Below are positions 1-64,000 of a DNA stretch of 64,000 bases, piece by piece. The stretch is from Zhongshania marina. Lineage in GTDB: Bacteria > Pseudomonadota > Gammaproteobacteria > Pseudomonadales > Spongiibacteraceae. Location: positions 1 through 64,000 of the forward strand of contig NZ_PQGG01000042.1 in NCBI RefSeq assembly GCF_002915595.1, in the 5' to 3' direction. The position numbers and the translations under genes were made by a program. Positions within the stretch are counted from its first letter, which is position 1. Each line of letters begins with the position of its first letter. The notes under the pieces were generated by a model that saw nothing but the letters and a program-made list of their open reading frames with translations, ran no database searches and was not told where the DNA came from.

Positions 1-2
1 TT

Positions 3-140
3 GCGTGTGGTATTACCAGCAAAGGCCCATGGCGCAGCTCCAAAACACCGGGGATTAATCAGACATTATCCAATGCCTATTTAAAATCTCAGGGGTTGTA
101 CGAATTGCGCGATGGCTGGATCAAGCTTCACCATTCTTAG
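3..140 (+). CDS. Group II intron reverse transcriptase/maturase, C-terminal fragment
   Basis: The only open frame at the left edge reads about 45 codons to a TAG at 138-140. It contains GPWRSSKTPGINQTLSN and then YLKSQGLYELRDGWIKLHHS, which has the pattern of the extreme C-terminus of group II intron-encoded proteins (W-R-x-S-K-T-P near the end, then 'GL-x-S/E-L-x-x-x-W-x-x-L-H'). The reverse transcriptase and maturase domains themselves would lie upstream and cannot be seen. Family knowledge says such proteins drive splicing and retrohoming of their own intron. It is immediately followed by the predicted intron RNA domains V/VI, which supports the call. Confidence 0.75.
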   Translation, partial: ACGITSKGPWRSSKTPGINQTLSNAYLKSQGLYELRDGWIKLHHS

Positions 141-144
141 TGAA

Positions 145-211
145 ACGCCCTGTGCGGATCCGCATGCAGGGTGTTGTGGGGGCTGAGGGTTAGAGACCCT
201 CGGCTACCCGA
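145..211 (+). ncRNA. Group II intron RNA domains V and VI
   Basis: Two consecutive hairpins follow the maturase stop. The first pairs CCCTGTGCGG with CCGCATGCAGGG around 148-170 and resembles the short catalytic domain V. The second pairs CTGAGGGT with ACCCTCGG around 183-203. A at position 206 interrupts the lower stem (GGG against CTACCC), as expected for the branch-point adenosine 7 or so bases before the 3' end. Assignment is by appearance and was not folded computationally. Confidence 0.6.
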
Positions 212-217
212 TTAGAT
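212..217 (-). other. Remnant of an attC core site split by the intron
   Basis: On the plus strand TTAGAT directly follows the intron end; with the intron removed it would complete GTTAGAT, the inverse of an R'' core site ATCTAAC. It lies five bases beyond the stop codon of the last mercury-unit gene, exactly where the attC of a leftward cassette would begin. Short motif, so the argument rests on its position. Confidence 0.5.
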
Positions 218-221
218 GCCA

Positions 222-437
222 TTACTCGCAACACTTGCCTTCCTGTATTGGAGGGCATTTAATCGTACCAAAGCTACAAAAAACACAACAATCTCCCGCA
301 TTTGGTTTTAGGACCCTTTTGCAGGACTCGCAGTCATAGAAATATTGGCATGCGTCAGTTGGCATGGTTTCTGTTTTTTGATGACCACAGTGGGGGCATG
401 TGATTTCCGATTGAAGCACTATGCCTGTGCTACGCAT
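222..437 (-). CDS. GDCCVxC-domain small cysteine-rich protein of the mer-type operon
   Basis: A 71-residue protein with an N-terminal CPHCG knuckle, further cysteines in the middle and the signature GDCCVFCSFGTIKCPP near residues 48-63. This matches the family NCBI names 'GDCCVxC domain-containing (seleno)protein', usually found beside small MerT-like transporters. Here all signature positions are cysteine, not selenocysteine. The many paired cysteines suggest soft-metal or zinc binding; the biochemical role is not established. Its start overlaps the end of the merT-like gene by 19 bases, so the two are probably translationally coupled and co-transcribed with merR. Confidence 0.8.
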   Translation of the reverse strand: MRSTGIVLQSEITCPHCGHQKTETMPTDACQYFYDCESCKRVLKPNAGDCCVFCSFGTIKCPPIQEGKCCE

Positions 438-802
438 TGATTACACCTCCTAGCTTCCAAAGTGTTCCAAATGGCAGCAACCATCAGCCCAACCAGCGCA
501 GAGTACAGTAGCCATCCCAGTAGCGAAATGTTGTAAACAACCACCAATGCACCAAAGCACACTACGGTTAAGGCTAATGGCCCGTACTTGCCATGTTTCC
601 GAAATGACAGAAACGCGCCGAAAACTGCCAGCAGGCCGAATATTTGCACGATGTACGCAATGTGCTCGGAGTAAGGCAGTAAAGCAGATAAACCGACTGT
701 GCTGGCAACGGAAGCAAGAAACGGAAGGCAGCAAGGAGCCGCAGCGGCTACCGCTGACACACTACTTCCGACACCACCAAAACTTAGAAGGGATTCTTTC
801 AT
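419..802 (-). CDS. merT: MerT-like mercuric ion transport protein
   Basis: A 127-residue inner-membrane protein with three to four hydrophobic helices. The first carries a vicinal cysteine pair preceded by proline (PCC, residues 23-25), as in MerT family transporters that pass Hg(II) through the membrane. The C-terminus adds a CxxC pair (C120, C123) in place of the cytoplasmic-loop cysteines of classical MerT. It lies just downstream of merR, behind a MerR-type operator, and overlaps the GDCCVxC gene. No merP or merA is visible, so reduction of the imported ion would have to be encoded elsewhere or the unit may act differently. MerC-like naming is a possible alternative. Confidence 0.75.
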   Translation of the reverse strand: MKESLLSFGGVGSSVSAVAAAAPCCLPFLASVASTVGLSALLPYSEHIAYIVQIFGLLAVFGAFLSFRKHGKYGPLALTVVCFGALVVVYNISLLGWLLYSALVGLMVAAIWNTLEARRCNQCVAQA

Positions 803-833
803 GGCATGAGACCTTGACTATTAAGACACGGTC

Positions 834-865
834 AGTGTAAATCCCGTACCTAAGTACGGCGTCAA
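834..865 (-). promoter_or_regulatory. MerR-type promoter/operator in front of merT
   Basis: Read leftward, a -35 TTGACG (rc of 860-865) and a -10 TACACT (rc of 834-839) are separated by 20 bp, the over-long spacer typical of MerR-activated promoters. The spacer holds a perfect dyad, CCGTAC-N4-GTACGG (844-859), very close to the mer operator of Tn501. The -35 overlaps the merR stop codon, so merR is read into its own target promoter. Confidence 0.85.
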
Positions 866-1257
866 TTCTTTTCTTCGATCAGGCTCTCTATGATGGGGCA
901 TCCCTCATAAGGCTTGCGATCTTTGCAACTGGCAACGGCTTGCTCCAAGACAGCTTCGATTTTGGCAAGATCATTCAATTTTTCACGCACCAGCAACAAC
1001 TTCCGGTTAGCTACGCTCTCGACCTCCGCGCAATCGTATGCTGAAAGCTCAAGCAGGGAGGAAATTTCCGACAGCGTGAACCCAAGCGCTTGAGCGCGCT
1101 TGATGAAATACAGACGATCACGGTGAGACGTCGAGTAGTGCCGGTTCTCGCCGTATGGGCGCTCCGGAATATCCAGAAGCCCCCGCCGCTGATAGTAACG
1201 AACCGTCTCGACCGAAACTCCTGCACTTTTAGCAAGTTCACCTATTCTCATGATCAT
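862..1257 (-). CDS. merR: Mercury-responsive transcriptional regulator MerR
   Basis: A 131-residue MerR-family regulator: N-terminal winged helix (IGELAKSAGVSVETVRYYQRRGLL, broken here by the family's usual V-E-T-V-R-Y-Y core), a long dimerisation helix and a C-terminal metal loop. Three cysteines, C76, C111 and C120, have spacings of 35 and 9 residues, the same as the Hg(II) ligands C82, C117 and C126 of Tn501 MerR. That makes mercury the likely signal instead of copper or lead. The start is 1257 or the second methionine at 1251. It begins only seven bases after the attC core site to its right, suggesting that merR opens a cassette. Confidence 0.9.
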   Translation of the reverse strand: MIMRIGELAKSAGVSVETVRYYQRRGLLDIPERPYGENRHYSTSHRDRLYFIKRAQALGFTLSEISSLLELSAYDCAEVESVANRKLLLVREKLNDLAKIEAVLEQAVASCKDRKPYEGCPIIESLIEEKN

Positions 1258-1264
1258 GGATGGC

Positions 1265-1402
1265 GTCTAACGCCCACGCCAGAGGCAGACGAAGTGGAGC
1301 ACCTTTTTGTGCAAAAATGAGCGTAGCGATTGCACAAAAAGGCGCGGAGCTTTGGCTGTCCCGCCGCGCTTTTCAGCGGCCAACTGCGCGTGATTGTTAT
1401 GC
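1265..1402 (-). repeat. Integron attC recombination site
   Basis: Read leftward the 138-bp element begins GCATAAC (1396-1402) and ends GTTAGAC (1265-1271), the latter a perfect GTTRRRY core. The arms continue to pair: CACGCGCAG near the left core faces the complement of CACGCCAG near the right core, with one extra base as expected for the L''-type box. The centre has a 13-bp hairpin stem, CCTTTTTGTGCAA against TTGCACAAAAAGG. Size, cores, unpaired base and central stem fit a marine-type attC. The leftmost core GCATAAC departs from RYYYAAC at one position. Confidence 0.75.
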
Positions 1403-1432
1403 TTTCTAGCTATATCTACCGAGATCATTATA

Positions 1433-1816
1433 TTATCGATATTTCTTTTTGTAATTTTTAAATATTAGTAAGGAGACCGTAACTAGGTATGCTATGTAAA
1501 TACTGTCCGACCAGGTTAAACCATCAAATAAATCGTGAGAGTAATCTTTACACCTTCCATTCCGGCACGAAGCAAGACCATAAACTCCAACTGTAACGGC
1601 ACCCAAGAGAGTAACAACCTTAGATCGTATATCTGGAAAAAAGTACTTTGAATAAAGAATATAGATCGCGATAAAAAGTACTACACCAAAAGCCGCCACC
1701 TGATAATTATTTGTGCGCATTAGGATAATTGGCACAAAAAGCACTCCCAATGGGACAGCCACTTCTTCTCTCTCATTTAGCCGTCTCATATCCGATCTAG
1801 CAAAGAGCAAAGACAT
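1433..1816 (-). CDS. Integron-cassette gene for a small membrane protein of unknown function
   Basis: A 127-residue product with about four hydrophobic segments (roughly residues 20-35, 42-60, 66-82 and 104-119) separated by short charged loops and a lysine/arginine-rich C-terminus. I do not recognise the family. The base composition is clearly more AT-rich than the flagellar genes nearby. It is read leftward and ends 31 bases before the attC site, the usual arrangement of a gene cassette. A start at 1816 or at the internal methionine at 1789 is possible; neither has a convincing ribosome-binding site, as is common in cassettes. Confidence 0.6.
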   Translation of the reverse strand: MSLLFARSDMRRLNEREEVAVPLGVLFVPIILMRTNNYQVAAFGVVLFIAIYILYSKYFFPDIRSKVVTLLGAVTVGVYGLASCRNGRCKDYSHDLFDGLTWSDSIYIAYLVTVSLLIFKNYKKKYR

Positions 1817-2270
1817 AACATTTGAATATACGGCGTGCTCGTTTTTCCAAAAATGGATATCCGGTCAAGCGGCACGAATGTATTGATTTTATTAGAGAAA
1901 ATGGGGGTGGAATAGAGGCCACGCAATGGGAAAACGAGCGCGCGCATATGTAATTTTGGTGATGTCTCATATGTCTTACCCCAAGTCCCTATGTGGCTGA
2001 TCTTACAAAATTTTTTATTGGCAGAACTGAAAAAACGAGCGTTCCGCTCCGATAAACCGAGCATAAATCCTAGCGAAGAAAAAATATACAGTTAATACAG
2101 CCAGAATTGATGCCGATGTTTGTAATTATCGTATGTTCGCTAATGTGATGTTTAGGCTTTATTACGAGCTATAGCTAAAATCCCTTTGGTAACGGGGAGT
2201 CGTACCGAGAAAACATTACTTTTGCCTGCGCATAGTTCAACTTCTCTGCCAAATTATGGATTAATCCAAA
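1817..2270. other. Intergenic stretch without a recognisable gene
   Basis: AT-rich sequence between the cassette gene and the heptamer satellite. It holds short open frames only, with no recognisable protein motif, no integron integrase and no second convincing attC. It probably contains the right border of the cassette cluster. Confidence 0.5.
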
Positions 2271-2438
2271 CACCCGACACCCGACACCCGACACCCGACA
2301 CCCGACACCCGACACCCGACACCCGACACCCGACACCGGACACCGGACACCGGACACCGGACACCGGACACCCGACACCGGACACCCGACGCCCGACACC
2401 CGACACCCGACACCCGCCATCCGACACCCTCCATCCGA
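2271..2438. repeat. Heptanucleotide tandem repeat (about 24 copies)
   Basis: The unit CACCCGA is repeated head to tail, with runs of the variant CACCGGA between 2335 and 2380 and decayed copies (CATCCGA, CACCCTC) at the right end. Because seven is not a multiple of three and the unit contains no stop in either strand, all frames are open across it; the predicted proline/threonine or valine/glycine repeats are artefacts. It lies between the cassette region and the fliL promoter. Copy number is likely to vary between strains by slippage. Confidence 0.9.
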
Positions 2439-2583
2439 CAAAACCTACACCCGCTGTGGTTATTACTAATGGTGCCAATTTTCTGTGTTGATACAGTGGC
2501 TCAGGGTTTTGCCAAGTCCGCCAAATTATTGTCGTTTTTATCTTCTGTTTTAGTAAGTTGCTGTTATTTAAAGATAAATTTGG

Positions 2584-2601
2584 TTGGCATAGGGCTTGCT
2601 C
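2584..2601 (+). promoter_or_regulatory. Sigma-54 (RpoN) promoter of the fliL operon
   Basis: TTGGCATAGGGCTTGCT has the -24 GG (2586-2587) and -12 GC (2598-2599) dinucleotides exactly ten bases apart and matches TGGCAC-N5-TTGCW at most positions. Transcription would begin near 2611, about 40 bases before the fliL start. This also rules out translation starting at 2596. Confidence 0.8.
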
Positions 2602-2652
2602 TATCTCTGTAGGAATGCTGATTTTGTGGCGGCTAAGGAATTAGGAAGAGCT

Positions 2653-3120
2653 ATGAATAAGAAGATTATTATGATCGCAGTGCAGGTGTTGGTCTTGGCC
2701 GGCGCAGTGGGGGGGACATGGTTTTTTATGAGTGATCCCGCACCCGAGCCTGTGGCCGGTGACGAAGCCAGCGCTGAAGCTGCTGCCGCCAGTCAGAAAA
2801 AAGAACCTGAGTATTACAGCTTGTCGCCGTCCTTTGTTGTGAATTTGCAGGGCGAGCGCAATATTCGATTTTTAATGATAGAAATTGATTTGATGTCGCG
2901 TCGCGATGATGTGTTCTCGCGTATTGAACAATACGAGCCGCGTATTCGGAATGACCTTCTTATGTTGTTTAGCAATTTGGATCGCGAAGCCGTCGCGACC
3001 GTTGAGCAGCGCCAGAATCTTCAGGAGCAAGCCTTAGTCACAATCAATGGTGTATTGAATTCCGAATCTGGTAAGGGCGGTGTAGAGGCCGTTTACTTTA
3101 CCAAGTTTGTGATTCAGTGA
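2653..3120 (+). CDS. fliL: Flagellar basal-body-associated protein FliL
   Basis: A 155-residue protein with a short cytoplasmic N-terminus, one membrane helix (about residues 5-24), an alanine/glutamate-rich linker and a periplasmic domain with the FliL pattern 'YYSLSPSFVVNLQGERNIRFLMI'-like strand followed by the acidic-basic helix region. FliL surrounds the stator in the basal body and supports motor torque. The start at 2653 was chosen because AGGAAGAG precedes it and because an upstream start would fall inside the sigma-54 promoter. It is the first gene of the flagellar export operon, ten bases before fliM. fliK, which often precedes fliL, is not present. Confidence 0.92.
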   Translation: MNKKIIMIAVQVLVLAGAVGGTWFFMSDPAPEPVAGDEASAEAAAASQKKEPEYYSLSPSFVVNLQGERNIRFLMIEIDLMSRRDDVFSRIEQYEPRIRNDLLMLFSNLDREAVATVEQRQNLQEQALVTINGVLNSESGKGGVEAVYFTKFVIQ

Positions 3121-3130
3121 GGGTGAGGGC

Positions 3131-4078
3131 ATGAGCAATATTCTCGATCCCGAAGAATTAGAAGCCTTAATGGCCGGCGAAGATGAGAATGATCCTAGCC
3201 GCGCTAAATATAATTTGGCCCGTCAAGACTACGCTATTCAGCGTTTGATTCCGGCTTTGTCACTTATTCAGTCGCAATTTGCTACCGCAACCAGAGACCG
3301 CATGCGTGAGTTTGTGTCGTCGGTTGATGCGGTGCGGGTCGATAAAATCACGGTAATGAAATTTGACGAAATGCTGAATACCTTGCCGGCGCCTTGCAGT
3401 ATTTCAGTAGTACGTGGTTTGCCGATGAACGCCAATATTTTACTGGCCTTTGAATCTGATTTGGTTTTCCAGATGGTTGATCGCTATTTCGGTGGTTCCG
3501 GCAGCCTTCAAAAAGGTCAGCGCGAACAGTTGTCAGTGTCGGAATTTAGTTTTATGGAAATGCTGAATGCTGCGCTGCTAAGCGACATTGGCACAGCTTG
3601 GAAATCCGTCATTAAAACTGAGCCAAGTATCGCTGCCCAGGTGAGTGACCCGCGTATGTTGGACAGTATTGGCGAGGCAGATTCACTGGTTGCGACTCGC
3701 TTTATTGTCAATGTGGGTGAGTTTTCTGGTGGGCTTTGGTCGATAGTGCCATGGAGTGCCATAGACGCGGTGCGAGACAGTTTAAGTGATCCTGCCAAGC
3801 CGGCCACAAAGGCCTCAAGCGCAGATTGGCGCGAGCGCCTGCGGGAGGGTTTAGAGATGGCACCCATAGAGTTGGTAGCCATTCTTGCGCAAACCCGCAT
3901 GAGCTTGAAGCGCGTTTCTTTACTTAAAGTGGGCGACGTTATCGATATTCCGTCGGCGGAAGACGTTGTACTTATGATCGATGACACGCCGTTTATGTAC
4001 GGTCGATTTGGCAGCAATGATGAAAAATTAGCTGTTCGCTTGACCGGCAGGTCGGAAACGAATCGACACCAGCATTGA
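3131..4078 (+). CDS. fliM: Flagellar motor switch protein FliM
   Basis: 315 residues. The N-terminus 'LDPEELEALM' resembles the CheY-P binding segment (usually LSQxEIDALL); the middle is the CheC-like domain, including a GGSG-type loop near residue 120, and the C-terminal 80 residues form the SpoA domain that binds FliN. FliM forms the C-ring of the motor and switches rotation when phospho-CheY binds. It sits between fliL and fliN as in most gammaproteobacteria. The chemotaxis genes that would supply CheY are not in this window. Confidence 0.95.
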   Translation: MSNILDPEELEALMAGEDENDPSRAKYNLARQDYAIQRLIPALSLIQSQFATATRDRMREFVSSVDAVRVDKITVMKFDEMLNTLPAPCSISVVRGLPMNANILLAFESDLVFQMVDRYFGGSGSLQKGQREQLSVSEFSFMEMLNAALLSDIGTAWKSVIKTEPSIAAQVSDPRMLDSIGEADSLVATRFIVNVGEFSGGLWSIVPWSAIDAVRDSLSDPAKPATKASSADWRERLREGLEMAPIELVAILAQTRMSLKRVSLLKVGDVIDIPSAEDVVLMIDDTPFMYGRFGSNDEKLAVRLTGRSETNRHQH

Positions 4079-4087
4079 GGACGAAGG

Positions 4088-4459
4088 ATGACTGATCAAA
4101 TTAATAGCGGCAGCGAGGCTCCAGCACAAGAAAGCGCTGCACTGACTGAAAAAAATACCACCAACACCACTGCGGAAAGAACAGGAAGCGGGCGCATGAG
4201 TAAGGATATGAGTCTGGATATGATTATGGACGTCAATGTTAGCGTTGCCGTTGAAGTGGGTAGAACAAAAATGAGTATCCGAGATCTGCGTGATTTGAAT
4301 CAGGGCGCGATTATTGAACTAGATCGCGCGGCAGGTACGCCCTTGGATGTGCTGGTGAATGGCACGCTGGTGGCCCGTGGCGAGATTGTTGTGGTGAAGG
4401 AAAAATACGGCATCATGCTAACCGAAGTGGTTGGTCAAGATGATCGCGAGCGTCACTAA
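4088..4459 (+). CDS. fliN: Flagellar motor switch protein FliN
   Basis: 123 residues: a polar, low-complexity N-terminus of about 40 residues and a C-terminal SpoA domain with the diagnostic 'VSVEVGRTKMSIRDL' type start, followed by 'GAIIELDR', 'LVNG' and 'ARGEIVVV'. FliN completes the C-ring and docks the FliH-FliI export ATPase. It lies nine bases after fliM and overlaps the fliO start by one base (TAATG), so translation is probably coupled. Confidence 0.95.
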   Translation: MTDQINSGSEAPAQESAALTEKNTTNTTAERTGSGRMSKDMSLDMIMDVNVSVAVEVGRTKMSIRDLRDLNQGAIIELDRAAGTPLDVLVNGTLVARGEIVVVKEKYGIMLTEVVGQDDRERH

Positions 4460-4947
4460 TGCGTCAGTCAGTAGCTTGCCTCACGCTTAGTGCAATTCGC
4501 CTGCCGCTTAGTTTGGCTGCCGCAGTGCTGTCGCAGTCATTGTGGGCGGAGGAGCTAGCGACGAAATCAGCGCCTGCAGCGAATTTGCCCGCTGGGCCGT
4601 CTTTTGATGTTACTGGAATGATTGGCAGCTTACTGTTTGTTATTTTATGCATCGTCGGTCTAATGTGGTTGCTAAAACGCAGCCGCTTGGTGGCGGCAAC
4701 TGGGCAGAGTGGTGTGAGCTTGGTATCGCAAATTCCGCTCAGCATGAAAGAGAAATTAATTGTTGTGCAGGTAGGTGACGAAAAATTGTTGCTGGGTTGC
4801 ACTGCGGCGGCAATCAATACATTGCATAGCTGGCCCTCTGCGCCAGACGATGAGAACACCAAGCCGCCAGAGTCGGCCTTTGCAAAATTATTGGCTAAGC
4901 GTCAGCTGACTGCAGCTAGCAGTAGCAAAACGGGGGAGCAGCTATGA
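4459..4947 (+). CDS. fliO: Flagellar biosynthesis protein FliO
   Basis: 162 residues with a signal-like hydrophobic N-terminus, a second membrane helix around residues 52-70 ('IGSLLFVILCIVGLMWLL') followed by a basic stop-transfer KRSR, and a cytoplasmic domain. FliO assists assembly of the FliP ring of the export gate. Sequence conservation in FliO is low, so the assignment leans on topology and on its fixed place between fliN and fliP. It overlaps fliP by four bases (ATGA). Confidence 0.88.
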   Translation: MRQSVACLTLSAIRLPLSLAAAVLSQSLWAEELATKSAPAANLPAGPSFDVTGMIGSLLFVILCIVGLMWLLKRSRLVAATGQSGVSLVSQIPLSMKEKLIVVQVGDEKLLLGCTAAAINTLHSWPSAPDDENTKPPESAFAKLLAKRQLTAASSSKTGEQL

Positions 4948-5690
4948 AGTTCTCGCGCATTGCAATATTGTTTTGCTTATGTGGATTTCCTCTATTAGCC
5001 GACGCTGCGTCTCTGGCCTTGCCGGCGGTGACCTCGGTGCCGACACCGGCTGGTGGTCAAGAATATACCGTGTCGCTGCAATTATTGGCGGTGATGACGG
5101 CGCTGACCCTATTGCCAGCGATACTTCTAGGCATGACCGCCTTTACCCGTATTATGATTGTGTTGTCGATACTGCGGCAGGCACTGGGCACGGGCCAAAC
5201 ACCATCGAATCAAATTTTGTTGAGTCTCGCGCTGTTTCTTACCCTATTTATTATGCACCCCGTTGCAGAGATAGCGTATACCGATGCCATCAAGCCTTAT
5301 ATTGCTGAAGAGATAAGTTTTGATCAGGCATTAGAAAGTGGCTTTCAACCCTTTCGTGAATTTATGTTGCGGCAAACCCGCGAAGAAGATATCGGCCGCT
5401 TTGCAGAAATTGCCGGCATGCAGCAATTTGATAAGCCCGAAGACGTACCCTTCACTATTTTGATGGCCTCGTTTTTGACCAGCGAATTAAAAACGGCCTT
5501 CCAAATTGGCTTTCTCATTTTTATTCCATTTGTGGTTATCGACCTAGTTGTGGCCAGCGTTCTGATGTCGATGGGTATGATGATGCTGTCGCCAATGATG
5601 ATCTCGCTGCCCTTTAAAATTATGTTATTTGTTTTGGTAGATGGCTGGGGCTTGGTGATGGGTTCCTTGGCGGCGAGTTTCTATCAATGA
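4944..5690 (+). CDS. fliP: Flagellar export gate protein FliP
   Basis: 248 residues with a cleavable-looking signal peptide (residues 1-21) and four membrane helices. Conserved FliP motifs include 'TSFTRIMIVLSILRQALG'-like sequence near residue 68, 'QPFREFM' near 132, and 'VPFTILMASFLTSELKTAFQIGF' region near 170-190. FliP forms the five-subunit ring at the core of the type III export gate with FliQ and FliR. Length and order are standard. Confidence 0.95.
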   Translation: MKFSRIAILFCLCGFPLLADAASLALPAVTSVPTPAGGQEYTVSLQLLAVMTALTLLPAILLGMTAFTRIMIVLSILRQALGTGQTPSNQILLSLALFLTLFIMHPVAEIAYTDAIKPYIAEEISFDQALESGFQPFREFMLRQTREEDIGRFAEIAGMQQFDKPEDVPFTILMASFLTSELKTAFQIGFLIFIPFVVIDLVVASVLMSMGMMMLSPMMISLPFKIMLFVLVDGWGLVMGSLAASFYQ

Positions 5691-5745
5691 CGACTTCAAC
5701 GGCAGTGGCAATAGCCGCGATAAACCAATTCAATGAGGCCTTGCT

Positions 5746-6015
5746 ATGAATGCAGACACGGTAATCGAGATCGGTCGTCAGGCTATGAACGTCACCGTTT
5801 TATTGGCCGCGCCCTTGTTGCTATCGGCTTTGGCCGCCGGTTTGGCTATTGGTATGTTTCAGGCTGCCACTCAAATTCAAGACATGACCCTAAGTTTTAT
5901 TCCTAAGTTAGTTGTACTGATTGTTGTTATGGGAGTGACGGGGCCTTGGATGTTGGGTCAGATAGTTGATTATACCCGCCAATTATTCGCCATGATTCCG
6001 AGTTTGGTCGGGTAA
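5746..6015 (+). CDS. fliQ: Flagellar export gate protein FliQ
   Basis: 89 residues with two membrane helices (about 17-37 and 55-75) and the conserved 'ATQIQDMTLSFIPK' loop between them. FliQ packs four copies around the FliP-FliR core of the export gate. It follows fliP by 55 bases, the longest gap in this part of the operon, and precedes fliR by seven. Confidence 0.95.
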   Translation: MNADTVIEIGRQAMNVTVLLAAPLLLSALAAGLAIGMFQAATQIQDMTLSFIPKLVVLIVVMGVTGPWMLGQIVDYTRQLFAMIPSLVG

Positions 6016-6022
6016 GTGTGAC

Positions 6023-6799
6023 ATGATCGCGCCGACGGCAGACCAGCTTAGTATTATGCTTGCATCCGCTTGGCTGCCGTTTCTGCGTATTGGCGGTGCC
6101 ATGCTCACTGCGCCATTGTTTAGCGCTGCCTATATTCCGCCACGGGCGCGTATTCTCCTTTCAGTTTTTATCACCGCCGCCATATTACCTATGTTGCCTG
6201 CACCACCGGTGATGAATTTAATCGGCTACCAGGCTATTTTTTTAGCCGCCAATGAATTGCTTATTGGCGTATGTATCGGTTTTATCGTGCAGCTGGTGTT
6301 TGACGCCATTATTCTTGCCGGCCAGCTTATTGCGATGGGAATGGGGCTTGGTTTTGCCATGATGGTAGATCCCCAGCGCGGCGCTCAAGTGCCGGTGTTA
6401 TCACAGTTTTTATTGATTTTTACCATGCTTATTTTTGTCGCTATGAATGGCCATATCGACTTTCTCGCCTTGTTGGCGCGCAGTTTTGAGTATTGGCCGG
6501 TAGGTGGCGATGGTGTTTCGCCAGATCAACTCAAAATAGTGTGGGTGCGCGGTGCAGAGCTGTTTACCGGCGCGATACGGGTGGCTATCCCTGCTGTTGT
6601 GGCTTTGTTAGTGGTACAGCTCGCCGTTGGTATTGTGAGTCGCGCCGCGCCGACCTTGAACTTGTTTGCGGTGGGTTTTCCTATTGCGATGCTAATTGGG
6701 TTTTTGGTGGTTGATCGTTTGCTGCCAAATTTATTGCCACAACTTACGTCTATGTTGGGCAGCGCATTCATTGCTGTCGAACTGTTTCTCGGAGCCTAG
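6023..6799 (+). CDS. fliR: Flagellar export gate protein FliR
   Basis: 258 residues with about six membrane helices. FliR-type sequences are seen at 'LPFLRIGGAMLTAPLF' (residues 19-34), 'ELLIGVCIGF' (about 80) and 'GLGFAMMVDPQRG' (about 108). A single FliR completes the helical FliP5Q4R1 gate. Its stop is four bases before flhB, whose product contacts FliR. Confidence 0.95.
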   Translation: MIAPTADQLSIMLASAWLPFLRIGGAMLTAPLFSAAYIPPRARILLSVFITAAILPMLPAPPVMNLIGYQAIFLAANELLIGVCIGFIVQLVFDAIILAGQLIAMGMGLGFAMMVDPQRGAQVPVLSQFLLIFTMLIFVAMNGHIDFLALLARSFEYWPVGGDGVSPDQLKIVWVRGAELFTGAIRVAIPAVVALLVVQLAVGIVSRAAPTLNLFAVGFPIAMLIGFLVVDRLLPNLLPQLTSMLGSAFIAVELFLGA

Positions 6800-6802
6800 T
6801 AT

Positions 6803-7930
6803 ATGGCAGAGAACGAAGACGGTCAGGAACGCACAGAAGAGGCATCGGCCAAGAAATTGGCCGATGCCAAAAAGAAGGGGCAGGTAACACGCTCAAAAGA
6901 ACTCACCACCATGATGGTGACGGTTGGCGGTGCGGCCATGCTGTTGTTTATGGGGGGGGAGCTGGCACTCGCTTTAAAAGAGCTTTTGGCGGGCAGTTTG
7001 TCGCCGGAGTTTTTATTGGTAGAAAACGAATCCCTAATCGTATCGCGCCTTTACCAAACGCTGGTGTCAGGCCTACTTACCATTTGGCCGATACTCGCTA
7101 TCGCGCTAGTTGCGGTATTGGTGTCGTCAACGATCCTGGGTGGCTGGACCTTTAGCTTAAGTGTTAAGCCGGAACGTATGGATCCGATAAAGGGCATTGC
7201 CAAATTATTTTCTCTGCGTAGCTTGGGCGAGCTCGGTAAATCCATTTTAAAAATGGTGTTTATTGGCGTGGCGGCGGTGTGGTTACTGTCGGGGATGGCA
7301 GATGATATTTTGGCATTGGGGCTGCAGGCCCCTAAAGATGCCATTGCCCATAGTGCGCAGCTACTGGTGTGGTTTTTCTTTATAGTGAGTTTACCGTTAG
7401 TGGCGATAGCGGCGGTGGATGTGCCGTGGCAAATTTGGAATTTTAATAAAGAATTGAAAATGACTCGTCAAGAGGTGCGCGACGAGCATAAGGAATCCGA
7501 CGGTCGTCCAGAGGTGAAAGCCAAGCTGCGAGAAATGCAGCAAGCCGCCGCAAACAACCGCATGATGGAGAAGGTCCCGACTGCAGACGTTATCATCACC
7601 AACCCCACCCACTTTGCCGTCGCCTTGAAATACGACGAAGCGCGTATGGCTGCACCTATGCTTTTGGCTAAAGGTGCTGACAATATTGCCGCCAAAATTC
7701 GTGAACTGGCTGCCGAACACGATGTGCTGATTGTAGAGTCACCGCGTTTGGCGAGGGCGGTGTTTGCCAGCACGGATTTAGACGCAGAAATTCCCGGCGG
7801 CCTGTATTTAGCCGTTGCGCAAATTTTGACCTATGTATACCAATTGCGCAGCTGGGAAACGATGGGTGGCGACTATCCAGAAGCACCGGAACCAGAGGTG
7901 GCGGATGAATACCTAGGTAATCTGCTGTAA
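6803..7930 (+). CDS. flhB: Flagellar export switch protein FlhB
   Basis: 375 residues: a basic N-terminus (EDGQERTEEASAKKLADAKKKG), four membrane helices within residues 30-210 and a cytoplasmic domain with the autocleavage motif NPTH at residues 267-270. Self-cleavage between N and P is the family's mechanism for switching export from rod-hook to filament substrates. All motif residues are intact. It ends the first flagellar transcript; flhA starts 134 bases later behind its own promoter. Confidence 0.95.
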   Translation: MAENEDGQERTEEASAKKLADAKKKGQVTRSKELTTMMVTVGGAAMLLFMGGELALALKELLAGSLSPEFLLVENESLIVSRLYQTLVSGLLTIWPILAIALVAVLVSSTILGGWTFSLSVKPERMDPIKGIAKLFSLRSLGELGKSILKMVFIGVAAVWLLSGMADDILALGLQAPKDAIAHSAQLLVWFFFIVSLPLVAIAAVDVPWQIWNFNKELKMTRQEVRDEHKESDGRPEVKAKLREMQQAAANNRMMEKVPTADVIITNPTHFAVALKYDEARMAAPMLLAKGADNIAAKIRELAAEHDVLIVESPRLARAVFASTDLDAEIPGGLYLAVAQILTYVYQLRSWETMGGDYPEAPEPEVADEYLGNLL

Positions 7931-7964
7931 GCGCAGCTAGCATCCGTATTTACCCTTATATTTA

Positions 7965-7982
7965 TTGGCCCCCTTGTTGCAA
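7965..7982 (+). promoter_or_regulatory. Sigma-54 (RpoN) promoter of flhA
   Basis: TTGGCCCCCTTGTTGCAA has GG (7967-7968) and GC (7979-7980) separated by exactly ten bases and retains TTGC at -12; the -24 box TGGCCC deviates from TGGCAC at one base. It would start transcription near 7992, about 70 bases before flhA. In Pseudomonas the flhA unit is likewise RpoN and FleQ dependent. Confidence 0.7.
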
Positions 7983-8064
7983 CTCTATTCTATAACGACG
8001 AAATATTGGCGCATTAGTAGTGTGTCCACTACTGCTCAACACGTTACAGATAAGAGATTAAGGT

Positions 8065-10170
8065 ATGGCGACACAAGCACTAGCAATGCCGGGATGGCTA
8101 CAAAAGACCGCAGATAGCGGTATTGGTGTGTTGCTATTGCTTGTTGCGTGTTTAGGTATGCTCGTTATACCCATGCCGCCGTTCCTGCTGGATTTATTGT
8201 TTACCTTCAATATTACCTTGTCTTTGGTCATTATTTTGGCGGTTATTTACGTCGAGCGGCCCATCGATTTCTCGGTTTTTCCTACGGTTTTGCTATTGGC
8301 AACCTTGCTGCGTTTGGCCTTGAACGTGGCTTCAACCCGCGTGGTGTTATTAGAAGGCCACAGTGGCCCCGGCGCTGCGGGTAAGGTAATTGAATCCTTT
8401 GGTGAATTTGTTATCGGCGGTAATTACGTTGTCGGTATCGTGGTGTTTATTATCTTGGTTGTTATCAACTTCGTGGTGGTGACCAAAGGTGCGGGGCGGG
8501 TTTCAGAGGTGACGGCACGTTTCACCCTTGACGCGATGCCCGGCAAGCAAATGGCAATAGACTCCGATTTAAATGCGGGTCTTTTGAATCAAGAAGAGGC
8601 GAGTCGTCGTCGTGAAGAAGTCCGCACCGAGGCAGACTTCTACGGCTCAATGGACGGTGCCAGTAAGTTTGTGCGCGGCGATGCGGTTGCCGGCATTATG
8701 ATTTTGTTTATAAATGTTATTGGCGGCTTGGGTGTGGGCATGGCCCAGCACGGTTTGTCGTTCTCTCAGGCCATGCATAATTACACGCTGCTGACCATTG
8801 GTGACGGTTTGGTGGCGCAGCTACCTTCACTGCTGCTGTCTACGGCGGTGGCGATTATTGTTACCCGTATCTCTCGCTCACAAAATATGGGGCAGCAAAT
8901 TGTTGGTCAAATGTTTGCCAACCCCAATGTCTTGTACATGTCGGCTACCTTGCTAGGTCTTATCGGTATTATCCCCGGCATGCCCAATCTGGTGTTTTTA
9001 CTATTAGCTGCCGCCTGCGGTGGTAGCGGCTGGTGGATGCAGAATCAGAAGAAAAATGCCCCAGAAATTTTAGACGAAGACGAGGGCGTAGAAGATCTTC
9101 CCGCAGCGCGTGAGCCCAGTGAGCTTAACTGGGACGAAGTAACACCGATGGACGTCGTTAGTTTAGAAGTTGGCTATCGCTTAATTCCACTTGTAGACCG
9201 TAATCAAGGTGGTGAGTTAATCGCAAGAATAACCGGCGTGCGCAAAAAATTATCTAAGGATCTTGGGTTTCTAATTCAGCCGGTACATATACGCGACAAC
9301 TTAGAGCTGCAGCCAAGTAGCTATCGCATTCAGTTGCTGGGCGACACCATCGCCCAGGGCGAGATTCAGGCTGGCAAAGAATTGGCGATTAATCCCGGTG
9401 GCGCTCAGGGTAGCTTGCGCGGCGCTGCGACAAAAGATCCCGCCTTTGGTATGGATGCGGTGTGGATCGATTCTAGCCAACGCGATCAGGCGCAAACCCA
9501 AGGCTATACCGTGGTTGATCCCTGTACGGTTATTGCCACTCATCTGAGCCAAATTATCAAACAGCATGCCCATGAATTATTAGGTCATGAAGAAGTGCAG
9601 CAATTATTAGATCGCCTCGCTAAAACAGATCCACGCTTGGTTGAAAACGTCGTGCCCAAGCAATTGCCACTCAGTATTGTGGTTAGGGTTTTACAAAACC
9701 TGCTAAAAGAAGGTGTGTCGATTAGAAGTATTCGCATGATCGCCGAAAGTTTGGCGGAGCAAGCGCCGCGTAGCAAAAATCCTGACGAATTATTGGAGGG
9801 GGTTCGCGTTGCTTTAGGACGAATGATTGTCCAAGAAATCAATGGCTTAGAAGAAGAGTTGCCGGTTTCTGCGCTAGATCCTGATTTGGAACAGTTGTTG
9901 CAAGACATGTTGCGAGGCAATGCTGGGGCCGCAGGATTAGAGCCAGGAATTGCGGAGCGTTTACAGAATGAATTGGCGGATTACAGTCACCGCCAAGAAA
10001 TTGCCGGACAGCCCGCCGTAGTATTGGTATCCCCGTCGATACGCTCTTGGGTATCACGATTTACGCGGCGCAGCGTACCAGGTTTAGCGGTGTTGTCTTA
10101 CAACGAAGTACCAGACAGCAAGCAAGTAAGGTTGCTATCAACCATCGGTCAGCAAGGGCGCCTAAATTAG
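8065..10170 (+). CDS. flhA: Flagellar export apparatus protein FlhA
   Basis: 701 residues. The N-terminal half has about eight membrane helices and contains the FHIPEP family signature region ('RLALNVASTRVVL', then 'VTARFTLDAMPGKQMAIDSDL' around residues 153-175). The C-terminal cytoplasmic domain (about 350-701) forms the nonameric ring that receives chaperone-substrate complexes. FlhA couples export to the proton motive force. Full length and uninterrupted; followed by flhF after 81 bases. Confidence 0.96.
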   Translation: MATQALAMPGWLQKTADSGIGVLLLLVACLGMLVIPMPPFLLDLLFTFNITLSLVIILAVIYVERPIDFSVFPTVLLLATLLRLALNVASTRVVLLEGHSGPGAAGKVIESFGEFVIGGNYVVGIVVFIILVVINFVVVTKGAGRVSEVTARFTLDAMPGKQMAIDSDLNAGLLNQEEASRRREEVRTEADFYGSMDGASKFVRGDAVAGIMILFINVIGGLGVGMAQHGLSFSQAMHNYTLLTIGDGLVAQLPSLLLSTAVAIIVTRISRSQNMGQQIVGQMFANPNVLYMSATLLGLIGIIPGMPNLVFLLLAAACGGSGWWMQNQKKNAPEILDEDEGVEDLPAAREPSELNWDEVTPMDVVSLEVGYRLIPLVDRNQGGELIARITGVRKKLSKDLGFLIQPVHIRDNLELQPSSYRIQLLGDTIAQGEIQAGKELAINPGGAQGSLRGAATKDPAFGMDAVWIDSSQRDQAQTQGYTVVDPCTVIATHLSQIIKQHAHELLGHEEVQQLLDRLAKTDPRLVENVVPKQLPLSIVVRVLQNLLKEGVSIRSIRMIAESLAEQAPRSKNPDELLEGVRVALGRMIVQEINGLEEELPVSALDPDLEQLLQDMLRGNAGAAGLEPGIAERLQNELADYSHRQEIAGQPAVVLVSPSIRSWVSRFTRRSVPGLAVLSYNEVPDSKQVRLLSTIGQQGRLN

Positions 10171-10251
10171 CATGTTTGAAATAGCGTTTAGGGCTGTGAG
10201 AAAGATTAAGTTAATGCATTTCTTGAGAAATGAAATGTGCTGGAGAAGCTT

Positions 10252-11568
10252 ATGCAAGTAAAAAAATATCAAGCCGCTGACACTCAGCAAGCGATGCGTC
10301 TGGTACGCGCATCACACGGCCCTGACGCGGTTATATTAGATTGTCGCAGTATTGCGGGTGGTGTCGAAGTTGTTGTCAGCCTTGAAGAACTGATTGAAAG
10401 CAGCGCGCCGGCCACAGCGAATTTGGCATCTGCGCGTGATACCCGAAGTGAGCGCGAGCCAACGGCCTTAGATGCCTTGTTTAATCGTCGTAAAAAAGCA
10501 GAGGAGCAATCGGCACCTGCTGCTAAGGAGGCAGTTGCGCCTAATCGCGAAACCGCCGCCGGGCCGCAGGTTGTTTGGTCGCAGAATGAAGAACTGCTGA
10601 CCATGAAGCAGGAATTGGCATCGATGAAATCCATGTTGATGGATCAGCTTAAAGGTCATAGCTGGCAACATGCCAGCCATCAAACTCCTGAGTACGAAGA
10701 GCTGAATGCATTTTTGTCGGCAATGGATATTGATCCGGCCTTAGGCAAGCAGCTCCGCGCGGAGATTCCCGCCGACGAGACCGTGAGCTTGCAGCGTGAA
10801 ATGCTAAAAATGCTATTGATTAAAAAATTGTCGGTAGCGACCCCGCCAAGCTCCGGTGCAATTTGCTTAGTTGGTCCGCAGGGCGCGGGTAAAACCACAA
10901 CAATCGCCAAGATTGCCGCGCAATATGTGCTGACTCACGGCCGCAGTGACATCGCGATTCTAACAACCGATACCGCCAGAGTCGGCGCGCAAGAGCAGCT
11001 GCGGGCGTATGGTCGTATATTACAGGTGCCGGTGCATGTTGCCGCAGACGAAGAAGAGGCGGTGAAAACCTATCGCCTACTTCGCAAAAAGAATTTGGTC
11101 CTGATCGACACGGCGGGGATTTCCTTCCGCGACAAGCAGGGCATTAGTGAACTTCATAGTCTGGTGTCGGCCATGCAAGACGTGCAGGTGTTTTTAACTC
11201 TGCCAGCGGATACCGAAAACTATGTGCAAAGCGAAATCATCGACGCTTATTCTGCATTTAATGCCAGAGGCGCAGTGCTAACTCGCATTGACGAGGCCAT
11301 GCGTATCGGCGGCGCAATGTCGAATTTAATTCAGCATCGCCTACCTTTGGTGTGGTGTGCTAATGGCCCGCGAGTGCCGCAAAACTTGTCCGCTGCGGAT
11401 GCCTCAAAATTAGTGAATATGGCTGTTCGCATGACCAAAGCCTTTGAGCATAAGCGCCAGCCGATTACGGTGCCGAAGGAGCCTGAAAAGCAGGCTGAAT
11501 CTGTACCGGCGGAGGTGGCAATGGCTAGGCAAGCTCAGCGTGGTTCGTCGCTAAATGTGCGAGTTTAG
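10252..11568 (+). CDS. flhF: Flagellar placement GTPase FlhF
   Basis: 438 residues from the chosen start, which follows GGAGAAGCT; the alternative GTG 15 bases upstream lacks a binding site. The protein has an N-terminal B domain ('MQVKKYQAADTQQAMRLV'), a variable linker and an SRP-type NG GTPase with P-loop GPQGAGKTTT at residues 208-217 and DTARVGAQEQL and DTAG motifs further on. FlhF recruits the first flagellar components to the cell pole in polar flagellates, with FlhG as its regulator. Its presence suggests polar flagella. Confidence 0.94.
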   Translation: MQVKKYQAADTQQAMRLVRASHGPDAVILDCRSIAGGVEVVVSLEELIESSAPATANLASARDTRSEREPTALDALFNRRKKAEEQSAPAAKEAVAPNRETAAGPQVVWSQNEELLTMKQELASMKSMLMDQLKGHSWQHASHQTPEYEELNAFLSAMDIDPALGKQLRAEIPADETVSLQREMLKMLLIKKLSVATPPSSGAICLVGPQGAGKTTTIAKIAAQYVLTHGRSDIAILTTDTARVGAQEQLRAYGRILQVPVHVAADEEEAVKTYRLLRKKNLVLIDTAGISFRDKQGISELHSLVSAMQDVQVFLTLPADTENYVQSEIIDAYSAFNARGAVLTRIDEAMRIGGAMSNLIQHRLPLVWCANGPRVPQNLSAADASKLVNMAVRMTKAFEHKRQPITVPKEPEKQAESVPAEVAMARQAQRGSSLNVRV

Positions 11569-11708
11569 CGCAATATAATCAAGATGTTAGTGATAGTGCG
11601 TAGATCAATTTTAGGGTAAAGGTCATAAGATAAAAGAACGATAGTTTAAGAATCCGCTGCCATCGATTTTGGGGTGGTGAAAAATGTATCGGGAGAGTGA
11701 TAAAAACA

Positions 11709-12536
11709 ATGAGCGCAGTAAAAGTAATAGCTGTCAGCAGTGGTAAAGGTGGCGTTGGTAAAACCAATGTGTCGGTTAATTTGGCGTGTCAATTAGCGCG
11801 ACGCGGAAACCGGGTCTTGCTGATGGATGCTGACCTTGGTCTTGCCAACGTCGACATTATGTTGGGGCTCAAGCCAAAATGGAATTTGTCTCATGTACTT
11901 GATGGCAAGTGCTCAATTGAGGATGTTTTGGTTCCTGGTCCCGATGGTATTTCTATTATTCCCGCTGCTTCTGGCATCAAGAAAATGGCGGAATTGGGCA
12001 ATGATCAGCACGCGGCGATTGTGCGCTCTTTAAGTTCCTTGAGCGGCGATTACGATGTGATGATTGTCGATACTGCCGCGGGTATCTCAGACAGTGTTAT
12101 TACCTTTAGTCGCGCTAGCCAATATGTATTGGTGGTGGTCACCGACGAACTCACGTCGATGGCGGATGCCTACGCACTTATTAAAGTTATGAACCGCGAC
12201 GCGGGTATAAAGCGCTTTAAAGTGCTGCGCAATATGGTGAATAGCCATGATCAGGCGCGGGATGGTTTCGAGCGTTTAAATGAAGTGGCGCAGCGTTTCT
12301 TGGATGTCACGCTAGAATACGCCGGCTTTATTCCCCGTGATCCGTATTTAATTAAAGCCGACACCCGCCAAAAAGCCGTTAGTGATTTGTACCCTGGTGC
12401 AGAGTCCTCAATGGCGTTTAGACGTTTGGCAGAAGTCGTTGATAAATGGGACATGCCGACAGGTCCCAGTGGCAATATTGAATTCTTTGTAGACCGCATG
12501 TTTAGCGGTGACGCGGTAGCAGGAGCGGCGATGTGA
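11709..12536 (+). CDS. flhG: Flagellar number regulator FlhG (FleN), MinD-like ATPase
   Basis: 275 residues of the ParA/MinD class with a deviant Walker A motif (SSGKGGVGKTNVSVNLA, about residues 8-24), the switch region 'LMDADLGLANVDIMLGL' and 'DTAAGISDSV'. FlhG/FleN limits flagellar number by acting on FlhF and on the FleQ activator. The start at 11709 was preferred because an upstream GTG lies inside the GGGAGAG binding site. It overlaps fliA by four bases. Confidence 0.94.
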   Translation: MSAVKVIAVSSGKGGVGKTNVSVNLACQLARRGNRVLLMDADLGLANVDIMLGLKPKWNLSHVLDGKCSIEDVLVPGPDGISIIPAASGIKKMAELGNDQHAAIVRSLSSLSGDYDVMIVDTAAGISDSVITFSRASQYVLVVVTDELTSMADAYALIKVMNRDAGIKRFKVLRNMVNSHDQARDGFERLNEVAQRFLDVTLEYAGFIPRDPYLIKADTRQKAVSDLYPGAESSMAFRRLAEVVDKWDMPTGPSGNIEFFVDRMFSGDAVAGAAM

Positions 12537-13264
12537 ACGGGCATTCCGCTTACCTAAATGTGCAGTACGGCAGCCGCGAAGAGCTGGTGAGTCGTCACGC
12601 GCCTTTGGTTAAGCGAATTGCCTATCACTTGGTGAGTCGCTTACCGGCGAGTGTCGAAGTCGATGATCTTATTCAAGCGGGCATGATTGGCCTGCTCGAG
12701 GCTGGTAGCAATTACCAAATGGATAAGGGTGCCAGTTTCGAAACCTTTGCCAGTATTCGTATTCGCGGCGCAATGATAGATCAAATGCGTCATAGCGGCT
12801 GGGCGCCGCGCTCTGTTACCCGCCAGCTGCGTGAAATGAGCGAAGCGGTGCGCAAGGTGGAAAGTCGATTGGGTCGAGAAGCTACGGCGAATGATATAGC
12901 CGAAGAAATGGATATTTCACTAGACGAATATCACGATATTTTGCGGGATACCAGTTCAGTTCGTCTTTTTAGTCTCGACCAAATGAGCGAAGGTGAAAAC
13001 GATACCATTGATATTGGTGGGGGAGATGATCGCTATGCTCCCCTAGAGAACGTTTTAGAAGACGGTTTTCAGCACGCTCTAGCCAGCCAAATTAATGAGC
13101 TGCCAGAACGCGAAAAGTTGGTGATGGCCCTGTATTACGAAAACGGCTTGAACCTCAAAGAGATTGGCGAAGTTATGGAAGTGAGTGAGTCGCGGGTCTG
13201 CCAAATTCACAGCCAAGCCATCGTTCGCCTTAAGGGGCGGCTCAGTGAATGGACAGCGGCGTAG
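12533..13264 (+). CDS. fliA: Flagellar sigma factor FliA (sigma-28)
   Basis: 243 residues with sigma-70 regions 2 ('HAPLVKRIAYHLVSRLPASV', 'DDLIQAGMIGLLEA', 'GASFETFASIRIRGAMIDQMR'), 3 and 4 ('LPEREKLVMALYYENGLNLKEIG'). It begins with GTG within the flhG stop (GTGA), and no anti-sigma factor FlgM gene is nearby. FliA directs transcription of late flagellar and chemotaxis genes. In Pseudomonas cheY and cheZ follow at once; here the next gene is a DUF2802 protein. Confidence 0.95.
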   Translation: MNGHSAYLNVQYGSREELVSRHAPLVKRIAYHLVSRLPASVEVDDLIQAGMIGLLEAGSNYQMDKGASFETFASIRIRGAMIDQMRHSGWAPRSVTRQLREMSEAVRKVESRLGREATANDIAEEMDISLDEYHDILRDTSSVRLFSLDQMSEGENDTIDIGGGDDRYAPLENVLEDGFQHALASQINELPEREKLVMALYYENGLNLKEIGEVMEVSESRVCQIHSQAIVRLKGRLSEWTAA

Positions 13265-13312
13265 CGGCGAGCCTCGGCGTGATGAACAGTGCGGTATTAA
13301 GGTGAGATAGCA

Positions 13313-13765
13313 ATGACTAAATATGAGTATTTGCAGTTCCCAATGAAATTCCTTGAGTGGTGCCAAAATTTAAGCGAGGCATCGCTCTTAGGCTTGCTAC
13401 TCAGCTTGGTCGGTATTGGCTTGCTGATGTTTATGTTAAAAGCTCGTCGGGTTGATGGCGGTGTGGCTGAGGTGAAGCAAGAGCCTGCAGACAGCGCTTT
13501 GGTGGCGGCATTGGAGCGCAAGATTGACGATCAAAACTCCGCGATATCGATGCTTGGCGAGAGAATTTTGGCCTTGGAAGAATATTTAGAAATGCTAGGC
13601 GAGCGTCAACAGCGCAGCGACGCAGATAAAAAGGATGCCCGGTTCTACCAACAAGTTAGCACTATGGCTGGCCGAGGTATGGCTGCCCCGGAGTTGGCGC
13701 AGCGCTGCGGCATTTCTGCCAGCGAGGCAGACCTGATTATGGCGCTGTCTAAAAAGGCGCATTAA
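13313..13765 (+). CDS. DUF2802 family membrane-anchored protein
   Basis: 150 residues: one membrane helix at about 24-43, a coiled-coil-like segment (about 62-105) and a C-terminal 'FYQQVSTMAGRGMAAPELAQRCGISASEADLIMAL' type motif characteristic of DUF2802, which has the look of a small helix-turn-helix. Members lie near fliA and chemotaxis genes in Pseudomonas and relatives; the function is unknown. It is 48 bases downstream of fliA and probably part of the same transcript. Confidence 0.75.
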   Translation: MTKYEYLQFPMKFLEWCQNLSEASLLGLLLSLVGIGLLMFMLKARRVDGGVAEVKQEPADSALVAALERKIDDQNSAISMLGERILALEEYLEMLGERQQRSDADKKDARFYQQVSTMAGRGMAAPELAQRCGISASEADLIMALSKKAH

Positions 13766-13813
13766 TGGCGGCTACAGAATAAAAGTCTCAGATCTCCCAA
13801 TAACTAAATATTG

Positions 13814-13846
13814 ACGACGCGTACGTGTAGGCGTACGCTTTGTCGT
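13814..13846 (+). promoter_or_regulatory. Palindromic operator before the yefM-yoeB operon
   Basis: ACGACGCGTACG faces CGTACGC-TTT-GTCGT, giving an inverted repeat whose core GCGTACG-N6-CGTACGC is perfect (13819-13838). It overlaps a TTGACG -35-like hexamer at 13811 and ends 16 bases before yefM. YefM-type antitoxins bind palindromes of this kind in their own promoter; the half-site here (GTAC centre) is similar to the known TGTACA type. Confidence 0.6.
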
Positions 13847-13862
13847 TGGGAGGCACCTTATT

Positions 13863-14105
13863 ATGACCACACTCAAAGTTACTGAAGCCCGTTCCAGACT
13901 CTACGCTCTGATAGATGAAACGGCGAGTAGCCATCAACCCATCGTTATTACTGGCAAACGAGGCAATGCTGTACTTCTGGCCGAGGACGATTGGAACGCG
14001 ATTAACGAAACGCTCTATCTGTTATCACAGCCAAATATGCGTGAATCGATTCGCGAGGGTTTGAACACTGATTTAGACGACTGCTCCCAAGAGTTAGATT
14101 GGTGA
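13863..14105 (+). CDS. yefM: YefM/Phd-family antitoxin
   Basis: 80 residues. The N-terminal DNA-binding domain reads 'TTLKVTEARSRLYALIDE' and contains 'VITGKRGNAVLLAEDDWNAINETLYL', very close to YefM; the acidic C-terminus (DLDDCSQELDW) is the toxin-binding tail. It neutralises the RNase YoeB and represses the operon. A GGGAGG binding site lies seven or so bases ahead. Its stop overlaps the toxin start (TGATG). Confidence 0.92.
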   Translation: MTTLKVTEARSRLYALIDETASSHQPIVITGKRGNAVLLAEDDWNAINETLYLLSQPNMRESIREGLNTDLDDCSQELDW

Positions 14106-14365
14106 TGTGGTCGCTCCATTACACTAAACAAGCACAAAAGGACGCGCGCAAATTAGCGTCATCAGGTCTTAAAGAAAAAGCCCAAGAATTATTAAAGCTC
14201 ATTGAGAATAATCCCTTTCAAAATCCCCCGCCTTACGAAAAGCTGATTGGTGATTTAGCCGGTGCTTATTCTCGTAGAATAAATATTCAGCATCGCTTGG
14301 TTTACCAAGTATTGGAAGAGCAGAAAGCTGTCAAAGTATTGCGTCTATGGACTCACTACGAGTAG
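14105..14365 (+). CDS. yoeB: YoeB/Txe-family mRNA interferase toxin
   Basis: 86 residues of the RelE superfamily: 'WSLHYTKQAQKDARKLASSGLKEKA', 'PFQNPPPYEKLIGDLAGAYSRRIN' and 'QHRLVYQV', ending LWTHYE. The basic and histidine residues near the C-terminus correspond to the catalytic set of YoeB, which cleaves mRNA in the ribosomal A site. The ATG at 14105 overlaps the antitoxin stop; a further in-frame TTG six bases upstream is less likely. The locus lies between flagellar genes and an SMR transporter, a typical place for a mobile stress module. Confidence 0.92.
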   Translation: MWSLHYTKQAQKDARKLASSGLKEKAQELLKLIENNPFQNPPPYEKLIGDLAGAYSRRINIQHRLVYQVLEEQKAVKVLRLWTHYE

Positions 14366-14503
14366 CCCTTATCGTCGTTTGGCGTAGAGTGCGGCCCAAT
14401 CTATCTGAGCATGTATTTCATTTCTATCGTTCTCTTGGCTTTCCGTTACACTGCACTCAGCCGCCTAACTTGGCGGCTATCTTCTTGGTTGTTGAGGTAA
14501 GTT

Positions 14504-14839
14504 ATGAACGCGTATATATACTTGGCGATAGCAATCATTTCTGAGGTCATCGCCACCAGTGCATTGAAATCATCGGACGGCTTTTCAAAGTTGATGCCTA
14601 GCATCGCGGTTGTGCTTGGCTATGGCATTGCATTTTATTGCTTGTCCATTGTGCTGCGCACCATGCCTGTTGGGATTACCTACGCCATTTGGTCGGGCTT
14701 GGGGGTGGTACTAATAGCCATTGTCGGCCTGCTTTATTACGGTCAGAGACTGGATTTGCCCGCCTTGTTGGGAATGTGTTTAATCGTGGCTGGCGTCGTG
14801 GTGATTAATGTGTTCTCAAACAGTGTGACTCATCAATAG
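14504..14839 (+). CDS. SMR family multidrug/quaternary ammonium efflux protein
   Basis: 111 residues with four membrane helices. The first carries the essential glutamate in 'AIISEVIATSALKSS' (E14), and 'TMPVGITYAIWSGLGVVLI' is the strongly conserved second signature. Such EmrE/SugE relatives work as antiparallel dimers that exchange drugs or guanidinium for protons. The KSSDGF loop favours the QacE/EmrE type over the guanidinium exporters, but no riboswitch upstream was seen to decide. It stands alone, 138 bases after yoeB. Confidence 0.88.
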   Translation: MNAYIYLAIAIISEVIATSALKSSDGFSKLMPSIAVVLGYGIAFYCLSIVLRTMPVGITYAIWSGLGVVLIAIVGLLYYGQRLDLPALLGMCLIVAGVVVINVFSNSVTHQ

Positions 14840-14920
14840 CTGGCTACGGCCTCAAAACGTCAGTTCGATTAACGATAATTCCCGCCATAAAGCAATTCTG
14901 CTATAGTCTCGCTCGAAAAA

Positions 14921-15011
14921 CCTAAGGGGTGGCTGCGGCCTGAGATGCGATTGTGTAAAGCAATCTGCAAACCCTTGAACCTGATCCGGTTAATACCGGC
15001 GTAGGAATAGG
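14921..15011 (+). promoter_or_regulatory. TPP (thiamine pyrophosphate) riboswitch
   Basis: The THI element is well preserved: GGGGTG at 14926, CTGAGAT around 14939, ACCCTTGAACCTGATC around 14971-14986 and GTTAATACCGGCGTAGGAA ending near 15007. P1 can be closed by CCTA (14921-14924) and TAGG (15008-15011). It lies 67 bases ahead of the TonB receptor gene and would switch the thiamine-uptake operon off when TPP is plentiful. Confidence 0.95.
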
Positions 15012-15077
15012 TGTAAGGTCGAAAATCCTCTTCTAGCGCGTACCGGGTCTCTTAGTTTTAATACTTATGAGAGAGCC

Positions 15078-17225
15078 ATGAAACCTTTATTTCCCTCTAA
15101 ATCCCTAGTTTATACCGCTGGTGTCGCCTGCCTGTTGGCGGCAAATCCAAGTTTTGCCGACGCATCGGGCAAGCCTGCAAATATGGAAGAAGTTATTGTT
15201 AGCAGCCAGTTTCGCGACACGAGTCTATTAGATCTTGCCAGCACCGTCAGCGTATTCGACGAGGCGAGCATCAGTGCTCGCGGCGCTAGCAATATCGAGC
15301 AGTTGCTAAATCTTGCGCCCAATGTGAATTTTGCAGCGGGTGCGTCTCGCGGTCGCTTTTTTCAGATTCGCGGCATTGGTGAGCGCAGCCAGTTTATTGA
15401 CCCCGTCAGTCCGTCTGTGGGTTTGATTATTGATGGTATCGATTTTAGCGGTCTGGGTTTAGCGGCAAGTACCTTAGATATCGCTCAGGTTGAAGTGCTG
15501 CGCGGGCCGCAGGGTACTGTTTACGGTGCCAATGCCTTGGCGGGGCTAATTAGCATGACTAGCCAAGCGTCAAGCGCAGAGCAGATGGTAAAAATCTCCG
15601 CCGAAGTGGCCGAGTACAATAGCCAAACATTGGCTGTGGTTGCGAGTGGGCCTTTGAGTGAGCGGGTGGGCTATCGACTTGCAGTGCAAAATCAACAGTC
15701 CGATGGCTATGTCGAAAATACTTTTTTAAACCGCGATGATACCAATAATATCGACGAATCGGTGCTGCGTGGCAAACTTAGTTTTGCGGCGAGTGACGAC
15801 TTGCAGTTGGATTTCAATCTTTTGTACCTAGATGCCGACAATGGCTACGACGCTTTTTCTTTAGATAATAATCGTAAAACACAGTCAGACCAGCCAGGCA
15901 CAGATACGCAGGAAACCCTAGCGGGCTCGATTATTTCGCGTTGGACGGCTAGCTCATTATTCAGTCTTGAATCGACGCTGAGCTTCGCAAATTCGGAAAC
16001 CGAATACGGCTATGATGAAGACTGGGTCTATATCGGATTTCACCCCGACGAATACAGCTCCGTCGATAATTATCAGCGTGACAAAGAGAATATAAGTGTT
16101 GATGTTCGGTTTATTTCCAGTGATGAATCTCGCATTTTTAATGACAGCACTAGCTGGGTAGGCGGCGTTTATTTGCGCACAGAAGACGAAGATCTTGAAC
16201 GTAACGCGAGTTTTAGCAGTCAGTTTGAAACCGACAATACGGCAGTTTACGGCCAGCTACAAACGAGCTTAAGCGATACTTTGACCTTGGTGTCTGGACT
16301 GCGATTTGAACAGCGCAAAGCGGACTATCAAGATTCGCTGCAAGTTCGTTCAGATAATGATGAAGACCTGTGGGGCGGTAATTTGACCCTGGAATACCGT
16401 TACGCCGATAGCAAACTGGTTTACGCGACAATATCGCGGGGATATAAGGCAGGTGGCGTGAACGGGCGGATCATCTCTGCCTCTGCGACGAATACTTCTA
16501 TAGATAGTGATCTTTACCAGTTTGATACCGAACATATGATCAACTACGAACTGGGTATTAAAGGCGCGTGGTTAGACAATCGTCTGCAAGCGCAGCTTGC
16601 CGCCTTTTTCCAAGATCGCAGTGATGTGCAAGCCAAGCAATCTATTTTTGATCCCAATAATTTTTCCTTTGATGATTTCCTAGCCAATGCGGCAGGGGGT
16701 AAGACCAGCGGTCTAGAGTTGGAACTTAATTATTTGGCTAGTGACAGTCTGCGGTTTTTTGCTGCAGCGGGTTTACTCAACGCTGAATTCGACGAGTTTG
16801 TGAGCCAGTCGCATGTCGACGCAAAGGACGACGGTAATGGTGTGGCATTGGCGCCGGTAAATCTTGATGGCAGAGAGCTCGCCCACGCACCCAAGTATCA
16901 ATTCTTTGTGGGCACTGAATTAAATATTCTGAGTAACCTTGTTTTGCGTGTAGAGCTTGAGGGCAAAGATGAGTTTTATTTCTCGAATAGCCACAATGAA
17001 AAATCAAGTAGCTATGAGCTGATTAATGCGCGCTTGACCTACTATGCCAGCAACTGGGATGTGTCGGTATGGGGGCGCAATTTAGCAGACGAAGACTACG
17101 AAACCAGAGGGTTTTACTTTAGCAACGCCTTCGGTAACAACCCCGCCAATGGCTATGCGCCAGAGGCCTATTACCAGTTTGGCGAGCCGCGCATTGTAGG
17201 TGTTTCAGCTAACTACACCTTTTGA
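15078..17225 (+). CDS. TonB-dependent outer-membrane receptor, probably for thiamine
   Basis: 715 residues with a signal peptide (cleavage near NPSFA-DA), a plug domain ('MEEVIVSSQF' TonB-box region, 'QIRGIGER', 'VEVLRGPQGTVYGANALAGLI') and a 22-strand-type beta barrel ending in an aromatic residue (F). The TPP riboswitch upstream and the thiamine-binding, permease and kinase genes downstream indicate that the substrate is thiamine or a phosphorylated or precursor form. TonB-energised thiamine receptors under THI control have been predicted in Shewanella and related marine bacteria. Four-base overlap with the next open frame does not affect this gene. Confidence 0.88.
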   Translation: MKPLFPSKSLVYTAGVACLLAANPSFADASGKPANMEEVIVSSQFRDTSLLDLASTVSVFDEASISARGASNIEQLLNLAPNVNFAAGASRGRFFQIRGIGERSQFIDPVSPSVGLIIDGIDFSGLGLAASTLDIAQVEVLRGPQGTVYGANALAGLISMTSQASSAEQMVKISAEVAEYNSQTLAVVASGPLSERVGYRLAVQNQQSDGYVENTFLNRDDTNNIDESVLRGKLSFAASDDLQLDFNLLYLDADNGYDAFSLDNNRKTQSDQPGTDTQETLAGSIISRWTASSLFSLESTLSFANSETEYGYDEDWVYIGFHPDEYSSVDNYQRDKENISVDVRFISSDESRIFNDSTSWVGGVYLRTEDEDLERNASFSSQFETDNTAVYGQLQTSLSDTLTLVSGLRFEQRKADYQDSLQVRSDNDEDLWGGNLTLEYRYADSKLVYATISRGYKAGGVNGRIISASATNTSIDSDLYQFDTEHMINYELGIKGAWLDNRLQAQLAAFFQDRSDVQAKQSIFDPNNFSFDDFLANAAGGKTSGLELELNYLASDSLRFFAAAGLLNAEFDEFVSQSHVDAKDDGNGVALAPVNLDGRELAHAPKYQFFVGTELNILSNLVLRVELEGKDEFYFSNSHNEKSSSYELINARLTYYASNWDVSVWGRNLADEDYETRGFYFSNAFGNNPANGYAPEAYYQFGEPRIVGVSANYTF

Positions 17226-17287
17226 TGGGTTGGGCGGCTACTGCCGCCCTAATTCAAGCACTTAGAAAAATAGGTCGAGGAAAATGT

Positions 17288-17551
17288 ATGAAGCTTTCGG
17301 TTGAAATCAGTATGTATCCCCTAAAAGATGAGTATATTCTCGCTATTCAACATTTTATTGATCGCTTGAATACTCACCCAGACTTACAAGTAATTACCAA
17401 TACTATGAGCACTCAAATCTTTGGGGATTACGACATAGTGATGGATGTACTAAAAAAAGAAATGCGCTTATCTTACGAGCAGTTTGGTCGCGCCATTTTT
17501 ATCTGCAAGTTTATTGATGGCGATTTAAGCCCTGTGGCTGACAATGTTTAG
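17288..17551 (+). CDS. YkoF-like thiamine/HMP-binding protein
   Basis: 87 residues from the start chosen because GAGG stands eight bases upstream; longer in-frame versions lack a binding site. The sequence 'MKLSVEISMYPL', 'FIDRLNTHP', 'ITNTMSTQIFGDYD' and 'FICKFIDGD' matches the small thiamine-binding family related to YkoF, with a ferredoxin-like fold. A soluble protein without signal peptide; it could bind thiamine or its pyrimidine moiety in the cytoplasm. It overlaps the permease gene by eight bases. Confidence 0.78.
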   Translation: MKLSVEISMYPLKDEYILAIQHFIDRLNTHPDLQVITNTMSTQIFGDYDIVMDVLKKEMRLSYEQFGRAIFICKFIDGDLSPVADNV

Positions 17552-18164
17552 CGAGGAAGTTTTCAACGCGATTACAGCTGCGTTTGCGGCGATGTCGCTG
17601 TGGGAAGTGGCTGCGGTTGTACTCGCCTTGGCGTATTTGATTTTCGCCATGAAAGAAAATAGCCTGTGCTGGTATGCCGCATTTGTGAGCACATCAATTT
17701 ACGTTTTTTTATTTTGGGACGTGAGTTTATTAATGGAATCTGCGCTGCAGATTTTTTATCTTGTTATGGCTGTCTACGGTTGGTGGCAGTGGCGTAAACA
17801 GGGTGATACTCAAAGTGAACTGCGCATTCACCGCTGGGCTTTGCGAACACACATCATAGTTGCGGTTGTGGTGGGTTTGCTAACACTGAGTTTCGGTTAT
17901 GTGCTATCCACTTCGACCCACGCGGAACTACCATATTTAGATTCCTTTACTACTTGGGGTGCCGTTGTCACAACCTATATGGTGACCCGTAAAGTACTAG
18001 AAAATTGGATTTACTGGATCGTCATTGACGGCGCCTCAGTCTACTTATACATAGACCGAGAGTTGTATTTAACTGCGCTATTATTTGTGCTTTATGTAGT
18101 GTTGGTCGTGATTGGCTTTTTTCAATGGAATGCCATTTATAAACGCGAACAGCTCGAATCCTAA
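17544..18164 (+). CDS. pnuT: PnuC-family thiamine transporter (PnuT type)
   Basis: 206 residues with seven or so membrane helices and PnuC family features: 'WEVAAVVLALAYLIFAMKEN', 'ESALQIFYLVMAVYGWWQWR' with the W-x-x-W pair, and 'ENWIYWIVIDGASVYLYI'. PnuC-type carriers move vitamins by facilitated diffusion and depend on intracellular phosphorylation for trapping. With a TPP riboswitch upstream and a kinase gene two bases downstream, thiamine is the likely cargo, not nicotinamide riboside. Confidence 0.85.
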   Translation: MFSEEVFNAITAAFAAMSLWEVAAVVLALAYLIFAMKENSLCWYAAFVSTSIYVFLFWDVSLLMESALQIFYLVMAVYGWWQWRKQGDTQSELRIHRWALRTHIIVAVVVGLLTLSFGYVLSTSTHAELPYLDSFTTWGAVVTTYMVTRKVLENWIYWIVIDGASVYLYIDRELYLTALLFVLYVVLVVIGFFQWNAIYKREQLES

Positions 18165-18166
18165 GT

Positions 18167-19030
18167 ATGAACACATCAGCCGACATTATCCCAGTAGACT
18201 GGCCGAAGTGGAGTAAAACTAAACCCAAGCTATTAAAGCCATTGCTCGGCGGTTTAACAAATAAGAGCTATTTAATATCTGCCGACAACACCGACATGGT
18301 ATTGCGGAAAAACTCCGCTATAAGTGCAGCATTAAATCTTGATCGCGTTACCGAGGCGCGGGTGTTGGTGCTTGCCGACGATGCGGGTTTGTGCGCCCCT
18401 CTTATTCACTACGACGGCGACTATCAATACGTGGTGAGTCGCTATGTAGAGGGTAAGCACTGGCGTGCAGACGAGCAGGGAATTCGCTCATTGGCAACGC
18501 TATTGCAGCGTATTCACCGCCTTCCCGCCATTGATAAATATTTAACTATTGCCGATAAAGCCGAGCGCTATTGGCAGGCAATAGCTAAAAACGCACCGCA
18601 TTTGGCAGAATTGAAAAAGGTGGCAAATAAAATGATGCCACTTATCGAAAGTACAAGGCGTTCAGGCTCTGGCGCCTGTCTTTGCCATAATGACCTGCTG
18701 AGAGAGAATTTAATTAGTACGGAAGAGGGACGCTTATACGCAATTGATTGGGAATACGCCACAATGGGCGACCTCTTCTATGAACTTGCAGTAATTGTTG
18801 AAGGCCAGGCACTGAATCAGTCGCAGCAAGAATTGCTATTAAGCGAATATTTTGCGAGATCCGTAAGTGAAAACGACAGGCAAAACCTTAAAAATTGGCG
18901 CTTAATTTACTGCTATTTAACTGTGTTGTGGTACGCCGTGCAGTGGTCTAGCGGCGTGATGGCAACACCAGAAACAAGCCACCATATTGCTCGGCAGATA
19001 CAGGACTTAAACGCTAAGCTTGGTGATTAG
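18167..19030 (+). CDS. thiK: Thiamine kinase-like (choline/aminoglycoside kinase fold)
   Basis: 287 residues of the APH/choline kinase superfamily: nucleotide-binding segment 'LLGGLTNKSYLI', Brenner motif HNDLLREN (H174, N175, D176, N181) and the metal-binding DWEYA (D194). It immediately follows the PnuT-type permease and closes the riboswitch-led operon, so phosphorylation of imported thiamine is the best-supported role. Choline kinase or another small-alcohol kinase cannot be excluded from sequence alone. Confidence 0.8.
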   Translation: MNTSADIIPVDWPKWSKTKPKLLKPLLGGLTNKSYLISADNTDMVLRKNSAISAALNLDRVTEARVLVLADDAGLCAPLIHYDGDYQYVVSRYVEGKHWRADEQGIRSLATLLQRIHRLPAIDKYLTIADKAERYWQAIAKNAPHLAELKKVANKMMPLIESTRRSGSGACLCHNDLLRENLISTEEGRLYAIDWEYATMGDLFYELAVIVEGQALNQSQQELLLSEYFARSVSENDRQNLKNWRLIYCYLTVLWYAVQWSSGVMATPETSHHIARQIQDLNAKLGD

Positions 19031-19116
19031 CTCGCTGCTCAGTGATAAACGTCGTGAGCTTAAAATGTCGATATCCTATTAAAAACGCCTATATCTTTCC
19101 TAAACTCGTCGGTGCT

Positions 19117-20310
19117 TTATGTAAGTGACATAAGCGCGGAGACTAAAAGCTCGTTGTCGTAATAGGGCGCGCTTTGCTTGCTAACTAGCCGCGTATCGAT
19201 TAGCTCAATATTCAGTGATGCCAATACCTCGGACGAAAGTTTAGATGGGTAAATTCCATTTCGGCTATCTAGTAGTACAAAGTTTAATAGTTGCTGGTTT
19301 GTCGTACTATCGTCACAGTCTGCGTGAAGTTGGGCAAGTAGACGTTCAACTGAGCTAGTTAAATCCATATTGAATTGTTCAGGATCACTGCCTAAATTAG
19401 GGATATATACTTTTGGACAGTCGTTTTCTGCTATCGCTTTCCCAACGCCTTCTGGGATCAAATTCGCAAGTAGTGATGAGTAAAAGCTGCCTGGGGGATA
19501 GCAAATGAGTTCTGCCGATTCGATTAATTTGCGATTTTTTTTGCGAATGGAAATGGATTTAATGGATTTCATTTCTGGATCTTGAGATAGAAATATATGC
19601 TCAATGGCTGAATCTAGCGGTGCTACTTCCTTGCCAGTAATTAAATGCTGACCAATGACTTCACTGCCGTCCTCCAAGTCGGCGCCAAGATGAAGATCAT
19701 CATTCACTATAGTTCTTACGATGCCTTGTACATTCACAAGCTTGGAAAATAGGAAAATAATAGGATCTAGGTGGCGGTGATTATTTAAGTATCCACCGGC
19801 AAGAATAAGATTACCGATGCTTGCGCCTCTTAGATCGAAATTTTCTGGCATGGCGGCCAGAAAGAATCCTAATTGATTGCAGATTAACTTGCGCATGGGG
19901 TTTGCAATGTCACTGATGAGTGGCGATTTACCCCGAATCAGGTCATTCAACTGCATAAGCAAAAGTTGCTGCGATGCAGCTTTGTCTAAACGGTGCTCAA
20001 ACAGAGCGACAATTTCTGGATGCCCGAGTACCGTTTCATCGGCTAGTGCCATAAGACGACTGCGTAAGTCACCAATTGATGGCATGTCAAAAGCCTTGCG
20101 CAATTCTGCGGAACTGCCGCCAGAATCAAAAGGTGTTAATAGGTGGATAGTGTTGTGGCTGTAGTTTTTAAGGGTTTTGCAAAGGTTGTTTAAGGCCGAG
20201 CCACCGCTAAAAAATAGTATGCGAGGGCCAAGCTCGGGTATTTTTCGGTAGCGGCTAATACGTAATGGGTCGGGAATACTGAGGCTGCGGGTAACTCGAA
20301 CATTCGTCAT
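19117..20310 (-). CDS. GAK system CofD-like protein
   Basis: 397 residues related to CofD/YvcK: an N-terminal Rossmann loop 'ILFFSGGSALNNLCKTL' and 'HLLTPFDSGGSSAELRKAF', then 'GASIGNLILAGGYL' and a C-terminal region with the 'CYPPGSFYSSLLANLIPEGVGKAI' element. YvcK-like proteins bind UDP-sugars, while CofD transfers phospholactate to F420 precursors; which activity applies here is unknown. It is divergent from six co-directed genes (kinase, ATP-grasp, HprK-related, phosphatases, amphi-Trp), the combination named the GAK system in NCBI protein families, which has no assigned function. Confidence 0.82.
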   Translation of the reverse strand: MTNVRVTRSLSIPDPLRISRYRKIPELGPRILFFSGGSALNNLCKTLKNYSHNTIHLLTPFDSGGSSAELRKAFDMPSIGDLRSRLMALADETVLGHPEIVALFEHRLDKAASQQLLLMQLNDLIRGKSPLISDIANPMRKLICNQLGFFLAAMPENFDLRGASIGNLILAGGYLNNHRHLDPIIFLFSKLVNVQGIVRTIVNDDLHLGADLEDGSEVIGQHLITGKEVAPLDSAIEHIFLSQDPEMKSIKSISIRKKNRKLIESAELICYPPGSFYSSLLANLIPEGVGKAIAENDCPKVYIPNLGSDPEQFNMDLTSSVERLLAQLHADCDDSTTNQQLLNFVLLDSRNGIYPSKLSSEVLASLNIELIDTRLVSKQSAPYYDNELLVSALMSLT

Positions 20311-20344
20311 AAATTAAATCAATTTCTTAAGGCTAATCTCGGTT

Positions 20345-20379
20345 TTGTCATATTTCTGTAACAGGCAATGACAAATAAT
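20345..20379 (+). promoter_or_regulatory. Pho-box-like promoter element in the divergent GAK region
   Basis: TTGTCATATTTCTGTAAC (20345-20362) agrees with the PhoB consensus CTGTCATAWAWCTGTCAY at 15 of 18 positions. AATAAT at 20374-20379 lies 11 bases beyond it, the distance expected for a PhoB-dependent -10. The element is also almost symmetric: TTGTCAT at the left, CTGTAACAG in the centre and ATGACAA (20368-20374) at the right, so it might serve both divergent genes or be a dyad for another regulator. Confidence 0.55.
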
Positions 20380-20400
20380 GGTTCAGAATTAAGCCATGAT

Positions 20401-20423
20401 ACGTCGCTTATGTGACGTTTTTT
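20401..20423 (+). terminator. Terminator-like hairpin in the leader of the GAK operon
   Basis: ACGTCGC pairs with GTGACGT (one G-U) around the loop TTAT and is followed directly by five further T residues. It lies between the predicted Pho-dependent start and the first kinase gene, where an ordinary terminator would be unexpected; it may be an attenuator or a residual operator. The stem is short. Confidence 0.4.
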
Positions 20424-20480
20424 CGTCATTTAACTTCTACTCTGCCCTGACTGCAGTGTGAAAATTGTCCTGTCGTTCCC

Positions 20481-20495
20481 ATTGCCGATGGCAAT
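20481..20495 (+). promoter_or_regulatory. Short palindrome just upstream of the PhoU-kinase gene
   Basis: ATTGCC-GAT-GGCAAT is a perfect 6-bp inverted repeat with a 3-base centre, ending 16 bases before the start codon. In RNA it would form a small hairpin next to the binding site (AAGAAGAT); in DNA it could be an operator half pair. Confidence 0.35.
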
Positions 20496-20511
20496 ATGAA
20501 GAAGATCAGCC

Positions 20512-22155
20512 ATGAAAATCCCTAAAAACATCCGCGACAATTTGCGATTTTTGTGCATTGAGGTTGATTCCTTATTGGAGAGCTTAGAGGCCTGCTTTCT
20601 TGAGGATGTCGCGGTGCAAGGTCGACGGATACTCGATCGAGGCGGCTATGCCTACAATTTAAAAGTACGAATTCACAACGCCTCTCTCCAGCAGTTGTCA
20701 TTTCTTAAAACAGGCGATGACAATACTATGAGCCTACGCGCTGCGGAGTTCATTGCTACCGACCTAGAGCGTATTGCTGAGCTTTGCCGCGAGAGTGTTA
20801 AGCAAATTAGCTATCTAGATGAGCGCAGTGAGATATTTCCGGAGCGCTATCCGCCGATGCTAACCTTGATACGTGAAGGTATTGCGATGATTGGCGTGGC
20901 AGTTAATGACAGCGATAGCCGTCAAGCCTTGAAAATCGCTCAGCTAGAGTCGCAGATAGACCGCAGCTATCATCGCTTATATAAGCGCTATATCACTGCT
21001 TTAAAGATCAATGGCAAATATACCGAAAGCTTTGTGACGGCGTTGTTTCTTGCGTATAACGTTGAGCAGATGGGTGATGCCTTACGCAATATTAGTGAAA
21101 CAATTATTTCTGCAAATATCGGGCAGCCCGTAAATTTTGAACGCTACCACGCCCTGCAAGAGTCGGTAGAGCACTTGGAGGCCGAGGCCCTGCGTGGTCA
21201 GTTAACGGTACTCCCTATTGCTGAAACCCGATCAGGTAGCGCTATATCCGGTGTTCACGCTGGGTCGGGAAATGAGAGGGAACCAATTGCCATTTTTAAG
21301 GAGGGCCAGAAAAGCAAGCTTAAGGAAGAGCGGCAAGGAGTGAAGAGCTGGCACGAAATCTATCCAGGTTTGGCGCCGCGCATACTGAGCTATAAAAAGC
21401 GTGGCCAGTCGGCTGCATTGCTAATAGAACATTTGCCTGGCCTTACATTTGAGCAAATTCTGCTAAGTGGAAACCGTAACCAGCTTGCGATTAGTCTTGA
21501 ACGGCTATGCGAAACGCTGCAGGCAGTGTGGACACAGACTCGCAATGAAGAGCCGGTGGCTGCGGGATTTATTACTCAAATCGGCAAACGCCTGCCAGAA
21601 ATTTATAGAATTCATCCTGAGTTTCGTCTGGGTAAGGCTAATATTTGTAGTCTTAAAATTCCTGCTTTTGCAGATGTTTTGAAAAAGGCAGAGGTTTATG
21701 AAAGGGATTTTCTTGCACCTTTCTCAGTTTATATTCACGGCGATTTTAACGTCGACAATATTATTTACGACCCAGCGGAGAATCGAATTAATTTTATTGA
21801 TCTGCATCGCTCTAGGTATATGGATTATGTGCAGGATGTGTCGGTATTTATGGTGTCGAATTATCGTTTACAGATACTCGATCACCAAATTCGACAGCGC
21901 ATTATGGCGGTAGCAAGAGACTTTTGTGAATCTACCCGTCGCTTTGCTGCTGAGCAGGGGGACGATAGTTTTGAGATTCGTTTAGCACTGGGGCTGGCGC
22001 GTTCTTTTATTACTTCAAGCCGTTTTACTCTTGATAAGTCGCAGGCGCGGCGAATGTTTTTACGCTCCTGCTACTTGATTGAAAAAGTCCTCGCTACGCC
22101 AGCTAGTGAGGTGCCGTCGTTCAAAGTGCCGATCAAGGAGATCTTCGTTGTCTAA
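20512..22155 (+). CDS. PhoU-like/APH-type kinase fusion protein of the GAK system
   Basis: 547 residues with two parts. Residues 1 to about 225 are all-helical and PhoU-like, including the duplicated pattern ending 'NVEQMGDALRNISETII'. After a linker, residues about 275-540 form an aminoglycoside phosphotransferase-type kinase with HGDFNVDN (H409, D411, N416) and the metal-binding D430 in 'FIDLHRS'. PhoU domains usually sense or relay phosphate status, so this looks like a phosphate-linked kinase of unknown substrate. It heads a tight operon: the next three genes overlap each other by 4-13 bases. Confidence 0.8.
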   Translation: MKIPKNIRDNLRFLCIEVDSLLESLEACFLEDVAVQGRRILDRGGYAYNLKVRIHNASLQQLSFLKTGDDNTMSLRAAEFIATDLERIAELCRESVKQISYLDERSEIFPERYPPMLTLIREGIAMIGVAVNDSDSRQALKIAQLESQIDRSYHRLYKRYITALKINGKYTESFVTALFLAYNVEQMGDALRNISETIISANIGQPVNFERYHALQESVEHLEAEALRGQLTVLPIAETRSGSAISGVHAGSGNEREPIAIFKEGQKSKLKEERQGVKSWHEIYPGLAPRILSYKKRGQSAALLIEHLPGLTFEQILLSGNRNQLAISLERLCETLQAVWTQTRNEEPVAAGFITQIGKRLPEIYRIHPEFRLGKANICSLKIPAFADVLKKAEVYERDFLAPFSVYIHGDFNVDNIIYDPAENRINFIDLHRSRYMDYVQDVSVFMVSNYRLQILDHQIRQRIMAVARDFCESTRRFAAEQGDDSFEIRLALGLARSFITSSRFTLDKSQARRMFLRSCYLIEKVLATPASEVPSFKVPIKEIFVV

Positions 22156-23038
22156 ATTAAAAATCGCTGTGGTAGGAATACCAGGAAAATGGTCTACCGA
22201 AGTGTTCGCAGACGCACTTGAATCTAGAACGGGATTTCGCCTAGTGATTGATATGGCAGAAGTCTGTTTAGATTTAAGCCTTGGATTACTGATGTACCGC
22301 GGTATTAATCTGTGTGATCTTGATGGTATTGTGGTGAAGAAAATAAGTGCCGAATACAGTCCAGATACCCTTAACCGCCTTGAAATGCTGCGCTTTGTTG
22401 AGGCCCGTGGTGTGCGTGTGTTTAGCTCTGCGACAAGTATGTTGGGGTTGATTAATCGACTTAGCTGCACGGTCACTTTGCGGCAACACGGAATTCCCAT
22501 GCCAGATACGGTGGTAACGGAAGATATAGACGAAGCGATGGCTGCAGCGCGCGAGTTTTCAGCGGTGGTATGCAAACCCCTTTTTTCTACCAAGGCGCGG
22601 GGAATGTGTATTATTAATGCTCAGCAAGAAGACGTAGCACTTGCTGCGGAGTTGCAAGAGTTTCAATTAGCTAATCCTGTTATGTATCTGCAGCGCAAGA
22701 TCGAGCTCCCTGGGCGGGATTTAGGCTTGGTATTTTTGGGTGGCAAGTATTTAGGGAGTTACGCTCGGGTTTCTCAAAGTGATAGTTGGAATACAACGAT
22801 TAATAGCGGCGGCCGCTACGCGCTAGCAGATCCACCGGCTGAGACTATTGAAATTGCACAGCGCGCACAGGCGGCATTTAATTTAGATTTTACCACCGTC
22901 GATGTGGCCGAAACCGATATTGGCCCAGTCGTGTTTGAAGTGTCAGCTTTTGGCGGATTTCGCGGTGCGCTCGAAGGGGCGGGAATCGACGCAGCAGCGC
23001 TTTACAGTGAGTATGTACTGGAAAATATAAGACCATGA
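22148..23038 (+). CDS. GAK system ATP-grasp enzyme
   Basis: 296 residues resembling RimK/glutathione-synthetase-like ATP-grasp ligases: an N-terminal 'KIAVVGIPGKWSTEV' domain, the ATP-binding 'AVVCKPLFSTKARGM' region and the 'YLQRKIELPGRDLGLVFL' and 'VDVAETDIGPVVFEV' segments with acidic metal ligands. Such enzymes join a carboxylate to an amine or thiol through an acyl phosphate. The TTG start at 22148 is preferred because AAGGAG ends seven bases before it; it overlaps the end of the upstream gene. Substrates are unknown. Confidence 0.82.
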   Translation: MSKLKIAVVGIPGKWSTEVFADALESRTGFRLVIDMAEVCLDLSLGLLMYRGINLCDLDGIVVKKISAEYSPDTLNRLEMLRFVEARGVRVFSSATSMLGLINRLSCTVTLRQHGIPMPDTVVTEDIDEAMAAAREFSAVVCKPLFSTKARGMCIINAQQEDVALAAELQEFQLANPVMYLQRKIELPGRDLGLVFLGGKYLGSYARVSQSDSWNTTINSGGRYALADPPAETIEIAQRAQAAFNLDFTTVDVAETDIGPVVFEVSAFGGFRGALEGAGIDAAALYSEYVLENIRP

Positions 23039-24156
23039 TGAAAAGCAGTAGAGAGCTTTACCAGCATTTTTGCGACGGCGTGGTATTTGAGCCGCGTGAA
23101 ATTCAATTGGAATGGGCTGGTATAAGGGTGGCTCTGCGCAGTAATTCTTTAGAAATGCTTGATGAGCTCAGTAAGTATTTTTTGCACTGTATATTACCAA
23201 GTGATGATTTAGTTGCTACTGAAGGGACTATTCGCATTGCCGCTATTGAGCAGGAAGAACCTCTAGTAGAAATGAATTTTCAAGATTGGCGCAGAGAGGG
23301 TGGCAAGACAGGGCGCAAGGATAGCTATGCCGACTTGAGTGATGGCCGACTATTGCGAAAAGTGCGCACGGGTATGGTTTTTCTGCAAAATAGTAAGCTG
23401 CTATTGGCGCTTGGCCCCTGTGTGGCTAATAGCAATCAAGTGGTTAATTTTATTATTTCTCAAGTGATGAACCGCCTTCAGCATTCCAATTACCTAATTT
23501 GTCACGCAGCTGCTGTGCAGGTAAATGGGCTTGGGCTGGCCTTAGCGGGTTTTTCTGGCGGCGGAAAGTCTACCTTGATGTTAAAGCTAATGGAAAATAG
23601 CGATAGTAAATTTATTAGCAATGACCGCCTTTTCCTGCGCTACAGCGACGACGGTGTGCATGCAGTTGGCGTGCCGAAATTGCCTCGTGTTAATCCGGGT
23701 ACCTTGTTAAACAACGCTCGACTTCGAGTCTTGATGGATGAGGGTGATCAGTTATATTTTGATAATCTTCCTTTTTCAGAACTTTGGAATATTGAGAAGA
23801 AATACGATGTGCCAATAGAGACATTGTATGGCATGGGTAGAATTTTGGCCTCGTCGGAATTGAGCGCAGTCATTATTTTGAATTGGCGGCACGACAGTGA
23901 CGAGCCAACGATGATACAGGCAGTGGATATTGCTGCCCGCCGGGAATTACTGGCGGCAGTAAAAAAGGCGCCGGGGCCTTTTTATCAAGACGCCAACGGC
24001 AAATTTTTGCAGGATGACAATGGGGTAGATGAGGAGCCCTATCTCTCCTTGCTTCAACTATCCCAAGTGTGGGAGTTGAGTGGCAAGGTAGACATTGAGT
24101 GCGGCGTAAATTTAATTATGAATCAACTAGCCCTAGAGCCGCTATGCCAAGACTAA
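23035..24156 (+). CDS. HprK-related kinase B (GAK system)
   Basis: 373 residues. A P-loop GFSGGGKST occupies residues 172-180, preceded by 'YLICHAAAVQVNGLGLALA', the layout of the HPr kinase/phosphorylase catalytic domain, and 'FISNDRLFLRY' follows as in its relatives. The HPr-binding loop typical of true HprK is not evident, so the phosphoacceptor is probably another protein or small molecule of this cluster. It overlaps the ATP-grasp gene (ATGATGA) and the phosphatase gene. Confidence 0.85.
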   Translation: MMKSSRELYQHFCDGVVFEPREIQLEWAGIRVALRSNSLEMLDELSKYFLHCILPSDDLVATEGTIRIAAIEQEEPLVEMNFQDWRREGGKTGRKDSYADLSDGRLLRKVRTGMVFLQNSKLLLALGPCVANSNQVVNFIISQVMNRLQHSNYLICHAAAVQVNGLGLALAGFSGGGKSTLMLKLMENSDSKFISNDRLFLRYSDDGVHAVGVPKLPRVNPGTLLNNARLRVLMDEGDQLYFDNLPFSELWNIEKKYDVPIETLYGMGRILASSELSAVIILNWRHDSDEPTMIQAVDIAARRELLAAVKKAPGPFYQDANGKFLQDDNGVDEEPYLSLLQLSQVWELSGKVDIECGVNLIMNQLALEPLCQD

Positions 24157-24842
24157 TTGCTGCGCTTGTTCGTCATGGCGAATATCATCAGCGCGCACAC
24201 ATTCCAAGTGCACTTCAACCTTATCCATTAAACGCCAGGGGTTTTGTCCAAACAGACGAGGCCGCAGCAGCGCTAATTGCTGAGGCTGCAGAAAATCAGT
24301 GGGATATTTGCAATCGCATTGATAGCTCGACCTTGTTGCGGGCATGGCAAACTGCAGAGCGCTATTGCTTGGCTATTCAAGGCCATCTCGACATGCCAGC
24401 GCAACTGGCAAGCTTTGACGCCCTGTGCGAGCGCAGTGTGGGCAGCGCAGCTAATTTGACTTTGGCGGAGATCCAAAAAATTATTAGCGATGACCCGCGC
24501 TTTGCCGATCTACCCGAAGACTGGAAGTCTAATAGTCATTTCTGTCTGCCGTTAACGGGTGCGGAATCCTTGATGATGGCTGGCCAGCGCGTCGCGGAGC
24601 ATATAAGCATGAGTATGCAAGATTGTATTAACGCAGAGCGCGATACTCTAAAGGTATTTGTGGGCCACGGTGCGGCGTTTCGCCATGCCGCGCATATACT
24701 CGGTGTACTGAATTTTGACGATATTGCAAAGTTCAGCATGTACCACGCAAAACCTATTTATATAGAATTAATTGATGACAAGTGGGTGCATATTGGCGGC
24801 GATTGGAAGCTGCGTGATGGGGCGCGCACTATGCTTGATTGA
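24144..24842 (+). CDS. Histidine phosphatase family protein (GAK cluster)
   Basis: 232 residues. The start at 24144 puts the catalytic RHG (R10, H11, G12) right at the N-terminus as in SixA and phosphoglycerate-mutase relatives; a second histidine is in 'VFVGHGAAFRHA'. These enzymes remove phosphate through a phosphohistidine intermediate, and SixA-like members act on phosphoproteins. Its first 13 bases overlap the HprK-related kinase gene, hinting that the two act in opposite directions on one substrate. Confidence 0.82.
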   Translation: MPRLIAALVRHGEYHQRAHIPSALQPYPLNARGFVQTDEAAAALIAEAAENQWDICNRIDSSTLLRAWQTAERYCLAIQGHLDMPAQLASFDALCERSVGSAANLTLAEIQKIISDDPRFADLPEDWKSNSHFCLPLTGAESLMMAGQRVAEHISMSMQDCINAERDTLKVFVGHGAAFRHAAHILGVLNFDDIAKFSMYHAKPIYIELIDDKWVHIGGDWKLRDGARTMLD

Positions 24843-24942
24843 GTGTTTGCCGCTAAATCAAAGAGCAATTAATTCGCCGTATTCATTTAAATGTCATAGA
24901 GCTGAAATATAACTGTAGGCTCATGATGATGGAAAAAACACG

Positions 24943-26268
24943 ATGGCAGTAGGTGTTGCACACAGGCTTCAATTTAACTCTCAGGCTGATAGCGGTTCAG
25001 AGAAGCTAGCTTCTGGCTATGAACCTTGGGAATTGGGTGGTCGAAGTGATTCATTGAAGCTGGCAAAGCGGCGAACGCTATTACGAGAGAGTTTAGAAAA
25101 ATCTGTTGCAGAGCACCCTTGGGCTTGGCCGAAGCGAAGCATTATTTTTGTGTCTGATCCGCATGCAGATACCGAGGCTTTTGAGGAGTCTTTAGTGGTA
25201 TCCGGTGGCGTTAAATTACATCGTCATCGTGGATTTGTGCTAACGGCGGCAGGGCGCAAGGCTAGCTTCGTTATTGGTGGCGACTGCTTGGATAAGGGGC
25301 CAAGTAATTTAGCCTTATTGCGCAGCGTGAAAGCGCTGATGGATTGCGGTGCCGATGTGAAATTATTGGCGGGAAATCACGATGTTCGCTTTCTCATTGG
25401 TTTGCGCGCAATGAGTTTGCCCGCGCATTGTGATACCGAGCATATGTTTGCACGGATGTCGCCGAAGGTGGTTCCGCTTTTACATGAAATATACCAGCAC
25501 TATTTGCAAGGCAGTAAGCGCGCTCTTAGGGGAGTGCCCTCTCGTGAGGAGTGTCAAAAGCGCCTATTACCGGCGGCGGATTGGTTTGAGCGCTTTGAGA
25601 TGTCGGCGCGGAGCCGTATGCGCGACGAGACCTTGCAGCGTGAATTGACGCGAATGCGGAAAAAAATATCGGGGTTTGAATCTGCATTTTCTGACGTGGG
25701 TATGGATTGGCGTGAGGTTTACGCGACCGCAAAGCTATGCCAAAAGCTATTTCTAAAGCGTGGCGGTGAGTTTTTCTGGTTTTTTAATAAAATGCAGCTG
25801 GCCTACCGCAGTGGCTCATTTTTATTTATTCACGCCGGCTTGGACGACCAAGCGATAGAGATAATAAAGCGTGATGGCGTGAAGTCGCTCAATAAGCTGT
25901 ATAAGCAGCAGCTACGGCATAATTTATTCGATTTTTACTATGGCTCCGTCGCGAATACCATGCGGACAAAGTATCGCGATGTTGATATGCCGCTTTCAAA
26001 CGGGGCGGTGGCCGAGCTTTGTCGCCAAGGCATTCATGCGGTTGTTCACGGGCATCGTAATCGCTTGGATGGTCAGCGACTAATGCTGCGACAGGGCCTA
26101 TTACATATAGAGGGCGATATTACTATGGATCGTAATTCCCGCCTTAAAGAAGGCCTGACTGGAATTGGGATTGGAGCCACTATTATCGAGCCGACGGGAA
26201 GAGTGTTGGGTGTTAGCAATGACTATCCTGCCATCAAGGAATTTTCTCCTGCACGTTATTTGCAATAA
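24943..26268 (+). CDS. Calcineurin-like metallophosphoesterase (GAK cluster)
   Basis: 441 residues with the full PPP-type metal site: D72-x-H74 ('SDPHADTEAF'), G-G-D-C-L-D-K-G with D114, G144-N-H-D and the late 'VVHGHRN'. Long insertions between the motifs (residues about 165-290) distinguish it from common protein phosphatases. The active site is complete, so hydrolysis of a phosphoester is expected; the substrate is unknown. It follows the histidine phosphatase after 100 bases and precedes the amphi-Trp gene by 38. Confidence 0.85.
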   Translation: MAVGVAHRLQFNSQADSGSEKLASGYEPWELGGRSDSLKLAKRRTLLRESLEKSVAEHPWAWPKRSIIFVSDPHADTEAFEESLVVSGGVKLHRHRGFVLTAAGRKASFVIGGDCLDKGPSNLALLRSVKALMDCGADVKLLAGNHDVRFLIGLRAMSLPAHCDTEHMFARMSPKVVPLLHEIYQHYLQGSKRALRGVPSREECQKRLLPAADWFERFEMSARSRMRDETLQRELTRMRKKISGFESAFSDVGMDWREVYATAKLCQKLFLKRGGEFFWFFNKMQLAYRSGSFLFIHAGLDDQAIEIIKRDGVKSLNKLYKQQLRHNLFDFYYGSVANTMRTKYRDVDMPLSNGAVAELCRQGIHAVVHGHRNRLDGQRLMLRQGLLHIEGDITMDRNSRLKEGLTGIGIGATIIEPTGRVLGVSNDYPAIKEFSPARYLQ

Positions 26269-26306
26269 CTATCTGCGGCTTGTAAGCGAACAAGGAAAGA
26301 GCTGAA

Positions 26307-26576
26307 ATGCGTCAAACTAAAAGCAGTTTTCGTCACGAGTCTTTACAGGACGGAAAATCTATTCAGGAATTTTTAAAGGCAATAACAAAGGGCCTTGCCA
26401 AGGGCCGACTTCAATTTAGTGATGAAGACGGCGAGCTTATTATGTCGCCCGAAGGCTTGCTAAATATGAAGCTAACCGCGATTCAGGATGAATCACGCCA
26501 CACAATTGATTTGCGGATTAGTTGGCAGGTGGACGATGGCGAGCTTGAGAAAAAAACACTTACTATCTCAAATTGA
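26307..26576 (+). CDS. Amphi-Trp domain protein (GAK cluster)
   Basis: 89 residues: 'FRHESLQDGKSIQEFLKAITKGLAKGRLQF', an amphipathic helix, then beta strands ending 'IDLRISWQVDDGE' with the tryptophan that gives the family its name. Amphi-Trp proteins are tiny partners of the GAK system and of HprK-like kinases in several phyla; a role as carrier or phosphoacceptor has been suggested by the context but is not proven. It closes the operon. Confidence 0.75.
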   Translation: MRQTKSSFRHESLQDGKSIQEFLKAITKGLAKGRLQFSDEDGELIMSPEGLLNMKLTAIQDESRHTIDLRISWQVDDGELEKKTLTISN

Positions 26577-26769
26577 GCAATTTCCCTGGCGCGTCAGCAA
26601 TAGGATGGCCGTAGCTCCTTGGTAGGCGAGTGCAGGCTCGGCTCAGAAAATGGCAATTTTGCGCCAATCGCGGCTGTGATACAGTATCCTCAAGTTATAT
26701 GGTAGGCGGAAATTTCACCTTACGTGGTTTCACGCCAATACTCCTTACAAACCCTTGGCAGGTGTTCCG

Positions 26770-27246
26770 ATGGTCATATTTAAAAGATGTCTACTGCTCT
26801 GTGTATTACTAAGCACAGGTTTTGCTTTTGCTGAGTCAGCACCGGGTGTAACGGCGCTAGAGGTGTTTAAAAGCCCCTCTTGCGGCTGCTGTGGTAAGTG
26901 GGTGACGCATCTTGAGGAAAGCGGTTTTACCGCGACGGTTCAGCATCCGTCAAATTTGAATGAAACCAAGGCAGCATTAGGTATTCCACCCAATTTAAGC
27001 TCATGCCATACCGGCGTCAGTGCCGAAGGTTATTTCTTTGAAGGTCATGTTCCCGCTAGTGTGGTCGCAAAATTTTTGGCCAATCCGCCTGTTGACGCAG
27101 CAGGTTTAGCGGTACCCGGTATGCCCGCCGGTAGTCCCGGTATGGAAATGGGTAGCCAATTCACGCCCTATAATGTGATGCTTGTGAAGAAGGATGGTTC
27201 CAGTGAAATCTTTGCAAGCATGATGTCGTACAGCGATCAGTTCTAG
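26770..27246 (+). CDS. DUF411 secreted metal-binding protein
   Basis: 158 residues from the chosen start (an earlier in-frame start at 26755 would place charged-poor residues before the signal peptide). Signal peptide to about residue 21 (FAFA-ES), then 'VFKSPSCGCCGKWV' with a CxCC cluster, 'LSSCHTGV' and 'GHVPA', the standard DUF411 pattern. Family members are found with copper and silver resistance genes and are thought to bind such ions in the periplasm. Here it is isolated between the GAK cluster and rluA. Confidence 0.8.
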   Translation: MVIFKRCLLLCVLLSTGFAFAESAPGVTALEVFKSPSCGCCGKWVTHLEESGFTATVQHPSNLNETKAALGIPPNLSSCHTGVSAEGYFFEGHVPASVVAKFLANPPVDAAGLAVPGMPAGSPGMEMGSQFTPYNVMLVKKDGSSEIFASMMSYSDQF

Positions 27247-27272
27247 ATATTCCGAGTGCTGATTGCTGGCGC

Positions 27273-27944
27273 CTAAAAGGGGCAGGGGCTAGCTACGTGC
27301 ATTCGCAGCCCCGTTGATGGGTGGTCAAATTCCAGCGAAGCAGCATGTAGAAGTAGTCTCGGTGCAAGTTGTGCCGAATTTCCGCAATGATATAAATCAC
27401 AGCCTAAAATGGGGTGGCCAATCGCTAGGCTATGAATTCTTAGTTGGTGAGTCCGTCCCGTTACTGGTGTGAAGAGCACTCGACTGCGATTTGGATTAGC
27501 TAGTCGCGAAATAATCTTAAAATGACTTTGCGCTGATTTGCCTAGTTTTTCGCATAGCTTCAGTACGGGAAAATTTTCTGGATCTTTAGCGATGGCGGCA
27601 TCGATAATTCCGCTGTCTTCCGCAATATGCCCCAGCAGTTCGCTAATATAGGTTTTTTTAACGCTACGATTTTGAAACTGCTTGTTCAGATTGGCATTGG
27701 CTTTTTTATTAAGTGCTAAAAGCATAATACCCGACGTGCCAAAATCTAAGCGATGGGCAAGGCTAATACTCGGAAACTTCTGGGACATACGAAAATGCAC
27801 AGAGTCTTTATTTAAAGGATTTTTCCCAGAAAGACTCAGCAAGCCACTTGGCTTACTGATTAGCAGAATGTCTTCGTCTTGGTAGAGTATGTCGATCTCA
27901 TCCGCGCAATGTGGCGCGATAAAGTCGTCAATGGGCTTACTCAA
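27273..27944 (-). CDS. rluA: RluA-family rRNA/tRNA pseudouridine synthase
   Basis: 223 residues, the length of E. coli RluA (219), with its sequence features: 'ILYQDEDILLISKPSGLLSLSG', catalytic HRLDFGTSG (D67) and GRTHQLRIH. It lacks the S4 domain of RluC/RluD. RluA modifies 23S rRNA U746 and tRNA U32. It runs convergent with the DUF411 gene, 26 bases apart, and co-directional with the MarR gene. Confidence 0.85.
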   Translation of the reverse strand: MSKPIDDFIAPHCADEIDILYQDEDILLISKPSGLLSLSGKNPLNKDSVHFRMSQKFPSISLAHRLDFGTSGIMLLALNKKANANLNKQFQNRSVKKTYISELLGHIAEDSGIIDAAIAKDPENFPVLKLCEKLGKSAQSHFKIISRLANPNRSRVLFTPVTGRTHQLRIHSLAIGHPILGCDLYHCGNSAQLAPRLLLHAASLEFDHPSTGLRMHVASPCPF

Positions 27945-27967
27945 AGGAATTTACAGGTCTAATACGA

Positions 27968-28495
27968 TTAGCCTCTGATTTTTGAAAATTCGTCATCCAT
28001 ACGCATAAACATATAGATACCCATTTTGTTTTCATCTTCAGAAAAGTTTTCAGTAATGCGCTTAATCACATTGCAGGCACTGGCAATCATTTCTTTACAG
28101 TGTTGTTCACCAGCGGGAGTAAGGGTGATTAATTTTTCGCGCCCGGAGTTAGGGTCTTCTTCCAGCTCTATGTAATTAAGCGGCGATTTCGCCAGTGCGC
28201 GTAGCGCCTTCGATACGCTGCTGCTGGTAATGTCGTACCAGTTAGTCATTAATCTAACCACGTCTTTGCGACTGATAGCGCTTTCACCACTGCGCTGAGT
28301 TTCTGAACGAAGTATCCACATAATAACGGTTTGATGGCGATCAAGCCGCCCGCACTCCATTAACCCGGCCTCTATTTTCATCCCGATTGAAAAATGAATT
28401 GGGTAGAAATAGTCCAAAAACATATTTGGCGCGGTTTCCGCATTGACGGGCACGTCGTCGTGTTTTTTCCAGTTGTTACTCAATTTTTTTCCCAA
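27968..28495 (-). CDS. MarR-type winged-helix regulator
   Basis: 175 residues. The centre has a winged helix ('LDRHQTVIMWILRS', 'SRKDVVRLMTNWYDITSSSVSKALRALAK', 'REKLITLTPAGEQHCKEM'), where TPAG marks the MarR wing; helices at both ends would dimerise. It is divergent from the aldehyde dehydrogenase-P450 operon, with GAAATAGT-type repeats in the shared promoter, and most likely represses that operon until a substrate or intermediate binds. Confidence 0.78.
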   Translation of the reverse strand: MGKKLSNNWKKHDDVPVNAETAPNMFLDYFYPIHFSIGMKIEAGLMECGRLDRHQTVIMWILRSETQRSGESAISRKDVVRLMTNWYDITSSSVSKALRALAKSPLNYIELEEDPNSGREKLITLTPAGEQHCKEMIASACNVIKRITENFSEDENKMGIYMFMRMDDEFSKIRG

Positions 28496-28576
28496 TGTAC
28501 TGATTTATATGTGAATTTAGGGTTGATTGGCGGCAGTGTCAAGATATTTGAATTTCGACATAGTGATAATATAGAA

Positions 28577-28645
28577 ACTATTTCTTGTTGACACTATTTC
28601 TTTTGGCTTGTATTCTTTTTCGAAACAATAACGAGTCGAAATAGT
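28577..28645. promoter_or_regulatory. Repeated ACTATTTC/GAAATAGT sites, probable MarR operators
   Basis: ACTATTTC occurs at 28577-28584 and again 16 bases later at 28593-28600; its inverse GAAATAGT is at 28638-28645, immediately before the dehydrogenase start. All three sit between the regulator and the operon it faces. The arrangement suggests binding sites that overlap the operon promoter. Confidence 0.5.
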
Positions 28646-28647
28646 TT

Positions 28648-30048
28648 ATGTCTGTCAGCAGTAATAACTTAGAGCCCCAGTTCCAGGTCTTGCGCAAGGC
28701 TTATTACCTAGAGCGCTATCCTTCGCTTACGGCTCGCTTGGATCGCTTGCGTCGTGTTAAAGCAATGTTGACTGAGCATGAGTCGGCATGGTGCGAGGCT
28801 TTATCTCAGGATTTCGGCTATCGATCTGCGGATCAAAGTTCATTTGCGGACATTACTACCAGTATTAAGTCGGTTAACCATGCCTTAAAGAATTTGAAAT
28901 TCTGGATGAAGGCAGAGCGTCGCATACCTGACTTGAGTTTGAGAATGAGTGGAGCCAAAACCTATGTGGAAGCCTTCCCCAAGGGCGTGGTAGGTATTGT
29001 TAGTCCTTGGAACTTCCCAATAAATTTGGCTTTATCGCCATTGGTGTCGGTATTGGCTGCTGGAAATCGTGCGTTTATAAAACCCTCAGAGGCCACGCCG
29101 GCGACTTCGGCGTTATTAGAAAAATTGATTTCGCAATATTTCACTGACGATGAAGTGGCCGTTGCCTGTGGTGATGTAGATGTGGCGCAAGCCTTTGTGA
29201 AGCTGCCCTTTGATCACATTATTTATACCGGTGGCGAAACGGTGGCGAAGCATATTATGCGAGATGCCGCAGAAAACCTTGTGCCACTAACACTTGAGCT
29301 GGGGGGTAAGTCGCCGGTCATAGTCAGTAGCTCTGCCGATTTAAAATTAACCGCTAAGCGAATTGCCTTTGGTAAATACTTCAATGCGGGGCAAATCTGT
29401 ATTGCGCCGGATTACCTTTTAATCGCTGAGGATAGGCTAGAGGCATTTTTACTCGACTTGAAATCCGAAGTAGAGCACGCCGATTCATCCCAGGGTTCCG
29501 CCGATTCAGTTTCCATAGTGAATGAACGCCATCGTCAGCGTATCGATTATTTAATAGCGGAAGGTGAGAGCACAAACGCTAGAGTGATGCGATTTTCCGG
29601 CCACAATCAGTCGGCCTACCAATTAACGGTAGTCATAAATCCATCAGCAGACGCCGGAATAAATAGTTCTGAAATATTTGGCCCGGTTCTGCTAATCAAG
29701 ACCATAGGCGATCTTTCTGAGCAAATCGCTTATATCAATCAATCGTCGCATCCCTTGGTTATTTATTACTTCGGCCGCAGTGAAACTGAATTTCGACGTG
29801 TCGCCCGCGAAACCAGTTCAGGTGGTTTGGTTAAAAACGACGTTATTTTTCAATACGCCAATGACGACCTGCCCTTTGGTGGTGTGGGTGGCAGCGGCAT
29901 GGGCAAGTACCGTGGTGAATACGGTTTCAAAGAGTTTTCAAATAATAGAGCGGTATACAAATCAGGAATTGTTGATGTGTCCGGCTTTGTCACGCCGCCA
30001 TATTCAGGTGTGTTCAGAATGGTTAATAAATTAATGAGGAAAATATGA
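28648..30048 (+). CDS. Aldehyde dehydrogenase (coniferyl aldehyde dehydrogenase-like)
   Basis: 466 residues of the NAD(P)-dependent ALDH superfamily with catalytic E217 ('LTLELGGKSPV') and C251 ('FNAGQICIAPDY'), plus 'GIVSPWNFPINL' near residue 113. The C-terminus ('PPYSGVFRMVNKLMRK') is hydrophobic and basic, as in fatty- and coniferyl-aldehyde enzymes. It probably oxidises an aldehyde made after P450 hydroxylation. It is the first gene of the MarR-controlled operon and overlaps the P450 start (ATGA). Confidence 0.85.
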   Translation: MSVSSNNLEPQFQVLRKAYYLERYPSLTARLDRLRRVKAMLTEHESAWCEALSQDFGYRSADQSSFADITTSIKSVNHALKNLKFWMKAERRIPDLSLRMSGAKTYVEAFPKGVVGIVSPWNFPINLALSPLVSVLAAGNRAFIKPSEATPATSALLEKLISQYFTDDEVAVACGDVDVAQAFVKLPFDHIIYTGGETVAKHIMRDAAENLVPLTLELGGKSPVIVSSSADLKLTAKRIAFGKYFNAGQICIAPDYLLIAEDRLEAFLLDLKSEVEHADSSQGSADSVSIVNERHRQRIDYLIAEGESTNARVMRFSGHNQSAYQLTVVINPSADAGINSSEIFGPVLLIKTIGDLSEQIAYINQSSHPLVIYYFGRSETEFRRVARETSSGGLVKNDVIFQYANDDLPFGGVGGSGMGKYRGEYGFKEFSNNRAVYKSGIVDVSGFVTPPYSGVFRMVNKLMRKI

Positions 30049-31310
30049 ATAATAGCGCTATGAGTAGTACCGAGACTGACATCGAACTCCTCATTAAAAA
30101 CATGTTGTCGCCGGAGTGTATTAGTAATCCATATCCAGTTTATAAGCAGCTGCGCAGTCATGCGCCAGTGAATGGCTTGCTGGATTATCCGCCAGGTACC
30201 GTGCCCGGTGTGGATACACCTTATCCAGCGTGGGTAGTGACTCGCTACGAAGACGTTGATTATGTATTGCGTAACCCTGAGATATTTTCATCGGAAGACC
30301 CGATGCAGGCAAACTCCAGCGCGCCAAGCTTGATGCTGGTAAATCATGATCGTCCTCGTCATACGGCGTTAAGAAATTTGGCGAAGATGGCGTTTACTCC
30401 AAAGCGTATCCACGACGATATTGTGGATAGATTGCGCACAGATATTAATAAAATTGTAGACCGTAAGCTCAACGCAGAAATGGATTTTATGGTGGACGTG
30501 GCTGGCGTGATTCCCGCGCTAGTAATGACCTATTTAATGGGTTTGCCACCAGAAGATTATAAGTTGTTGGTACGTTGGGCCAATGCATTTATGGTTTCAT
30601 CTGACTTTACACCGGAAGAACGCCAAGCTTGTAATGTTGAACTCTTCAACTATTTTGTGGCTGCGGTAGGCAAGCGCTACGCGGATATTGAAGCGGGTAA
30701 TAAGGTATCGGATGACCTTATGACAGCATTTATTAATGCGGAGTACGAAGGTGACACTTTATCTAAGGAAGAGGTTGTTTTGTTCTGCATTACCTTGGTG
30801 GTTGCCGGTGCCGAAACAACCACATATTTCTTAGGTAACTTGATGGGGGTCATGCTTGAGGATGCAGAGTGGTTCTCTAAATTAAAGTCTGACCGCAGTT
30901 TGATTCGGCCCTTTATGGAAGAGTGTTTGCGCCGAGATGGGCCGCCGCAACGTCTATTTCGTTTAGTGCTTCAAGATTGTGAAATTTCAGGTCAGGCAAT
31001 TAAAGCTGGAGACTGGATCGCATTTTTTATGGCGGCGGCGAATCATGATGAAAATGTATTCCCTGAACCAGAAAAATTTATTATTGGTCGCAAAAATATT
31101 GCCAAACACATCACCTTCGGCAGAGGAATTCATCATTGTCTAGGCGCGCCGTTGGCCCGTGTAGAGGCCGAAATTATGCTTAATGTCATTCTTGATAAAT
31201 GCGAAGGGGTTAATGGCGAGTTAGCTAATTCAAAGCGTCAATCTGGTGGCCTACTAGCTTATGGCTTTGCCACGCTACCGCTACAACTGATAGCAAAGCG
31301 TGGTAGCTAA
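30045..31310 (+). CDS. Cytochrome P450
   Basis: 421 residues, soluble bacterial type. I-helix motif AGAETT at 254-259, ExxR in 'EECLRR', and the haem loop FGRGIHHCLGAPLAR with cysteine ligand C365. The acid-alcohol pair is E-T instead of the more frequent D-T. It needs two electrons from a ferredoxin, which is encoded by the next gene. Substrate is unknown; the surrounding TonB receptor and SnoaL-like protein suggest a hydrophobic natural compound such as a terpenoid, steroid or aromatic. Confidence 0.93.
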   Translation: MNNSAMSSTETDIELLIKNMLSPECISNPYPVYKQLRSHAPVNGLLDYPPGTVPGVDTPYPAWVVTRYEDVDYVLRNPEIFSSEDPMQANSSAPSLMLVNHDRPRHTALRNLAKMAFTPKRIHDDIVDRLRTDINKIVDRKLNAEMDFMVDVAGVIPALVMTYLMGLPPEDYKLLVRWANAFMVSSDFTPEERQACNVELFNYFVAAVGKRYADIEAGNKVSDDLMTAFINAEYEGDTLSKEEVVLFCITLVVAGAETTTYFLGNLMGVMLEDAEWFSKLKSDRSLIRPFMEECLRRDGPPQRLFRLVLQDCEISGQAIKAGDWIAFFMAAANHDENVFPEPEKFIIGRKNIAKHITFGRGIHHCLGAPLARVEAEIMLNVILDKCEGVNGELANSKRQSGGLLAYGFATLPLQLIAKRGS

Positions 31311-31339
31311 ATTTAATTTACAGATATAAGGCATGTAGC

Positions 31340-31648
31340 GTGGAAGTAATAGTAAGAGATAGAAGCGGTGAGGTAGCCGAGTACGAGGTGCCTGATTTGT
31401 CAGCGCTTTTTACACAGCTCAGCGATGAAATGAAAATTGATGCCTTGTGTGGCGGATGTTGTTCCTGCGCAACTTGTCATGTCTATACCGATGAAGGCGA
31501 CGCAAAGTATTTATCAGATTGCGATGATAGCGAGCGGGATGTTTTAGACGGTTTATTACATGTTCGTAGCGGTAGCCGCCTTCTGTGTCAGTTAAGTCTA
31601 AAAGAAGAATTAAAAACTTTAAAAATCACAATAGCTCAATCCGAATAG
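31340..31648 (+). CDS. Putidaredoxin-like [2Fe-2S] ferredoxin
   Basis: 102 residues, GTG start. The cluster ligands C37, C43, C46 and C83 keep the C-x5-C-x2-C-x36-C spacing of putidaredoxin and adrenodoxin. The motif CGGCCSCATCH differs from putidaredoxin CGGSASCATCH in having two additional cysteines (C40, C41) inside the cluster loop; C61 is also extra. It should pass electrons to the P450 encoded just upstream. No dedicated ferredoxin reductase is next to it. Confidence 0.9.
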   Translation: MEVIVRDRSGEVAEYEVPDLSALFTQLSDEMKIDALCGGCCSCATCHVYTDEGDAKYLSDCDDSERDVLDGLLHVRSGSRLLCQLSLKEELKTLKITIAQSE

Positions 31649-31658
31649 GGGAATAATA

Positions 31659-32090
31659 ATGAGTGATATCGAAGCAAAGAAGCTGGAAGAAGCGAATCTG
31701 GCCTTAACTAAAGAGGTGTTTTTTAGATTTGGCAGTCATGATGTTGATGGCATAGTGGAGCTGCTGCATGACGATGCCCACATTGAATTCTATGGGCCTA
31801 GCGAAATTCCCTATGCTGGAGACTACAAGGGCCTAGCCGAATGTCGAGAATTTTTTAATACGGTACTTTCTTCGGTTGATATTCATGTATTCGAGGCCGA
31901 CGAGTTTATCTGTGAAAACGACAAGGTCATTGTGGTAGGCCACTTGCGCTTAACGACTAAAATTAACGGCAATGAAATTAAATCGCCCTTCGTACACGTT
32001 ATCACCTGTAAAGACGGAAAATGGCTGTGGTTCCGCGATTTTATGAATACCACAGTGGCTTATAAGGCGTTTACCAACAATGCTGCCTAG
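31659..32090 (+). CDS. SnoaL-like (NTF2 superfamily) protein
   Basis: 143 residues with the cone-shaped NTF2-like pattern: 'FRFGSHDVDGIVELLHDDAHIEFYGP', 'GDYKGLAECREFF' and 'VHVITCKDGKWLWFRDFMNT'. Relatives include polyketide cyclases, limonene epoxide hydrolases and ketosteroid isomerases. Its place directly after the P450 and ferredoxin genes makes it a candidate enzyme for the hydroxylated intermediate. Catalytic residues cannot be assigned from sequence alone. Confidence 0.75.
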   Translation: MSDIEAKKLEEANLALTKEVFFRFGSHDVDGIVELLHDDAHIEFYGPSEIPYAGDYKGLAECREFFNTVLSSVDIHVFEADEFICENDKVIVVGHLRLTTKINGNEIKSPFVHVITCKDGKWLWFRDFMNTTVAYKAFTNNAA

Positions 32091-32457
32091 TCACCGTAGT
32101 TTCTATGTGTCGGATGTAGGCTTGTTTTTACTCTTAGCCATTCCGTGTCTCAATGAGTATTTGATCAGTATCATACTTTCCTTTGGCGACGCTGGCTTCT
32201 ACGTTGGTTCGGCGAAGACGGCATTAATTACCTTTGTGGGGATTGCCGGAGTACTGGGGCTGGGCTTTTCATTACTTCGGTTACGGATTCCCGACAGTAG
32301 AAATCTGGTATTAATTAGCTTGCTGGTAAAAATATTTGCTGGAGGGTGGTTGCTGTTTGGGTATATGCAGGGCGTATCTCCGGCGCTATTGGTATTAGCC
32401 TTGGCAGACTTTGGTGCAGCAGCAGTTTTTGCTACGGCGTTGATAAAGAAGACGTAA
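32080..32457 (+). CDS. Small four-helix membrane protein of unknown function
   Basis: 125 residues with four predicted membrane helices (about 12-32, 44-66, 77-96 and 100-120). No family recognised. It overlaps the end of the SnoaL-like gene by 11 bases and lies 91 bases before the TonB receptor, so it belongs to the same unit; a role in moving or sensing the substrate is a guess only. Confidence 0.6.
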   Translation: MLPSHRSFYVSDVGLFLLLAIPCLNEYLISIILSFGDAGFYVGSAKTALITFVGIAGVLGLGFSLLRLRIPDSRNLVLISLLVKIFAGGWLLFGYMQGVSPALLVLALADFGAAAVFATALIKKT

Positions 32458-32548
32458 ATAGAAAACCTGGAAGTGGCAGTACAAAGTAGGTGCGAATAGA
32501 CACCTGCATCGCTGCTTAATAAAAACAGATAATAATGGTGTGTGAAAC

Positions 32549-34900
32549 ATGAATTACCTTTATCGAATGATGGCCTTGGCTATTGGTAGTGGCGCGGCGG
32601 TGTCAATTCCTACATCGGCGCTTGCCGCCGGTCAGGGAAGCCGCTTAATTGAGGAGGTCATGGTTACGGCCCAAAAGCGCGAAGAGGACTCACAAGATAT
32701 TCCTATTATGATTAGCGCTTTTAGCGGTGAAAAGCTAGATGCAATGGGGGTCGACTCCACCGCAGATCTTCAAAAGATCACTCCAGGCCTCACCTTTACC
32801 TATGCATATGGCTATACGGTAATCTATTTGCGCGGTATTGGAACTGATGCATTCCTTCCGAATGCTGATCCCAGTATTGCCACTTATATTGATGGGATTA
32901 ACATTGGCCCAAGTCAGGGTAAGCAAGACACACTAGGCGCAGTGAAGCGTGTCGAGGTGCTAAAGGGACCGCAGGGAACCTTGTTTGGGCGCAATGCGAC
33001 CGGCGGCGCGATCAGCATTATTACAGAAGATCCACCGGAGGAGTTTACCGGCTATTTAAAGACCGAAATCGGTAATTACAACGCCAAGGCCAGTCAGCTT
33101 TATTTGGGCTTGCCTGTGACAGATACCTTGGGTCTAACGGTCTCTCTATTTAATAGTTCGCAAGACTTATATGGTCGCAATGAAGTGTTTGGCGAGCCAG
33201 GTCCCATGAGGGATGAGTTTGCAGAGGGCGCTCGCGTCAAAATGCGTTGGGACCCTTGGGACAGTTTCTCAATGACCTTAATTGCATCTTACGGGAATCA
33301 ATTTACCAGTAACTCCTTGTCGCAAGAAAACACCAGACCGTCGCCAGTGCTATTAGCCGGTGTGGAAGCCGACGAGCAAGATCGTGTTTGGCATAACGAC
33401 GATCTTGGTGGCAACTCTACTATGAACGAATTATATGGCGGGATATTTGAATGGCATCCGGGTCCTGTAGATGTGAAATTTATTTATTCAGAAAACTACG
33501 CCATCGTTGACGAGGCCCATTACGACCTTGATTCAACGGAGCAGGCAGAGGCCTATTTTTACAGTGCTGACCAGTTCAATGATCAAAAAACCTACGAGTT
33601 ACAGGTTTTGTCCAATGAGGACACTTGGTTGTCTGAGGATCTGCAGTGGGTTGCCGGCTTATATCGCCTAGAGGGAGAGGGTGGCTTTGGGAGCTTGTAT
33701 CTCACGCTTAATCCAACTGGCTTGGCATTTAACCTTGTTGGTTTGCCGAATCTACTAGCACCGATTTTGGGGCCGATACTTAATTCAACACCTGATGTTG
33801 TACTTGGTAACGGCGGTATTCTCACTACAGAATCTAACTCAGCCTACGCTCAGGCGACGTGGTTTACCACCGATTGGTTTAATGTCACGGCAGGTGTGCG
33901 TTATCAAGAAGAAGTGCGCGGCATTACCAATAGCTATCTAGACGTGGTATTGCCGACTGCGGGTGATCCACCAAATGAATATTATAAGTCGGGTGATCGC
34001 TCGCAAAATGTTCGCATATCAGATTTTGAAGCGCCGGATCTGGAAGAAAAGACGGTTTCACCGCGAATCGCAATACAGTTCTTTCCTTCAGACAATTTGC
34101 AGATATTTGCCTCTGCTCAGCGCGGCTATAAGAGCCCAACCTATAATATTGTTAATTTCTTTACCAACCCTGATCCGGTAGATAAAGAAGAGGCAACAGC
34201 TTTTGAGTTAGGTTTTAAGTCTGATCTGTTTGATAGCACCTTGCGTCTGAACGGCGCAATATTTAAAACGAAGATAGACGGCTTATTAACAGCCCTTGTC
34301 GCCATTCCCTCTGGCGGTATTGTGAGTTTTAAAAATGCAGGTACTGCTGAAATAGAGGGTGCTGAAATTGATTTTCAATGGCAGCCAATGGCGGATCTTA
34401 ATCCTGGTCTAGTGTTCAGTGGCGGTGCGACATACCTAGACGCCTATTATACCGATTATAAAAACGGCGCCGGCTTTGATGACGACACCGGTCTGTATTT
34501 TGGTGACGATAGTTTAACAGGTGACCCTGCTCGGGACTTTAGCGGCAATCGTATTGTGAGAACGCCGCGCTTTAGCTCCAGCGTGTCGGCCAACCAATTC
34601 TTGAGTTTAGGTGAGATGGGTAATCTTGAGTTTGGTGTGGACTATTACTACAACGGTGGCTACAACACGACTCCCCAAGCATCACCGCATTTTGAACAAG
34701 ACCAATATGAAACTTGGGCAGGTCGCGTCTCATATTTTTACGACCCACTTGGTTTGCAATTAACGGCCTTTGTTAATAACGCGAAAGACAAAGACTATAC
34801 CCAAGCGATGGTGCAGCAGGACTTTGGTCGCACAGTGACCTTAGCGCCACCGCGTACCTATGGTTTAAAACTGAAATGGGATTTCGACACGCTGTTTTGA
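32549..34900 (+). CDS. TonB-dependent outer-membrane receptor of the P450 cluster
   Basis: 783 residues: signal peptide (cleavage near ALA-AG), TonB-box region 'IEEVMVTAQKREED', plug domain with 'YLRGIGTDAFLPNADPSIATYIDGI' and 'VEVLKGPQGTLFGRNATGGAI', and a barrel ending in F. This subfamily is common in sphingomonads and marine gammaproteobacteria for large or hydrophobic substrates. Linked to the aldehyde dehydrogenase-P450 genes, it probably imports their substrate. Confidence 0.88.
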   Translation: MNYLYRMMALAIGSGAAVSIPTSALAAGQGSRLIEEVMVTAQKREEDSQDIPIMISAFSGEKLDAMGVDSTADLQKITPGLTFTYAYGYTVIYLRGIGTDAFLPNADPSIATYIDGINIGPSQGKQDTLGAVKRVEVLKGPQGTLFGRNATGGAISIITEDPPEEFTGYLKTEIGNYNAKASQLYLGLPVTDTLGLTVSLFNSSQDLYGRNEVFGEPGPMRDEFAEGARVKMRWDPWDSFSMTLIASYGNQFTSNSLSQENTRPSPVLLAGVEADEQDRVWHNDDLGGNSTMNELYGGIFEWHPGPVDVKFIYSENYAIVDEAHYDLDSTEQAEAYFYSADQFNDQKTYELQVLSNEDTWLSEDLQWVAGLYRLEGEGGFGSLYLTLNPTGLAFNLVGLPNLLAPILGPILNSTPDVVLGNGGILTTESNSAYAQATWFTTDWFNVTAGVRYQEEVRGITNSYLDVVLPTAGDPPNEYYKSGDRSQNVRISDFEAPDLEEKTVSPRIAIQFFPSDNLQIFASAQRGYKSPTYNIVNFFTNPDPVDKEEATAFELGFKSDLFDSTLRLNGAIFKTKIDGLLTALVAIPSGGIVSFKNAGTAEIEGAEIDFQWQPMADLNPGLVFSGGATYLDAYYTDYKNGAGFDDDTGLYFGDDSLTGDPARDFSGNRIVRTPRFSSSVSANQFLSLGEMGNLEFGVDYYYNGGYNTTPQASPHFEQDQYETWAGRVSYFYDPLGLQLTAFVNNAKDKDYTQAMVQQDFGRTVTLAPPRTYGLKLKWDFDTLF

Positions 34901-34917
34901 GTGAGAAAAACACCCTT

Positions 34918-34959
34918 GCGGAGGATGTGTGGACGGCGCGTCCTCCGCTTTTTTAATTT
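34918..34959 (+). terminator. Rho-independent terminator after the TonB receptor
   Basis: GCGGAGGA (34918-34925) pairs with TCCTCCGC (34941-34948), followed by TTTTTTAATTTTT. It lies before the small secreted-protein gene, so that gene is either read through or has its own promoter. Confidence 0.85.
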
Positions 34960-34981
34960 TTAGAATAAAAAGGAAGTACAC

Positions 34982-35407
34982 ATGAAATTAAATCGTATTA
35001 TATCTAAACCTTTAGTAGCTGCAGCGCTGCTGATGTCAATGCCACTTCTGAGTACAAAGGTGTTTGCGCAAGCGGAGTTGGCGAATTTATTGTCGCTTAG
35101 CGATGGCCCTGGCGCGGTGCTTTACGCTCCTATTAGTAATTTGGGATTATTGCCGCGCAGTATTGAAAATGGCGGTGCGTTCTTTAATGCGGGCAGCGAT
35201 ATATTGTTAAGCGGGCGCAATCCACTCGATATCGTAATAAGCTTAGGTGGACCATTGAAGGGGCAGCTAGTGCCTATATTAGACGTGCTGATGAATGACC
35301 CATTATCGACTGGCGATTTTATTCTTGGCGGCGGTACGATTATTTCAGAAGGTCTGACCATCATTCCGGCAATTCCATTATTAAATTCGCCGCTGCTGGG
35401 CTTGTAG
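34982..35407 (+). CDS. Small secreted protein of unknown function
   Basis: 141 residues with a clear signal peptide (cleavage near KVFAQA). The mature part is rich in leucine, glycine, isoleucine and proline, has no cysteine and contains repeated 'PLL/PIL' and 'GDFILGGG' elements. I do not recognise the family. An AAGGAAG binding site stands upstream. It follows the TonB receptor and its terminator, so it might be a periplasmic or outer-membrane partner of the uptake system. Confidence 0.65.
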   Translation: MKLNRIISKPLVAAALLMSMPLLSTKVFAQAELANLLSLSDGPGAVLYAPISNLGLLPRSIENGGAFFNAGSDILLSGRNPLDIVISLGGPLKGQLVPILDVLMNDPLSTGDFILGGGTIISEGLTIIPAIPLLNSPLLGL

Positions 35408-35416
35408 TAAAGGTGT

Positions 35417-35638
35417 TTAGCGTAGCAATGGCCTTAGCATATTTTCGAGGCCATTGAGTTTAATCTCGTACATTAGCGCGAGCTGTTCACCGAGCTTGCC
35501 CTTGGGAAAACCCTGTTTGTGAAACCACACCAAATAAGGTTCTGGAAGTTCGAGTAACTTTCGACCTTGGTATTTTCCAAAGGGCATGACTTGGTTTACT
35601 GCGTCAATCAGCAGTTGCGGGTCTTGATCAAGATTCAT
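35417..35638 (-). CDS. DUF3820 family protein
   Basis: 73 residues from the methionine at 35638; the frame could extend to 35665 but the longer N-terminus does not match the family. The conserved part is 'MPFGKYQGRKLLELPEPYLVWF' split by the usual G-K-Y-x-G-R core, then 'KGKLGEQLALMYEIK'. Members are small proteins found widely in gammaproteobacteria; function is unknown. Its start overlaps the end of the TetR gene by 11 bases. Confidence 0.8.
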   Translation of the reverse strand: MNLDQDPQLLIDAVNQVMPFGKYQGRKLLELPEPYLVWFHKQGFPKGKLGEQLALMYEIKLNGLENMLRPLLR

Positions 35639-36284
35639 TTTTGCTGCCTGAACTATGCCAAGCATTGGCGCCTAAGGCGATCAGTCGTAATTGTTTTTCT
35701 GCTTTTTGGATGAGTTCAGCATCGTCTTCGCCACGGGGTCTTCCCATCAATTGCTGGGTGACGATTTGAATCATTGAGCCGATCATCAAGCTCGCCAGCA
35801 TTTGCAGATCTTCCTCGCTCCAATTGTCGCTACTTACTAGGCGGGCTAAATCACTGGCGAGTTCAACTTCGAGTTGCTTGAATTCATCGTTAATGGCGTT
35901 GCGAATGACCGCCACACCGCCAAAGGCCTCTCGGCTAATAAACTGAAACTGTCGACGGTGGGCGCGGACATAGGTGATGAAGGTTTCCACCGAGCGGCGG
36001 ATTATTAATTCTTCTGGAATGGGATTGGCCCGCACTGTGATTAGCATGGTGCGCAGGGTACTGAAGGATGAGGTAACTAATTCCAGTCCAAGGCTGTCCA
36101 TGTCTGGAAAGTGTCGGTAAAAAGCGCCGGGGGTAATGCCAATTTCGCGGGTGACTTCTCGCAGGCTGATACCGTCAAAACTTTTATCGCGGTTGATCAA
36201 TTCTAGTACGGCTTCGAGTAGTGCCTGCCGTGTATTAATGAGGGTATCGCCGTGGCTGCGATGACGCTTTTGTGGACGACTCAT
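35628..36284 (-). CDS. TetR-family regulator, FabR/DesT-like
   Basis: 218 residues: N-terminal helix-turn-helix 'ISLREVTREIGITPGAFYRHFPDMDSL' and a long helical ligand domain. FabR and DesT, which read the saturation state of acyl-CoA or acyl-ACP, share the 'R..LLEAVLELI...KSFDGISLREV' pattern. Located downstream of a desaturase-reductase pair that has DesT-like boxes, so control of membrane lipid unsaturation is likely. Confidence 0.78.
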   Translation of the reverse strand: MSRPQKRHRSHGDTLINTRQALLEAVLELINRDKSFDGISLREVTREIGITPGAFYRHFPDMDSLGLELVTSSFSTLRTMLITVRANPIPEELIIRRSVETFITYVRAHRRQFQFISREAFGGVAVIRNAINDEFKQLEVELASDLARLVSSDNWSEEDLQMLASLMIGSMIQIVTQQLMGRPRGEDDAELIQKAEKQLRLIALGANAWHSSGSKNES

Positions 36285-36449
36285 AGAGTTGCTTAACCTT
36301 GGTCGAGAGTTATTGCATCGCGTATTGAAGGGGAATCCCGCGAAGCTCTTGGTTCGGGGTGTCAGGCGCGGTGCTCAGAATATAGTAAGCAAGTTTACAA
36401 GCCCTCGCTGGATGTGGCCAGCGAAGGATGTGGTGGGTGGTATTGATAG

Positions 36450-37574
36450 TTATGCGGTGATCGAGGTTTGAGAGTTGCGGGGCGGTAAGGCCAGTTTAAA
36501 TATTTTTGCCCAAACCGAGGCGTACTGGCTCCACAGCGGGCCGGTGTTATATGGAATACCGTATTTATTACAGACCTTGCGTACCTTTAGCGCCATTTCA
36601 GCGTAGCGGTGCGCAGGAACATCGGGAAACAGATGGTGTTCAATTTGGTGAGACAAGTTTCCGCTCATGATATGAAAGAGCTTGCCGCCCTCGATGTTTG
36701 CAGAGCCAAGTAGCTGGCGGTAATACCAATGACCTTGGGTTTCGTTTTCACAAACATGCTTGGGAAAGGTGTGAACCTCTGCTGGAAAGTGCCCGCAGAA
36801 TATAATGGTGAAACTCCAGATATTTCTTATAAGGTTAGCGACGGCATTGGCGGCCATAACAACTGGGAATAGCGGCCCTGCAAGGGCGGGAAATAAAATG
36901 AAATCTTTACCCCAAATCCGCGCTGTCTTGCGCAAGGATTGCTTTAGCTTTGGCCAAGTTTCGCGGAATGACCGTTTGCCGGTGCGCAGGCTGTCCATTT
37001 CAACGTCGTGCAGTGCAACACCCATATCAAAGAACAACATTAGTAAGGTCGCAAAAATGGGGTTGGCTAAATAAGCTGGATGCCAATATTGCGCAGCGTC
37101 CATGCGTAAAATACCGTAGCCAATATCGCGGTCTTTACCCAATATATTGGTGTAGGTGTGGTGCTCATAATTATGGGAATGCGCCCATTGCTCGCTCGGG
37201 CAGTTGGTGTCCCAGTCGTAGAATTTGGAATGGAAGCGTGGGTCCCCCATCCAGTCGTATTGGCCGTGAATAATATTGTGGCCAATTTCCATATTGTCGA
37301 GAATTTTGGCAATACCCAGTCCAATGCTTCCCGCGCAGATGAGCAGCCAAAATACTGGCCAACTAGCTACTGCTAGGCCAAGTGATGGTAAAAACGGCAG
37401 GGCAGCAAATATGCTGATTCGAGAACTGATTGCTAGCCCACGCTGAAAGGCGACGACACGCTTAATATAGTTTGCGTCTCTTGCGCCGCGCTCACTCAGC
37501 GCCTGTTGTTTTATGGCGTCGATTTCGTCGCCAAAGGCGGCAAGTTGTTCGGCGTTTAATGTTTTTTGATTCAT
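36450..37574 (-). CDS. Membrane fatty acid desaturase
   Basis: 374 residues from the methionine at 37574 (further upstream codons are within the preceding gene). Three histidine boxes typical of membrane di-iron desaturases: HNIIH at 99-103, HSHNYEHH at 132-139 and HQIEHH towards the C-terminus, with four hydrophobic stretches. The HQIEHH box is typical of the acyl-lipid/acyl-CoA desaturases such as Pseudomonas DesB/DesC relatives. It follows the reductase gene by 55 bases. Confidence 0.88.
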   Translation of the reverse strand: MNQKTLNAEQLAAFGDEIDAIKQQALSERGARDANYIKRVVAFQRGLAISSRISIFAALPFLPSLGLAVASWPVFWLLICAGSIGLGIAKILDNMEIGHNIIHGQYDWMGDPRFHSKFYDWDTNCPSEQWAHSHNYEHHTYTNILGKDRDIGYGILRMDAAQYWHPAYLANPIFATLLMLFFDMGVALHDVEMDSLRTGKRSFRETWPKLKQSLRKTARIWGKDFILFPALAGPLFPVVMAANAVANLIRNIWSFTIIFCGHFPAEVHTFPKHVCENETQGHWYYRQLLGSANIEGGKLFHIMSGNLSHQIEHHLFPDVPAHRYAEMALKVRKVCNKYGIPYNTGPLWSQYASVWAKIFKLALPPRNSQTSITA

Positions 37575-37629
37575 AGCCTTGTCCCAAAATTGAGGTGCTA
37601 GTGTTTGTGTGGCTGGCTGGTGTAGATCA

Positions 37630-38775
37630 CTACAGCGACAAGCTGACGTCGCCGAGTGCCTGCGAAATACATAAGCGGATATGTTCTTCGCCATGGCTAA
37701 TCTCGCCGGTGCTGATATTGCGAACACTGCCGCTGGTTTTTAAGCAGCTACAGGTATGGCAAATCCCCATCCGGCAGCCAGACTGTGGGTTTAGCCCCGC
37801 GTCTTCGGCTTGTTCTAATAAATTGCGACCGTCGTTGGCGACATTCGACAGGCTTTTATTAAATGCGATATCGCCGGCTACTTCACCTTCGTATTGCGCC
37901 GCAGTTGCGGCCTTGAAGCGCTCGCTGAGTAATTTGTCTTTATGGCCTAGCAATTCGTATTCAGACTGCACTGCATTTATTAATTGCTCCGGCCCGCATA
38001 CATAGCTTAGTGGCAGCGAAAGTGCCTTGGTTTGTTCTGTCAATGCGGGATTAAGACTCAGTGCCTTAAGAAGATGCTGCTGATTAAAGTGGCCCTGTAG
38101 ACCATGCTCAGCTGTAGAGTCATTTTGGCTGTAAACCATCAGCAAGGAAAAATTAGGGTGCTGCTGGGCTAATTCTTCTAAGCGTTCTTTAAAAATGCAG
38201 CTTGTTTTATTGCGGCTGTAGTACAGAAGGGTGATCGCGCTATCGTGCTTATACTCCAGCAGGGTATCAATCATTGCCATAACGGGGGTAATGCCGCTGC
38301 CAGCGGCAACAAAAAGTAGTGCGCTTGGTATTTGCGTGGGCAGCACAAAATCACCTTGAGCTAGCGAGATCGCAATACGGTCGCCCACTTTTAGTTGGGT
38401 GTTTAAATAGTGCGAAATAAATCCATCGTCATGGTCTTTCACCGTAATACGCGGTTTCGTGGTAAAGGCGCTGCGGCTAAGTGAGTAGCAGCGATTGTGC
38501 TGGCGGCCATTAACTTCGATGTGAACTTGAATAAATTGACCAGCTTGAAAATGTGTCCACTCACCATTGGGAGAGAGTTCGATACTCACTGAATCATCGG
38601 TTTCCCGGGTGATGTTGGTGATACGCGCCGGGATACGAGTGTTATCCAGCGACCACATGGGGTTGATAACCTCAAGGTAGCGGCCGATTCCGTGTGGCGC
38701 GGCCAGTGCATTGATTAGCGGTGTATCGACGATACGGCGCCAAGCACTGCGGGCTGTTGTTGTGGCAAGGCTCAT
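37630..38775 (-). CDS. Ferredoxin reductase fused to a [2Fe-2S] ferredoxin
   Basis: 381 residues: an N-terminal FAD-binding barrel ('RCYSLSRS', about residues 94-101), an NAD(P)-binding part ('FVAAGSGITPVMAMIDTLL', around 150-168) and a C-terminal plant-type ferredoxin with CRMGICHTCSC and a later cysteine ('RLCIS'). Such proteins pass electrons from NAD(P)H to membrane desaturases. First gene of the desaturase operon, behind two DesT-like boxes. Confidence 0.88.
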   Translation of the reverse strand: MSLATTTARSAWRRIVDTPLINALAAPHGIGRYLEVINPMWSLDNTRIPARITNITRETDDSVSIELSPNGEWTHFQAGQFIQVHIEVNGRQHNRCYSLSRSAFTTKPRITVKDHDDGFISHYLNTQLKVGDRIAISLAQGDFVLPTQIPSALLFVAAGSGITPVMAMIDTLLEYKHDSAITLLYYSRNKTSCIFKERLEELAQQHPNFSLLMVYSQNDSTAEHGLQGHFNQQHLLKALSLNPALTEQTKALSLPLSYVCGPEQLINAVQSEYELLGHKDKLLSERFKAATAAQYEGEVAGDIAFNKSLSNVANDGRNLLEQAEDAGLNPQSGCRMGICHTCSCLKTSGSVRNISTGEISHGEEHIRLCISQALGDVSLSL

Positions 38776-38831
38776 ATCCTCTCCTTAATGTCTAAAAATT
38801 GAGCTGCTGATCTATATTTAAATCAGCACTT

Positions 38832-38887
38832 AGTAAACGTGTGTGCACAATAGGCTTGCAGCGCGTGTTTGTCAACGGGTGTTTACT
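38832..38887 (-). promoter_or_regulatory. Two DesT/FabR-like operators before the desaturase operon
   Basis: AGTAAACGTGTGTGCACA (38832-38849) matches the DesT palindrome AGTGAACGCTTGTTCACT at 14 of 18 positions. The reverse complement of 38870-38887, AGTAAACACCCGTTGACA, matches at 12 of 18. Both contain AGTAAAC and lie 57-112 bases upstream of the reductase gene. The TetR-type gene downstream of the desaturase is the likely binder. Confidence 0.5.
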
Positions 38888-39147
38888 TAGGTTTGCTCGA
38901 GGCAGGTAATTCTGTAGAAATCGATTAATTGTTATTAAGTTATTGAATTAAATTGTATTTATTGACTTTTTGCTGGGGCCGGAAGACCTGAATATTGCTT
39001 TTTGCTTCAATAAATGTGAATTTTTAACAGCAGTGGCTACGGCATTTTATGAGCGATGCTTTTTGCTGGGGAGCTAAGCGCTGGGATTGCTTCTAGCAAT
39101 TCTGTTAAACTTCGCGACCCCAGTATCCGTGACAAAGAGATAGAGTT

Positions 39148-40191
39148 ATGGCGGAACAAGCTTCAGCGCAACAGGTGGTTCGCGAACATTTGGCGCAGTT
39201 GCATGAGCAACCCAAGGTCCCAGCAGAAGAGCGGGCGGCCTTGCGTGAAAAAATTAAGCGCCTGCTTATTGAGCGCAATGCGGTTTTAGTGGCGCATTAT
39301 TACACCGACCCCGAAATTCAGGCGCTGGCCGAAGAAACCGGTGGCTGTGTATCTGACTCTTTGGAAATGGCGCGCTTTGGTCGCGATCATGACGCCTCAA
39401 CGCTGGTGGTGGCGGGCGTTAAGTTTATGGGCGAAACCGCTAAGATATTGTCCCCTGAAAAGCGCATATTAATGCCGACTTTAGAGGCCACCTGCTCTTT
39501 AGATATTGGTTGCCCAATCGATGAGTTTTCTGCATTTTGCGACGAGCACCCCGACCGCACCGTCGTGGTTTATGCAAATACCTCAGCCGCAGTAAAAGCC
39601 CGTGCAGACTGGGTGGTGACCTCTAGTATTGCTTTAGACGTGGTGGATTACTTAGACGGCGAAGGGCAAAAAATACTCTGGGCCCCCGACAAGCATTTGG
39701 GTGATTACGTTCGCCGAGAGACCGGCGCCGATGTATTGCTATGGGATGGCGCCTGTATTGTTCATGAAGAATTTAAAGCGCAGGGTATTCTCGATCTGAA
39801 AAAGGTTTACCCCGATGCGGCGGTGCTTGTGCACCCCGAGTCGCCGGCGAGCGTGGTTGAATTGGCTGATATGGTCGGCTCAACAACACAAATTATTAAT
39901 GCCGCGCGGGACTTGCCGAATAAGCAGATGATTGTCGCTACGGATCAGGGAATTTTTTATAAGCTTCAGCAGCAAGTGCCAGATAAGGAATTTATTATTG
40001 CGCCAACGGCGGGTAGCGGTGCCACCTGTCGCAGCTGTGCTAACTGCCCGTGGATGGCGATGAATGCCTTAGATAATTTGGCCGCCGTGCTTGAAAGCGG
40101 CACAAATGAGGTGTTTGTTGATCCAGCGTTGGGGCTAGAGGCCATGAAGCCATTAACGCGAATGCTGGATTTTGCAGCCGGTAAGCGCTAA
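39148..40191 (+). CDS. nadA: Quinolinate synthase NadA
   Basis: 347 residues. NadA condenses iminoaspartate with dihydroxyacetone phosphate to quinolinate, the first committed step to NAD, using a [4Fe-4S] cluster. Visible family motifs are '[25 protein letters not shown]', '[14 protein letters not shown]', 'HPE' and '[16 protein letters not shown]', supplying the cluster cysteines. The start follows AAAGAGATAGAG. It stands alone; no nadB or nadC nearby. Confidence 0.96.
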
Positions 40192-40210
40192 TCGCGTGAC
40201 GCATATATAA

Positions 40211-40240
40211 AAAAACGCCGCTAAATTTAGCGGCGTTTTT
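40211..40240. terminator. Bidirectional terminator between nadA and bepA
   Basis: A perfect 30-bp palindrome: AAAAACGCCGCTAAA faces TTTAGCGGCGTTTTT. It ends the rightward nadA and the leftward M48 peptidase transcripts, whose stop codons are 19 and 16 bases away. Confidence 0.92.
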
Positions 40241-40255
40241 ATTTCTGGCATGGAT

Positions 40256-41695
40256 TTATAGCTGTTTCAATTTTTCTTCCATATCGGCAATATCCTTTAG
40301 CCGTTTTCTAATTCGGCTTTGCTCAATATGATTGCTGCCGGTGCGGTCGTAACCGTAGCGCAGCTGTTGCTTGGCTCGTTCAAATTGGCCAACAAGAATA
40401 AAGTACTCCGCACGGGCGAGGTGTACACCCAGAATATTCCCCGCTAAGCCACGCACTTCAGCTAGCCGATACCACAGATGCGGGTCGTCGGGGCGACGCT
40501 GAGACTGCGTACTTAATAAATGGTCAGCTTCGTCGTAGCGATTGGCGTCTTGCAGGGCCTCGGCCAGTGCCATTGTATATGGGTTGTTGCCGGGGCTAAT
40601 AGCCAATTGCCTACTAAGCATGGCAATGGCTTTGTCATACTCTTTTTTGCCCATGAGTATGTCCGCCTCGGCAATGCGATAGGCAATGCGGTCGCCGTCG
40701 TCTTTTAGCAGGGGCTCGAGCTTTTCCCGTGCTTCGTCCCAGCGTTCTAGTTTGATGAGGGCAATTACCACGCCGTAGCGATGGGCTTCACCGTTAACGC
40801 CGGAGCTGCCAGACCAGTTTTTAAGTTGATCTTCGGCGTTATTACTGTGAAACAGGGTAGCGCGCATTTTCATCAACTGATAATTCAGATTGTCGGTATA
40901 GACTTTGCGCGGATATTGGCGGGCGCGGTTTTTACTGTCGGCGACACGGCTATCGGTCAGCGGGTGAGTTAGCAAAAACTCTGGGGGTTTGGAGCGGGCG
41001 TAGCGCAGATTTTTGCCCATGTTTTCGAACATGCTCGGTACGCCATTAGGGTCTAAGCCGGTTTTTGCCAAGGTTTCCATGCCTAGGCGATCTGCTTCTT
41101 GTTCATTTTGACGACTAAAGCGCAATTGACTATCTAGCGCTGCGGCCTGGGTTGCCGTAATGGCGGCCATGCCGGCATCTGCGCCGGCGGTGGCGGCAAG
41201 CACTACGCCAGCGAGTAAACCCGCAAGGGTTGGTATGGTATTTTGCGCAGACTTGTCTAGTGAGCGAGTGAAATGACGCTGGCTAATGTGGGCTATTTCG
41301 TGGGCGAGTACGCCGGCGAGTTGGGCTTCGTTGTCAGTGTTTAGAAATAAACCGCTGTGCACACCAATCACGCCACCGGGTACCGCAAAGGCGTTAATGG
41401 TGGGGTTATCCACAACCACGGTTTCTAGGCGTCGGTCTTTTAGCTCGCTGTTAGATACCAGGCGGTAAAGTAGTGATTCAATATAATCCTGCATCAGCGG
41501 ATCATCGACGGTTTTTACACTATTGCGGAACATTTTAAGCCACATTCTGCCCAAGTCGTGCTCTTGCTGGGCGGAATAGCGCGACGCTGTAACGTCCCCT
41601 AGATCAGGTAAATTAGTGGATGGGCTGTTATCTGCGAGGCTAAGGCCTGCAGTGAGTAGTAAACCAATACCGAGCAGATGTTTAAACACAGTCAA
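40256..41695 (-). CDS. bepA: M48 metalloprotease/chaperone BepA (YfgC)
   Basis: 479 residues: signal peptide (to about residue 21), M48 peptidase domain with zinc motif HEIAH (H132, E133, H136) and a downstream glutamate in 'NEQEADRLGM', and a C-terminal half of TPR-like helices. BepA promotes assembly of LptD and degrades stalled outer-membrane proteins in the periplasm. Length and order match E. coli BepA (487 residues). Confidence 0.9.
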   Translation of the reverse strand: MTVFKHLLGIGLLLTAGLSLADNSPSTNLPDLGDVTASRYSAQQEHDLGRMWLKMFRNSVKTVDDPLMQDYIESLLYRLVSNSELKDRRLETVVVDNPTINAFAVPGGVIGVHSGLFLNTDNEAQLAGVLAHEIAHISQRHFTRSLDKSAQNTIPTLAGLLAGVVLAATAGADAGMAAITATQAAALDSQLRFSRQNEQEADRLGMETLAKTGLDPNGVPSMFENMGKNLRYARSKPPEFLLTHPLTDSRVADSKNRARQYPRKVYTDNLNYQLMKMRATLFHSNNAEDQLKNWSGSSGVNGEAHRYGVVIALIKLERWDEAREKLEPLLKDDGDRIAYRIAEADILMGKKEYDKAIAMLSRQLAISPGNNPYTMALAEALQDANRYDEADHLLSTQSQRRPDDPHLWYRLAEVRGLAGNILGVHLARAEYFILVGQFERAKQQLRYGYDRTGSNHIEQSRIRKRLKDIADMEEKLKQL

Positions 41696-41947
41696 TCTTA
41701 TATACCTTGCATCGCGAAAATAGTGCGGTCTTTTATCATACTAGAGCGCTTAGCCTATGACCTTCTTATTCATTAAAAGTGCTTGTTTAAGTAGGTGTAA
41801 ATTATTGTTCTCGTTAGGCCGCGACGCGATCCCTTGGGGCGCTCGACGTCGCAGGCTATACTAGGGGCCAACGGCGCTAAGGCATTGACCTTATAGATGC
41901 TTATATTTTAGCAGGCCTCATTATTTTATCGTTTTGATACGGAAACT

Positions 41948-42178
41948 ATGACTGAAATTAATGTCTTTTTAGATGCCGCAGGCCTAGATTGCCCGCTGCC
42001 GCTATTAAAAGCAAAACAGGCCTTAAATCGTATGGCCAGTGGCGAAGTACTAGAAGTGTTAGCGACCGATGCCGGTTCTGTGCGGGATTTTGAGGTATTT
42101 GCCAAGCAAAGCGGCAATACTTTGCTATTGAGCGAAGATAACGTTGGCACCTATCGCTATCTCTTTAAAAAGAAGTAA
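41948..42178 (+). CDS. tusA: TusA-family sulfur carrier protein
   Basis: 76 residues with the CPxP motif at C15 ('DAAGLDCPLPLLKAKQAL') and the 'SVRDFEVFAKQSGNTLL' C-terminal half. TusA relays persulfide sulfur from cysteine desulfurase for tRNA thiolation and other pathways. It precedes perM by 42 bases, an arrangement common in gammaproteobacteria between bepA and perM. Confidence 0.9.
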   Translation: MTEINVFLDAAGLDCPLPLLKAKQALNRMASGEVLEVLATDAGSVRDFEVFAKQSGNTLLLSEDNVGTYRYLFKKK

Positions 42179-42220
42179 CACTGCCCGACTCACGTCACCA
42201 ACTTTATAGGAATCTCAGTC

Positions 42221-43306
42221 ATGCTGGGTATTGTTCGTTCATGGTTTGACCGCCTGTTCGCAGAAGAAGAAACAGTGGTGCTGCTGCTGTTGATTGGCGC
42301 GTGTTTTTTGTTAATGGTGACGTTGGGTAATGTATTGGTGCCTATTGTTGCCAGTATTGTTTTAGCGTTTATGATGCAGGGCATTATTGCTCGCCTCAGT
42401 AATATGGGCATGTCTCGCTGGCTGACGATTGCCATCACTTATCTGGTTTTTGTCAGTATTTTCTTTGGTGTTTTAGTAGTGCTACTGCCGCTGGTTTGGC
42501 AGCAGTTGACGAATCTTTTTCAAGAATTACCTGCCATGCTGCGTAAGCTTCAGCAACTTTTGCTGCTACTTCCACAGCGCTCGGAAATGTTCACTGAACA
42601 GCAAATTCGCGACTGGATGGCCCTGGCCAGCAAAGAACTCGGCTCAGTTGGGCAGTACTTGCTGTCATTCTCTATTGCCCAGCTCCCGAATGTGGTCGGT
42701 TTAGTTATAAATATCATTCTGATTCCGATACTGGTGTTTTTCTTTTTGAAAGATAAAGAGACCATCCTGTCTTGGCTGGCGAGCTTTTTACCTGGGCGGC
42801 GTCCCCTGCTAAGCGCAGTTTGGGCAGAAATGAATGTTCAGGTTGCCAACTATGTTCGCGGTAAAGCGGTAGAGATTGTCATCGTCGGTTTTGTCTCGTA
42901 TATCGCCTTTGTGGTGATTGGCTTGAACTACTCGGCCTTGCTGGCGTTGGCGGTCGGGCTGTCGGTGGTTATTCCCTATATCGGCGCGGCGGTGGTTACC
43001 TTGCCGGTATTGCTCGTGGGCTTTATTCAATGGGGCTGGGGAGGGGAGTTTTTTACCCTGTTTATTGTCTACAGCGTGATTCAAGGCCTCGATGGCAATG
43101 TCTTGGTGCCGCTATTGTTTTCAGAAGCAGTGAATATGCACCCTGTGGCGATTATTGTTGCGGTATTAGTCTTCGGCGGTTTCTGGGGGATTTGGGGGGT
43201 GTTTTTTGCCATCCCATTGGCCACCCTTGTGAAGGCAATTTTATATGCGTGGCCGCGGCCCAAGGTGGCGGGAGAGAACACGACGGATATGCTGGCCGAC
43301 GAATAA
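42221..43306 (+). CDS. perM: AI-2E family transporter PerM
   Basis: 361 residues with about eight membrane helices and AI-2E family signatures 'QVANYVRGKAVEIVIVG' and 'PYIGAAVVTLPVLLVG' followed by 'VIQGLDGNVLVPLLF'. PerM-like proteins are putative permeases; their substrate in this context is unknown. Located after tusA and before an M16 protease. Confidence 0.85.
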   Translation: MLGIVRSWFDRLFAEEETVVLLLLIGACFLLMVTLGNVLVPIVASIVLAFMMQGIIARLSNMGMSRWLTIAITYLVFVSIFFGVLVVLLPLVWQQLTNLFQELPAMLRKLQQLLLLLPQRSEMFTEQQIRDWMALASKELGSVGQYLLSFSIAQLPNVVGLVINIILIPILVFFFLKDKETILSWLASFLPGRRPLLSAVWAEMNVQVANYVRGKAVEIVIVGFVSYIAFVVIGLNYSALLALAVGLSVVIPYIGAAVVTLPVLLVGFIQWGWGGEFFTLFIVYSVIQGLDGNVLVPLLFSEAVNMHPVAIIVAVLVFGGFWGIWGVFFAIPLATLVKAILYAWPRPKVAGENTTDMLADE

Positions 43307-43342
43307 CAGAGAAAAATCATTCAACGTGGTGAAGGAAGGTTT

Positions 43343-46177
43343 GTGAAATATTTGAAATCAGTGACTTTGTTTGTCCTCATTTTTCAGTTGGCAGCCTGCA
43401 GTTGGTTGAATCTAGGTGATGCCAGTGAAGGGGTTTTAAAACCCGTCAGTGACCAGCGCGAATATCGCTATATCGAGCTTGAAAATGGTCTGCGGGTTAT
43501 GCTGATTTCAGATGCGGGGGCCGACAAAGCCGCCGCGTCCTTAGACGTGAATGTGGGTAGTCGCCAAGACCCCAAAGACTATCAAGGTTTGGCGCATTTT
43601 TTAGAGCACATGTTATTTTTGGGCACTGAAAAATACCCAGAGGCCGGTGCCTATCAGGCATATATCACTGCCCACGGTGGTAGTCACAACGCCTTTACCA
43701 GCTTTGAACACACCAATTACTTTTTTGATATTAGCGCCGATTCTTTAGAGCCGGCACTGGATCAATTCGCCCAGTTTTTTGTGGGGCCATTATTTAATGC
43801 TGAGTATGTGCAGCGTGAAGTGAACGCGGTGAATTCCGAGTATCGCGCCCGTATACGTGACGATCAGCGCCGTGAGTTGGCGGTGTTTAAGTCGCAGCTA
43901 AATCAAGAACACCCCTTCGCCAAATTTTCGGTGGGTAACCTCGACACGCTGCACAGCAGCGAAGAGGCGGCACTGCGGGAGCAGCTGCTGAGTTTTTATC
44001 GCAAAAATTACTCTGCCAACATCATGACCTTAACGGTAATTGGTCGTGAGTCATTGGCGGACTTAGAGGCTCTTGTGCGGCCCAAATTCAGCGCTGTAAA
44101 AAATCGCAATCGTCATTTGGCGGCTATCGATGCACCTTTATTTAAGGCCGGCGACTTACCGCGCTGGATAAATATTCAACCGGTGCAAAATCGTCGTTCG
44201 CTGTCGGTTAATTTCCCAGTACCCGATGCGGAGCAATACTGGCGCAGCAAGCCCTTGAACTATATCGGTAATATTCTGGGGCATGAAGGCGATGGCAGCT
44301 TGCTGTCGGTGCTTAAAGCGCGAGGCTGGGCCGAAAATTTAAGTGCGGGCCAGAGCTTTGATTATCAGGGCGGTGCGCTGTTTGGTGTTGACGTTTCTTT
44401 AACTGATGCAGGCCTTAAGCATGTCGACGAGATTGTTGGTTTGATTTACGAAGGCATTGCGCAGCTACGTGACAGCGGCATTGAAGAATGGCGTTTTGAA
44501 GAGCAGGCGGGCTTAGCCAAACAAGAGTTTATGTTTAGGGCGCAAAATGCACCGATAAACGAAGTGGTTCAGCTATCTATGGCGCTGCAGAAATATCCTG
44601 CCCAAGAGTTACTGCGTGGGCCGTATTTGATGGGTGACTATCGGCCTGACGTTTTAAAAGAATTTTTGGCGGTGATGACGCCAGAAAATAGCTACATCAG
44701 CTTGGTGGCACCGGATGTGAGTGTCGATGCCGAGATTGCTCGCTATCAAGTTAATTACGGCCAGCGTGAAGTCAGCGCCGAGCAATTAAGTGCTTTGACC
44801 AAAAGCGATACCGCAGGTCTTGGTTTGCCGGCAAAGAATAATTTTGTCGCCTCTGATTTTAGCCTCAAAGCAGGTGGAGAATCTGCGCCTAAGCTATTGG
44901 CCAGTGCGCCAATTGAGTTGTGGCTGAATACTGACGATGTATTTGAATTGCCAAAGGGGCGAGTGTATTTATTGCTCGAGTCTGAGGAGGCGGTGACGGA
45001 CGCGGAGCAGCGTGCAAAGAGTGATTTATGGCTGCGTATGGTGAAAGATCAGCTAAATGAGTTGGCTTATCCAGCACAGTTAGCGGGCTTGGATTTTGAT
45101 GTGTCGGTGGGGTGGCGCGGTATTCAAATCAGCGTCGGCGGCTTCAATCAGAAGCAGGGCGAACTGCTGGCTGAGTTACTGGCGGTATTGAAAGCCCCAG
45201 AATGGCAGCAAAGTCGCTTTTCAAGATTAAAGGCGCAGCGCCTTCGTCAGTTTGAAAATGCCCGTCGCCAATCACCTTATCAGCAGGTGGTTGCTGAATT
45301 ACCACGAATGCTGAATCGCGAGACGCCAGGTTTAGTAGAACACGAAGCCGCGACTCAGGCTGCTGATATGGCCGCCGTTGCCGAGCATGTGAATTCAGTA
45401 ATGAAAAATCTGCATTTACGTATGTTGGTAGATGGCAATTTTGACGAGGCCGACGCCGAGGCGTTGGCTGAGGTGGTGACGACAGCGCTACCAAATGCAG
45501 TAGAAACACGGTCGCCGGCGCAGTTTGTGACGCAATTGGCCGCAGGAACGGCGGTGCGAAAAATTGCTGCGGAGCATGACGACAGCGCGGTGCTCTTGTA
45601 TGTGCAAAGTGCGGTTAAGGGCATGCAGGCGCGGGTGGCGATGGGCTTAACAGCGCAGATGATGAGTGCAGATTTCTATCATCAATTGCGTACGGAAAAG
45701 CAGTTGGGTTATGTCGTTAGCGCCAGTGTTTACCCTCAGCGTGAAGTTGCCGGCATGATCTTTTTAGTGCAGTCGCCGGTGCTTGATCCCGCCGCAGTTC
45801 AGGGTGAGATTAATGCATACATTCAGCAGTGGCTGACCACTGGTGTAGACGAAGCAAGTTTCAATAAACATAAGGCTGGCTTGTTGCTACGTCTTGCAGA
45901 GCAGCCTGAAAATTTATGGGACGCCGCAGCCCGTCACTGGCAGGATTTGCTGGACGATTATCCCAAGTTTAATAGCCGCGAATTATTGCTAGAGGCCCTA
46001 GAGGGCTTGAGTTACAGCGACTGGCTTGCGGCAACCCAACGCGATTTTGCGGCGAACAAGCAGCGCGCTCTGCTGGTGTATAACGCCGGTAAATGGCCGA
46101 AGTCGATTCCTGCCGGAAAGGCGAGTGGCGAGCCTGCTAAGTTTAAGGCCGCCTTACCCGCTTACCGCTTTGAGTAA
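43343..46177 (+). CDS. M16 family insulinase-like metalloprotease (lipoprotein)
   Basis: 944 residues, GTG start after AAGGAAGG. The N-terminus is a lipoprotein signal with lipobox LAAC (C19). The inverted zinc motif HFLEH (H85, E88, H89) lies in the first M16 domain, and three further M16-like domains follow, as in E. coli protease III (pitrilysin). It probably degrades peptides in the periplasm, anchored to a membrane. The distal glutamate region 'REVNAVNSEYRA' is intact. Confidence 0.88.
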   Translation: MKYLKSVTLFVLIFQLAACSWLNLGDASEGVLKPVSDQREYRYIELENGLRVMLISDAGADKAAASLDVNVGSRQDPKDYQGLAHFLEHMLFLGTEKYPEAGAYQAYITAHGGSHNAFTSFEHTNYFFDISADSLEPALDQFAQFFVGPLFNAEYVQREVNAVNSEYRARIRDDQRRELAVFKSQLNQEHPFAKFSVGNLDTLHSSEEAALREQLLSFYRKNYSANIMTLTVIGRESLADLEALVRPKFSAVKNRNRHLAAIDAPLFKAGDLPRWINIQPVQNRRSLSVNFPVPDAEQYWRSKPLNYIGNILGHEGDGSLLSVLKARGWAENLSAGQSFDYQGGALFGVDVSLTDAGLKHVDEIVGLIYEGIAQLRDSGIEEWRFEEQAGLAKQEFMFRAQNAPINEVVQLSMALQKYPAQELLRGPYLMGDYRPDVLKEFLAVMTPENSYISLVAPDVSVDAEIARYQVNYGQREVSAEQLSALTKSDTAGLGLPAKNNFVASDFSLKAGGESAPKLLASAPIELWLNTDDVFELPKGRVYLLLESEEAVTDAEQRAKSDLWLRMVKDQLNELAYPAQLAGLDFDVSVGWRGIQISVGGFNQKQGELLAELLAVLKAPEWQQSRFSRLKAQRLRQFENARRQSPYQQVVAELPRMLNRETPGLVEHEAATQAADMAAVAEHVNSVMKNLHLRMLVDGNFDEADAEALAEVVTTALPNAVETRSPAQFVTQLAAGTAVRKIAAEHDDSAVLLYVQSAVKGMQARVAMGLTAQMMSADFYHQLRTEKQLGYVVSASVYPQREVAGMIFLVQSPVLDPAAVQGEINAYIQQWLTTGVDEASFNKHKAGLLLRLAEQPENLWDAAARHWQDLLDDYPKFNSRELLLEALEGLSYSDWLAATQRDFAANKQRALLVYNAGKWPKSIPAGKASGEPAKFKAALPAYRFE

Positions 46178-46544
46178 TTTGAAGGCAATGGCTTGCAGGT
46201 TGTAAGCCATTGTTTTTGATGCATTCTATGATGATGTTGTAATAGTTTATTCACATAAAAAATAGTTTCATTTAGTTGATTTATGCATAAAAAGCTGTGA
46301 GAATTTCCGTCGCCCAAATCTGTAAACCAGATCTTGGGTGTAGGTAAAAAATCCTGTATTCGGGTGCTCGTAGGCTCAAAAGGCTCGCGTTTTGCCCAAC
46401 TAGGCCAGGTGATAACCGTCACTCACAGGCTGATTCCAAGCACCCGGAGCTGATCGCTCTCCGGTGAGTCAGTTGTAAGCGGAACACATCCAAGCTCAAT
46501 GCTTGCTGGTCTGGACAGCCCACTGTATTGGTAAAGGACTGTGT
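46178..46544 (+). other. Long intergenic leader before aceE with inverted repeats
   Basis: No gene is recognisable here. The stretch holds an imperfect inverted repeat CCCAAATCTG/CAGATCTTGGG (about 46313-46338) and a hairpin CCGGAG/CTCCGG (46444-46464). A standard PdhR operator (ATTGGTN3ACCAAT) is not seen. The region probably contains the aceE promoter and a structured leader. Confidence 0.4.
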
Positions 46545-49208
46545 ATGTATCAAGACCATGATTTGCGTGAAGACTTAGATCCCCAAGAAACCCAAGAGTG
46601 GCTAGAAGCCCTTGATGGCGTATTAAAAAATGGTGGTCGGGCACGCACTGCATTTTTGATGAAAAGACTGGCCAAGCACGCAACACGTGCTGGCACCGAG
46701 CTTCCCTCCGCAATTACCACCTCATTCCGCAATACCATCGAACCGAATAACGAACGCCGCATGCCGGGTGATTTGTTTATGGAGCGTAAAATTCGCTCAA
46801 TGATTCGTTGGAATGCCTTGGCGATGGTGATGCGCGCCAATGACAATAATGAGGGCTTGGGCGGCCATATTTCGAGCTTTTCGTCCTCTGCAACCTTGTA
46901 CGATGTGGGCTTTAACTATTTCTTCTGCGGCGGCGAAAAGGCCGATTTAATCTACTACCAAGGCCACAGCTCACCGGGTATGTATGCGCGTTCCTATCTT
47001 GAGGGGCGTATTGATGAAACTCAGCTAGATAACTTCCGTCGCGAAGTCGACGGCAATGGCCTGTCTTCGTACCCACACCCTTGGCTAATGCCCGATTACT
47101 GGCAGTTCCCTACGGTGAGTATGGGGCTGGGGCCGATTCAGGCGATATACCAAGCGCACGTAATGAAGTACCAGCAAAGCCGTGGTTTGGTTGATCATGG
47201 CGACCGTAAAGTGTGGTGCTTTATGGGTGACGGCGAGAGTGACGAGCCAGAATCACTGGGATCTATCGCCTTGGCGGGTCGTGAAAGGCTAGATAATTTA
47301 ATTTTTGTTGTTAATTGTAATTTGCAGCGGCTTGATGGGCCGGTGCGGGGCAACGGCAAAATTATTCAGGAGCTGGAAGGTGTTTTCCGTGGCGCCGGCT
47401 GGAATGTTGTTAAAGTTATCTGGGGCCGACACTGGGATAAATTATTAGAAAAAGACACCACCGGCTTATTGCGCCGCCGTATGAACGAAGTGGTTGATGG
47501 CGAGCTGCAAAACTACAAAGCCAATGGTGGTGCCTACACCCGTAAACATTTCTTTGGTAAATACCCCGAGTTGTTAGAGTTGGTAAAAGACCTGTCCGAT
47601 GAAGATATTATGTATCTCAATCGCGGCGGTCACGACCCATACAAAGTTTACGCAGCCTATGCGCAGGCGATGGAAACCAAGGATCGTCCGACCGTGATAC
47701 TGGCCATGACCGTAAAAGGCTACGGTCTAGGTGATGGTGGCGAAGCGCAAAATGAAGCGCACTCGGTTAAAAAGCTAGATTTAGAAGAACTGAAAAAATT
47801 CCGAGATCGTTTTGGCGTCCCCATTAGCGACGATGATTTGAAATCGGTGCCGTATTACCGCCCAGCCGAAGATAGCCCAGAAATGGTCTATATGCGTAAA
47901 CGTCGTGAAAAACTTGGCGGCTTTTTACCCGCTCGTCAGGCAGATTTTCAGGCGGTCACAACACCGAGTTTAGACACCTTTAGCGCCCAGCTAAAAGCTA
48001 CCGGTAAGCGTGAAATTTCATCGACGATGGCGTTTGTGCGTATGCTGTCTAGCTTGGTAAAAGACAAGGAAGTGGGTTCTCGCATCGTACCAATCGTACC
48101 GGATGAGGCGCGTACCTTTGGTATGGAGGGCATGTTCCGTCAGCTAGGTATTTATTCCTCGCAGGGGCAGCGTTATACGCCGCATGACTCTGATCAAATC
48201 ATGTACTACAAAGAAGATAAGCAGGGGCAAATCCTAGAAGAGGGGATTACCGAGGCCGGTGCGTTTTCTGCGTGGTTGGCGGCGGCGACTTCCTATAGCA
48301 ACCACCATTACCCGATGATTCCGTTTTACATTTTCTATTCAATGTTTGGTTTTCAGCGGATTATGGATCTTGCTTGGGCGGCGGGTGATTCGCAGGCGCG
48401 GGGCTTCTTGATTGGCGCGACTGCCGGTCGTACGACCCTTAACGGTGAGGGCTTGCAGCACCAAGACGGCCATAGCCACCTGATGGCAAATATGATTCCA
48501 AACTGCATTTCTTACGACCCAACCTATTCCCACGAGCTAGCCGTTATTATTCAAGACGGTATGCGGCGTATGTACCAAGACAAGGAAAATGTTTATTACT
48601 ACGTTACGGTAATGAACGAAAACTACGCCCACCCCGATATGCCTGAGGGCTGTGCAGAAGGCATCATAAAGGGTCTGTATTGTCTTGCGCCATCGGCGCT
48701 TAAAAAGCCAAAACTAAAAGTGCAGTTGATGGGCTCGGGCACGATATTGCGTGAAGTTGAAGCAGCGGCGGCAATCCTAAAATCTGACTACAAAGTCGAG
48801 GCTGATATTTGGAGTGCGACAAGTATTAATCTGCTACGTCGGGACGGTTTGGATTGCGAGCGCTGGAATATGATGCACCCGGAAAGTGATGCGCGCGTGC
48901 CGTATGTGACTGAGCAGTTGCGCGGCAAGCAGGGGCCGGTCATTTGTGCAACAGACTATATTAAGTCCTACGGCGAGCAGTTGCGGCCTTATATTGAGGC
49001 CCGCTATGTGGTGCTGGGTACCGACGGTTATGGCCGATCAGACACCCGCGCCAAACTGCGTCAGCACTTTGAAGTAGACCGCCAGTACATTGTTGTTGCG
49101 GCATTAAAAGCCTTGGCCGACGATGGACAGCTCGCTGCAAGCGAAGTGACAAAAGCAATTAAGGCTTTTGGTTTAGATGTGGATAAATTGAATCCACTTT
49201 ATCGCTAA
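46545..49208 (+). CDS. aceE: Pyruvate dehydrogenase E1 component (homodimeric)
   Basis: 887 residues, the size of E. coli AceE. The start at 46545 follows TAAAGGA. Thiamine diphosphate motif GDGE-x(n)-N ('FMGDGESDEPESLG' and 'NCNLQRLDGPV') is present, together with 'HFFGKYPELLELV' and 'GYGLGDGGEAQN'. E1 decarboxylates pyruvate and transfers the acetyl group to the lipoyl domains of AceF, encoded 21 bases downstream. Lipoamide dehydrogenase is not in this window. Confidence 0.96.
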   Translation: MYQDHDLREDLDPQETQEWLEALDGVLKNGGRARTAFLMKRLAKHATRAGTELPSAITTSFRNTIEPNNERRMPGDLFMERKIRSMIRWNALAMVMRANDNNEGLGGHISSFSSSATLYDVGFNYFFCGGEKADLIYYQGHSSPGMYARSYLEGRIDETQLDNFRREVDGNGLSSYPHPWLMPDYWQFPTVSMGLGPIQAIYQAHVMKYQQSRGLVDHGDRKVWCFMGDGESDEPESLGSIALAGRERLDNLIFVVNCNLQRLDGPVRGNGKIIQELEGVFRGAGWNVVKVIWGRHWDKLLEKDTTGLLRRRMNEVVDGELQNYKANGGAYTRKHFFGKYPELLELVKDLSDEDIMYLNRGGHDPYKVYAAYAQAMETKDRPTVILAMTVKGYGLGDGGEAQNEAHSVKKLDLEELKKFRDRFGVPISDDDLKSVPYYRPAEDSPEMVYMRKRREKLGGFLPARQADFQAVTTPSLDTFSAQLKATGKREISSTMAFVRMLSSLVKDKEVGSRIVPIVPDEARTFGMEGMFRQLGIYSSQGQRYTPHDSDQIMYYKEDKQGQILEEGITEAGAFSAWLAAATSYSNHHYPMIPFYIFYSMFGFQRIMDLAWAAGDSQARGFLIGATAGRTTLNGEGLQHQDGHSHLMANMIPNCISYDPTYSHELAVIIQDGMRRMYQDKENVYYYVTVMNENYAHPDMPEGCAEGIIKGLYCLAPSALKKPKLKVQLMGSGTILREVEAAAAILKSDYKVEADIWSATSINLLRRDGLDCERWNMMHPESDARVPYVTEQLRGKQGPVICATDYIKSYGEQLRPYIEARYVVLGTDGYGRSDTRAKLRQHFEVDRQYIVVAALKALADDGQLAASEVTKAIKAFGLDVDKLNPLYR

Positions 49209-49229
49209 TAGTTTAGAAGGATTTTTTTT

Positions 49230-50876
49230 GTGGCAAAAGAAACGGTAAAAATTCCTGACCTAGGTGGCGGTGAAGTTGATGTCATTGAGGTCTGCGTCAA
49301 GGTGGGCGATGTCGTCGCTAAGGAAGACTCGTTGGTGGTACTAGAGTCCGAAAAAGCGTCTATGGAAATCCCCTCGCCAACAGCCGGCAAGGTGTTAAGT
49401 ATTAGCCTTAAAGAGGGCAGCACGGTAAGTGAAGGCGACGTCATTCTTGAAATAGAAGTAGAAGGCGAGGCGTCCTCAGAAGCTGCTGCGGAAGAGCCAT
49501 CTCAGACGGAAGCGAAACCTGTGGAGGAAGCCGAGCAAGCGGCGGCACCATCAACAGCTGCGCCGGCGAAAAGTGAAAAGCCTGCTGCCGGCGGTTTGAA
49601 ACGTGAAATGATCAAAGTGCCAGACATCGGTGCTAGCGATGGCATAGAGGTTATTGAGGTTTGTATCGCGGAGGGCGACGAAGTTGGCGAAGGTGATTCG
49701 CTGATTGTATTGGAGTCTGACAAAGCCTCAATGGAGGTGCCTTCACCCTATAGCGGTAAAATTGTGTCGGTGGCGATTAAGACCGGCGACAATGCCAAGC
49801 AGGGTACGGCCATTGCGGAAATTGAATATCAAGCCACTGCAGAAGAGTCTGACGCCGAGTTTGAAACGCCAGATAAGGTGCCAGAAAAAGCACCAGAGAA
49901 GCCCGCTCCGGTGCCAGAAAAATCTGCTCTTGCGGCGAGTAAACCAGCAGAACCGTTTGTTCCCTCTGTTGTTAGTCATGCCGATGTGTATGCGGGGCCG
50001 GCGGTGCGCAAATTGGCAAGGGAGTTTGGTATCGAGCTGGAGCAGGTAACCGGTACTGGGCCGCGCAATCGAATTCTTAAAGAAGATCTGCAGCAATTTG
50101 TAAAAGATCTAGCGACGGGCAAAGCAGCGGCGCCGGCTTCTGGCATTCCCGCTATTCCAGAGGTTGACTTCAGCCAGTTTGGTGAAATTGACGTTCAGCC
50201 AATGACGAAGCTGCATAAACTAACTGCGGCGAATATGCATCGCAGTTGGGTGAATCTTCCCCATGTGACGCAGTTTGATGAAGTAGATATTAGTGACTTA
50301 GAAGACTTCCGCGCCAGCGTGAAAAAAGAAGGCGAGCAGCGTGGTGTTAAGCTTACGCCATTGCCTTTCTTGCTCAAAGCGGCGGCACTCGCGCTGCGTA
50401 CCCATCCTAAGTTTAATGCCTCGTTGAGTAGCGATGGTGAAAACATAGTCTTTAAAAAGTATGTCAATATAGGTATCGCTGTAGACACCCCTGCAGGATT
50501 GGTTGTACCGGTTATTCGCGATGTTGATAAAAAATCGTTGTGGGAACTCGCTGCAGAATCCGCCGAGTTAGCGCAGAAGGCGAAGGATCGTAAACTCAAA
50601 TCCGCCGATATGCAGGGCGGCTGCTTTACGATCTCTAGTCTTGGCAACATTGGTGGCACCGGCTTTACCCCAATTATCAATGCGCCAGAAGTGGCGATTA
50701 TGGGGGTGTCTAAATTAGCTGTTAAACCCCAGTGGAATGGCAGCGAATTCCTGCCCCGTAAAATGTTGCCGGTTTCTTTGTCTTATGACCATCGTGCGAT
50801 AAACGGTGTTGATGCTGGGCAGTTCTTTACTTTTATGGGGGAGATATTGGTAGATATACGGCGCTTGTTGCTGTAA
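49230..50876 (+). CDS. aceF: Pyruvate dehydrogenase E2, dihydrolipoamide acetyltransferase
   Basis: 548 residues, GTG start. Two lipoyl domains (lysines in 'ESEKASME' and 'ESDKASME', about residues 41 and 164), proline/alanine-rich linkers, a peripheral-subunit-binding domain ('AGPAVRKLAREFGIEL', near 250) and a catalytic domain with DHRAINGVD. E. coli AceF has three lipoyl domains; two is common in Pseudomonas and relatives. A 15-bp stem hairpin follows the stop. Confidence 0.96.
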   Translation: MAKETVKIPDLGGGEVDVIEVCVKVGDVVAKEDSLVVLESEKASMEIPSPTAGKVLSISLKEGSTVSEGDVILEIEVEGEASSEAAAEEPSQTEAKPVEEAEQAAAPSTAAPAKSEKPAAGGLKREMIKVPDIGASDGIEVIEVCIAEGDEVGEGDSLIVLESDKASMEVPSPYSGKIVSVAIKTGDNAKQGTAIAEIEYQATAEESDAEFETPDKVPEKAPEKPAPVPEKSALAASKPAEPFVPSVVSHADVYAGPAVRKLAREFGIELEQVTGTGPRNRILKEDLQQFVKDLATGKAAAPASGIPAIPEVDFSQFGEIDVQPMTKLHKLTAANMHRSWVNLPHVTQFDEVDISDLEDFRASVKKEGEQRGVKLTPLPFLLKAAALALRTHPKFNASLSSDGENIVFKKYVNIGIAVDTPAGLVVPVIRDVDKKSLWELAAESAELAQKAKDRKLKSADMQGGCFTISSLGNIGGTGFTPIINAPEVAIMGVSKLAVKPQWNGSEFLPRKMLPVSLSYDHRAINGVDAGQFFTFMGEILVDIRRLLL

Positions 50877-50908
50877 GGCTTGTAGCAACCACTCTTCGTA
50901 AAACTTAG

Positions 50909-50943
50909 GCGATAAGGGCTTTCTTTTAGAAAGCCCTTATCGC
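50909..50943 (+). terminator. Strong hairpin after aceF
   Basis: GCGATAAGGGCTTTC (50909-50923) and GAAAGCCCTTATCGC (50929-50943) form a perfect 15-bp stem with a five-base loop. There is no long T run after it, so it may act as an mRNA 3' stabiliser or Rho-assisted end more than a classical intrinsic terminator. Confidence 0.65.
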
Positions 50944-51056
50944 TAGAATTAAAAATGAACAGAATAAAGCATCGAATATTTCTAATTCTTAGCTCTTGAG
51001 CTTAGTTGATTGAAACCTTAGGCAGTAGAAAATATCTCCACTTTTGAGTCACCATC

Positions 51057-51491
51057 ATGACTAAAGAAAGAACACTAGCTACTTCTAGAATATTGCCATT
51101 CTCACCTAAAGAAATATATGGGGCTTTTGCGTCTGCCGATTTACTATCGACATGGTGGGGACCTGAGGGCTTTTCTAATACTTTCGAAATTTTTGAATTT
51201 ACAGTTGGTGGGCGCTGGAAGTTTGTGATGCATGGCCCCGACGGAAAAAGCTATCTTAATGAAAGCCGCTTTGAGGAGCTTGAGCCAGAAGCCAAAGTTG
51301 TGATTCGTCATGATTGCCCGCCATACTTCCGGCTTACAATTCGGCTAAGGCCTACTAGCAATGGAACGCATTTGACGTGGGAGCAGGTTTTTGACGATGC
51401 CGAAACCGCGCAAGCAGTTAAGCAATTAGTGGGCGCTGCAAATGAGCAGAATATTGATCGCCTGACTCGTGTCTTGAGCGAAAGCTGCTAA
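51057..51491 (+). CDS. SRPBCC (AHSA1-like) domain protein
   Basis: 144 residues with the AHA1/START-like pattern: 'SRILPFSPKEIYGAFASADLLSTWWGPEGFSNTFEIFEF', 'GGRWKFVMHGPDGKSY', 'RFEELEPEAKVVIRH' and 'HLTWEQVFDDAE'. Such domains form a hydrophobic ligand cavity; the ligand here is unknown. Single gene, facing the response-regulator gene. Confidence 0.8.
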   Translation: MTKERTLATSRILPFSPKEIYGAFASADLLSTWWGPEGFSNTFEIFEFTVGGRWKFVMHGPDGKSYLNESRFEELEPEAKVVIRHDCPPYFRLTIRLRPTSNGTHLTWEQVFDDAETAQAVKQLVGAANEQNIDRLTRVLSESC

Positions 51492-51508
51492 TTAAGGAAT
51501 AGCAGCCC

Positions 51509-52156
51509 TTATTCATTCCGACTAATTAGCCCCAGTTCCATCGCCTTCAATGTGGCTTCTGCTCGAGAATTTATTTGCAATTTACGGTAAATATCTTTCA
51601 CGTAGCTCGCCACGGTATGGTGGCTAAGTGATAGTGATTCTGCAGTGCCGCGCACGCTGTAGCCGTGGGCGATGAGGGTGAGTACTTCTTTCTCGCGGGG
51701 TGTAATGTCTGTTTCGGGCGCAATCTTTTGCGGCTGAAAAAAACTCAACATTCGGCGTGCAATACTGGGTGACAGCGGTGGTTGGCCTTCGAGAATGCCT
51801 TTAAGACGGGTGGTGAATACAGCTTCGGTTTCGTCTTTGAGCAAATAGCCTGTTGCTCCGGCCTTGAGTGCGTCAAACAGGTGATTTGAATCGTCGAAGA
51901 TGGTGGTAATGACGCATTGGCAACTTGGGTTAACAACAAAAATATCCTCCATGATGTCTATGCCAGAACCATCTGGTAGGCCAATATCCAATAAGGCTAA
52001 CTGCGGCACCCAGTCGCTAATTGATGATTTGGCGCTGCTAATAGAGTTTGCGGTGCGAATGTCGGCCCCTTCAAAACAGTCAGCGCATACACGGTAGAGC
52101 CAGTCTGCTACGTCAGCTAGGTCTTCAACGATTAGTATATTTTGATAGAGGGTCAA
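51509..52156 (-). CDS. LuxR-type (NarL/FixJ) response regulator
   Basis: 215 residues: receiver domain with phosphoacceptor D57 ('LALLDIGLPDGSG') and K-type end 'GYLLKDE', and a C-terminal LuxR helix-turn-helix 'LTPREKEVLTLIAHGYSVRGTAESLSLSHHTVASYVKDIYRKL' region (broken here by T-P-R-E-K-E-V-L and the H-T-V recognition helix). It is divergent from the histidine kinase gene across 114 bases, so the two form a two-component system of unknown signal. Confidence 0.9.
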   Translation of the reverse strand: MTLYQNILIVEDLADVADWLYRVCADCFEGADIRTANSISSAKSSISDWVPQLALLDIGLPDGSGIDIMEDIFVVNPSCQCVITTIFDDSNHLFDALKAGATGYLLKDETEAVFTTRLKGILEGQPPLSPSIARRMLSFFQPQKIAPETDITPREKEVLTLIAHGYSVRGTAESLSLSHHTVASYVKDIYRKLQINSRAEATLKAMELGLISRNE

Positions 52157-52270
52157 TCCTGCCTCGCCGTCTTTTATCTATATGGATTATAAACAATAAT
52201 AGTGCCTGAATATGTCTACTGCGCACATCCCCTATTCGCGGGTGAGGCGGTAAAAGCAAAAAGAGAAATC

Positions 52271-54364
52271 ATGAATTTACAGCTTCGCCTTGGTCTTGTT
52301 TTAAGCCTACTTGTACTGTTATTAAGCTCCGCATTCTACCTTAGTATTAATTTACCTGAGACCAACGGTTATTTTTATGCCGATGAAGACAGTCTCATCT
52401 ATCAAGAACAAGGCCAAGACGCCATCGCGATTAGCCATTTTATAAGCAGTGCCGGCGACATTGAAGCCGAGTCATTATTGCTCATTCCTGAGCCAGATAT
52501 CATCGAAACCTTTACGGATTTTAACCGCCTGATGTATGCACACAGTATTTTAGGTAAAGAGGCGAAATCAGGGGTGTTGCAATTTATGAGTGCGGAAGGT
52601 GAATCGAATACGGTGTTGATTCGCGACCGGCATATTGCAGATCTGCCCTGGGATTTTTGGTTTCAGTTACTGGTGGCGACCGGGGTTTGCTTAATTGGTG
52701 GCGTGGTGTGGGCCGCGCAACCAAGCAAGGCAACGGGTTTATATGCCTTGACGGGGCTTTGTTTAACGATTGCTATCGTTACCGCCTCTGTTTATAGCAC
52801 GCGCAGTTTTTTAATTGACGGACAATTGTTTCGTTATTTGTCTAATATTAATAGCTCTAACGCAATTTTGTTTTCTTCTGCTTTAGCGTCTCTGCTTTGG
52901 TATTACCCGCAGCGTTTAGGGCGCTTTCCCGCTGTTTATCTTAGCTTTGCTGCGGGTATTGCGGGTGTAATAACGGTTTTCTTTCAGATTGGGTCGGGCG
53001 CATCAGACTCCTATATTTATACCTTGCTGATATATATGGCGGCGATTGTGTTTGCCGCTACCCAATGGTTTTACACCCGCCATAAGCCGCTTGAGCGCGC
53101 TGCACTACTATGGTTTTTGCTGGCGATATTTTTAGGTACGGGTCTCTTTGCCGGTTTTCAGCTTATTCCGGCTGCATTGGGTATGGATTTGCTTCTGCCA
53201 CAGTCGGTTTTGTTTGCGGTTTTTTTGCTGATGTATGCCGGTATTGCGTTGGGGTTGTTGCGCTACCGGCTATTTGATATTGACCGTTGGTGGTTCGAAA
53301 TTTGGAGCTGGCTGCTCGGTGGTATTGCCGTCATTTTGGTTGATTTGGCCTTGGTGTCTATTCCCGCCTTAGGCGAGACCGCGGCCTTGTCCTTGGCCTT
53401 AGCCGCAGTAGGTTGGATATATTTTCCTTTGAGGCAGTGGTTTTGGACACGTTTTGTAAGTGTGCCGACCCGAGATTTGCAAAAGATTTTACACAGCAGT
53501 ATTCCGATGTTTGTCGATATTCGCGATGTGGGTGAGCTGCGTTTGCTTTGGATACGGCTATTAGAAGATATATTTTCGCCTCTCAGTATTTCTCCGCTAG
53601 ACAAAATGCTCGGGCATAGTGAGATTCGAGACGGTGGGCAGGTTTTAGCTGTCAGTGGTGTTTTTAACGAAAATCACTCCATAGAAATGGCGATGCCTGA
53701 GAAGGGGCGGCGTTTATTTAATCGTGGCGATATCGCCATTATTGAATTGTTGCAGGCGCAGTTTAAGGTGGCGATATCTGCAGTTGAGGCGCGGGAAGAG
53801 GGCCGCTTCGCCGAGCGAGATCGTATTCGTCGTGATATTCATGACGATTTAGGCGCGAGGTTGCTCACCTTGCTGCATAGAAGTGCCGACAGCGAGCGCC
53901 CACTGGTTCGTGAAGCAATCAAGGATTTGCGCGCTTTGCTAGAGGCTTTAGATATCCCGCCCCGCAGTCTTTCTCAAATGCTATCCGCATGGAAGTTAGA
54001 GTTTGAAGAGCGCTGTCAAAGCGCTGATGTTGAGCTTAGGTGGCAGCAGCGTGGCGAATATCTGCTAAGTCTGCTCACGCCAGAATCGCAGCATCAATTA
54101 CAGCGCATTGTGCGGGAAGCGGTGTCTAATGCGCTGCGCCATGCGTCGCCGACCTATGTAGCTATTGCCGTTGACTTAAAGGGCGGCCGTTTGAGTATTT
54201 CAATAAAGAATGATGGTTCGGTGACAGAGGGCGGTTCCGCTGGTCGCGGTATGTCAATAATGCGACAGCGCGTGGCAGATTTGCAGGGGCAGCTTAATAT
54301 CAAGATTGACGATGGCTGTTGGGTGATTGACGTGTTGGTGGATATGTCAGAAATTATTGCATAA
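52271..54364 (+). CDS. Membrane sensor histidine kinase (HisKA_3 type)
   Basis: 697 residues from the methionine at 52271, which precedes the first membrane helix and follows AAGAGA; a GTG at 52202 is possible. One N-terminal helix, a periplasmic loop of about 100 residues, then seven or so helices, and a C-terminal kinase with phosphoacceptor H524 ('RRDIHDDLGARLL') and ATPase region ('VREAVSNALRHA', 'GRGMSIMRQR'). Partner of the divergent LuxR-type regulator. The signal is unknown. Confidence 0.88.
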   Translation: MNLQLRLGLVLSLLVLLLSSAFYLSINLPETNGYFYADEDSLIYQEQGQDAIAISHFISSAGDIEAESLLLIPEPDIIETFTDFNRLMYAHSILGKEAKSGVLQFMSAEGESNTVLIRDRHIADLPWDFWFQLLVATGVCLIGGVVWAAQPSKATGLYALTGLCLTIAIVTASVYSTRSFLIDGQLFRYLSNINSSNAILFSSALASLLWYYPQRLGRFPAVYLSFAAGIAGVITVFFQIGSGASDSYIYTLLIYMAAIVFAATQWFYTRHKPLERAALLWFLLAIFLGTGLFAGFQLIPAALGMDLLLPQSVLFAVFLLMYAGIALGLLRYRLFDIDRWWFEIWSWLLGGIAVILVDLALVSIPALGETAALSLALAAVGWIYFPLRQWFWTRFVSVPTRDLQKILHSSIPMFVDIRDVGELRLLWIRLLEDIFSPLSISPLDKMLGHSEIRDGGQVLAVSGVFNENHSIEMAMPEKGRRLFNRGDIAIIELLQAQFKVAISAVEAREEGRFAERDRIRRDIHDDLGARLLTLLHRSADSERPLVREAIKDLRALLEALDIPPRSLSQMLSAWKLEFEERCQSADVELRWQQRGEYLLSLLTPESQHQLQRIVREAVSNALRHASPTYVAIAVDLKGGRLSISIKNDGSVTEGGSAGRGMSIMRQRVADLQGQLNIKIDDGCWVIDVLVDMSEIIA

Positions 54365-54520
54365 AAAAGGGCCTATATTATTCACCGCGCTCTAAAATAG
54401 ATTCAAATCAACAGGTGGCCATAAGGCTTTCCCCTTAGACACTCCGGCATTGTAGGGATCTACTGTGCTCGTCAGTTAAAAGTTAGGTGCTGACCAACTA
54501 TCAAACTGAAGTCTAAGAGA

Positions 54521-54548
54521 TAAAAAAGCCCTGATAAATCAGGGCTTT
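54521..54548 (-). terminator. Terminator of the tRNA-Asn gene
   Basis: On the minus strand AAAGCCCTGAT and ATCAGGGCTTT form an 11-bp stem followed by a run of T residues. It starts six bases beyond the tRNA 3' end. Confidence 0.85.
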
Positions 54549-54553
54549 AGGTT

Positions 54554-54629
54554 TGGCTCCGCCTGCTGGGCTCGAACCAGCGACCCAATGATTAACAGTC
54601 ATTTGCTCTACCAACTGAGCTAAGGCGGA
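54554..54629 (-). tRNA. tRNA-Asn (GTT)
   Basis: Minus-strand 76-mer starting TCCGCC and ending GGCGGA-G-CCA. D arm TTAGCTCAGTTGGTAGAGC, anticodon loop CTGTTAA with GTT, T arm GGTTCGAGCC. The CCA end is encoded. Confidence 0.96.
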
Positions 54630-54819
54630 ACAGCTTTAACAGCTGAGGCCGCGCATATTAAGGATGTTTCTTGGGGTCGTCAACCCCTGATGAAAGAATT
54701 TCTTGTTTTGGTGATTTTATGAGCAATTTCCAAGGTTTAGCGTATTTAAAATAGCTGGGGTTGTTTTGCTGCGAGCTGCTGGCCGCGTTAATATGGGGAT
54801 TTTTGTGGCGGGCAATTTT

Positions 54820-56844
54820 ATGAGTAAACCTTTTCAGGTGGTGTCGAAGTTTGCTCCTGCGGGAGATCAGCCCGCAGCAATTGCCGGTCTAATAGAGGGC
54901 GTAAATGCGGGCTTGCATGCTCAGACCTTATTGGGGGTAACGGGCTCTGGTAAAACATTTACTATCGCTAACGTCGTAGAGGCGCTGCAGCGGCCGACAA
55001 TTGTGATGGCGCCGAATAAAACCTTGGCGGCGCAGCTTTATGGAGAGTTTAAGGAATTTTTTCCGAATAATGCCGTGGAGTATTTTGTTTCCTATTACGA
55101 CTACTATCAGCCTGAAGCCTATGTCCCTGCCTCTGATACGTTTATTGAAAAAGACGCATCTATAAACGATCACATAGAACAAATGCGCTTATCGGCGACT
55201 AAGGCGCTGATGGAGCGCTCTGACGCTATTATTGTGGCGTCGGTATCTGCGATATACGGTTTGGGTGATCCTGAGCAGTATTTCAAAATGATTCTTCATT
55301 TAGTGCGTGGCGAGCGTATTGATCAGCGCAAGCTCTTGCGCCGCTTGGCGGAGTTGCAATACACCCGCAATGATATTGCCTTCCAGCGCGGGACGTACCG
55401 AGTTCGCGGCGACGTAATTGATATCTTTCCGGCGGAGAGTGATAAAAATGCGATCCGTGTTGAGCTATTTGACGATGAGATTGATTCTATTACGGGCTTT
55501 GATCCGCTCACAGGAGAGTCCTATGGCAAGTATCCGCGTATAACGATTTACCCTAAAAGCCATTACGTAACGCCGCGAGAAACCTTATTAAAGGCCGTCG
55601 ATTTTATTGAGGAGGAGTTGGTCGAGCGCTTGGAGCAGCTGCGCAGCAATGAGCTGCTTGTCGAGGCGCAGCGATTAGAGCAGCGTACTCGCTACGATAT
55701 TGAGATGATTCGCGAGCTTGGCTACTGCAACGGCATTGAAAATTACTCACGCTATTTGTCGGGTCGAGAGCCGGGAGAGGCGCCTCCAACGCTGTTTGAT
55801 TACTTACCGGAAGATGCTTTGGTTGTCATCGATGAGTCCCATGTCACCATTCCGCAAATTGGCGCTATGTATAAAGGGGACCGCTCGCGGAAAGAAACCC
55901 TAGTGCAATATGGCTTTCGTCTGCCGTCGGCGCTTGATAATCGGCCGATGAAATTTGATGAGTGGGAGCGCTTGGTGCCGCAAATTATCTTGGTGTCGGC
56001 GACGCCCGGTAATTACGAAGCGGAAACCTCATCCCGTGTCGTTGAGCAAGTGGTAAGGCCCACTGGCCTAATCGATCCTGAAATTGAAGTGCGGCCAGCA
56101 AGTACGCAGGTGGACGATTTGCTTTCGGAAATTGTTTTGCGCACGGCCGTGGGTGATCGGGTGCTTGTAACGACACTAACAAAGCGTATGGCCGAAGATT
56201 TGTCTGAATACCTAGATGAGCATGGTGTAAAGGTGCGATACCTCCATTCAGATATTGACACTGTTGAGCGAGTGGAGATAATCCGCGACCTTCGCCTAGG
56301 TAAGTTTGATGTATTGGTGGGGATTAACCTGCTGCGTGAAGGCTTGGATATGCCGGAAGTTTCTTTGGTTGCTATTTTGGATGCGGATAAAGAGGGGTTT
56401 CTACGTTCAGAGCGTTCATTAATACAGACTATTGGTCGCGCAGCGCGAAACCTAAACGGCAAAGCGATTCTATATGGCGATCGAATTACCGGCTCAATGC
56501 AGCGTGCTATTGATGAAACCGAGCGGCGCAGAAGCAAGCAAATCGCCCATAATTTGAAAAATAATATTACGCCTATCGGTGTTTTAAAATCAGTAGCCGA
56601 TATTCTTGACGCAGGCGCGATACCTGGCTCAAAGAAAAAGCAGCGCGGTGAGCAGCGAAAAGTCGCTGAGCCCTCGGGAGATTATTTGCTGGATGCGGAA
56701 ACAATGTCGAATGCCGAGCTGGCGAAACTGCTGAAAACCCTCGAGCAAGATATGCAGCGGCACGCGAAGAATCTGGAATTTGAGGCGGCTGCGAATGTGA
56801 GGGATAAATTATCTGAGATCAAACAGCGTTTCTTCACGAGCTAA
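54820..56844 (+). CDS. uvrB: Excinuclease ABC subunit B
   Basis: 674 residues from '[18 protein letters not shown]'; earlier in-frame codons do not match the family. Walker A '[10 protein letters not shown]', the beta-hairpin '[12 protein letters not shown]', helicase motifs 'DESHVT' and '[14 protein letters not shown]' with 'QTIGRAARN', and a C-terminal UVR domain. UvrB verifies DNA damage handed over by UvrA and loads UvrC. No LexA-type box is visible upstream. Confidence 0.97.
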
Positions 56845-56950
56845 TTTGCAATTTATTAATCTGGCGTAAAACCTTGTGCTGCTGTGGTGGCGTGATTATA
56901 ATGCGCCTCCTTGTAAGGCAAGCGACTCGACGATTGCCAGCACGCTTTGT

Positions 56951-57027
56951 ACGACCGTAGCTCAGTTGGTTAGAGCATCACCTTGACATGGTGGGGGTCG
57001 GTGGTTCGAATCCACTCGGTCGTACCA
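56951..57027 (+). tRNA. tRNA-Val (GAC)
   Basis: 77-mer with acceptor ACGACCG/CGGTCGT, D arm GCTCAGTTGGTTAGAGC, anticodon loop TTGACAT (GAC), T arm GGTTCGAATCC and encoded ACCA. Confidence 0.95.
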
Positions 57028-57391
57028 ATTCCCTTTGAGTTCAAATTGACGTTAGCCTAATTGGGCTTGCTCAAATCTCTCAGTGTTTGGCTTTTCATTC
57101 TTGTCGTATCGTTTGTCCTTAGTGAAAAAACTTGTTTTGCGCTTTGATTTTTCGTTTCGCAAATCAGCGCGGCGTTTTTTCTCTAATGACGTTATACTCG
57201 CACCGAATTATTAATTATCCAGCCTGTATCGGAAAAGGAGCTCCCGACTTGCTTTGTTTGTTTCTGAAGTTGGGGTTGCCTAAATTAAATTTACTCGTGT
57301 TTGTAGGGCTTTTAAAAACGAGCTTACTCGTTTTCTGTGCGCATTTTTCTTAACGACTGCTCTCAGTGCTGCCGAATTTGGTAGCGCAACA
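57028..57391 (+). other. Region ahead of the nuclease gene with a probable displaced N-terminus
   Basis: No independent gene. A TTG codon at 57249-57251, eight bases after GGAG (57237-57240), opens a frame coding for a hydrophobic, signal-like sequence that ends at 57353. It would join the nuclease frame if the T run at 57344-57348 had one more base. Confidence 0.5.
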
Positions 57392-57736
57392 GTGGCTGCT
57401 GTACGCACGATTTATGATGGCGATACTTTTCGGGTGAACATCGATGGTTGGCCCGCGGTGGTTGGTGACAGTATGCCGGTGCGTATAAAGGGCATAGATA
57501 CACCGGAGTTGCGCGGTAAGTGTCAGCGAGAAAAGGAGGCGGCACGGGCGGCCAAGCAGTTTTCGGTGGCACGGCTTAGAGAGGGGAAGCTAATAGAGCT
57601 CAAGGGTATTGAGCGCGATAAATATTTCCGTCTACTGGCCGAGGTATGGGTTGATGGGGTAAGCCTAGGAGAGCAATTAATCCTTGGTGGTTTTGCTGTG
57701 CCCTATGGCGGCGGAACAAAAGTGGATTGGTGTTGA
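57392..57736 (+). CDS. Thermonuclease-family (SNc) endonuclease, probably frameshifted at its N-terminus
   Basis: The core nuclease domain is clear: 'IYDGDTFRVNI', 'VRIKGIDTPELRGKC', 'ERDKYFRLLAEVWVDG' and 'LGEQLILGGFAVPYGGG', matching staphylococcal nuclease-like proteins, though lacking a long C-terminus. In this frame the reading continues upstream through 'FFLTTALSAAEFGSAT', typical of a signal peptide end, but there is no ATG, GTG or TTG before a stop; GTG 57392 is an internal fallback. The likely start is the TTG at 57249 in another frame. A one-base loss in a T run would explain it, as a real mutation or a sequencing error. Confidence 0.65.
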   Translation: MAAVRTIYDGDTFRVNIDGWPAVVGDSMPVRIKGIDTPELRGKCQREKEAARAAKQFSVARLREGKLIELKGIERDKYFRLLAEVWVDGVSLGEQLILGGFAVPYGGGTKVDWC

Positions 57737-57763
57737 TATTGATGATTTTGGTGGGAACAGGCA

Positions 57764-58042
57764 ATGGAATTTGAAGATGCGGCGTCGTGGGATGATAAAT
57801 TTAGCGGCGTGAAGTTCGCCGCTAAAGCTGCTGGTAAGCGTTATATTTTTGCTGTATCTCGGTCGGCGTTAATCGATTTTTTCCAAACAGCGGATACCAA
57901 GGAGCAGGCTTTCTTGAATTTTGAGGAGAACCGGTCGCGCTTTGAGCGTTTAGCAACGCGGCGGGTCGTTGAGGAAAAATTGCCCCATGACGACGGGCCA
58001 ATAGTCATTACCTATTTAATTTGCATCGAATACCAGCTTTAG
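57764..58042 (+). CDS. DUF1488-like small protein
   Basis: 92 residues: 'MEFEDAASWDDKFSGVKFAAKAAGKRYIFAVSRSALIDFF', split by the conserved W and G-K/R-R pattern, then 'NFEENRSRFERLATRRV'. This resembles DUF1488 proteins of unknown function in gammaproteobacteria. It starts 27 bases after the nuclease stop, so the two may share a transcript. Confidence 0.6.
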   Translation: MEFEDAASWDDKFSGVKFAAKAAGKRYIFAVSRSALIDFFQTADTKEQAFLNFEENRSRFERLATRRVVEEKLPHDDGPIVITYLICIEYQL

Positions 58043-58179
58043 TTAGTTTTTGTGGCTTGCCATTACTTGCAGCTCGGCGCTGTAAACTTCATAATGGGCG
58101 GCTTAAATTTCTATAATTTTCAATACACTATTTAACTCACGTGGCCTTTCGTAGGGGTCACCACTGAAAGGAAAATACC

Positions 58180-60105
58180 ATGCCGGTAATTACCCTTCCC
58201 GACGCGAGCCAGCGTGTCTTTGATCATCCTGTTTCTGTTGCCGACGTTGCTATGGATATTGGCCCCGGTTTGGCGAAAGCCGCCTTGGCGGGCCGTGTGA
58301 ACGGCAAGTTGGTTGATACTAGCCATATTATTAATGACGATGTTGAGCTTGGTATTATCACCGAGCGCGATGAAGAGGGCGTTGAGGTTATTCGCCATTC
58401 TACTGCGCACTTATTGGCGATGGCGGTGCAGGATCTATTTCCTGGCGCGCAAGTTACCATTGGCCCAGTAATTGACGACGGTTTCTATTACGACTTTGCT
58501 TATGAGCGCGCCTTCACGCCAGAAGATCTAGAAAAAATTGAAGCCCGCATGACCGAGTTGTCGTCGGAAGACTTGCCTGTATCCCGTGTCGTAATGAGCC
58601 GAGAAGATGCGGTAAAAGCATTTAGTGAATTGGGCGAAGAATACAAAGTCGAAATTATTAAAGACCTGCCTGGCGACGAAGATATTTCTGTCTACAAGCA
58701 GGGCGATTGGATGGATTTGTGCCGTGGCCCTCATGTTCCTAGCACCGGCAAGTTGAATGCCTTTAAGTTGACTAAAGTGGCGGGTGCTTACTGGCGTGGC
58801 GACCAAGCCAATGCCATGTTGCAGCGTATATACGGCACCGCCTGGGGCAATAAGAAAGCACTGAAGGCGTATTTGAATCGCATTGCTGAGGCTGAAAAAC
58901 GCGATCATCGCAAGGTTGGTAAAAAGCTCGACCTCTTCCATATGCAGGAAGAGGCGCCAGGTATGGTGTTTTGGCACCCTAAAGGCTGGAGTGTTTATCA
59001 GGCGATTGAACAATATATGCGCAGTAAGCAGCGCAAACACGATTATCAAGAGATCCGTACGCCGCAGGTCGTGGATATTTCGCTGTGGGAAAAATCGGGT
59101 CACGCGGACAAATTCAGTGATGGCATGTTTACCCTTAGTGCCGACGAGCGTGACTTTGCCGTCAAGCCCATGAACTGCCCCTGCCATGTACAGGTATTTA
59201 ATCAGGGCTTGCGCAGTTATCGCGATTTGCCGCTGCGCTTGGCGGAGTTTGGTTCTTGTCATCGCAATGAGCCCTCGGGCTCGCTACACGGCATTATGCG
59301 GGTGCGCGGCTTTACCCAAGATGATGCCCATATTTTCTGTAGCGAAAAGCAAATTCAGCCAGAGGTGGCTTCGTTTATAGATTTCTTGCATGAAGTATAC
59401 GAAGACTTTGGTTTTAGCGAGGTCATTTATCGTTTGTCTACTCGCCCTGAAAAGCGGGTCGGTAGTGACGAAGATTGGGATCGCGCTGAGCAGGCTTTGG
59501 CCCTCGCCCTTGATAGCAAAGGCCTGCCTTGGGAAATGTTGCCGGGAGAGGGCGCGTTCTACGGGCCTAAGATTGAATTTTCGCTAAAGGATTGTATTGG
59601 CCGCGTATGGCAGTTGGGTACGATTCAGGTCGATTTCTCTATGCCTGGCCGCCTTGGGGCGCAATACGTCGATGAGTCTGGTCAGCGTCAAACCCCGGTC
59701 ATGTTGCACCGCGCAATTTTGGGTTCTTTTGAGCGCTTTATCGGTATTTTGATCGAGCATTACGAAGGCGCATTTCCTGTGTGGCTGGCTCCGGTTCAGG
59801 CTGTAATTTGTAATATTACGGACAAACAAGGTGAATACGTCACTAAAGTGCAAGATTTATTGCGAGATAGTGGCTTTAGAGTCGATGCGGACTTGAGAAA
59901 TGAGAAGATCGGCTTTAAAATCCGCGAGCACACAATTCAGAAGGTTCCGTTCTTGTTTGTCGTAGGTGACAACGAGGTCGAAACGCAGACTGTTTCGGTA
60001 CGTGCACGCAGTGGCGAAGATTTGGGATCGGTATCAATTAATGATCTCAGTAAACTCCTCGCAGATAGCGTAGCTAAACGTAGCCGCGCAAATTCGGAGA
60101 ACTAG
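58180..60105 (+). CDS. thrS: Threonyl-tRNA synthetase
   Basis: 641 residues: N-terminal TGS domain, the editing domain with '[16 protein letters not shown]', class II catalytic core with zinc cysteine in '[10 protein letters not shown]', and the anticodon-binding C-terminus. It begins the translation operon; infC follows at once. The start follows AAAGGAAAA. Confidence 0.97.
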
Positions 60106-60107
60106 CA

Positions 60108-60644
60108 ATTAAACGCGATAACGCAAAAGGGCGCAGCAAACGTGCGCCGATAAACGAAGAAATTGAAGCCAGTGAAGTACGCTTGATTGACGCCGAGGGC
60201 AACCAAGTTGGCGTTGTCCCGCTTGCGGAAGCGCTGAAAGCTGCGCAAGAAGCGACATTGGACTTAGTTCAGATCACTGATTCAGACCCGATAGTCTGTA
60301 AGGTGATGGACTACGGAAAACATGTTTTCGAGGCCAAGAAGCAGCAAGCTGCGGCCCGAAAAAACCAGGTTCGAACCCAGGTTAAGGAAATTAAGTTCCG
60401 CCCAGGTACGGAAGATGGGGACTATCAGGTAAAACTACGCAACCTGACACGTTTCCTTGAACACGGAGACAAGGCTAAGGTAACTCTGCGTTACCGCGGC
60501 CGTGAGATGGCCCACCAGGAATTGGGTATGCAGCTGTTGAAGCGGGTTGAAGAAGACCTCGCTGAATACGGTTCTGTAGAACAATTTCCGAAAATGGAAG
60601 GCCGTCAATTGACTATGGTCATTGCTCCGAAAAAGAAAAAGTAG
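60108..60644 (+). CDS. infC: Translation initiation factor IF-3
   Basis: 178 residues starting at the rare codon ATT (60108-60110), two bases after the thrS stop and seven bases after CGGAGA. The frame encodes '[18 protein letters not shown]' before the first valid ATG/GTG/TTG codon, as expected for complete IF-3. AUU starts are conserved in infC because IF-3 discriminates against them and so limits its own synthesis. C-terminal domain '[19 protein letters not shown]' is intact. Confidence 0.93.
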
Positions 60645-60700
60645 CGAGCTCCTAGGGCCTACTTGATTTAATTTACATTGAGAATGCGGAGTATCTAACG

Positions 60701-60895
60701 ATGCCAAAACAAAAAGTACACAGCGGGGCGGCAAAACGCTTCAAAAAAACCGGTAGCGGTTATAAGCGTAAAAGCGCTCATAAAAGCCACATCTTGACCA
60801 AGATGACCACCAAACGTAAGCGTCAATTACGTGGTACTAGTGCTGTCCATAAGTCGGACAAAGTTCTAGTAGACCGCATGTTGCGCGCCATCTGA
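60701..60895 (+). CDS. rpmI: 50S ribosomal protein L35
   Basis: 64 residues, highly basic, '[20 protein letters not shown]' at the N-terminus and '[19 protein letters not shown]' at the end. Located between infC and rplT as in most bacteria, where L20 represses the pair by binding leader RNA. Confidence 0.97.
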
Positions 60896-60926
60896 TAAAC
60901 GTCATCGAGATTAAGAGGAATATACT

Positions 60927-61283
60927 ATGCCCCGCGTAAAACGTGGTGTGACCGCACACCGTCGTCATAAAAAGATTCTGAAACAAGCCAAAGGTTACTA
61001 CGGCGCTCGTTCACGTATTTATCGTGTTGCGAAACAAGCGGTAATTAAAGCAGGTCAATATGCTTACCGTGACCGCCGTGCTAAGAAACGCGTATTCCGC
61101 GCTTTGTGGATCACTCGTATCAATGCAGGATCACGTGCTAATGGCTTGAGCTATAGCCGTTTGATTGCTGGCTTGAAAAAGGCAGATATTGCTTTAGACC
61201 GTCGCGTACTGGCTGATCTAGCCGTGCATGACAAAGAAGCCTTTGCTGTGATCGTAGAACGCGCGAAATCAGCCTTAGCTTAA
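60927..61283 (+). CDS. rplT: 50S ribosomal protein L20
   Basis: 118 residues with '[20 protein letters not shown]' and '[17 protein letters not shown]'. L20 is an early 50S assembly protein and translational repressor of rpmI-rplT. A GGAATA-type binding site precedes the start. Followed by a terminator-like hairpin before pheS. Confidence 0.97.
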
Positions 61284-61328
61284 AAAGCGTTTGACCGTTG
61301 CGTGGCGGTCATTGTGCTTAGTTTTACT

Positions 61329-61366
61329 ATAGGGAAAGGGCTAGCGCCCTTTCCCTATTTTGTTTT
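61329..61366 (+). terminator. Terminator or attenuator between rplT and pheS
   Basis: ATAGGGAAAGGGC (61329-61341) pairs perfectly with GCCCTTTCCCTAT (61346-61358) around TAGC and is followed by TTTGTTTTT. Upstream GACCG/CGGTC forms a second small hairpin (61292-61309). In E. coli pheST is controlled by attenuation with a pheM leader peptide; no phenylalanine-rich leader is seen here. Confidence 0.8.
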
Positions 61367-61402
61367 TAAGACACTAATTTAAGTCATCACTAGAGGCCTT
61401 AA

Positions 61403-62461
<1,059 letters not shown>

Positions 62462-62523
62462 GCGGGCTTTGGCTGCGTAGTTGGCCTTAGCGTGTCGCCC
62501 AAACGTGTTTAGACGGAAAGAAT

Positions 62524-64000
62524 ATGAAATTCAGTGAGCAGTGGTTGCGAGAGTGGGTAAGCCCAGCAGTGGATACCGAGCAATTAGCCGCGCGGTTAAC
62601 GATGGCCGGTTTGGAAGTGGATGCGATTGATCCTGTTGCCGGCGTGTTTAGCGGCGTGGTTGTGGCAGAGATTGTTGCCACGGAACCCCACCCAGACGCC
62701 GAGAAGTTGCAGGTTTGCCGAGTCAATAACGGTGCCGAAGAGGTGCAGATTGTGTGTGGCGCGGCAAATGCGCGCCCCGGCATAAAAATCCCCTTGGCGA
62801 CATTGGGGGCGGTTTTACCTGGTGATTTTAAAATCAAAAAGGCCAAGCTGCGGGGTGTGGAGTCCTTCGGCATGTTGTGCGCTGAGCAGGAGTTGGGCTT
62901 GGCGGAAAAATCTGACGGCCTGATGGAATTACCCGCCGATGCGCCCTTGGGCGAGGATATTCGCCGCTATTTGAAATTAGATGACACGGTGATTGAGTTG
63001 GGTTTAACACCCAATCGCGCAGATTGTTTAAGTGTTCGCGGTATTGCCCGCGAAGCTGCGGTGTTGAGTGGTCTAGCTTTTGAAGACGCTGCGATAGCGC
63101 CTTACTCCCCAGCGATAGGCGAAGAATTGCCAATTAGGGTGATGGCAGCAGATGACTGCCCGCGTTACGTGGGGCGGATTATCCGCAATGTCGATGTCTC
63201 TAAGCCAAGCCCTCTGTGGCTGCAGGAAAAGCTGCGTCGTTGCGGTTTGCGGAGTATTGATGCTGTTGTCGATGTGACCAATTTTATTCTGCTGGAATTG
63301 GGGCAGCCCATGCACGCCTTTGATTTGGATAAAATCCAAGGTGGTATTGTTGTGCGTCAGGCAGTCTCGGGAGAATCATTGGCGTTACTCGATGGACAGA
63401 CTATTGAGCTTCGTGAAGACTCCCTGCTTATTGCCGACGAGAAGCAGCCCCTCGCTTTGGCGGGAATTACGGGTGGTGAATTGTCTTCTGTGACTGACGC
63501 TAGTCAGCACTTGTTTTTAGAAGCTGCGTTTTTTGCCCCAGATAAAATTGCTGGTCGCGCGCGGTCTTATGGTTTGCATACAGATTCCTCGCATCGCTTT
63601 GAGCGCGGGGTAGACTATGAACTGCCCCAGCGCGCTATTGAGCGTGCAACGGCGCTCATTATCGAAATATGCGGCGGTGAGGCTGGGCCGGTGAGCTGTG
63701 TTGAGGCTCAAATGCCGGCCCGTGAGCCGATAATGCTTCGTGAAAAACGCATTAAGAAGCTGCTTGGAATGGCGATAGCCAGCGACGAAGTCGAATCCAT
63801 TTTGCGCGGCTTGGGTATGGCGGTAAGCGCGGTAGACGAGGGTTGGAGCGTAATCGCGCCTAGTTGGCGCTTCGACATCAGCATCGAAGTGGATTTGCTA
63901 GAAGAGCTAGCGCGGGTCTACGGCTATAACCGTCTGCCGGTGACACCAATTCACGATTCTCTGACGATTCAGGCCGCACCAGAAAGCCGTCGCGGAATGC
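62524..64000 (+). CDS. pheT: Phenylalanyl-tRNA synthetase beta subunit (truncated by window end)
   Basis: The first 492 codons are present from 'MKFSEQWLREWVSPAVD'. Visible are the EMAP/OB-type tRNA-binding domain ('VVVAEIVATEPHPDAEKLQVCRV' region, residues about 40-150), the B3/B4 editing domain and the start of B5. The C-terminal ferredoxin-fold anticodon-binding domain lies beyond 64000. No stop or frameshift occurs in the visible part. Confidence 0.95.
   Translation, partial: MKFSEQWLREWVSPAVDTEQLAARLTMAGLEVDAIDPVAGVFSGVVVAEIVATEPHPDAEKLQVCRVNNGAEEVQIVCGAANARPGIKIPLATLGAVLPGDFKIKKAKLRGVESFGMLCAEQELGLAEKSDGLMELPADAPLGEDIRRYLKLDDTVIELGLTPNRADCLSVRGIAREAAVLSGLAFEDAAIAPYSPAIGEELPIRVMAADDCPRYVGRIIRNVDVSKPSPLWLQEKLRRCGLRSIDAVVDVTNFILLELGQPMHAFDLDKIQGGIVVRQAVSGESLALLDGQTIELREDSLLIADEKQPLALAGITGGELSSVTDASQHLFLEAAFFAPDKIAGRARSYGLHTDSSHRFERGVDYELPQRAIERATALIIEICGGEAGPVSCVEAQMPAREPIMLREKRIKKLLGMAIASDEVESILRGLGMAVSAVDEGWSVIAPSWRFDISIEVDLLEELARVYGYNRLPVTPIHDSLTIQAAPESRRGM

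Follow-up and report, generated by a model that had tools for sequence, protein, structure and literature searches.

A PhoB-type site precedes the operon of the 'GAK system', a set of protein families catalogued by NCBIfam, both in the Zhongshania marina DNA studied here (a stretch of 64 kb, which we call the window) and in several other genera. To our knowledge the GAK genes are not among the known members of the Pho regulon, and what is new is the Pho box before the GAK operon together with the enrichment of such sites upstream of GAK operons. The reading that we favour, and to which we would give an even chance, is that the operon belongs to the Pho regulon and that its product is a phosphorylated metabolite, under regulation, which serves phosphate economy or signalling.

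A catalogued and conserved gene module

Open reading frame calls and profile searches bear out as real all seven genes of positions 19117-26576. On the reverse strand, divergent from the operon, lies a CofD-like, YvcK-like GAK protein (19117..20310; TIGR04357, 531.5 bits against a cut-off of 340). The forward-strand genes begin with a fusion of a PhoU domain and an APH-type kinase domain (20512..22155; PF01895 43.1 bits and PF01636 34.3 bits, each above cut-off), and there follow the GAK ATP-grasp protein (about 22148..23038; TIGR04356, 446 bits against 300), which, read from the sequence, would start at TTG and overlap the preceding stop, HprK-related kinase B or HprK-B (23035..24156; TIGR04355, 322.4 bits against 200), a branch 1 histidine phosphatase (about 24144..24842; PF00300, 50.5 bits; the mechanically called frame begins at 24099), a PPP/ApaH-type metallophosphoesterase (24943..26268; PF00149, 24.2 bits, cut-off 21.5) and an amphi-Trp protein with a GAK-specific N-terminal FxHxS motif (26307..26576; TIGR04354, 66.4 bits against 31). 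All four NCBIfam GAK models are matched above cut-off in the window, so that the GAK membership put forward in a preliminary description of this DNA holds; indeed, a plasmid of Pseudooceanicola algae carries the identical seven-gene order, annotated under the GAK name. The same description called the cluster complete, and here it went too far: fuller versions also have a Nudix gene and a SixA-Nudix fusion gene (in 34/59 and 35/59 unique loci with long flanks, respectively), and a search of the 64-kb window found neither. The locus is a GAK-system operon of an already catalogued family, not its fullest version. A kinase gene at 18167-19030 was considered as a further part and rejected, as it runs convergently and seems to be one of the genes of a thiamine operon controlled by a TPP riboswitch.

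The GAK genes form a coherent, conserved and tightly packed module, and they do co-occur across genomes, as the earlier reading supposed. The ATP-grasp gene, found in 13 of 398 genomes of the window's phylum, is accompanied by HprK-B in 13/13 and by amphi-Trp in 12/13 (hypergeometric p 2e-23 and 1e-16), and the PhoU-kinase, ATP-grasp, HprK-B and amphi-Trp genes are all kept in 59/59 unique well-flanked loci, a count from which duplicates were removed and 33 of 92 unique loci dropped for short flanks. Related loci number at least 493, with 80 among the matches listed. The main gene pairs are separated by median gaps of -8 to +3 bases, in which overlaps are overstated because each gene was taken to begin at the earliest start codon following a stop, and the open reading frames of 94 loci include no two-family fusions. 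In the Rhodopirellula phylum, where GAK occurs in 5/294 genomes, two loci (L172 and L173) have much the same gene content, differently arranged, the second without a histidine-phosphatase match, and this similarity of content in differing order argues for function and not inherited order alone.

Such a patchy spread, with occasional carriage on plasmids (5 of 72,556 records), might also be expected of an anti-phage defence or damage-control (house-cleaning) island, as might the Nudix and phosphatase genes and, at locus L042, an AAA_21/RloB pair of a type seen in defence loci that adjoins a CHAD gene inside the operon. We consider this reading highly improbable, since a search with the seven window proteins gave no PADLOC model match at 1e-5 and the apparent control by a Pho box speaks against it.

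Pho boxes upstream of GAK operons

The Pho-box-like site, TTGTCATATTTCTGTAAC, lies on the forward strand at 20345..20362, in the region between the CofD-like and PhoU-kinase genes, and differs from the published PhoB consensus at two positions (two mismatches against CTGTCATAWAWCTGTMAY). A possible -10 element, AATAAT (20374..20379, forward strand), can be read from the sequence 11 bp after it, and is a weak one because a -10 element at such spacing is not enriched over other loci. No other site in the window reaches 14 bits. Judged against the window by itself the match is modest: at least one site with three mismatches or fewer turned up in 27 of 100 shuffles. Genome-wide (4.13 Mb) there are seven sites with at most two mismatches, this one included, against one in a backwards control; others of the seven precede phoB (TIGR02154, 342.5 bits against 296.2), a phosphate-selective porin (PF07396, its site being without mismatch) and the gene after pstS. 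The box before the GAK operon resembles the genome's own phoB- and pstS-region boxes, as in an E. coli-type Pho regulon (phoBR, pst), with the difference that regulation of the GAK operon is a prediction.

Across loci, a site that scores 12 bits or more and points in gene direction stands upstream of the GAK operon at 19 of 85 against 6 of 244 controls (p 6e-8), and one that scores 14 bits or more at 13/85 against 6/244 (p 7e-5), with 7 of the 92 unique loci left out and the control regions taken from genes more than 1.5 kb away from the cluster. Column-permuted matrices gave, in 300 draws, at most 11 and 8 positive loci at the two thresholds; the matrix weights themselves were assumed, though their consensus agrees with the published one. 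These p-values overstate independence because the positive loci are partly kin (the window and two Zhongshania, two loci of one genus, two Thalassospira), and opposite-direction sites of at least 12 bits are likewise enriched (10/85 against 1/244), so that promoter-like composition may account for some of the signal. At 66/85 loci no site in gene direction reaches 12 bits, and no Pho site was found at ten distant CofD genes, at three loci of the Rhodopirellula phylum (regions roughly placed) or on a Tritonibacter plasmid. Several opposite-strand matches in Thalassospira relatives contain a TATAAT-like stretch, and these were excluded from the count.

The preliminary description had guessed at 'phosphate-storage control', and a link to phosphate is supported by the box, by the PhoU domain and, in some relatives, by nearby genes for CHAD and an Na/Pi cotransporter. 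CHAD, described as polyphosphate-binding in PMC6537752, lies less than 10 kb from GAK in 4 of 33 distinct GAK-positive genomes where 0.11 would be expected, two of the four being of one family; its presence genome-wide is not tied to GAK (23/33 GAK-positive genomes against 34/46). In addition, a protein cluster of which one member is confirmed as an Na/Pi cotransporter with PhoU occurs at 9 loci. A module controlling polyphosphate synthesis, granule placement or mobilisation under phosphate stress could account for the Pho box, for CHAD near the operon in 10/94 loci (with a ParA-like ATPase too in L040 and L042) and for the DIPP-type Nudix enzymes of relatives, a class counted among eukaryotic polyphosphatases in that same source. 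We nevertheless think it unlikely: CHAD is absent from the window's own genome, PPK1 is near-universal (76/80 genomes) and does not track GAK, neither Nudix gene was found in the window, and the ATP-grasp enzyme has no evident polyphosphate role.

The enzymes and the amphi-Trp protein

Catalytic motifs had been called intact in all the enzymes, and this stands for the PhoU-APH kinase (HGDFNxDN, IDLHRS), the histidine phosphatase (RHG, ER, GHGAxRH) and the metallophosphoesterase (the PPP motifs GGDxxDKGP, GNHD, HAG and GH), whereas the ATP-grasp enzyme and HprK-B deviate. The PhoU-APH fusion reaches only 44.4 bits against the full-length PhoU equivalog TIGR02135 (cut-off 130.25), its PF01895 domain still being above cut-off, and the PhoU metal motif is only partly kept (E146 in 35/86, D150 in 36/86). 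The metallophosphoesterase finds its best PDB match in ApaH (E 6e-4), with 22.4 bits, below the cut-off of 176, against the ApaH symmetrical Ap4A hydrolase equivalog.

By HMM and by PDB sequence the ATP-grasp enzyme is nearest to the RimK/MptN alpha-L-glutamate ligases, MptN being its second-best model at 143.8 bits, under the cut-off of 350. It differs from them in its metal set, which keeps Asp and Glu and has Ser at the metal-ligand Asn position (Ser in 13/13 GAK sequences, Asn in 18/18 paralogues), and in its glycine loop, where STKARGM stands in place of the paralogues' S/T-Q-G. Carboxylate-amine ligation is the default reaction of the family, and by analogy the GAK enzyme, with these altered metal and loop residues, may do the same. 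The CofD-like protein has the CofD fold (PF01933) and, as closest solved relatives, YvcK/UPF0052-type proteins (E 2.8e-34). Fold and MptN resemblance together might suggest biosynthesis of a cofactor in the manner of F420, by CofD-like transfer and then MptN/CofF-like ligation, which we regard as very unlikely: the CofD-like protein matches YvcK models and structures, with no F420 CofD model among the matches; its gene is found in the flanks of 27/59 unique loci and not found in those of 32/59; 16 of 30 genomes without an adjacent CofD have none above cut-off (15/29, one genome being duplicated); and the surplus of phosphatases fits poorly. Pfam annotation of the neighbours of 5 of 10 distant CofD loci showed no consistent partner.

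HprK-B shares the P-loop SGGGKST and, in its AlphaFold2 model (pLDDT 93.2), the overall fold of HPr kinase/phosphorylase and PEP carboxykinase. Foldseek ranks PEPCK (E 2.9e-8) and HprK/P (E 3.7e-7) as best matches, the fit to PEPCK being loose (TM about 0.5, rmsd 7-9). It differs from HPr kinases in falling below the cut-offs of their models (PF07475, 22.8 bits against 33.3; TIGR00679, 24.7 against 240) and in having Asn-Asp, in 22/22 sequences, at the position where HPr kinases have Asp-Asp.

The amphi-Trp protein scores 26.6 bits against Pfam PF20068, just under the cut-off of 27, and its FxHxS motif occurs in 68 of 71 unique GAK loci and in none of 8 standalone relatives. Its AlphaFold2 model (pLDDT 77.5) matched no PDB structure better than E 1.2, so the fold gave no functional clue. 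Among the neighbours of 5 of the 8 standalone genes no consistent Pfam partner was seen; a glycerol-3-phosphate dehydrogenase gene precedes amphi-Trp in 2 of these five neighbourhoods. The preliminary description had suggested a reversible phosphorylation circuit with amphi-Trp as a plausible carrier or target. As a protein-modification circuit this would have HprK-B phosphorylate amphi-Trp, the phosphatases reverse the step and a RimK-like ATP-grasp enzyme add amino acids. Constant retention of amphi-Trp, its GAK-only motif, the kinship of the ATP-grasp enzyme to RimK and the modelled HprK/PEPCK-class structure of HprK-B are all consistent with such a circuit, and still we would bet against it. 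Three loci that retain HprK-B (L035, L036 and L172) have Ala in place of Ser12, and two others (L174 and L175) keep the serine although a search of the stretch examined found no HprK-B; phosphorylation of this residue by HprK-B is not supported by the sequences, a conclusion limited to Ser12. The C-terminal residues of amphi-Trp, the site expected for RimK, are variable, and PEPCK, the top structural match of HprK-B, is a small-molecule enzyme.

A proposed role in phosphate limitation

Taken with the genes for CHAD and an Na/Pi cotransporter that lie close to some relatives, the Pho box suggests a phosphate-limitation module. In the scheme that we favour, low phosphate would lead PhoB to turn the GAK operon on, and the PhoU half of the PhoU-APH fusion would sense phosphate status and gate the attached kinase, which would phosphorylate a small molecule. 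The RimK/MptN-like ATP-grasp enzyme, with its altered active site, and HprK-B would elaborate this molecule into a regulated phosphorylated metabolite, probably bound by amphi-Trp, and the histidine phosphatase and ApaH-type phosphoesterase, joined in fuller versions by the Nudix enzymes, would hydrolyse it back, with the YvcK-like CofD protein as an optional ligand-binding partner. Any identity given to the substrate would be a guess. The Nudix half of relatives' SixA-Nudix fusion has human DIPP1, a diphosphoinositol polyphosphate phosphohydrolase, as its closest PDB match (1e-13; Ap4A hydrolase, 1.6e-9), although no such DIPP-like fusion gene was found in the window. As a long shot, GAK might be the bacterial equivalent of the inositol-pyrophosphate system of eukaryotes: its kinases and ATP-grasp enzyme would build a pyrophosphorylated messenger, soluble and of a new chemical class, which DIPP-like Nudix enzymes and histidine phosphatases would destroy, and phosphate status would be read by the PhoU domain and amphi-Trp. 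In 33 GAK-positive genomes no myo-inositol-1-phosphate synthase was found above cut-off (there was one weak, stop-containing match), which makes a non-inositol core more likely.

GAK is a conserved, multi-enzyme module of marine Proteobacteria and some planctomycetes that has a family name, and for which our literature search found no paper. A phosphate-switch-like site before its operon leads us to predict that the module helps to save phosphate or to signal it, and with GAK placed in the phosphate-limitation response there is a defined condition in which to seek its product. If a metabolite of phosphate status is indeed made, bacterial phosphate signalling would have one more layer in addition to PhoBR and polyphosphate.

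Composition and company of the GAK locus

All seven genes that the preliminary description placed at 19117-26576 are indeed there, with two starts refined: the ATP-grasp gene, as read from the sequence, opens with a TTG at 22148 preceded by a plausible ribosome-binding sequence, and the histidine phosphatase begins at 24144. Their assignment to the GAK families holds too, four of the proteins exceeding curated NCBIfam cut-offs, and Pfam adds PhoU + APH, His_Phos_1 and Metallophos domains; on a plasmid of Pseudooceanicola algae the annotated genes have identical order and names. What has to be given up is the word 'complete', since the window lacks both the Nudix gene and the SixA-Nudix fusion and so does not hold the complete version of the cluster. 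In the window, a DUF411 protein with a CGCCGKW motif lies directly downstream of amphi-Trp (26755-27246).

The core genes do occur together across genomes, as had been proposed. Among 398 genomes sampled from the phylum of the window, the GAK ATP-grasp exceeds its cut-off in 13, HprK-B is found in 14 and amphi-Trp in 21; every one of the 13 ATP-grasp genomes has HprK-B and 12 have amphi-Trp, the remaining one carrying GAK on a 9.8-kb contig that terminates in the metallophosphoesterase. The fourteenth HprK-B sits at a contig edge, and amphi-Trp occurs without GAK in eight of its 21 genomes. We also gathered 94 loci, namely the window, 13 others (12 GAK-positive, one partial) and, from a scan with at least 493 relatives, the 80 best; two of the 94 are duplicates, which leaves 92 unique loci. 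Where flanks were ample (4.5 kb or more upstream, 6.5 kb or more downstream; 59 unique loci), PhoU-kinase, ATP-grasp, HprK-B and amphi-Trp are each present in 59/59, followed by the metallophosphoesterase (58), the histidine phosphatase (56), SixA-Nudix (35), Nudix (34) and CofD (27); the corresponding counts among all 92 are 87, 92, 85, 71, 79, 83, 56, 48 and 39.

The main gene pairs mostly abut or overlap (median gaps of -8 to +3; 61 loci, duplicates included), with overlaps overstated because ORF starts were set mechanically. In 28 of the 49 loci with the Nudix gene (duplicates included), it is placed between -60 and 250 bases from the mechanically set start of PhoU-kinase; in 18 it overlaps an over-extended start of that gene, in two it is 273 and 526 bases off, and in one it follows amphi-Trp. 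In the phylum of Rhodopirellula, locus L172 holds eight genes of the GAK-locus families in rearranged order, and L173 has the same arrangement minus a histidine-phosphatase match; in both, a second, divergent amphi-Trp gene adjoins the GAK-type copy. Three further loci (L063, L066 and L074) have a divergent gene interrupting the operon, of the Exo_endo_phos family in L063, and an unassigned gene of about 190 aa before HprK-B, whose L063 copy has no Pfam match. The GAK ATP-grasp also occurs on five large plasmids, all classed as non-mobilizable, and the three that we viewed (Tritonibacter, Qingshengfaniella and Pseudooceanicola; L176-L178) all carry the operon, two with CofD adjacent.

Elsewhere in the window, the stretch at 14915-19030 starts with a TPP riboswitch (RF00059, 72.6 bits). 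Behind it come a gene that by eye looks like a TonB-dependent receptor, a small gene, another judged by eye to encode a PnuC/PnuT-like membrane protein, and one for a thiamine-kinase-like APH protein that falls under the NCBIfam cut-off; the stretch is probably an operon for thiamine salvage that runs convergently with GAK. At the window's start (143-212) there is a match to a group II intron (RF00029, 48.6 bits).

Active sites and the amphi-Trp protein

The view that catalytic motifs are intact throughout survives for the PhoU-kinase, the histidine phosphatase and the metallophosphoesterase, whose signature residues are kept, and fails in part for the ATP-grasp protein. Here the Asn of the EVN motif, retained in 18/18 paralogues compared, is Ser in all 13 GAK proteins of one alignment and in 95% or more of a set of 89, and the glycine loop also differs from that of the paralogues. 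HprK-B has Asn-Asp in 22/22 sequences, and its AlphaFold2 model (pLDDT 93.2) most resembles PEP carboxykinase (E 2.9e-8, TM ~0.5, rmsd 7-9), with HprK/P as the second match (E 3.7e-7). CofD-GAK resembles YvcK.

An FxHxS motif near the N-terminus marks GAK amphi-Trp in 68 of 71 unique loci and none of eight standalone relatives, and this difference suggests a GAK-specific function. The proposal that HprK-B phosphorylates the protein fares badly with respect to the motif's serine, Ser12: it is Ala12 in L035, L036 and L172, all of which have HprK-B, and L174 and L175 retain Ser although HprK-B was not found in the stretches fetched for them (that of L175 stops 1.2 kb past ATP-grasp).

A predicted Pho box and phosphate-linked neighbours

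Between CofD and the operon, at 20345-20362, lies TTGTCATATTTCTGTAAC, with two mismatches to the PhoB consensus (PMC3465305; the E. coli core is likewise given as CTGTCAT in PMC4415409). It is the window's sole match at up to three mismatches (0.34 expected), and because 27 of 100 shuffles also gave at least one, it is modest evidence when taken alone. Across the genome, seven sites have up to two mismatches, versus one for the backwards pattern: one is upstream of phoB, one at GAK and another upstream of the gene immediately after pstS, pstC by position (the partial protein encoded there has no NCBIfam match); one more, a zero-mismatch consensus (G000:C37:99245-99262, L160), directly precedes a phosphate-selective porin gene on a contig shared with GAK, and three have no clear phosphate gene beside them. 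A site ahead of pstS itself scores 20.7 bits versus 19.4 for that at GAK.

Comparing 85 unique loci with sufficient upstream sequence against 244 control regions, we found sites in the gene direction in 19 versus 6 at 12 bits or more (p 6e-8) and 13 versus 6 at 14 or more (p 7e-5), these p-values being inflated because the positive loci are partly related; 300 column-permuted matrices (repeats possible) reached maxima of 11 and 8. The opposite direction is enriched as well (10 versus 1 and 7 versus 1), so the signal is not restricted to the expected orientation. The 13 higher-scoring loci are the window, two from Zhongshania, one each from Marinobacter, Marinomonas, Marinobacterium and Halomonas, two from Thalassospira, two from one other genus and two from further lineages. 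The Pseudooceanicola plasmid has a site at 18.9 bits; Qingshengfaniella (11.6) and Tritonibacter (8.6) fall below 12. Most GAK loci showed no upstream site, nor did any of ten distant CofD genes scanned or three roughly placed regions from the Rhodopirellula phylum.

CHAD genes occur in the fetched flanks of 10 of the 94 loci (Gammaproteobacteria, Alphaproteobacteria and Rhodopirellula). In L040 a Pho-box site precedes the CHAD gene, which heads the apparent operon, and in L042 CHAD lies inside the GAK operon alongside a ParA-like ATPase. Also within that operon and beside CHAD (11105-12796) is an AAA_21 ATPase/RloB-like pair, of a type seen in defence loci. In 33 distinct GAK-positive genomes (13 of the 398, plus 20 picked for having no adjacent CofD), four of 25 CHAD copies are no more than 10 kb from GAK versus 0.11 expected, two of the four genomes belonging to one family; per genome, CHAD presence does not follow GAK presence. 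A protein cluster found in nine loci (raw count) includes a Na/Pi cotransporter with PhoU, the one member checked by Pfam.

What is new and what GAK may do

In one limited literature collection, no paper refers by name to the GAK system, to its TIGR models or to amphi-Trp, and none combines four of five functional terms. As far as our searches show, this is a catalogued yet unstudied system. Being catalogued, the cluster is not new in its existence; what is new here is its likely place in the response to phosphate limitation, along with the Nudix partners, the change in the ATP-grasp site and a rearranged version from another phylum. We would regard any named substrate as doubtful. That the window's operon belongs to the Pho regulon is a prediction we hold with good confidence, and the chances seem to us about even that GAK makes a metabolite of phosphate economy or signalling.
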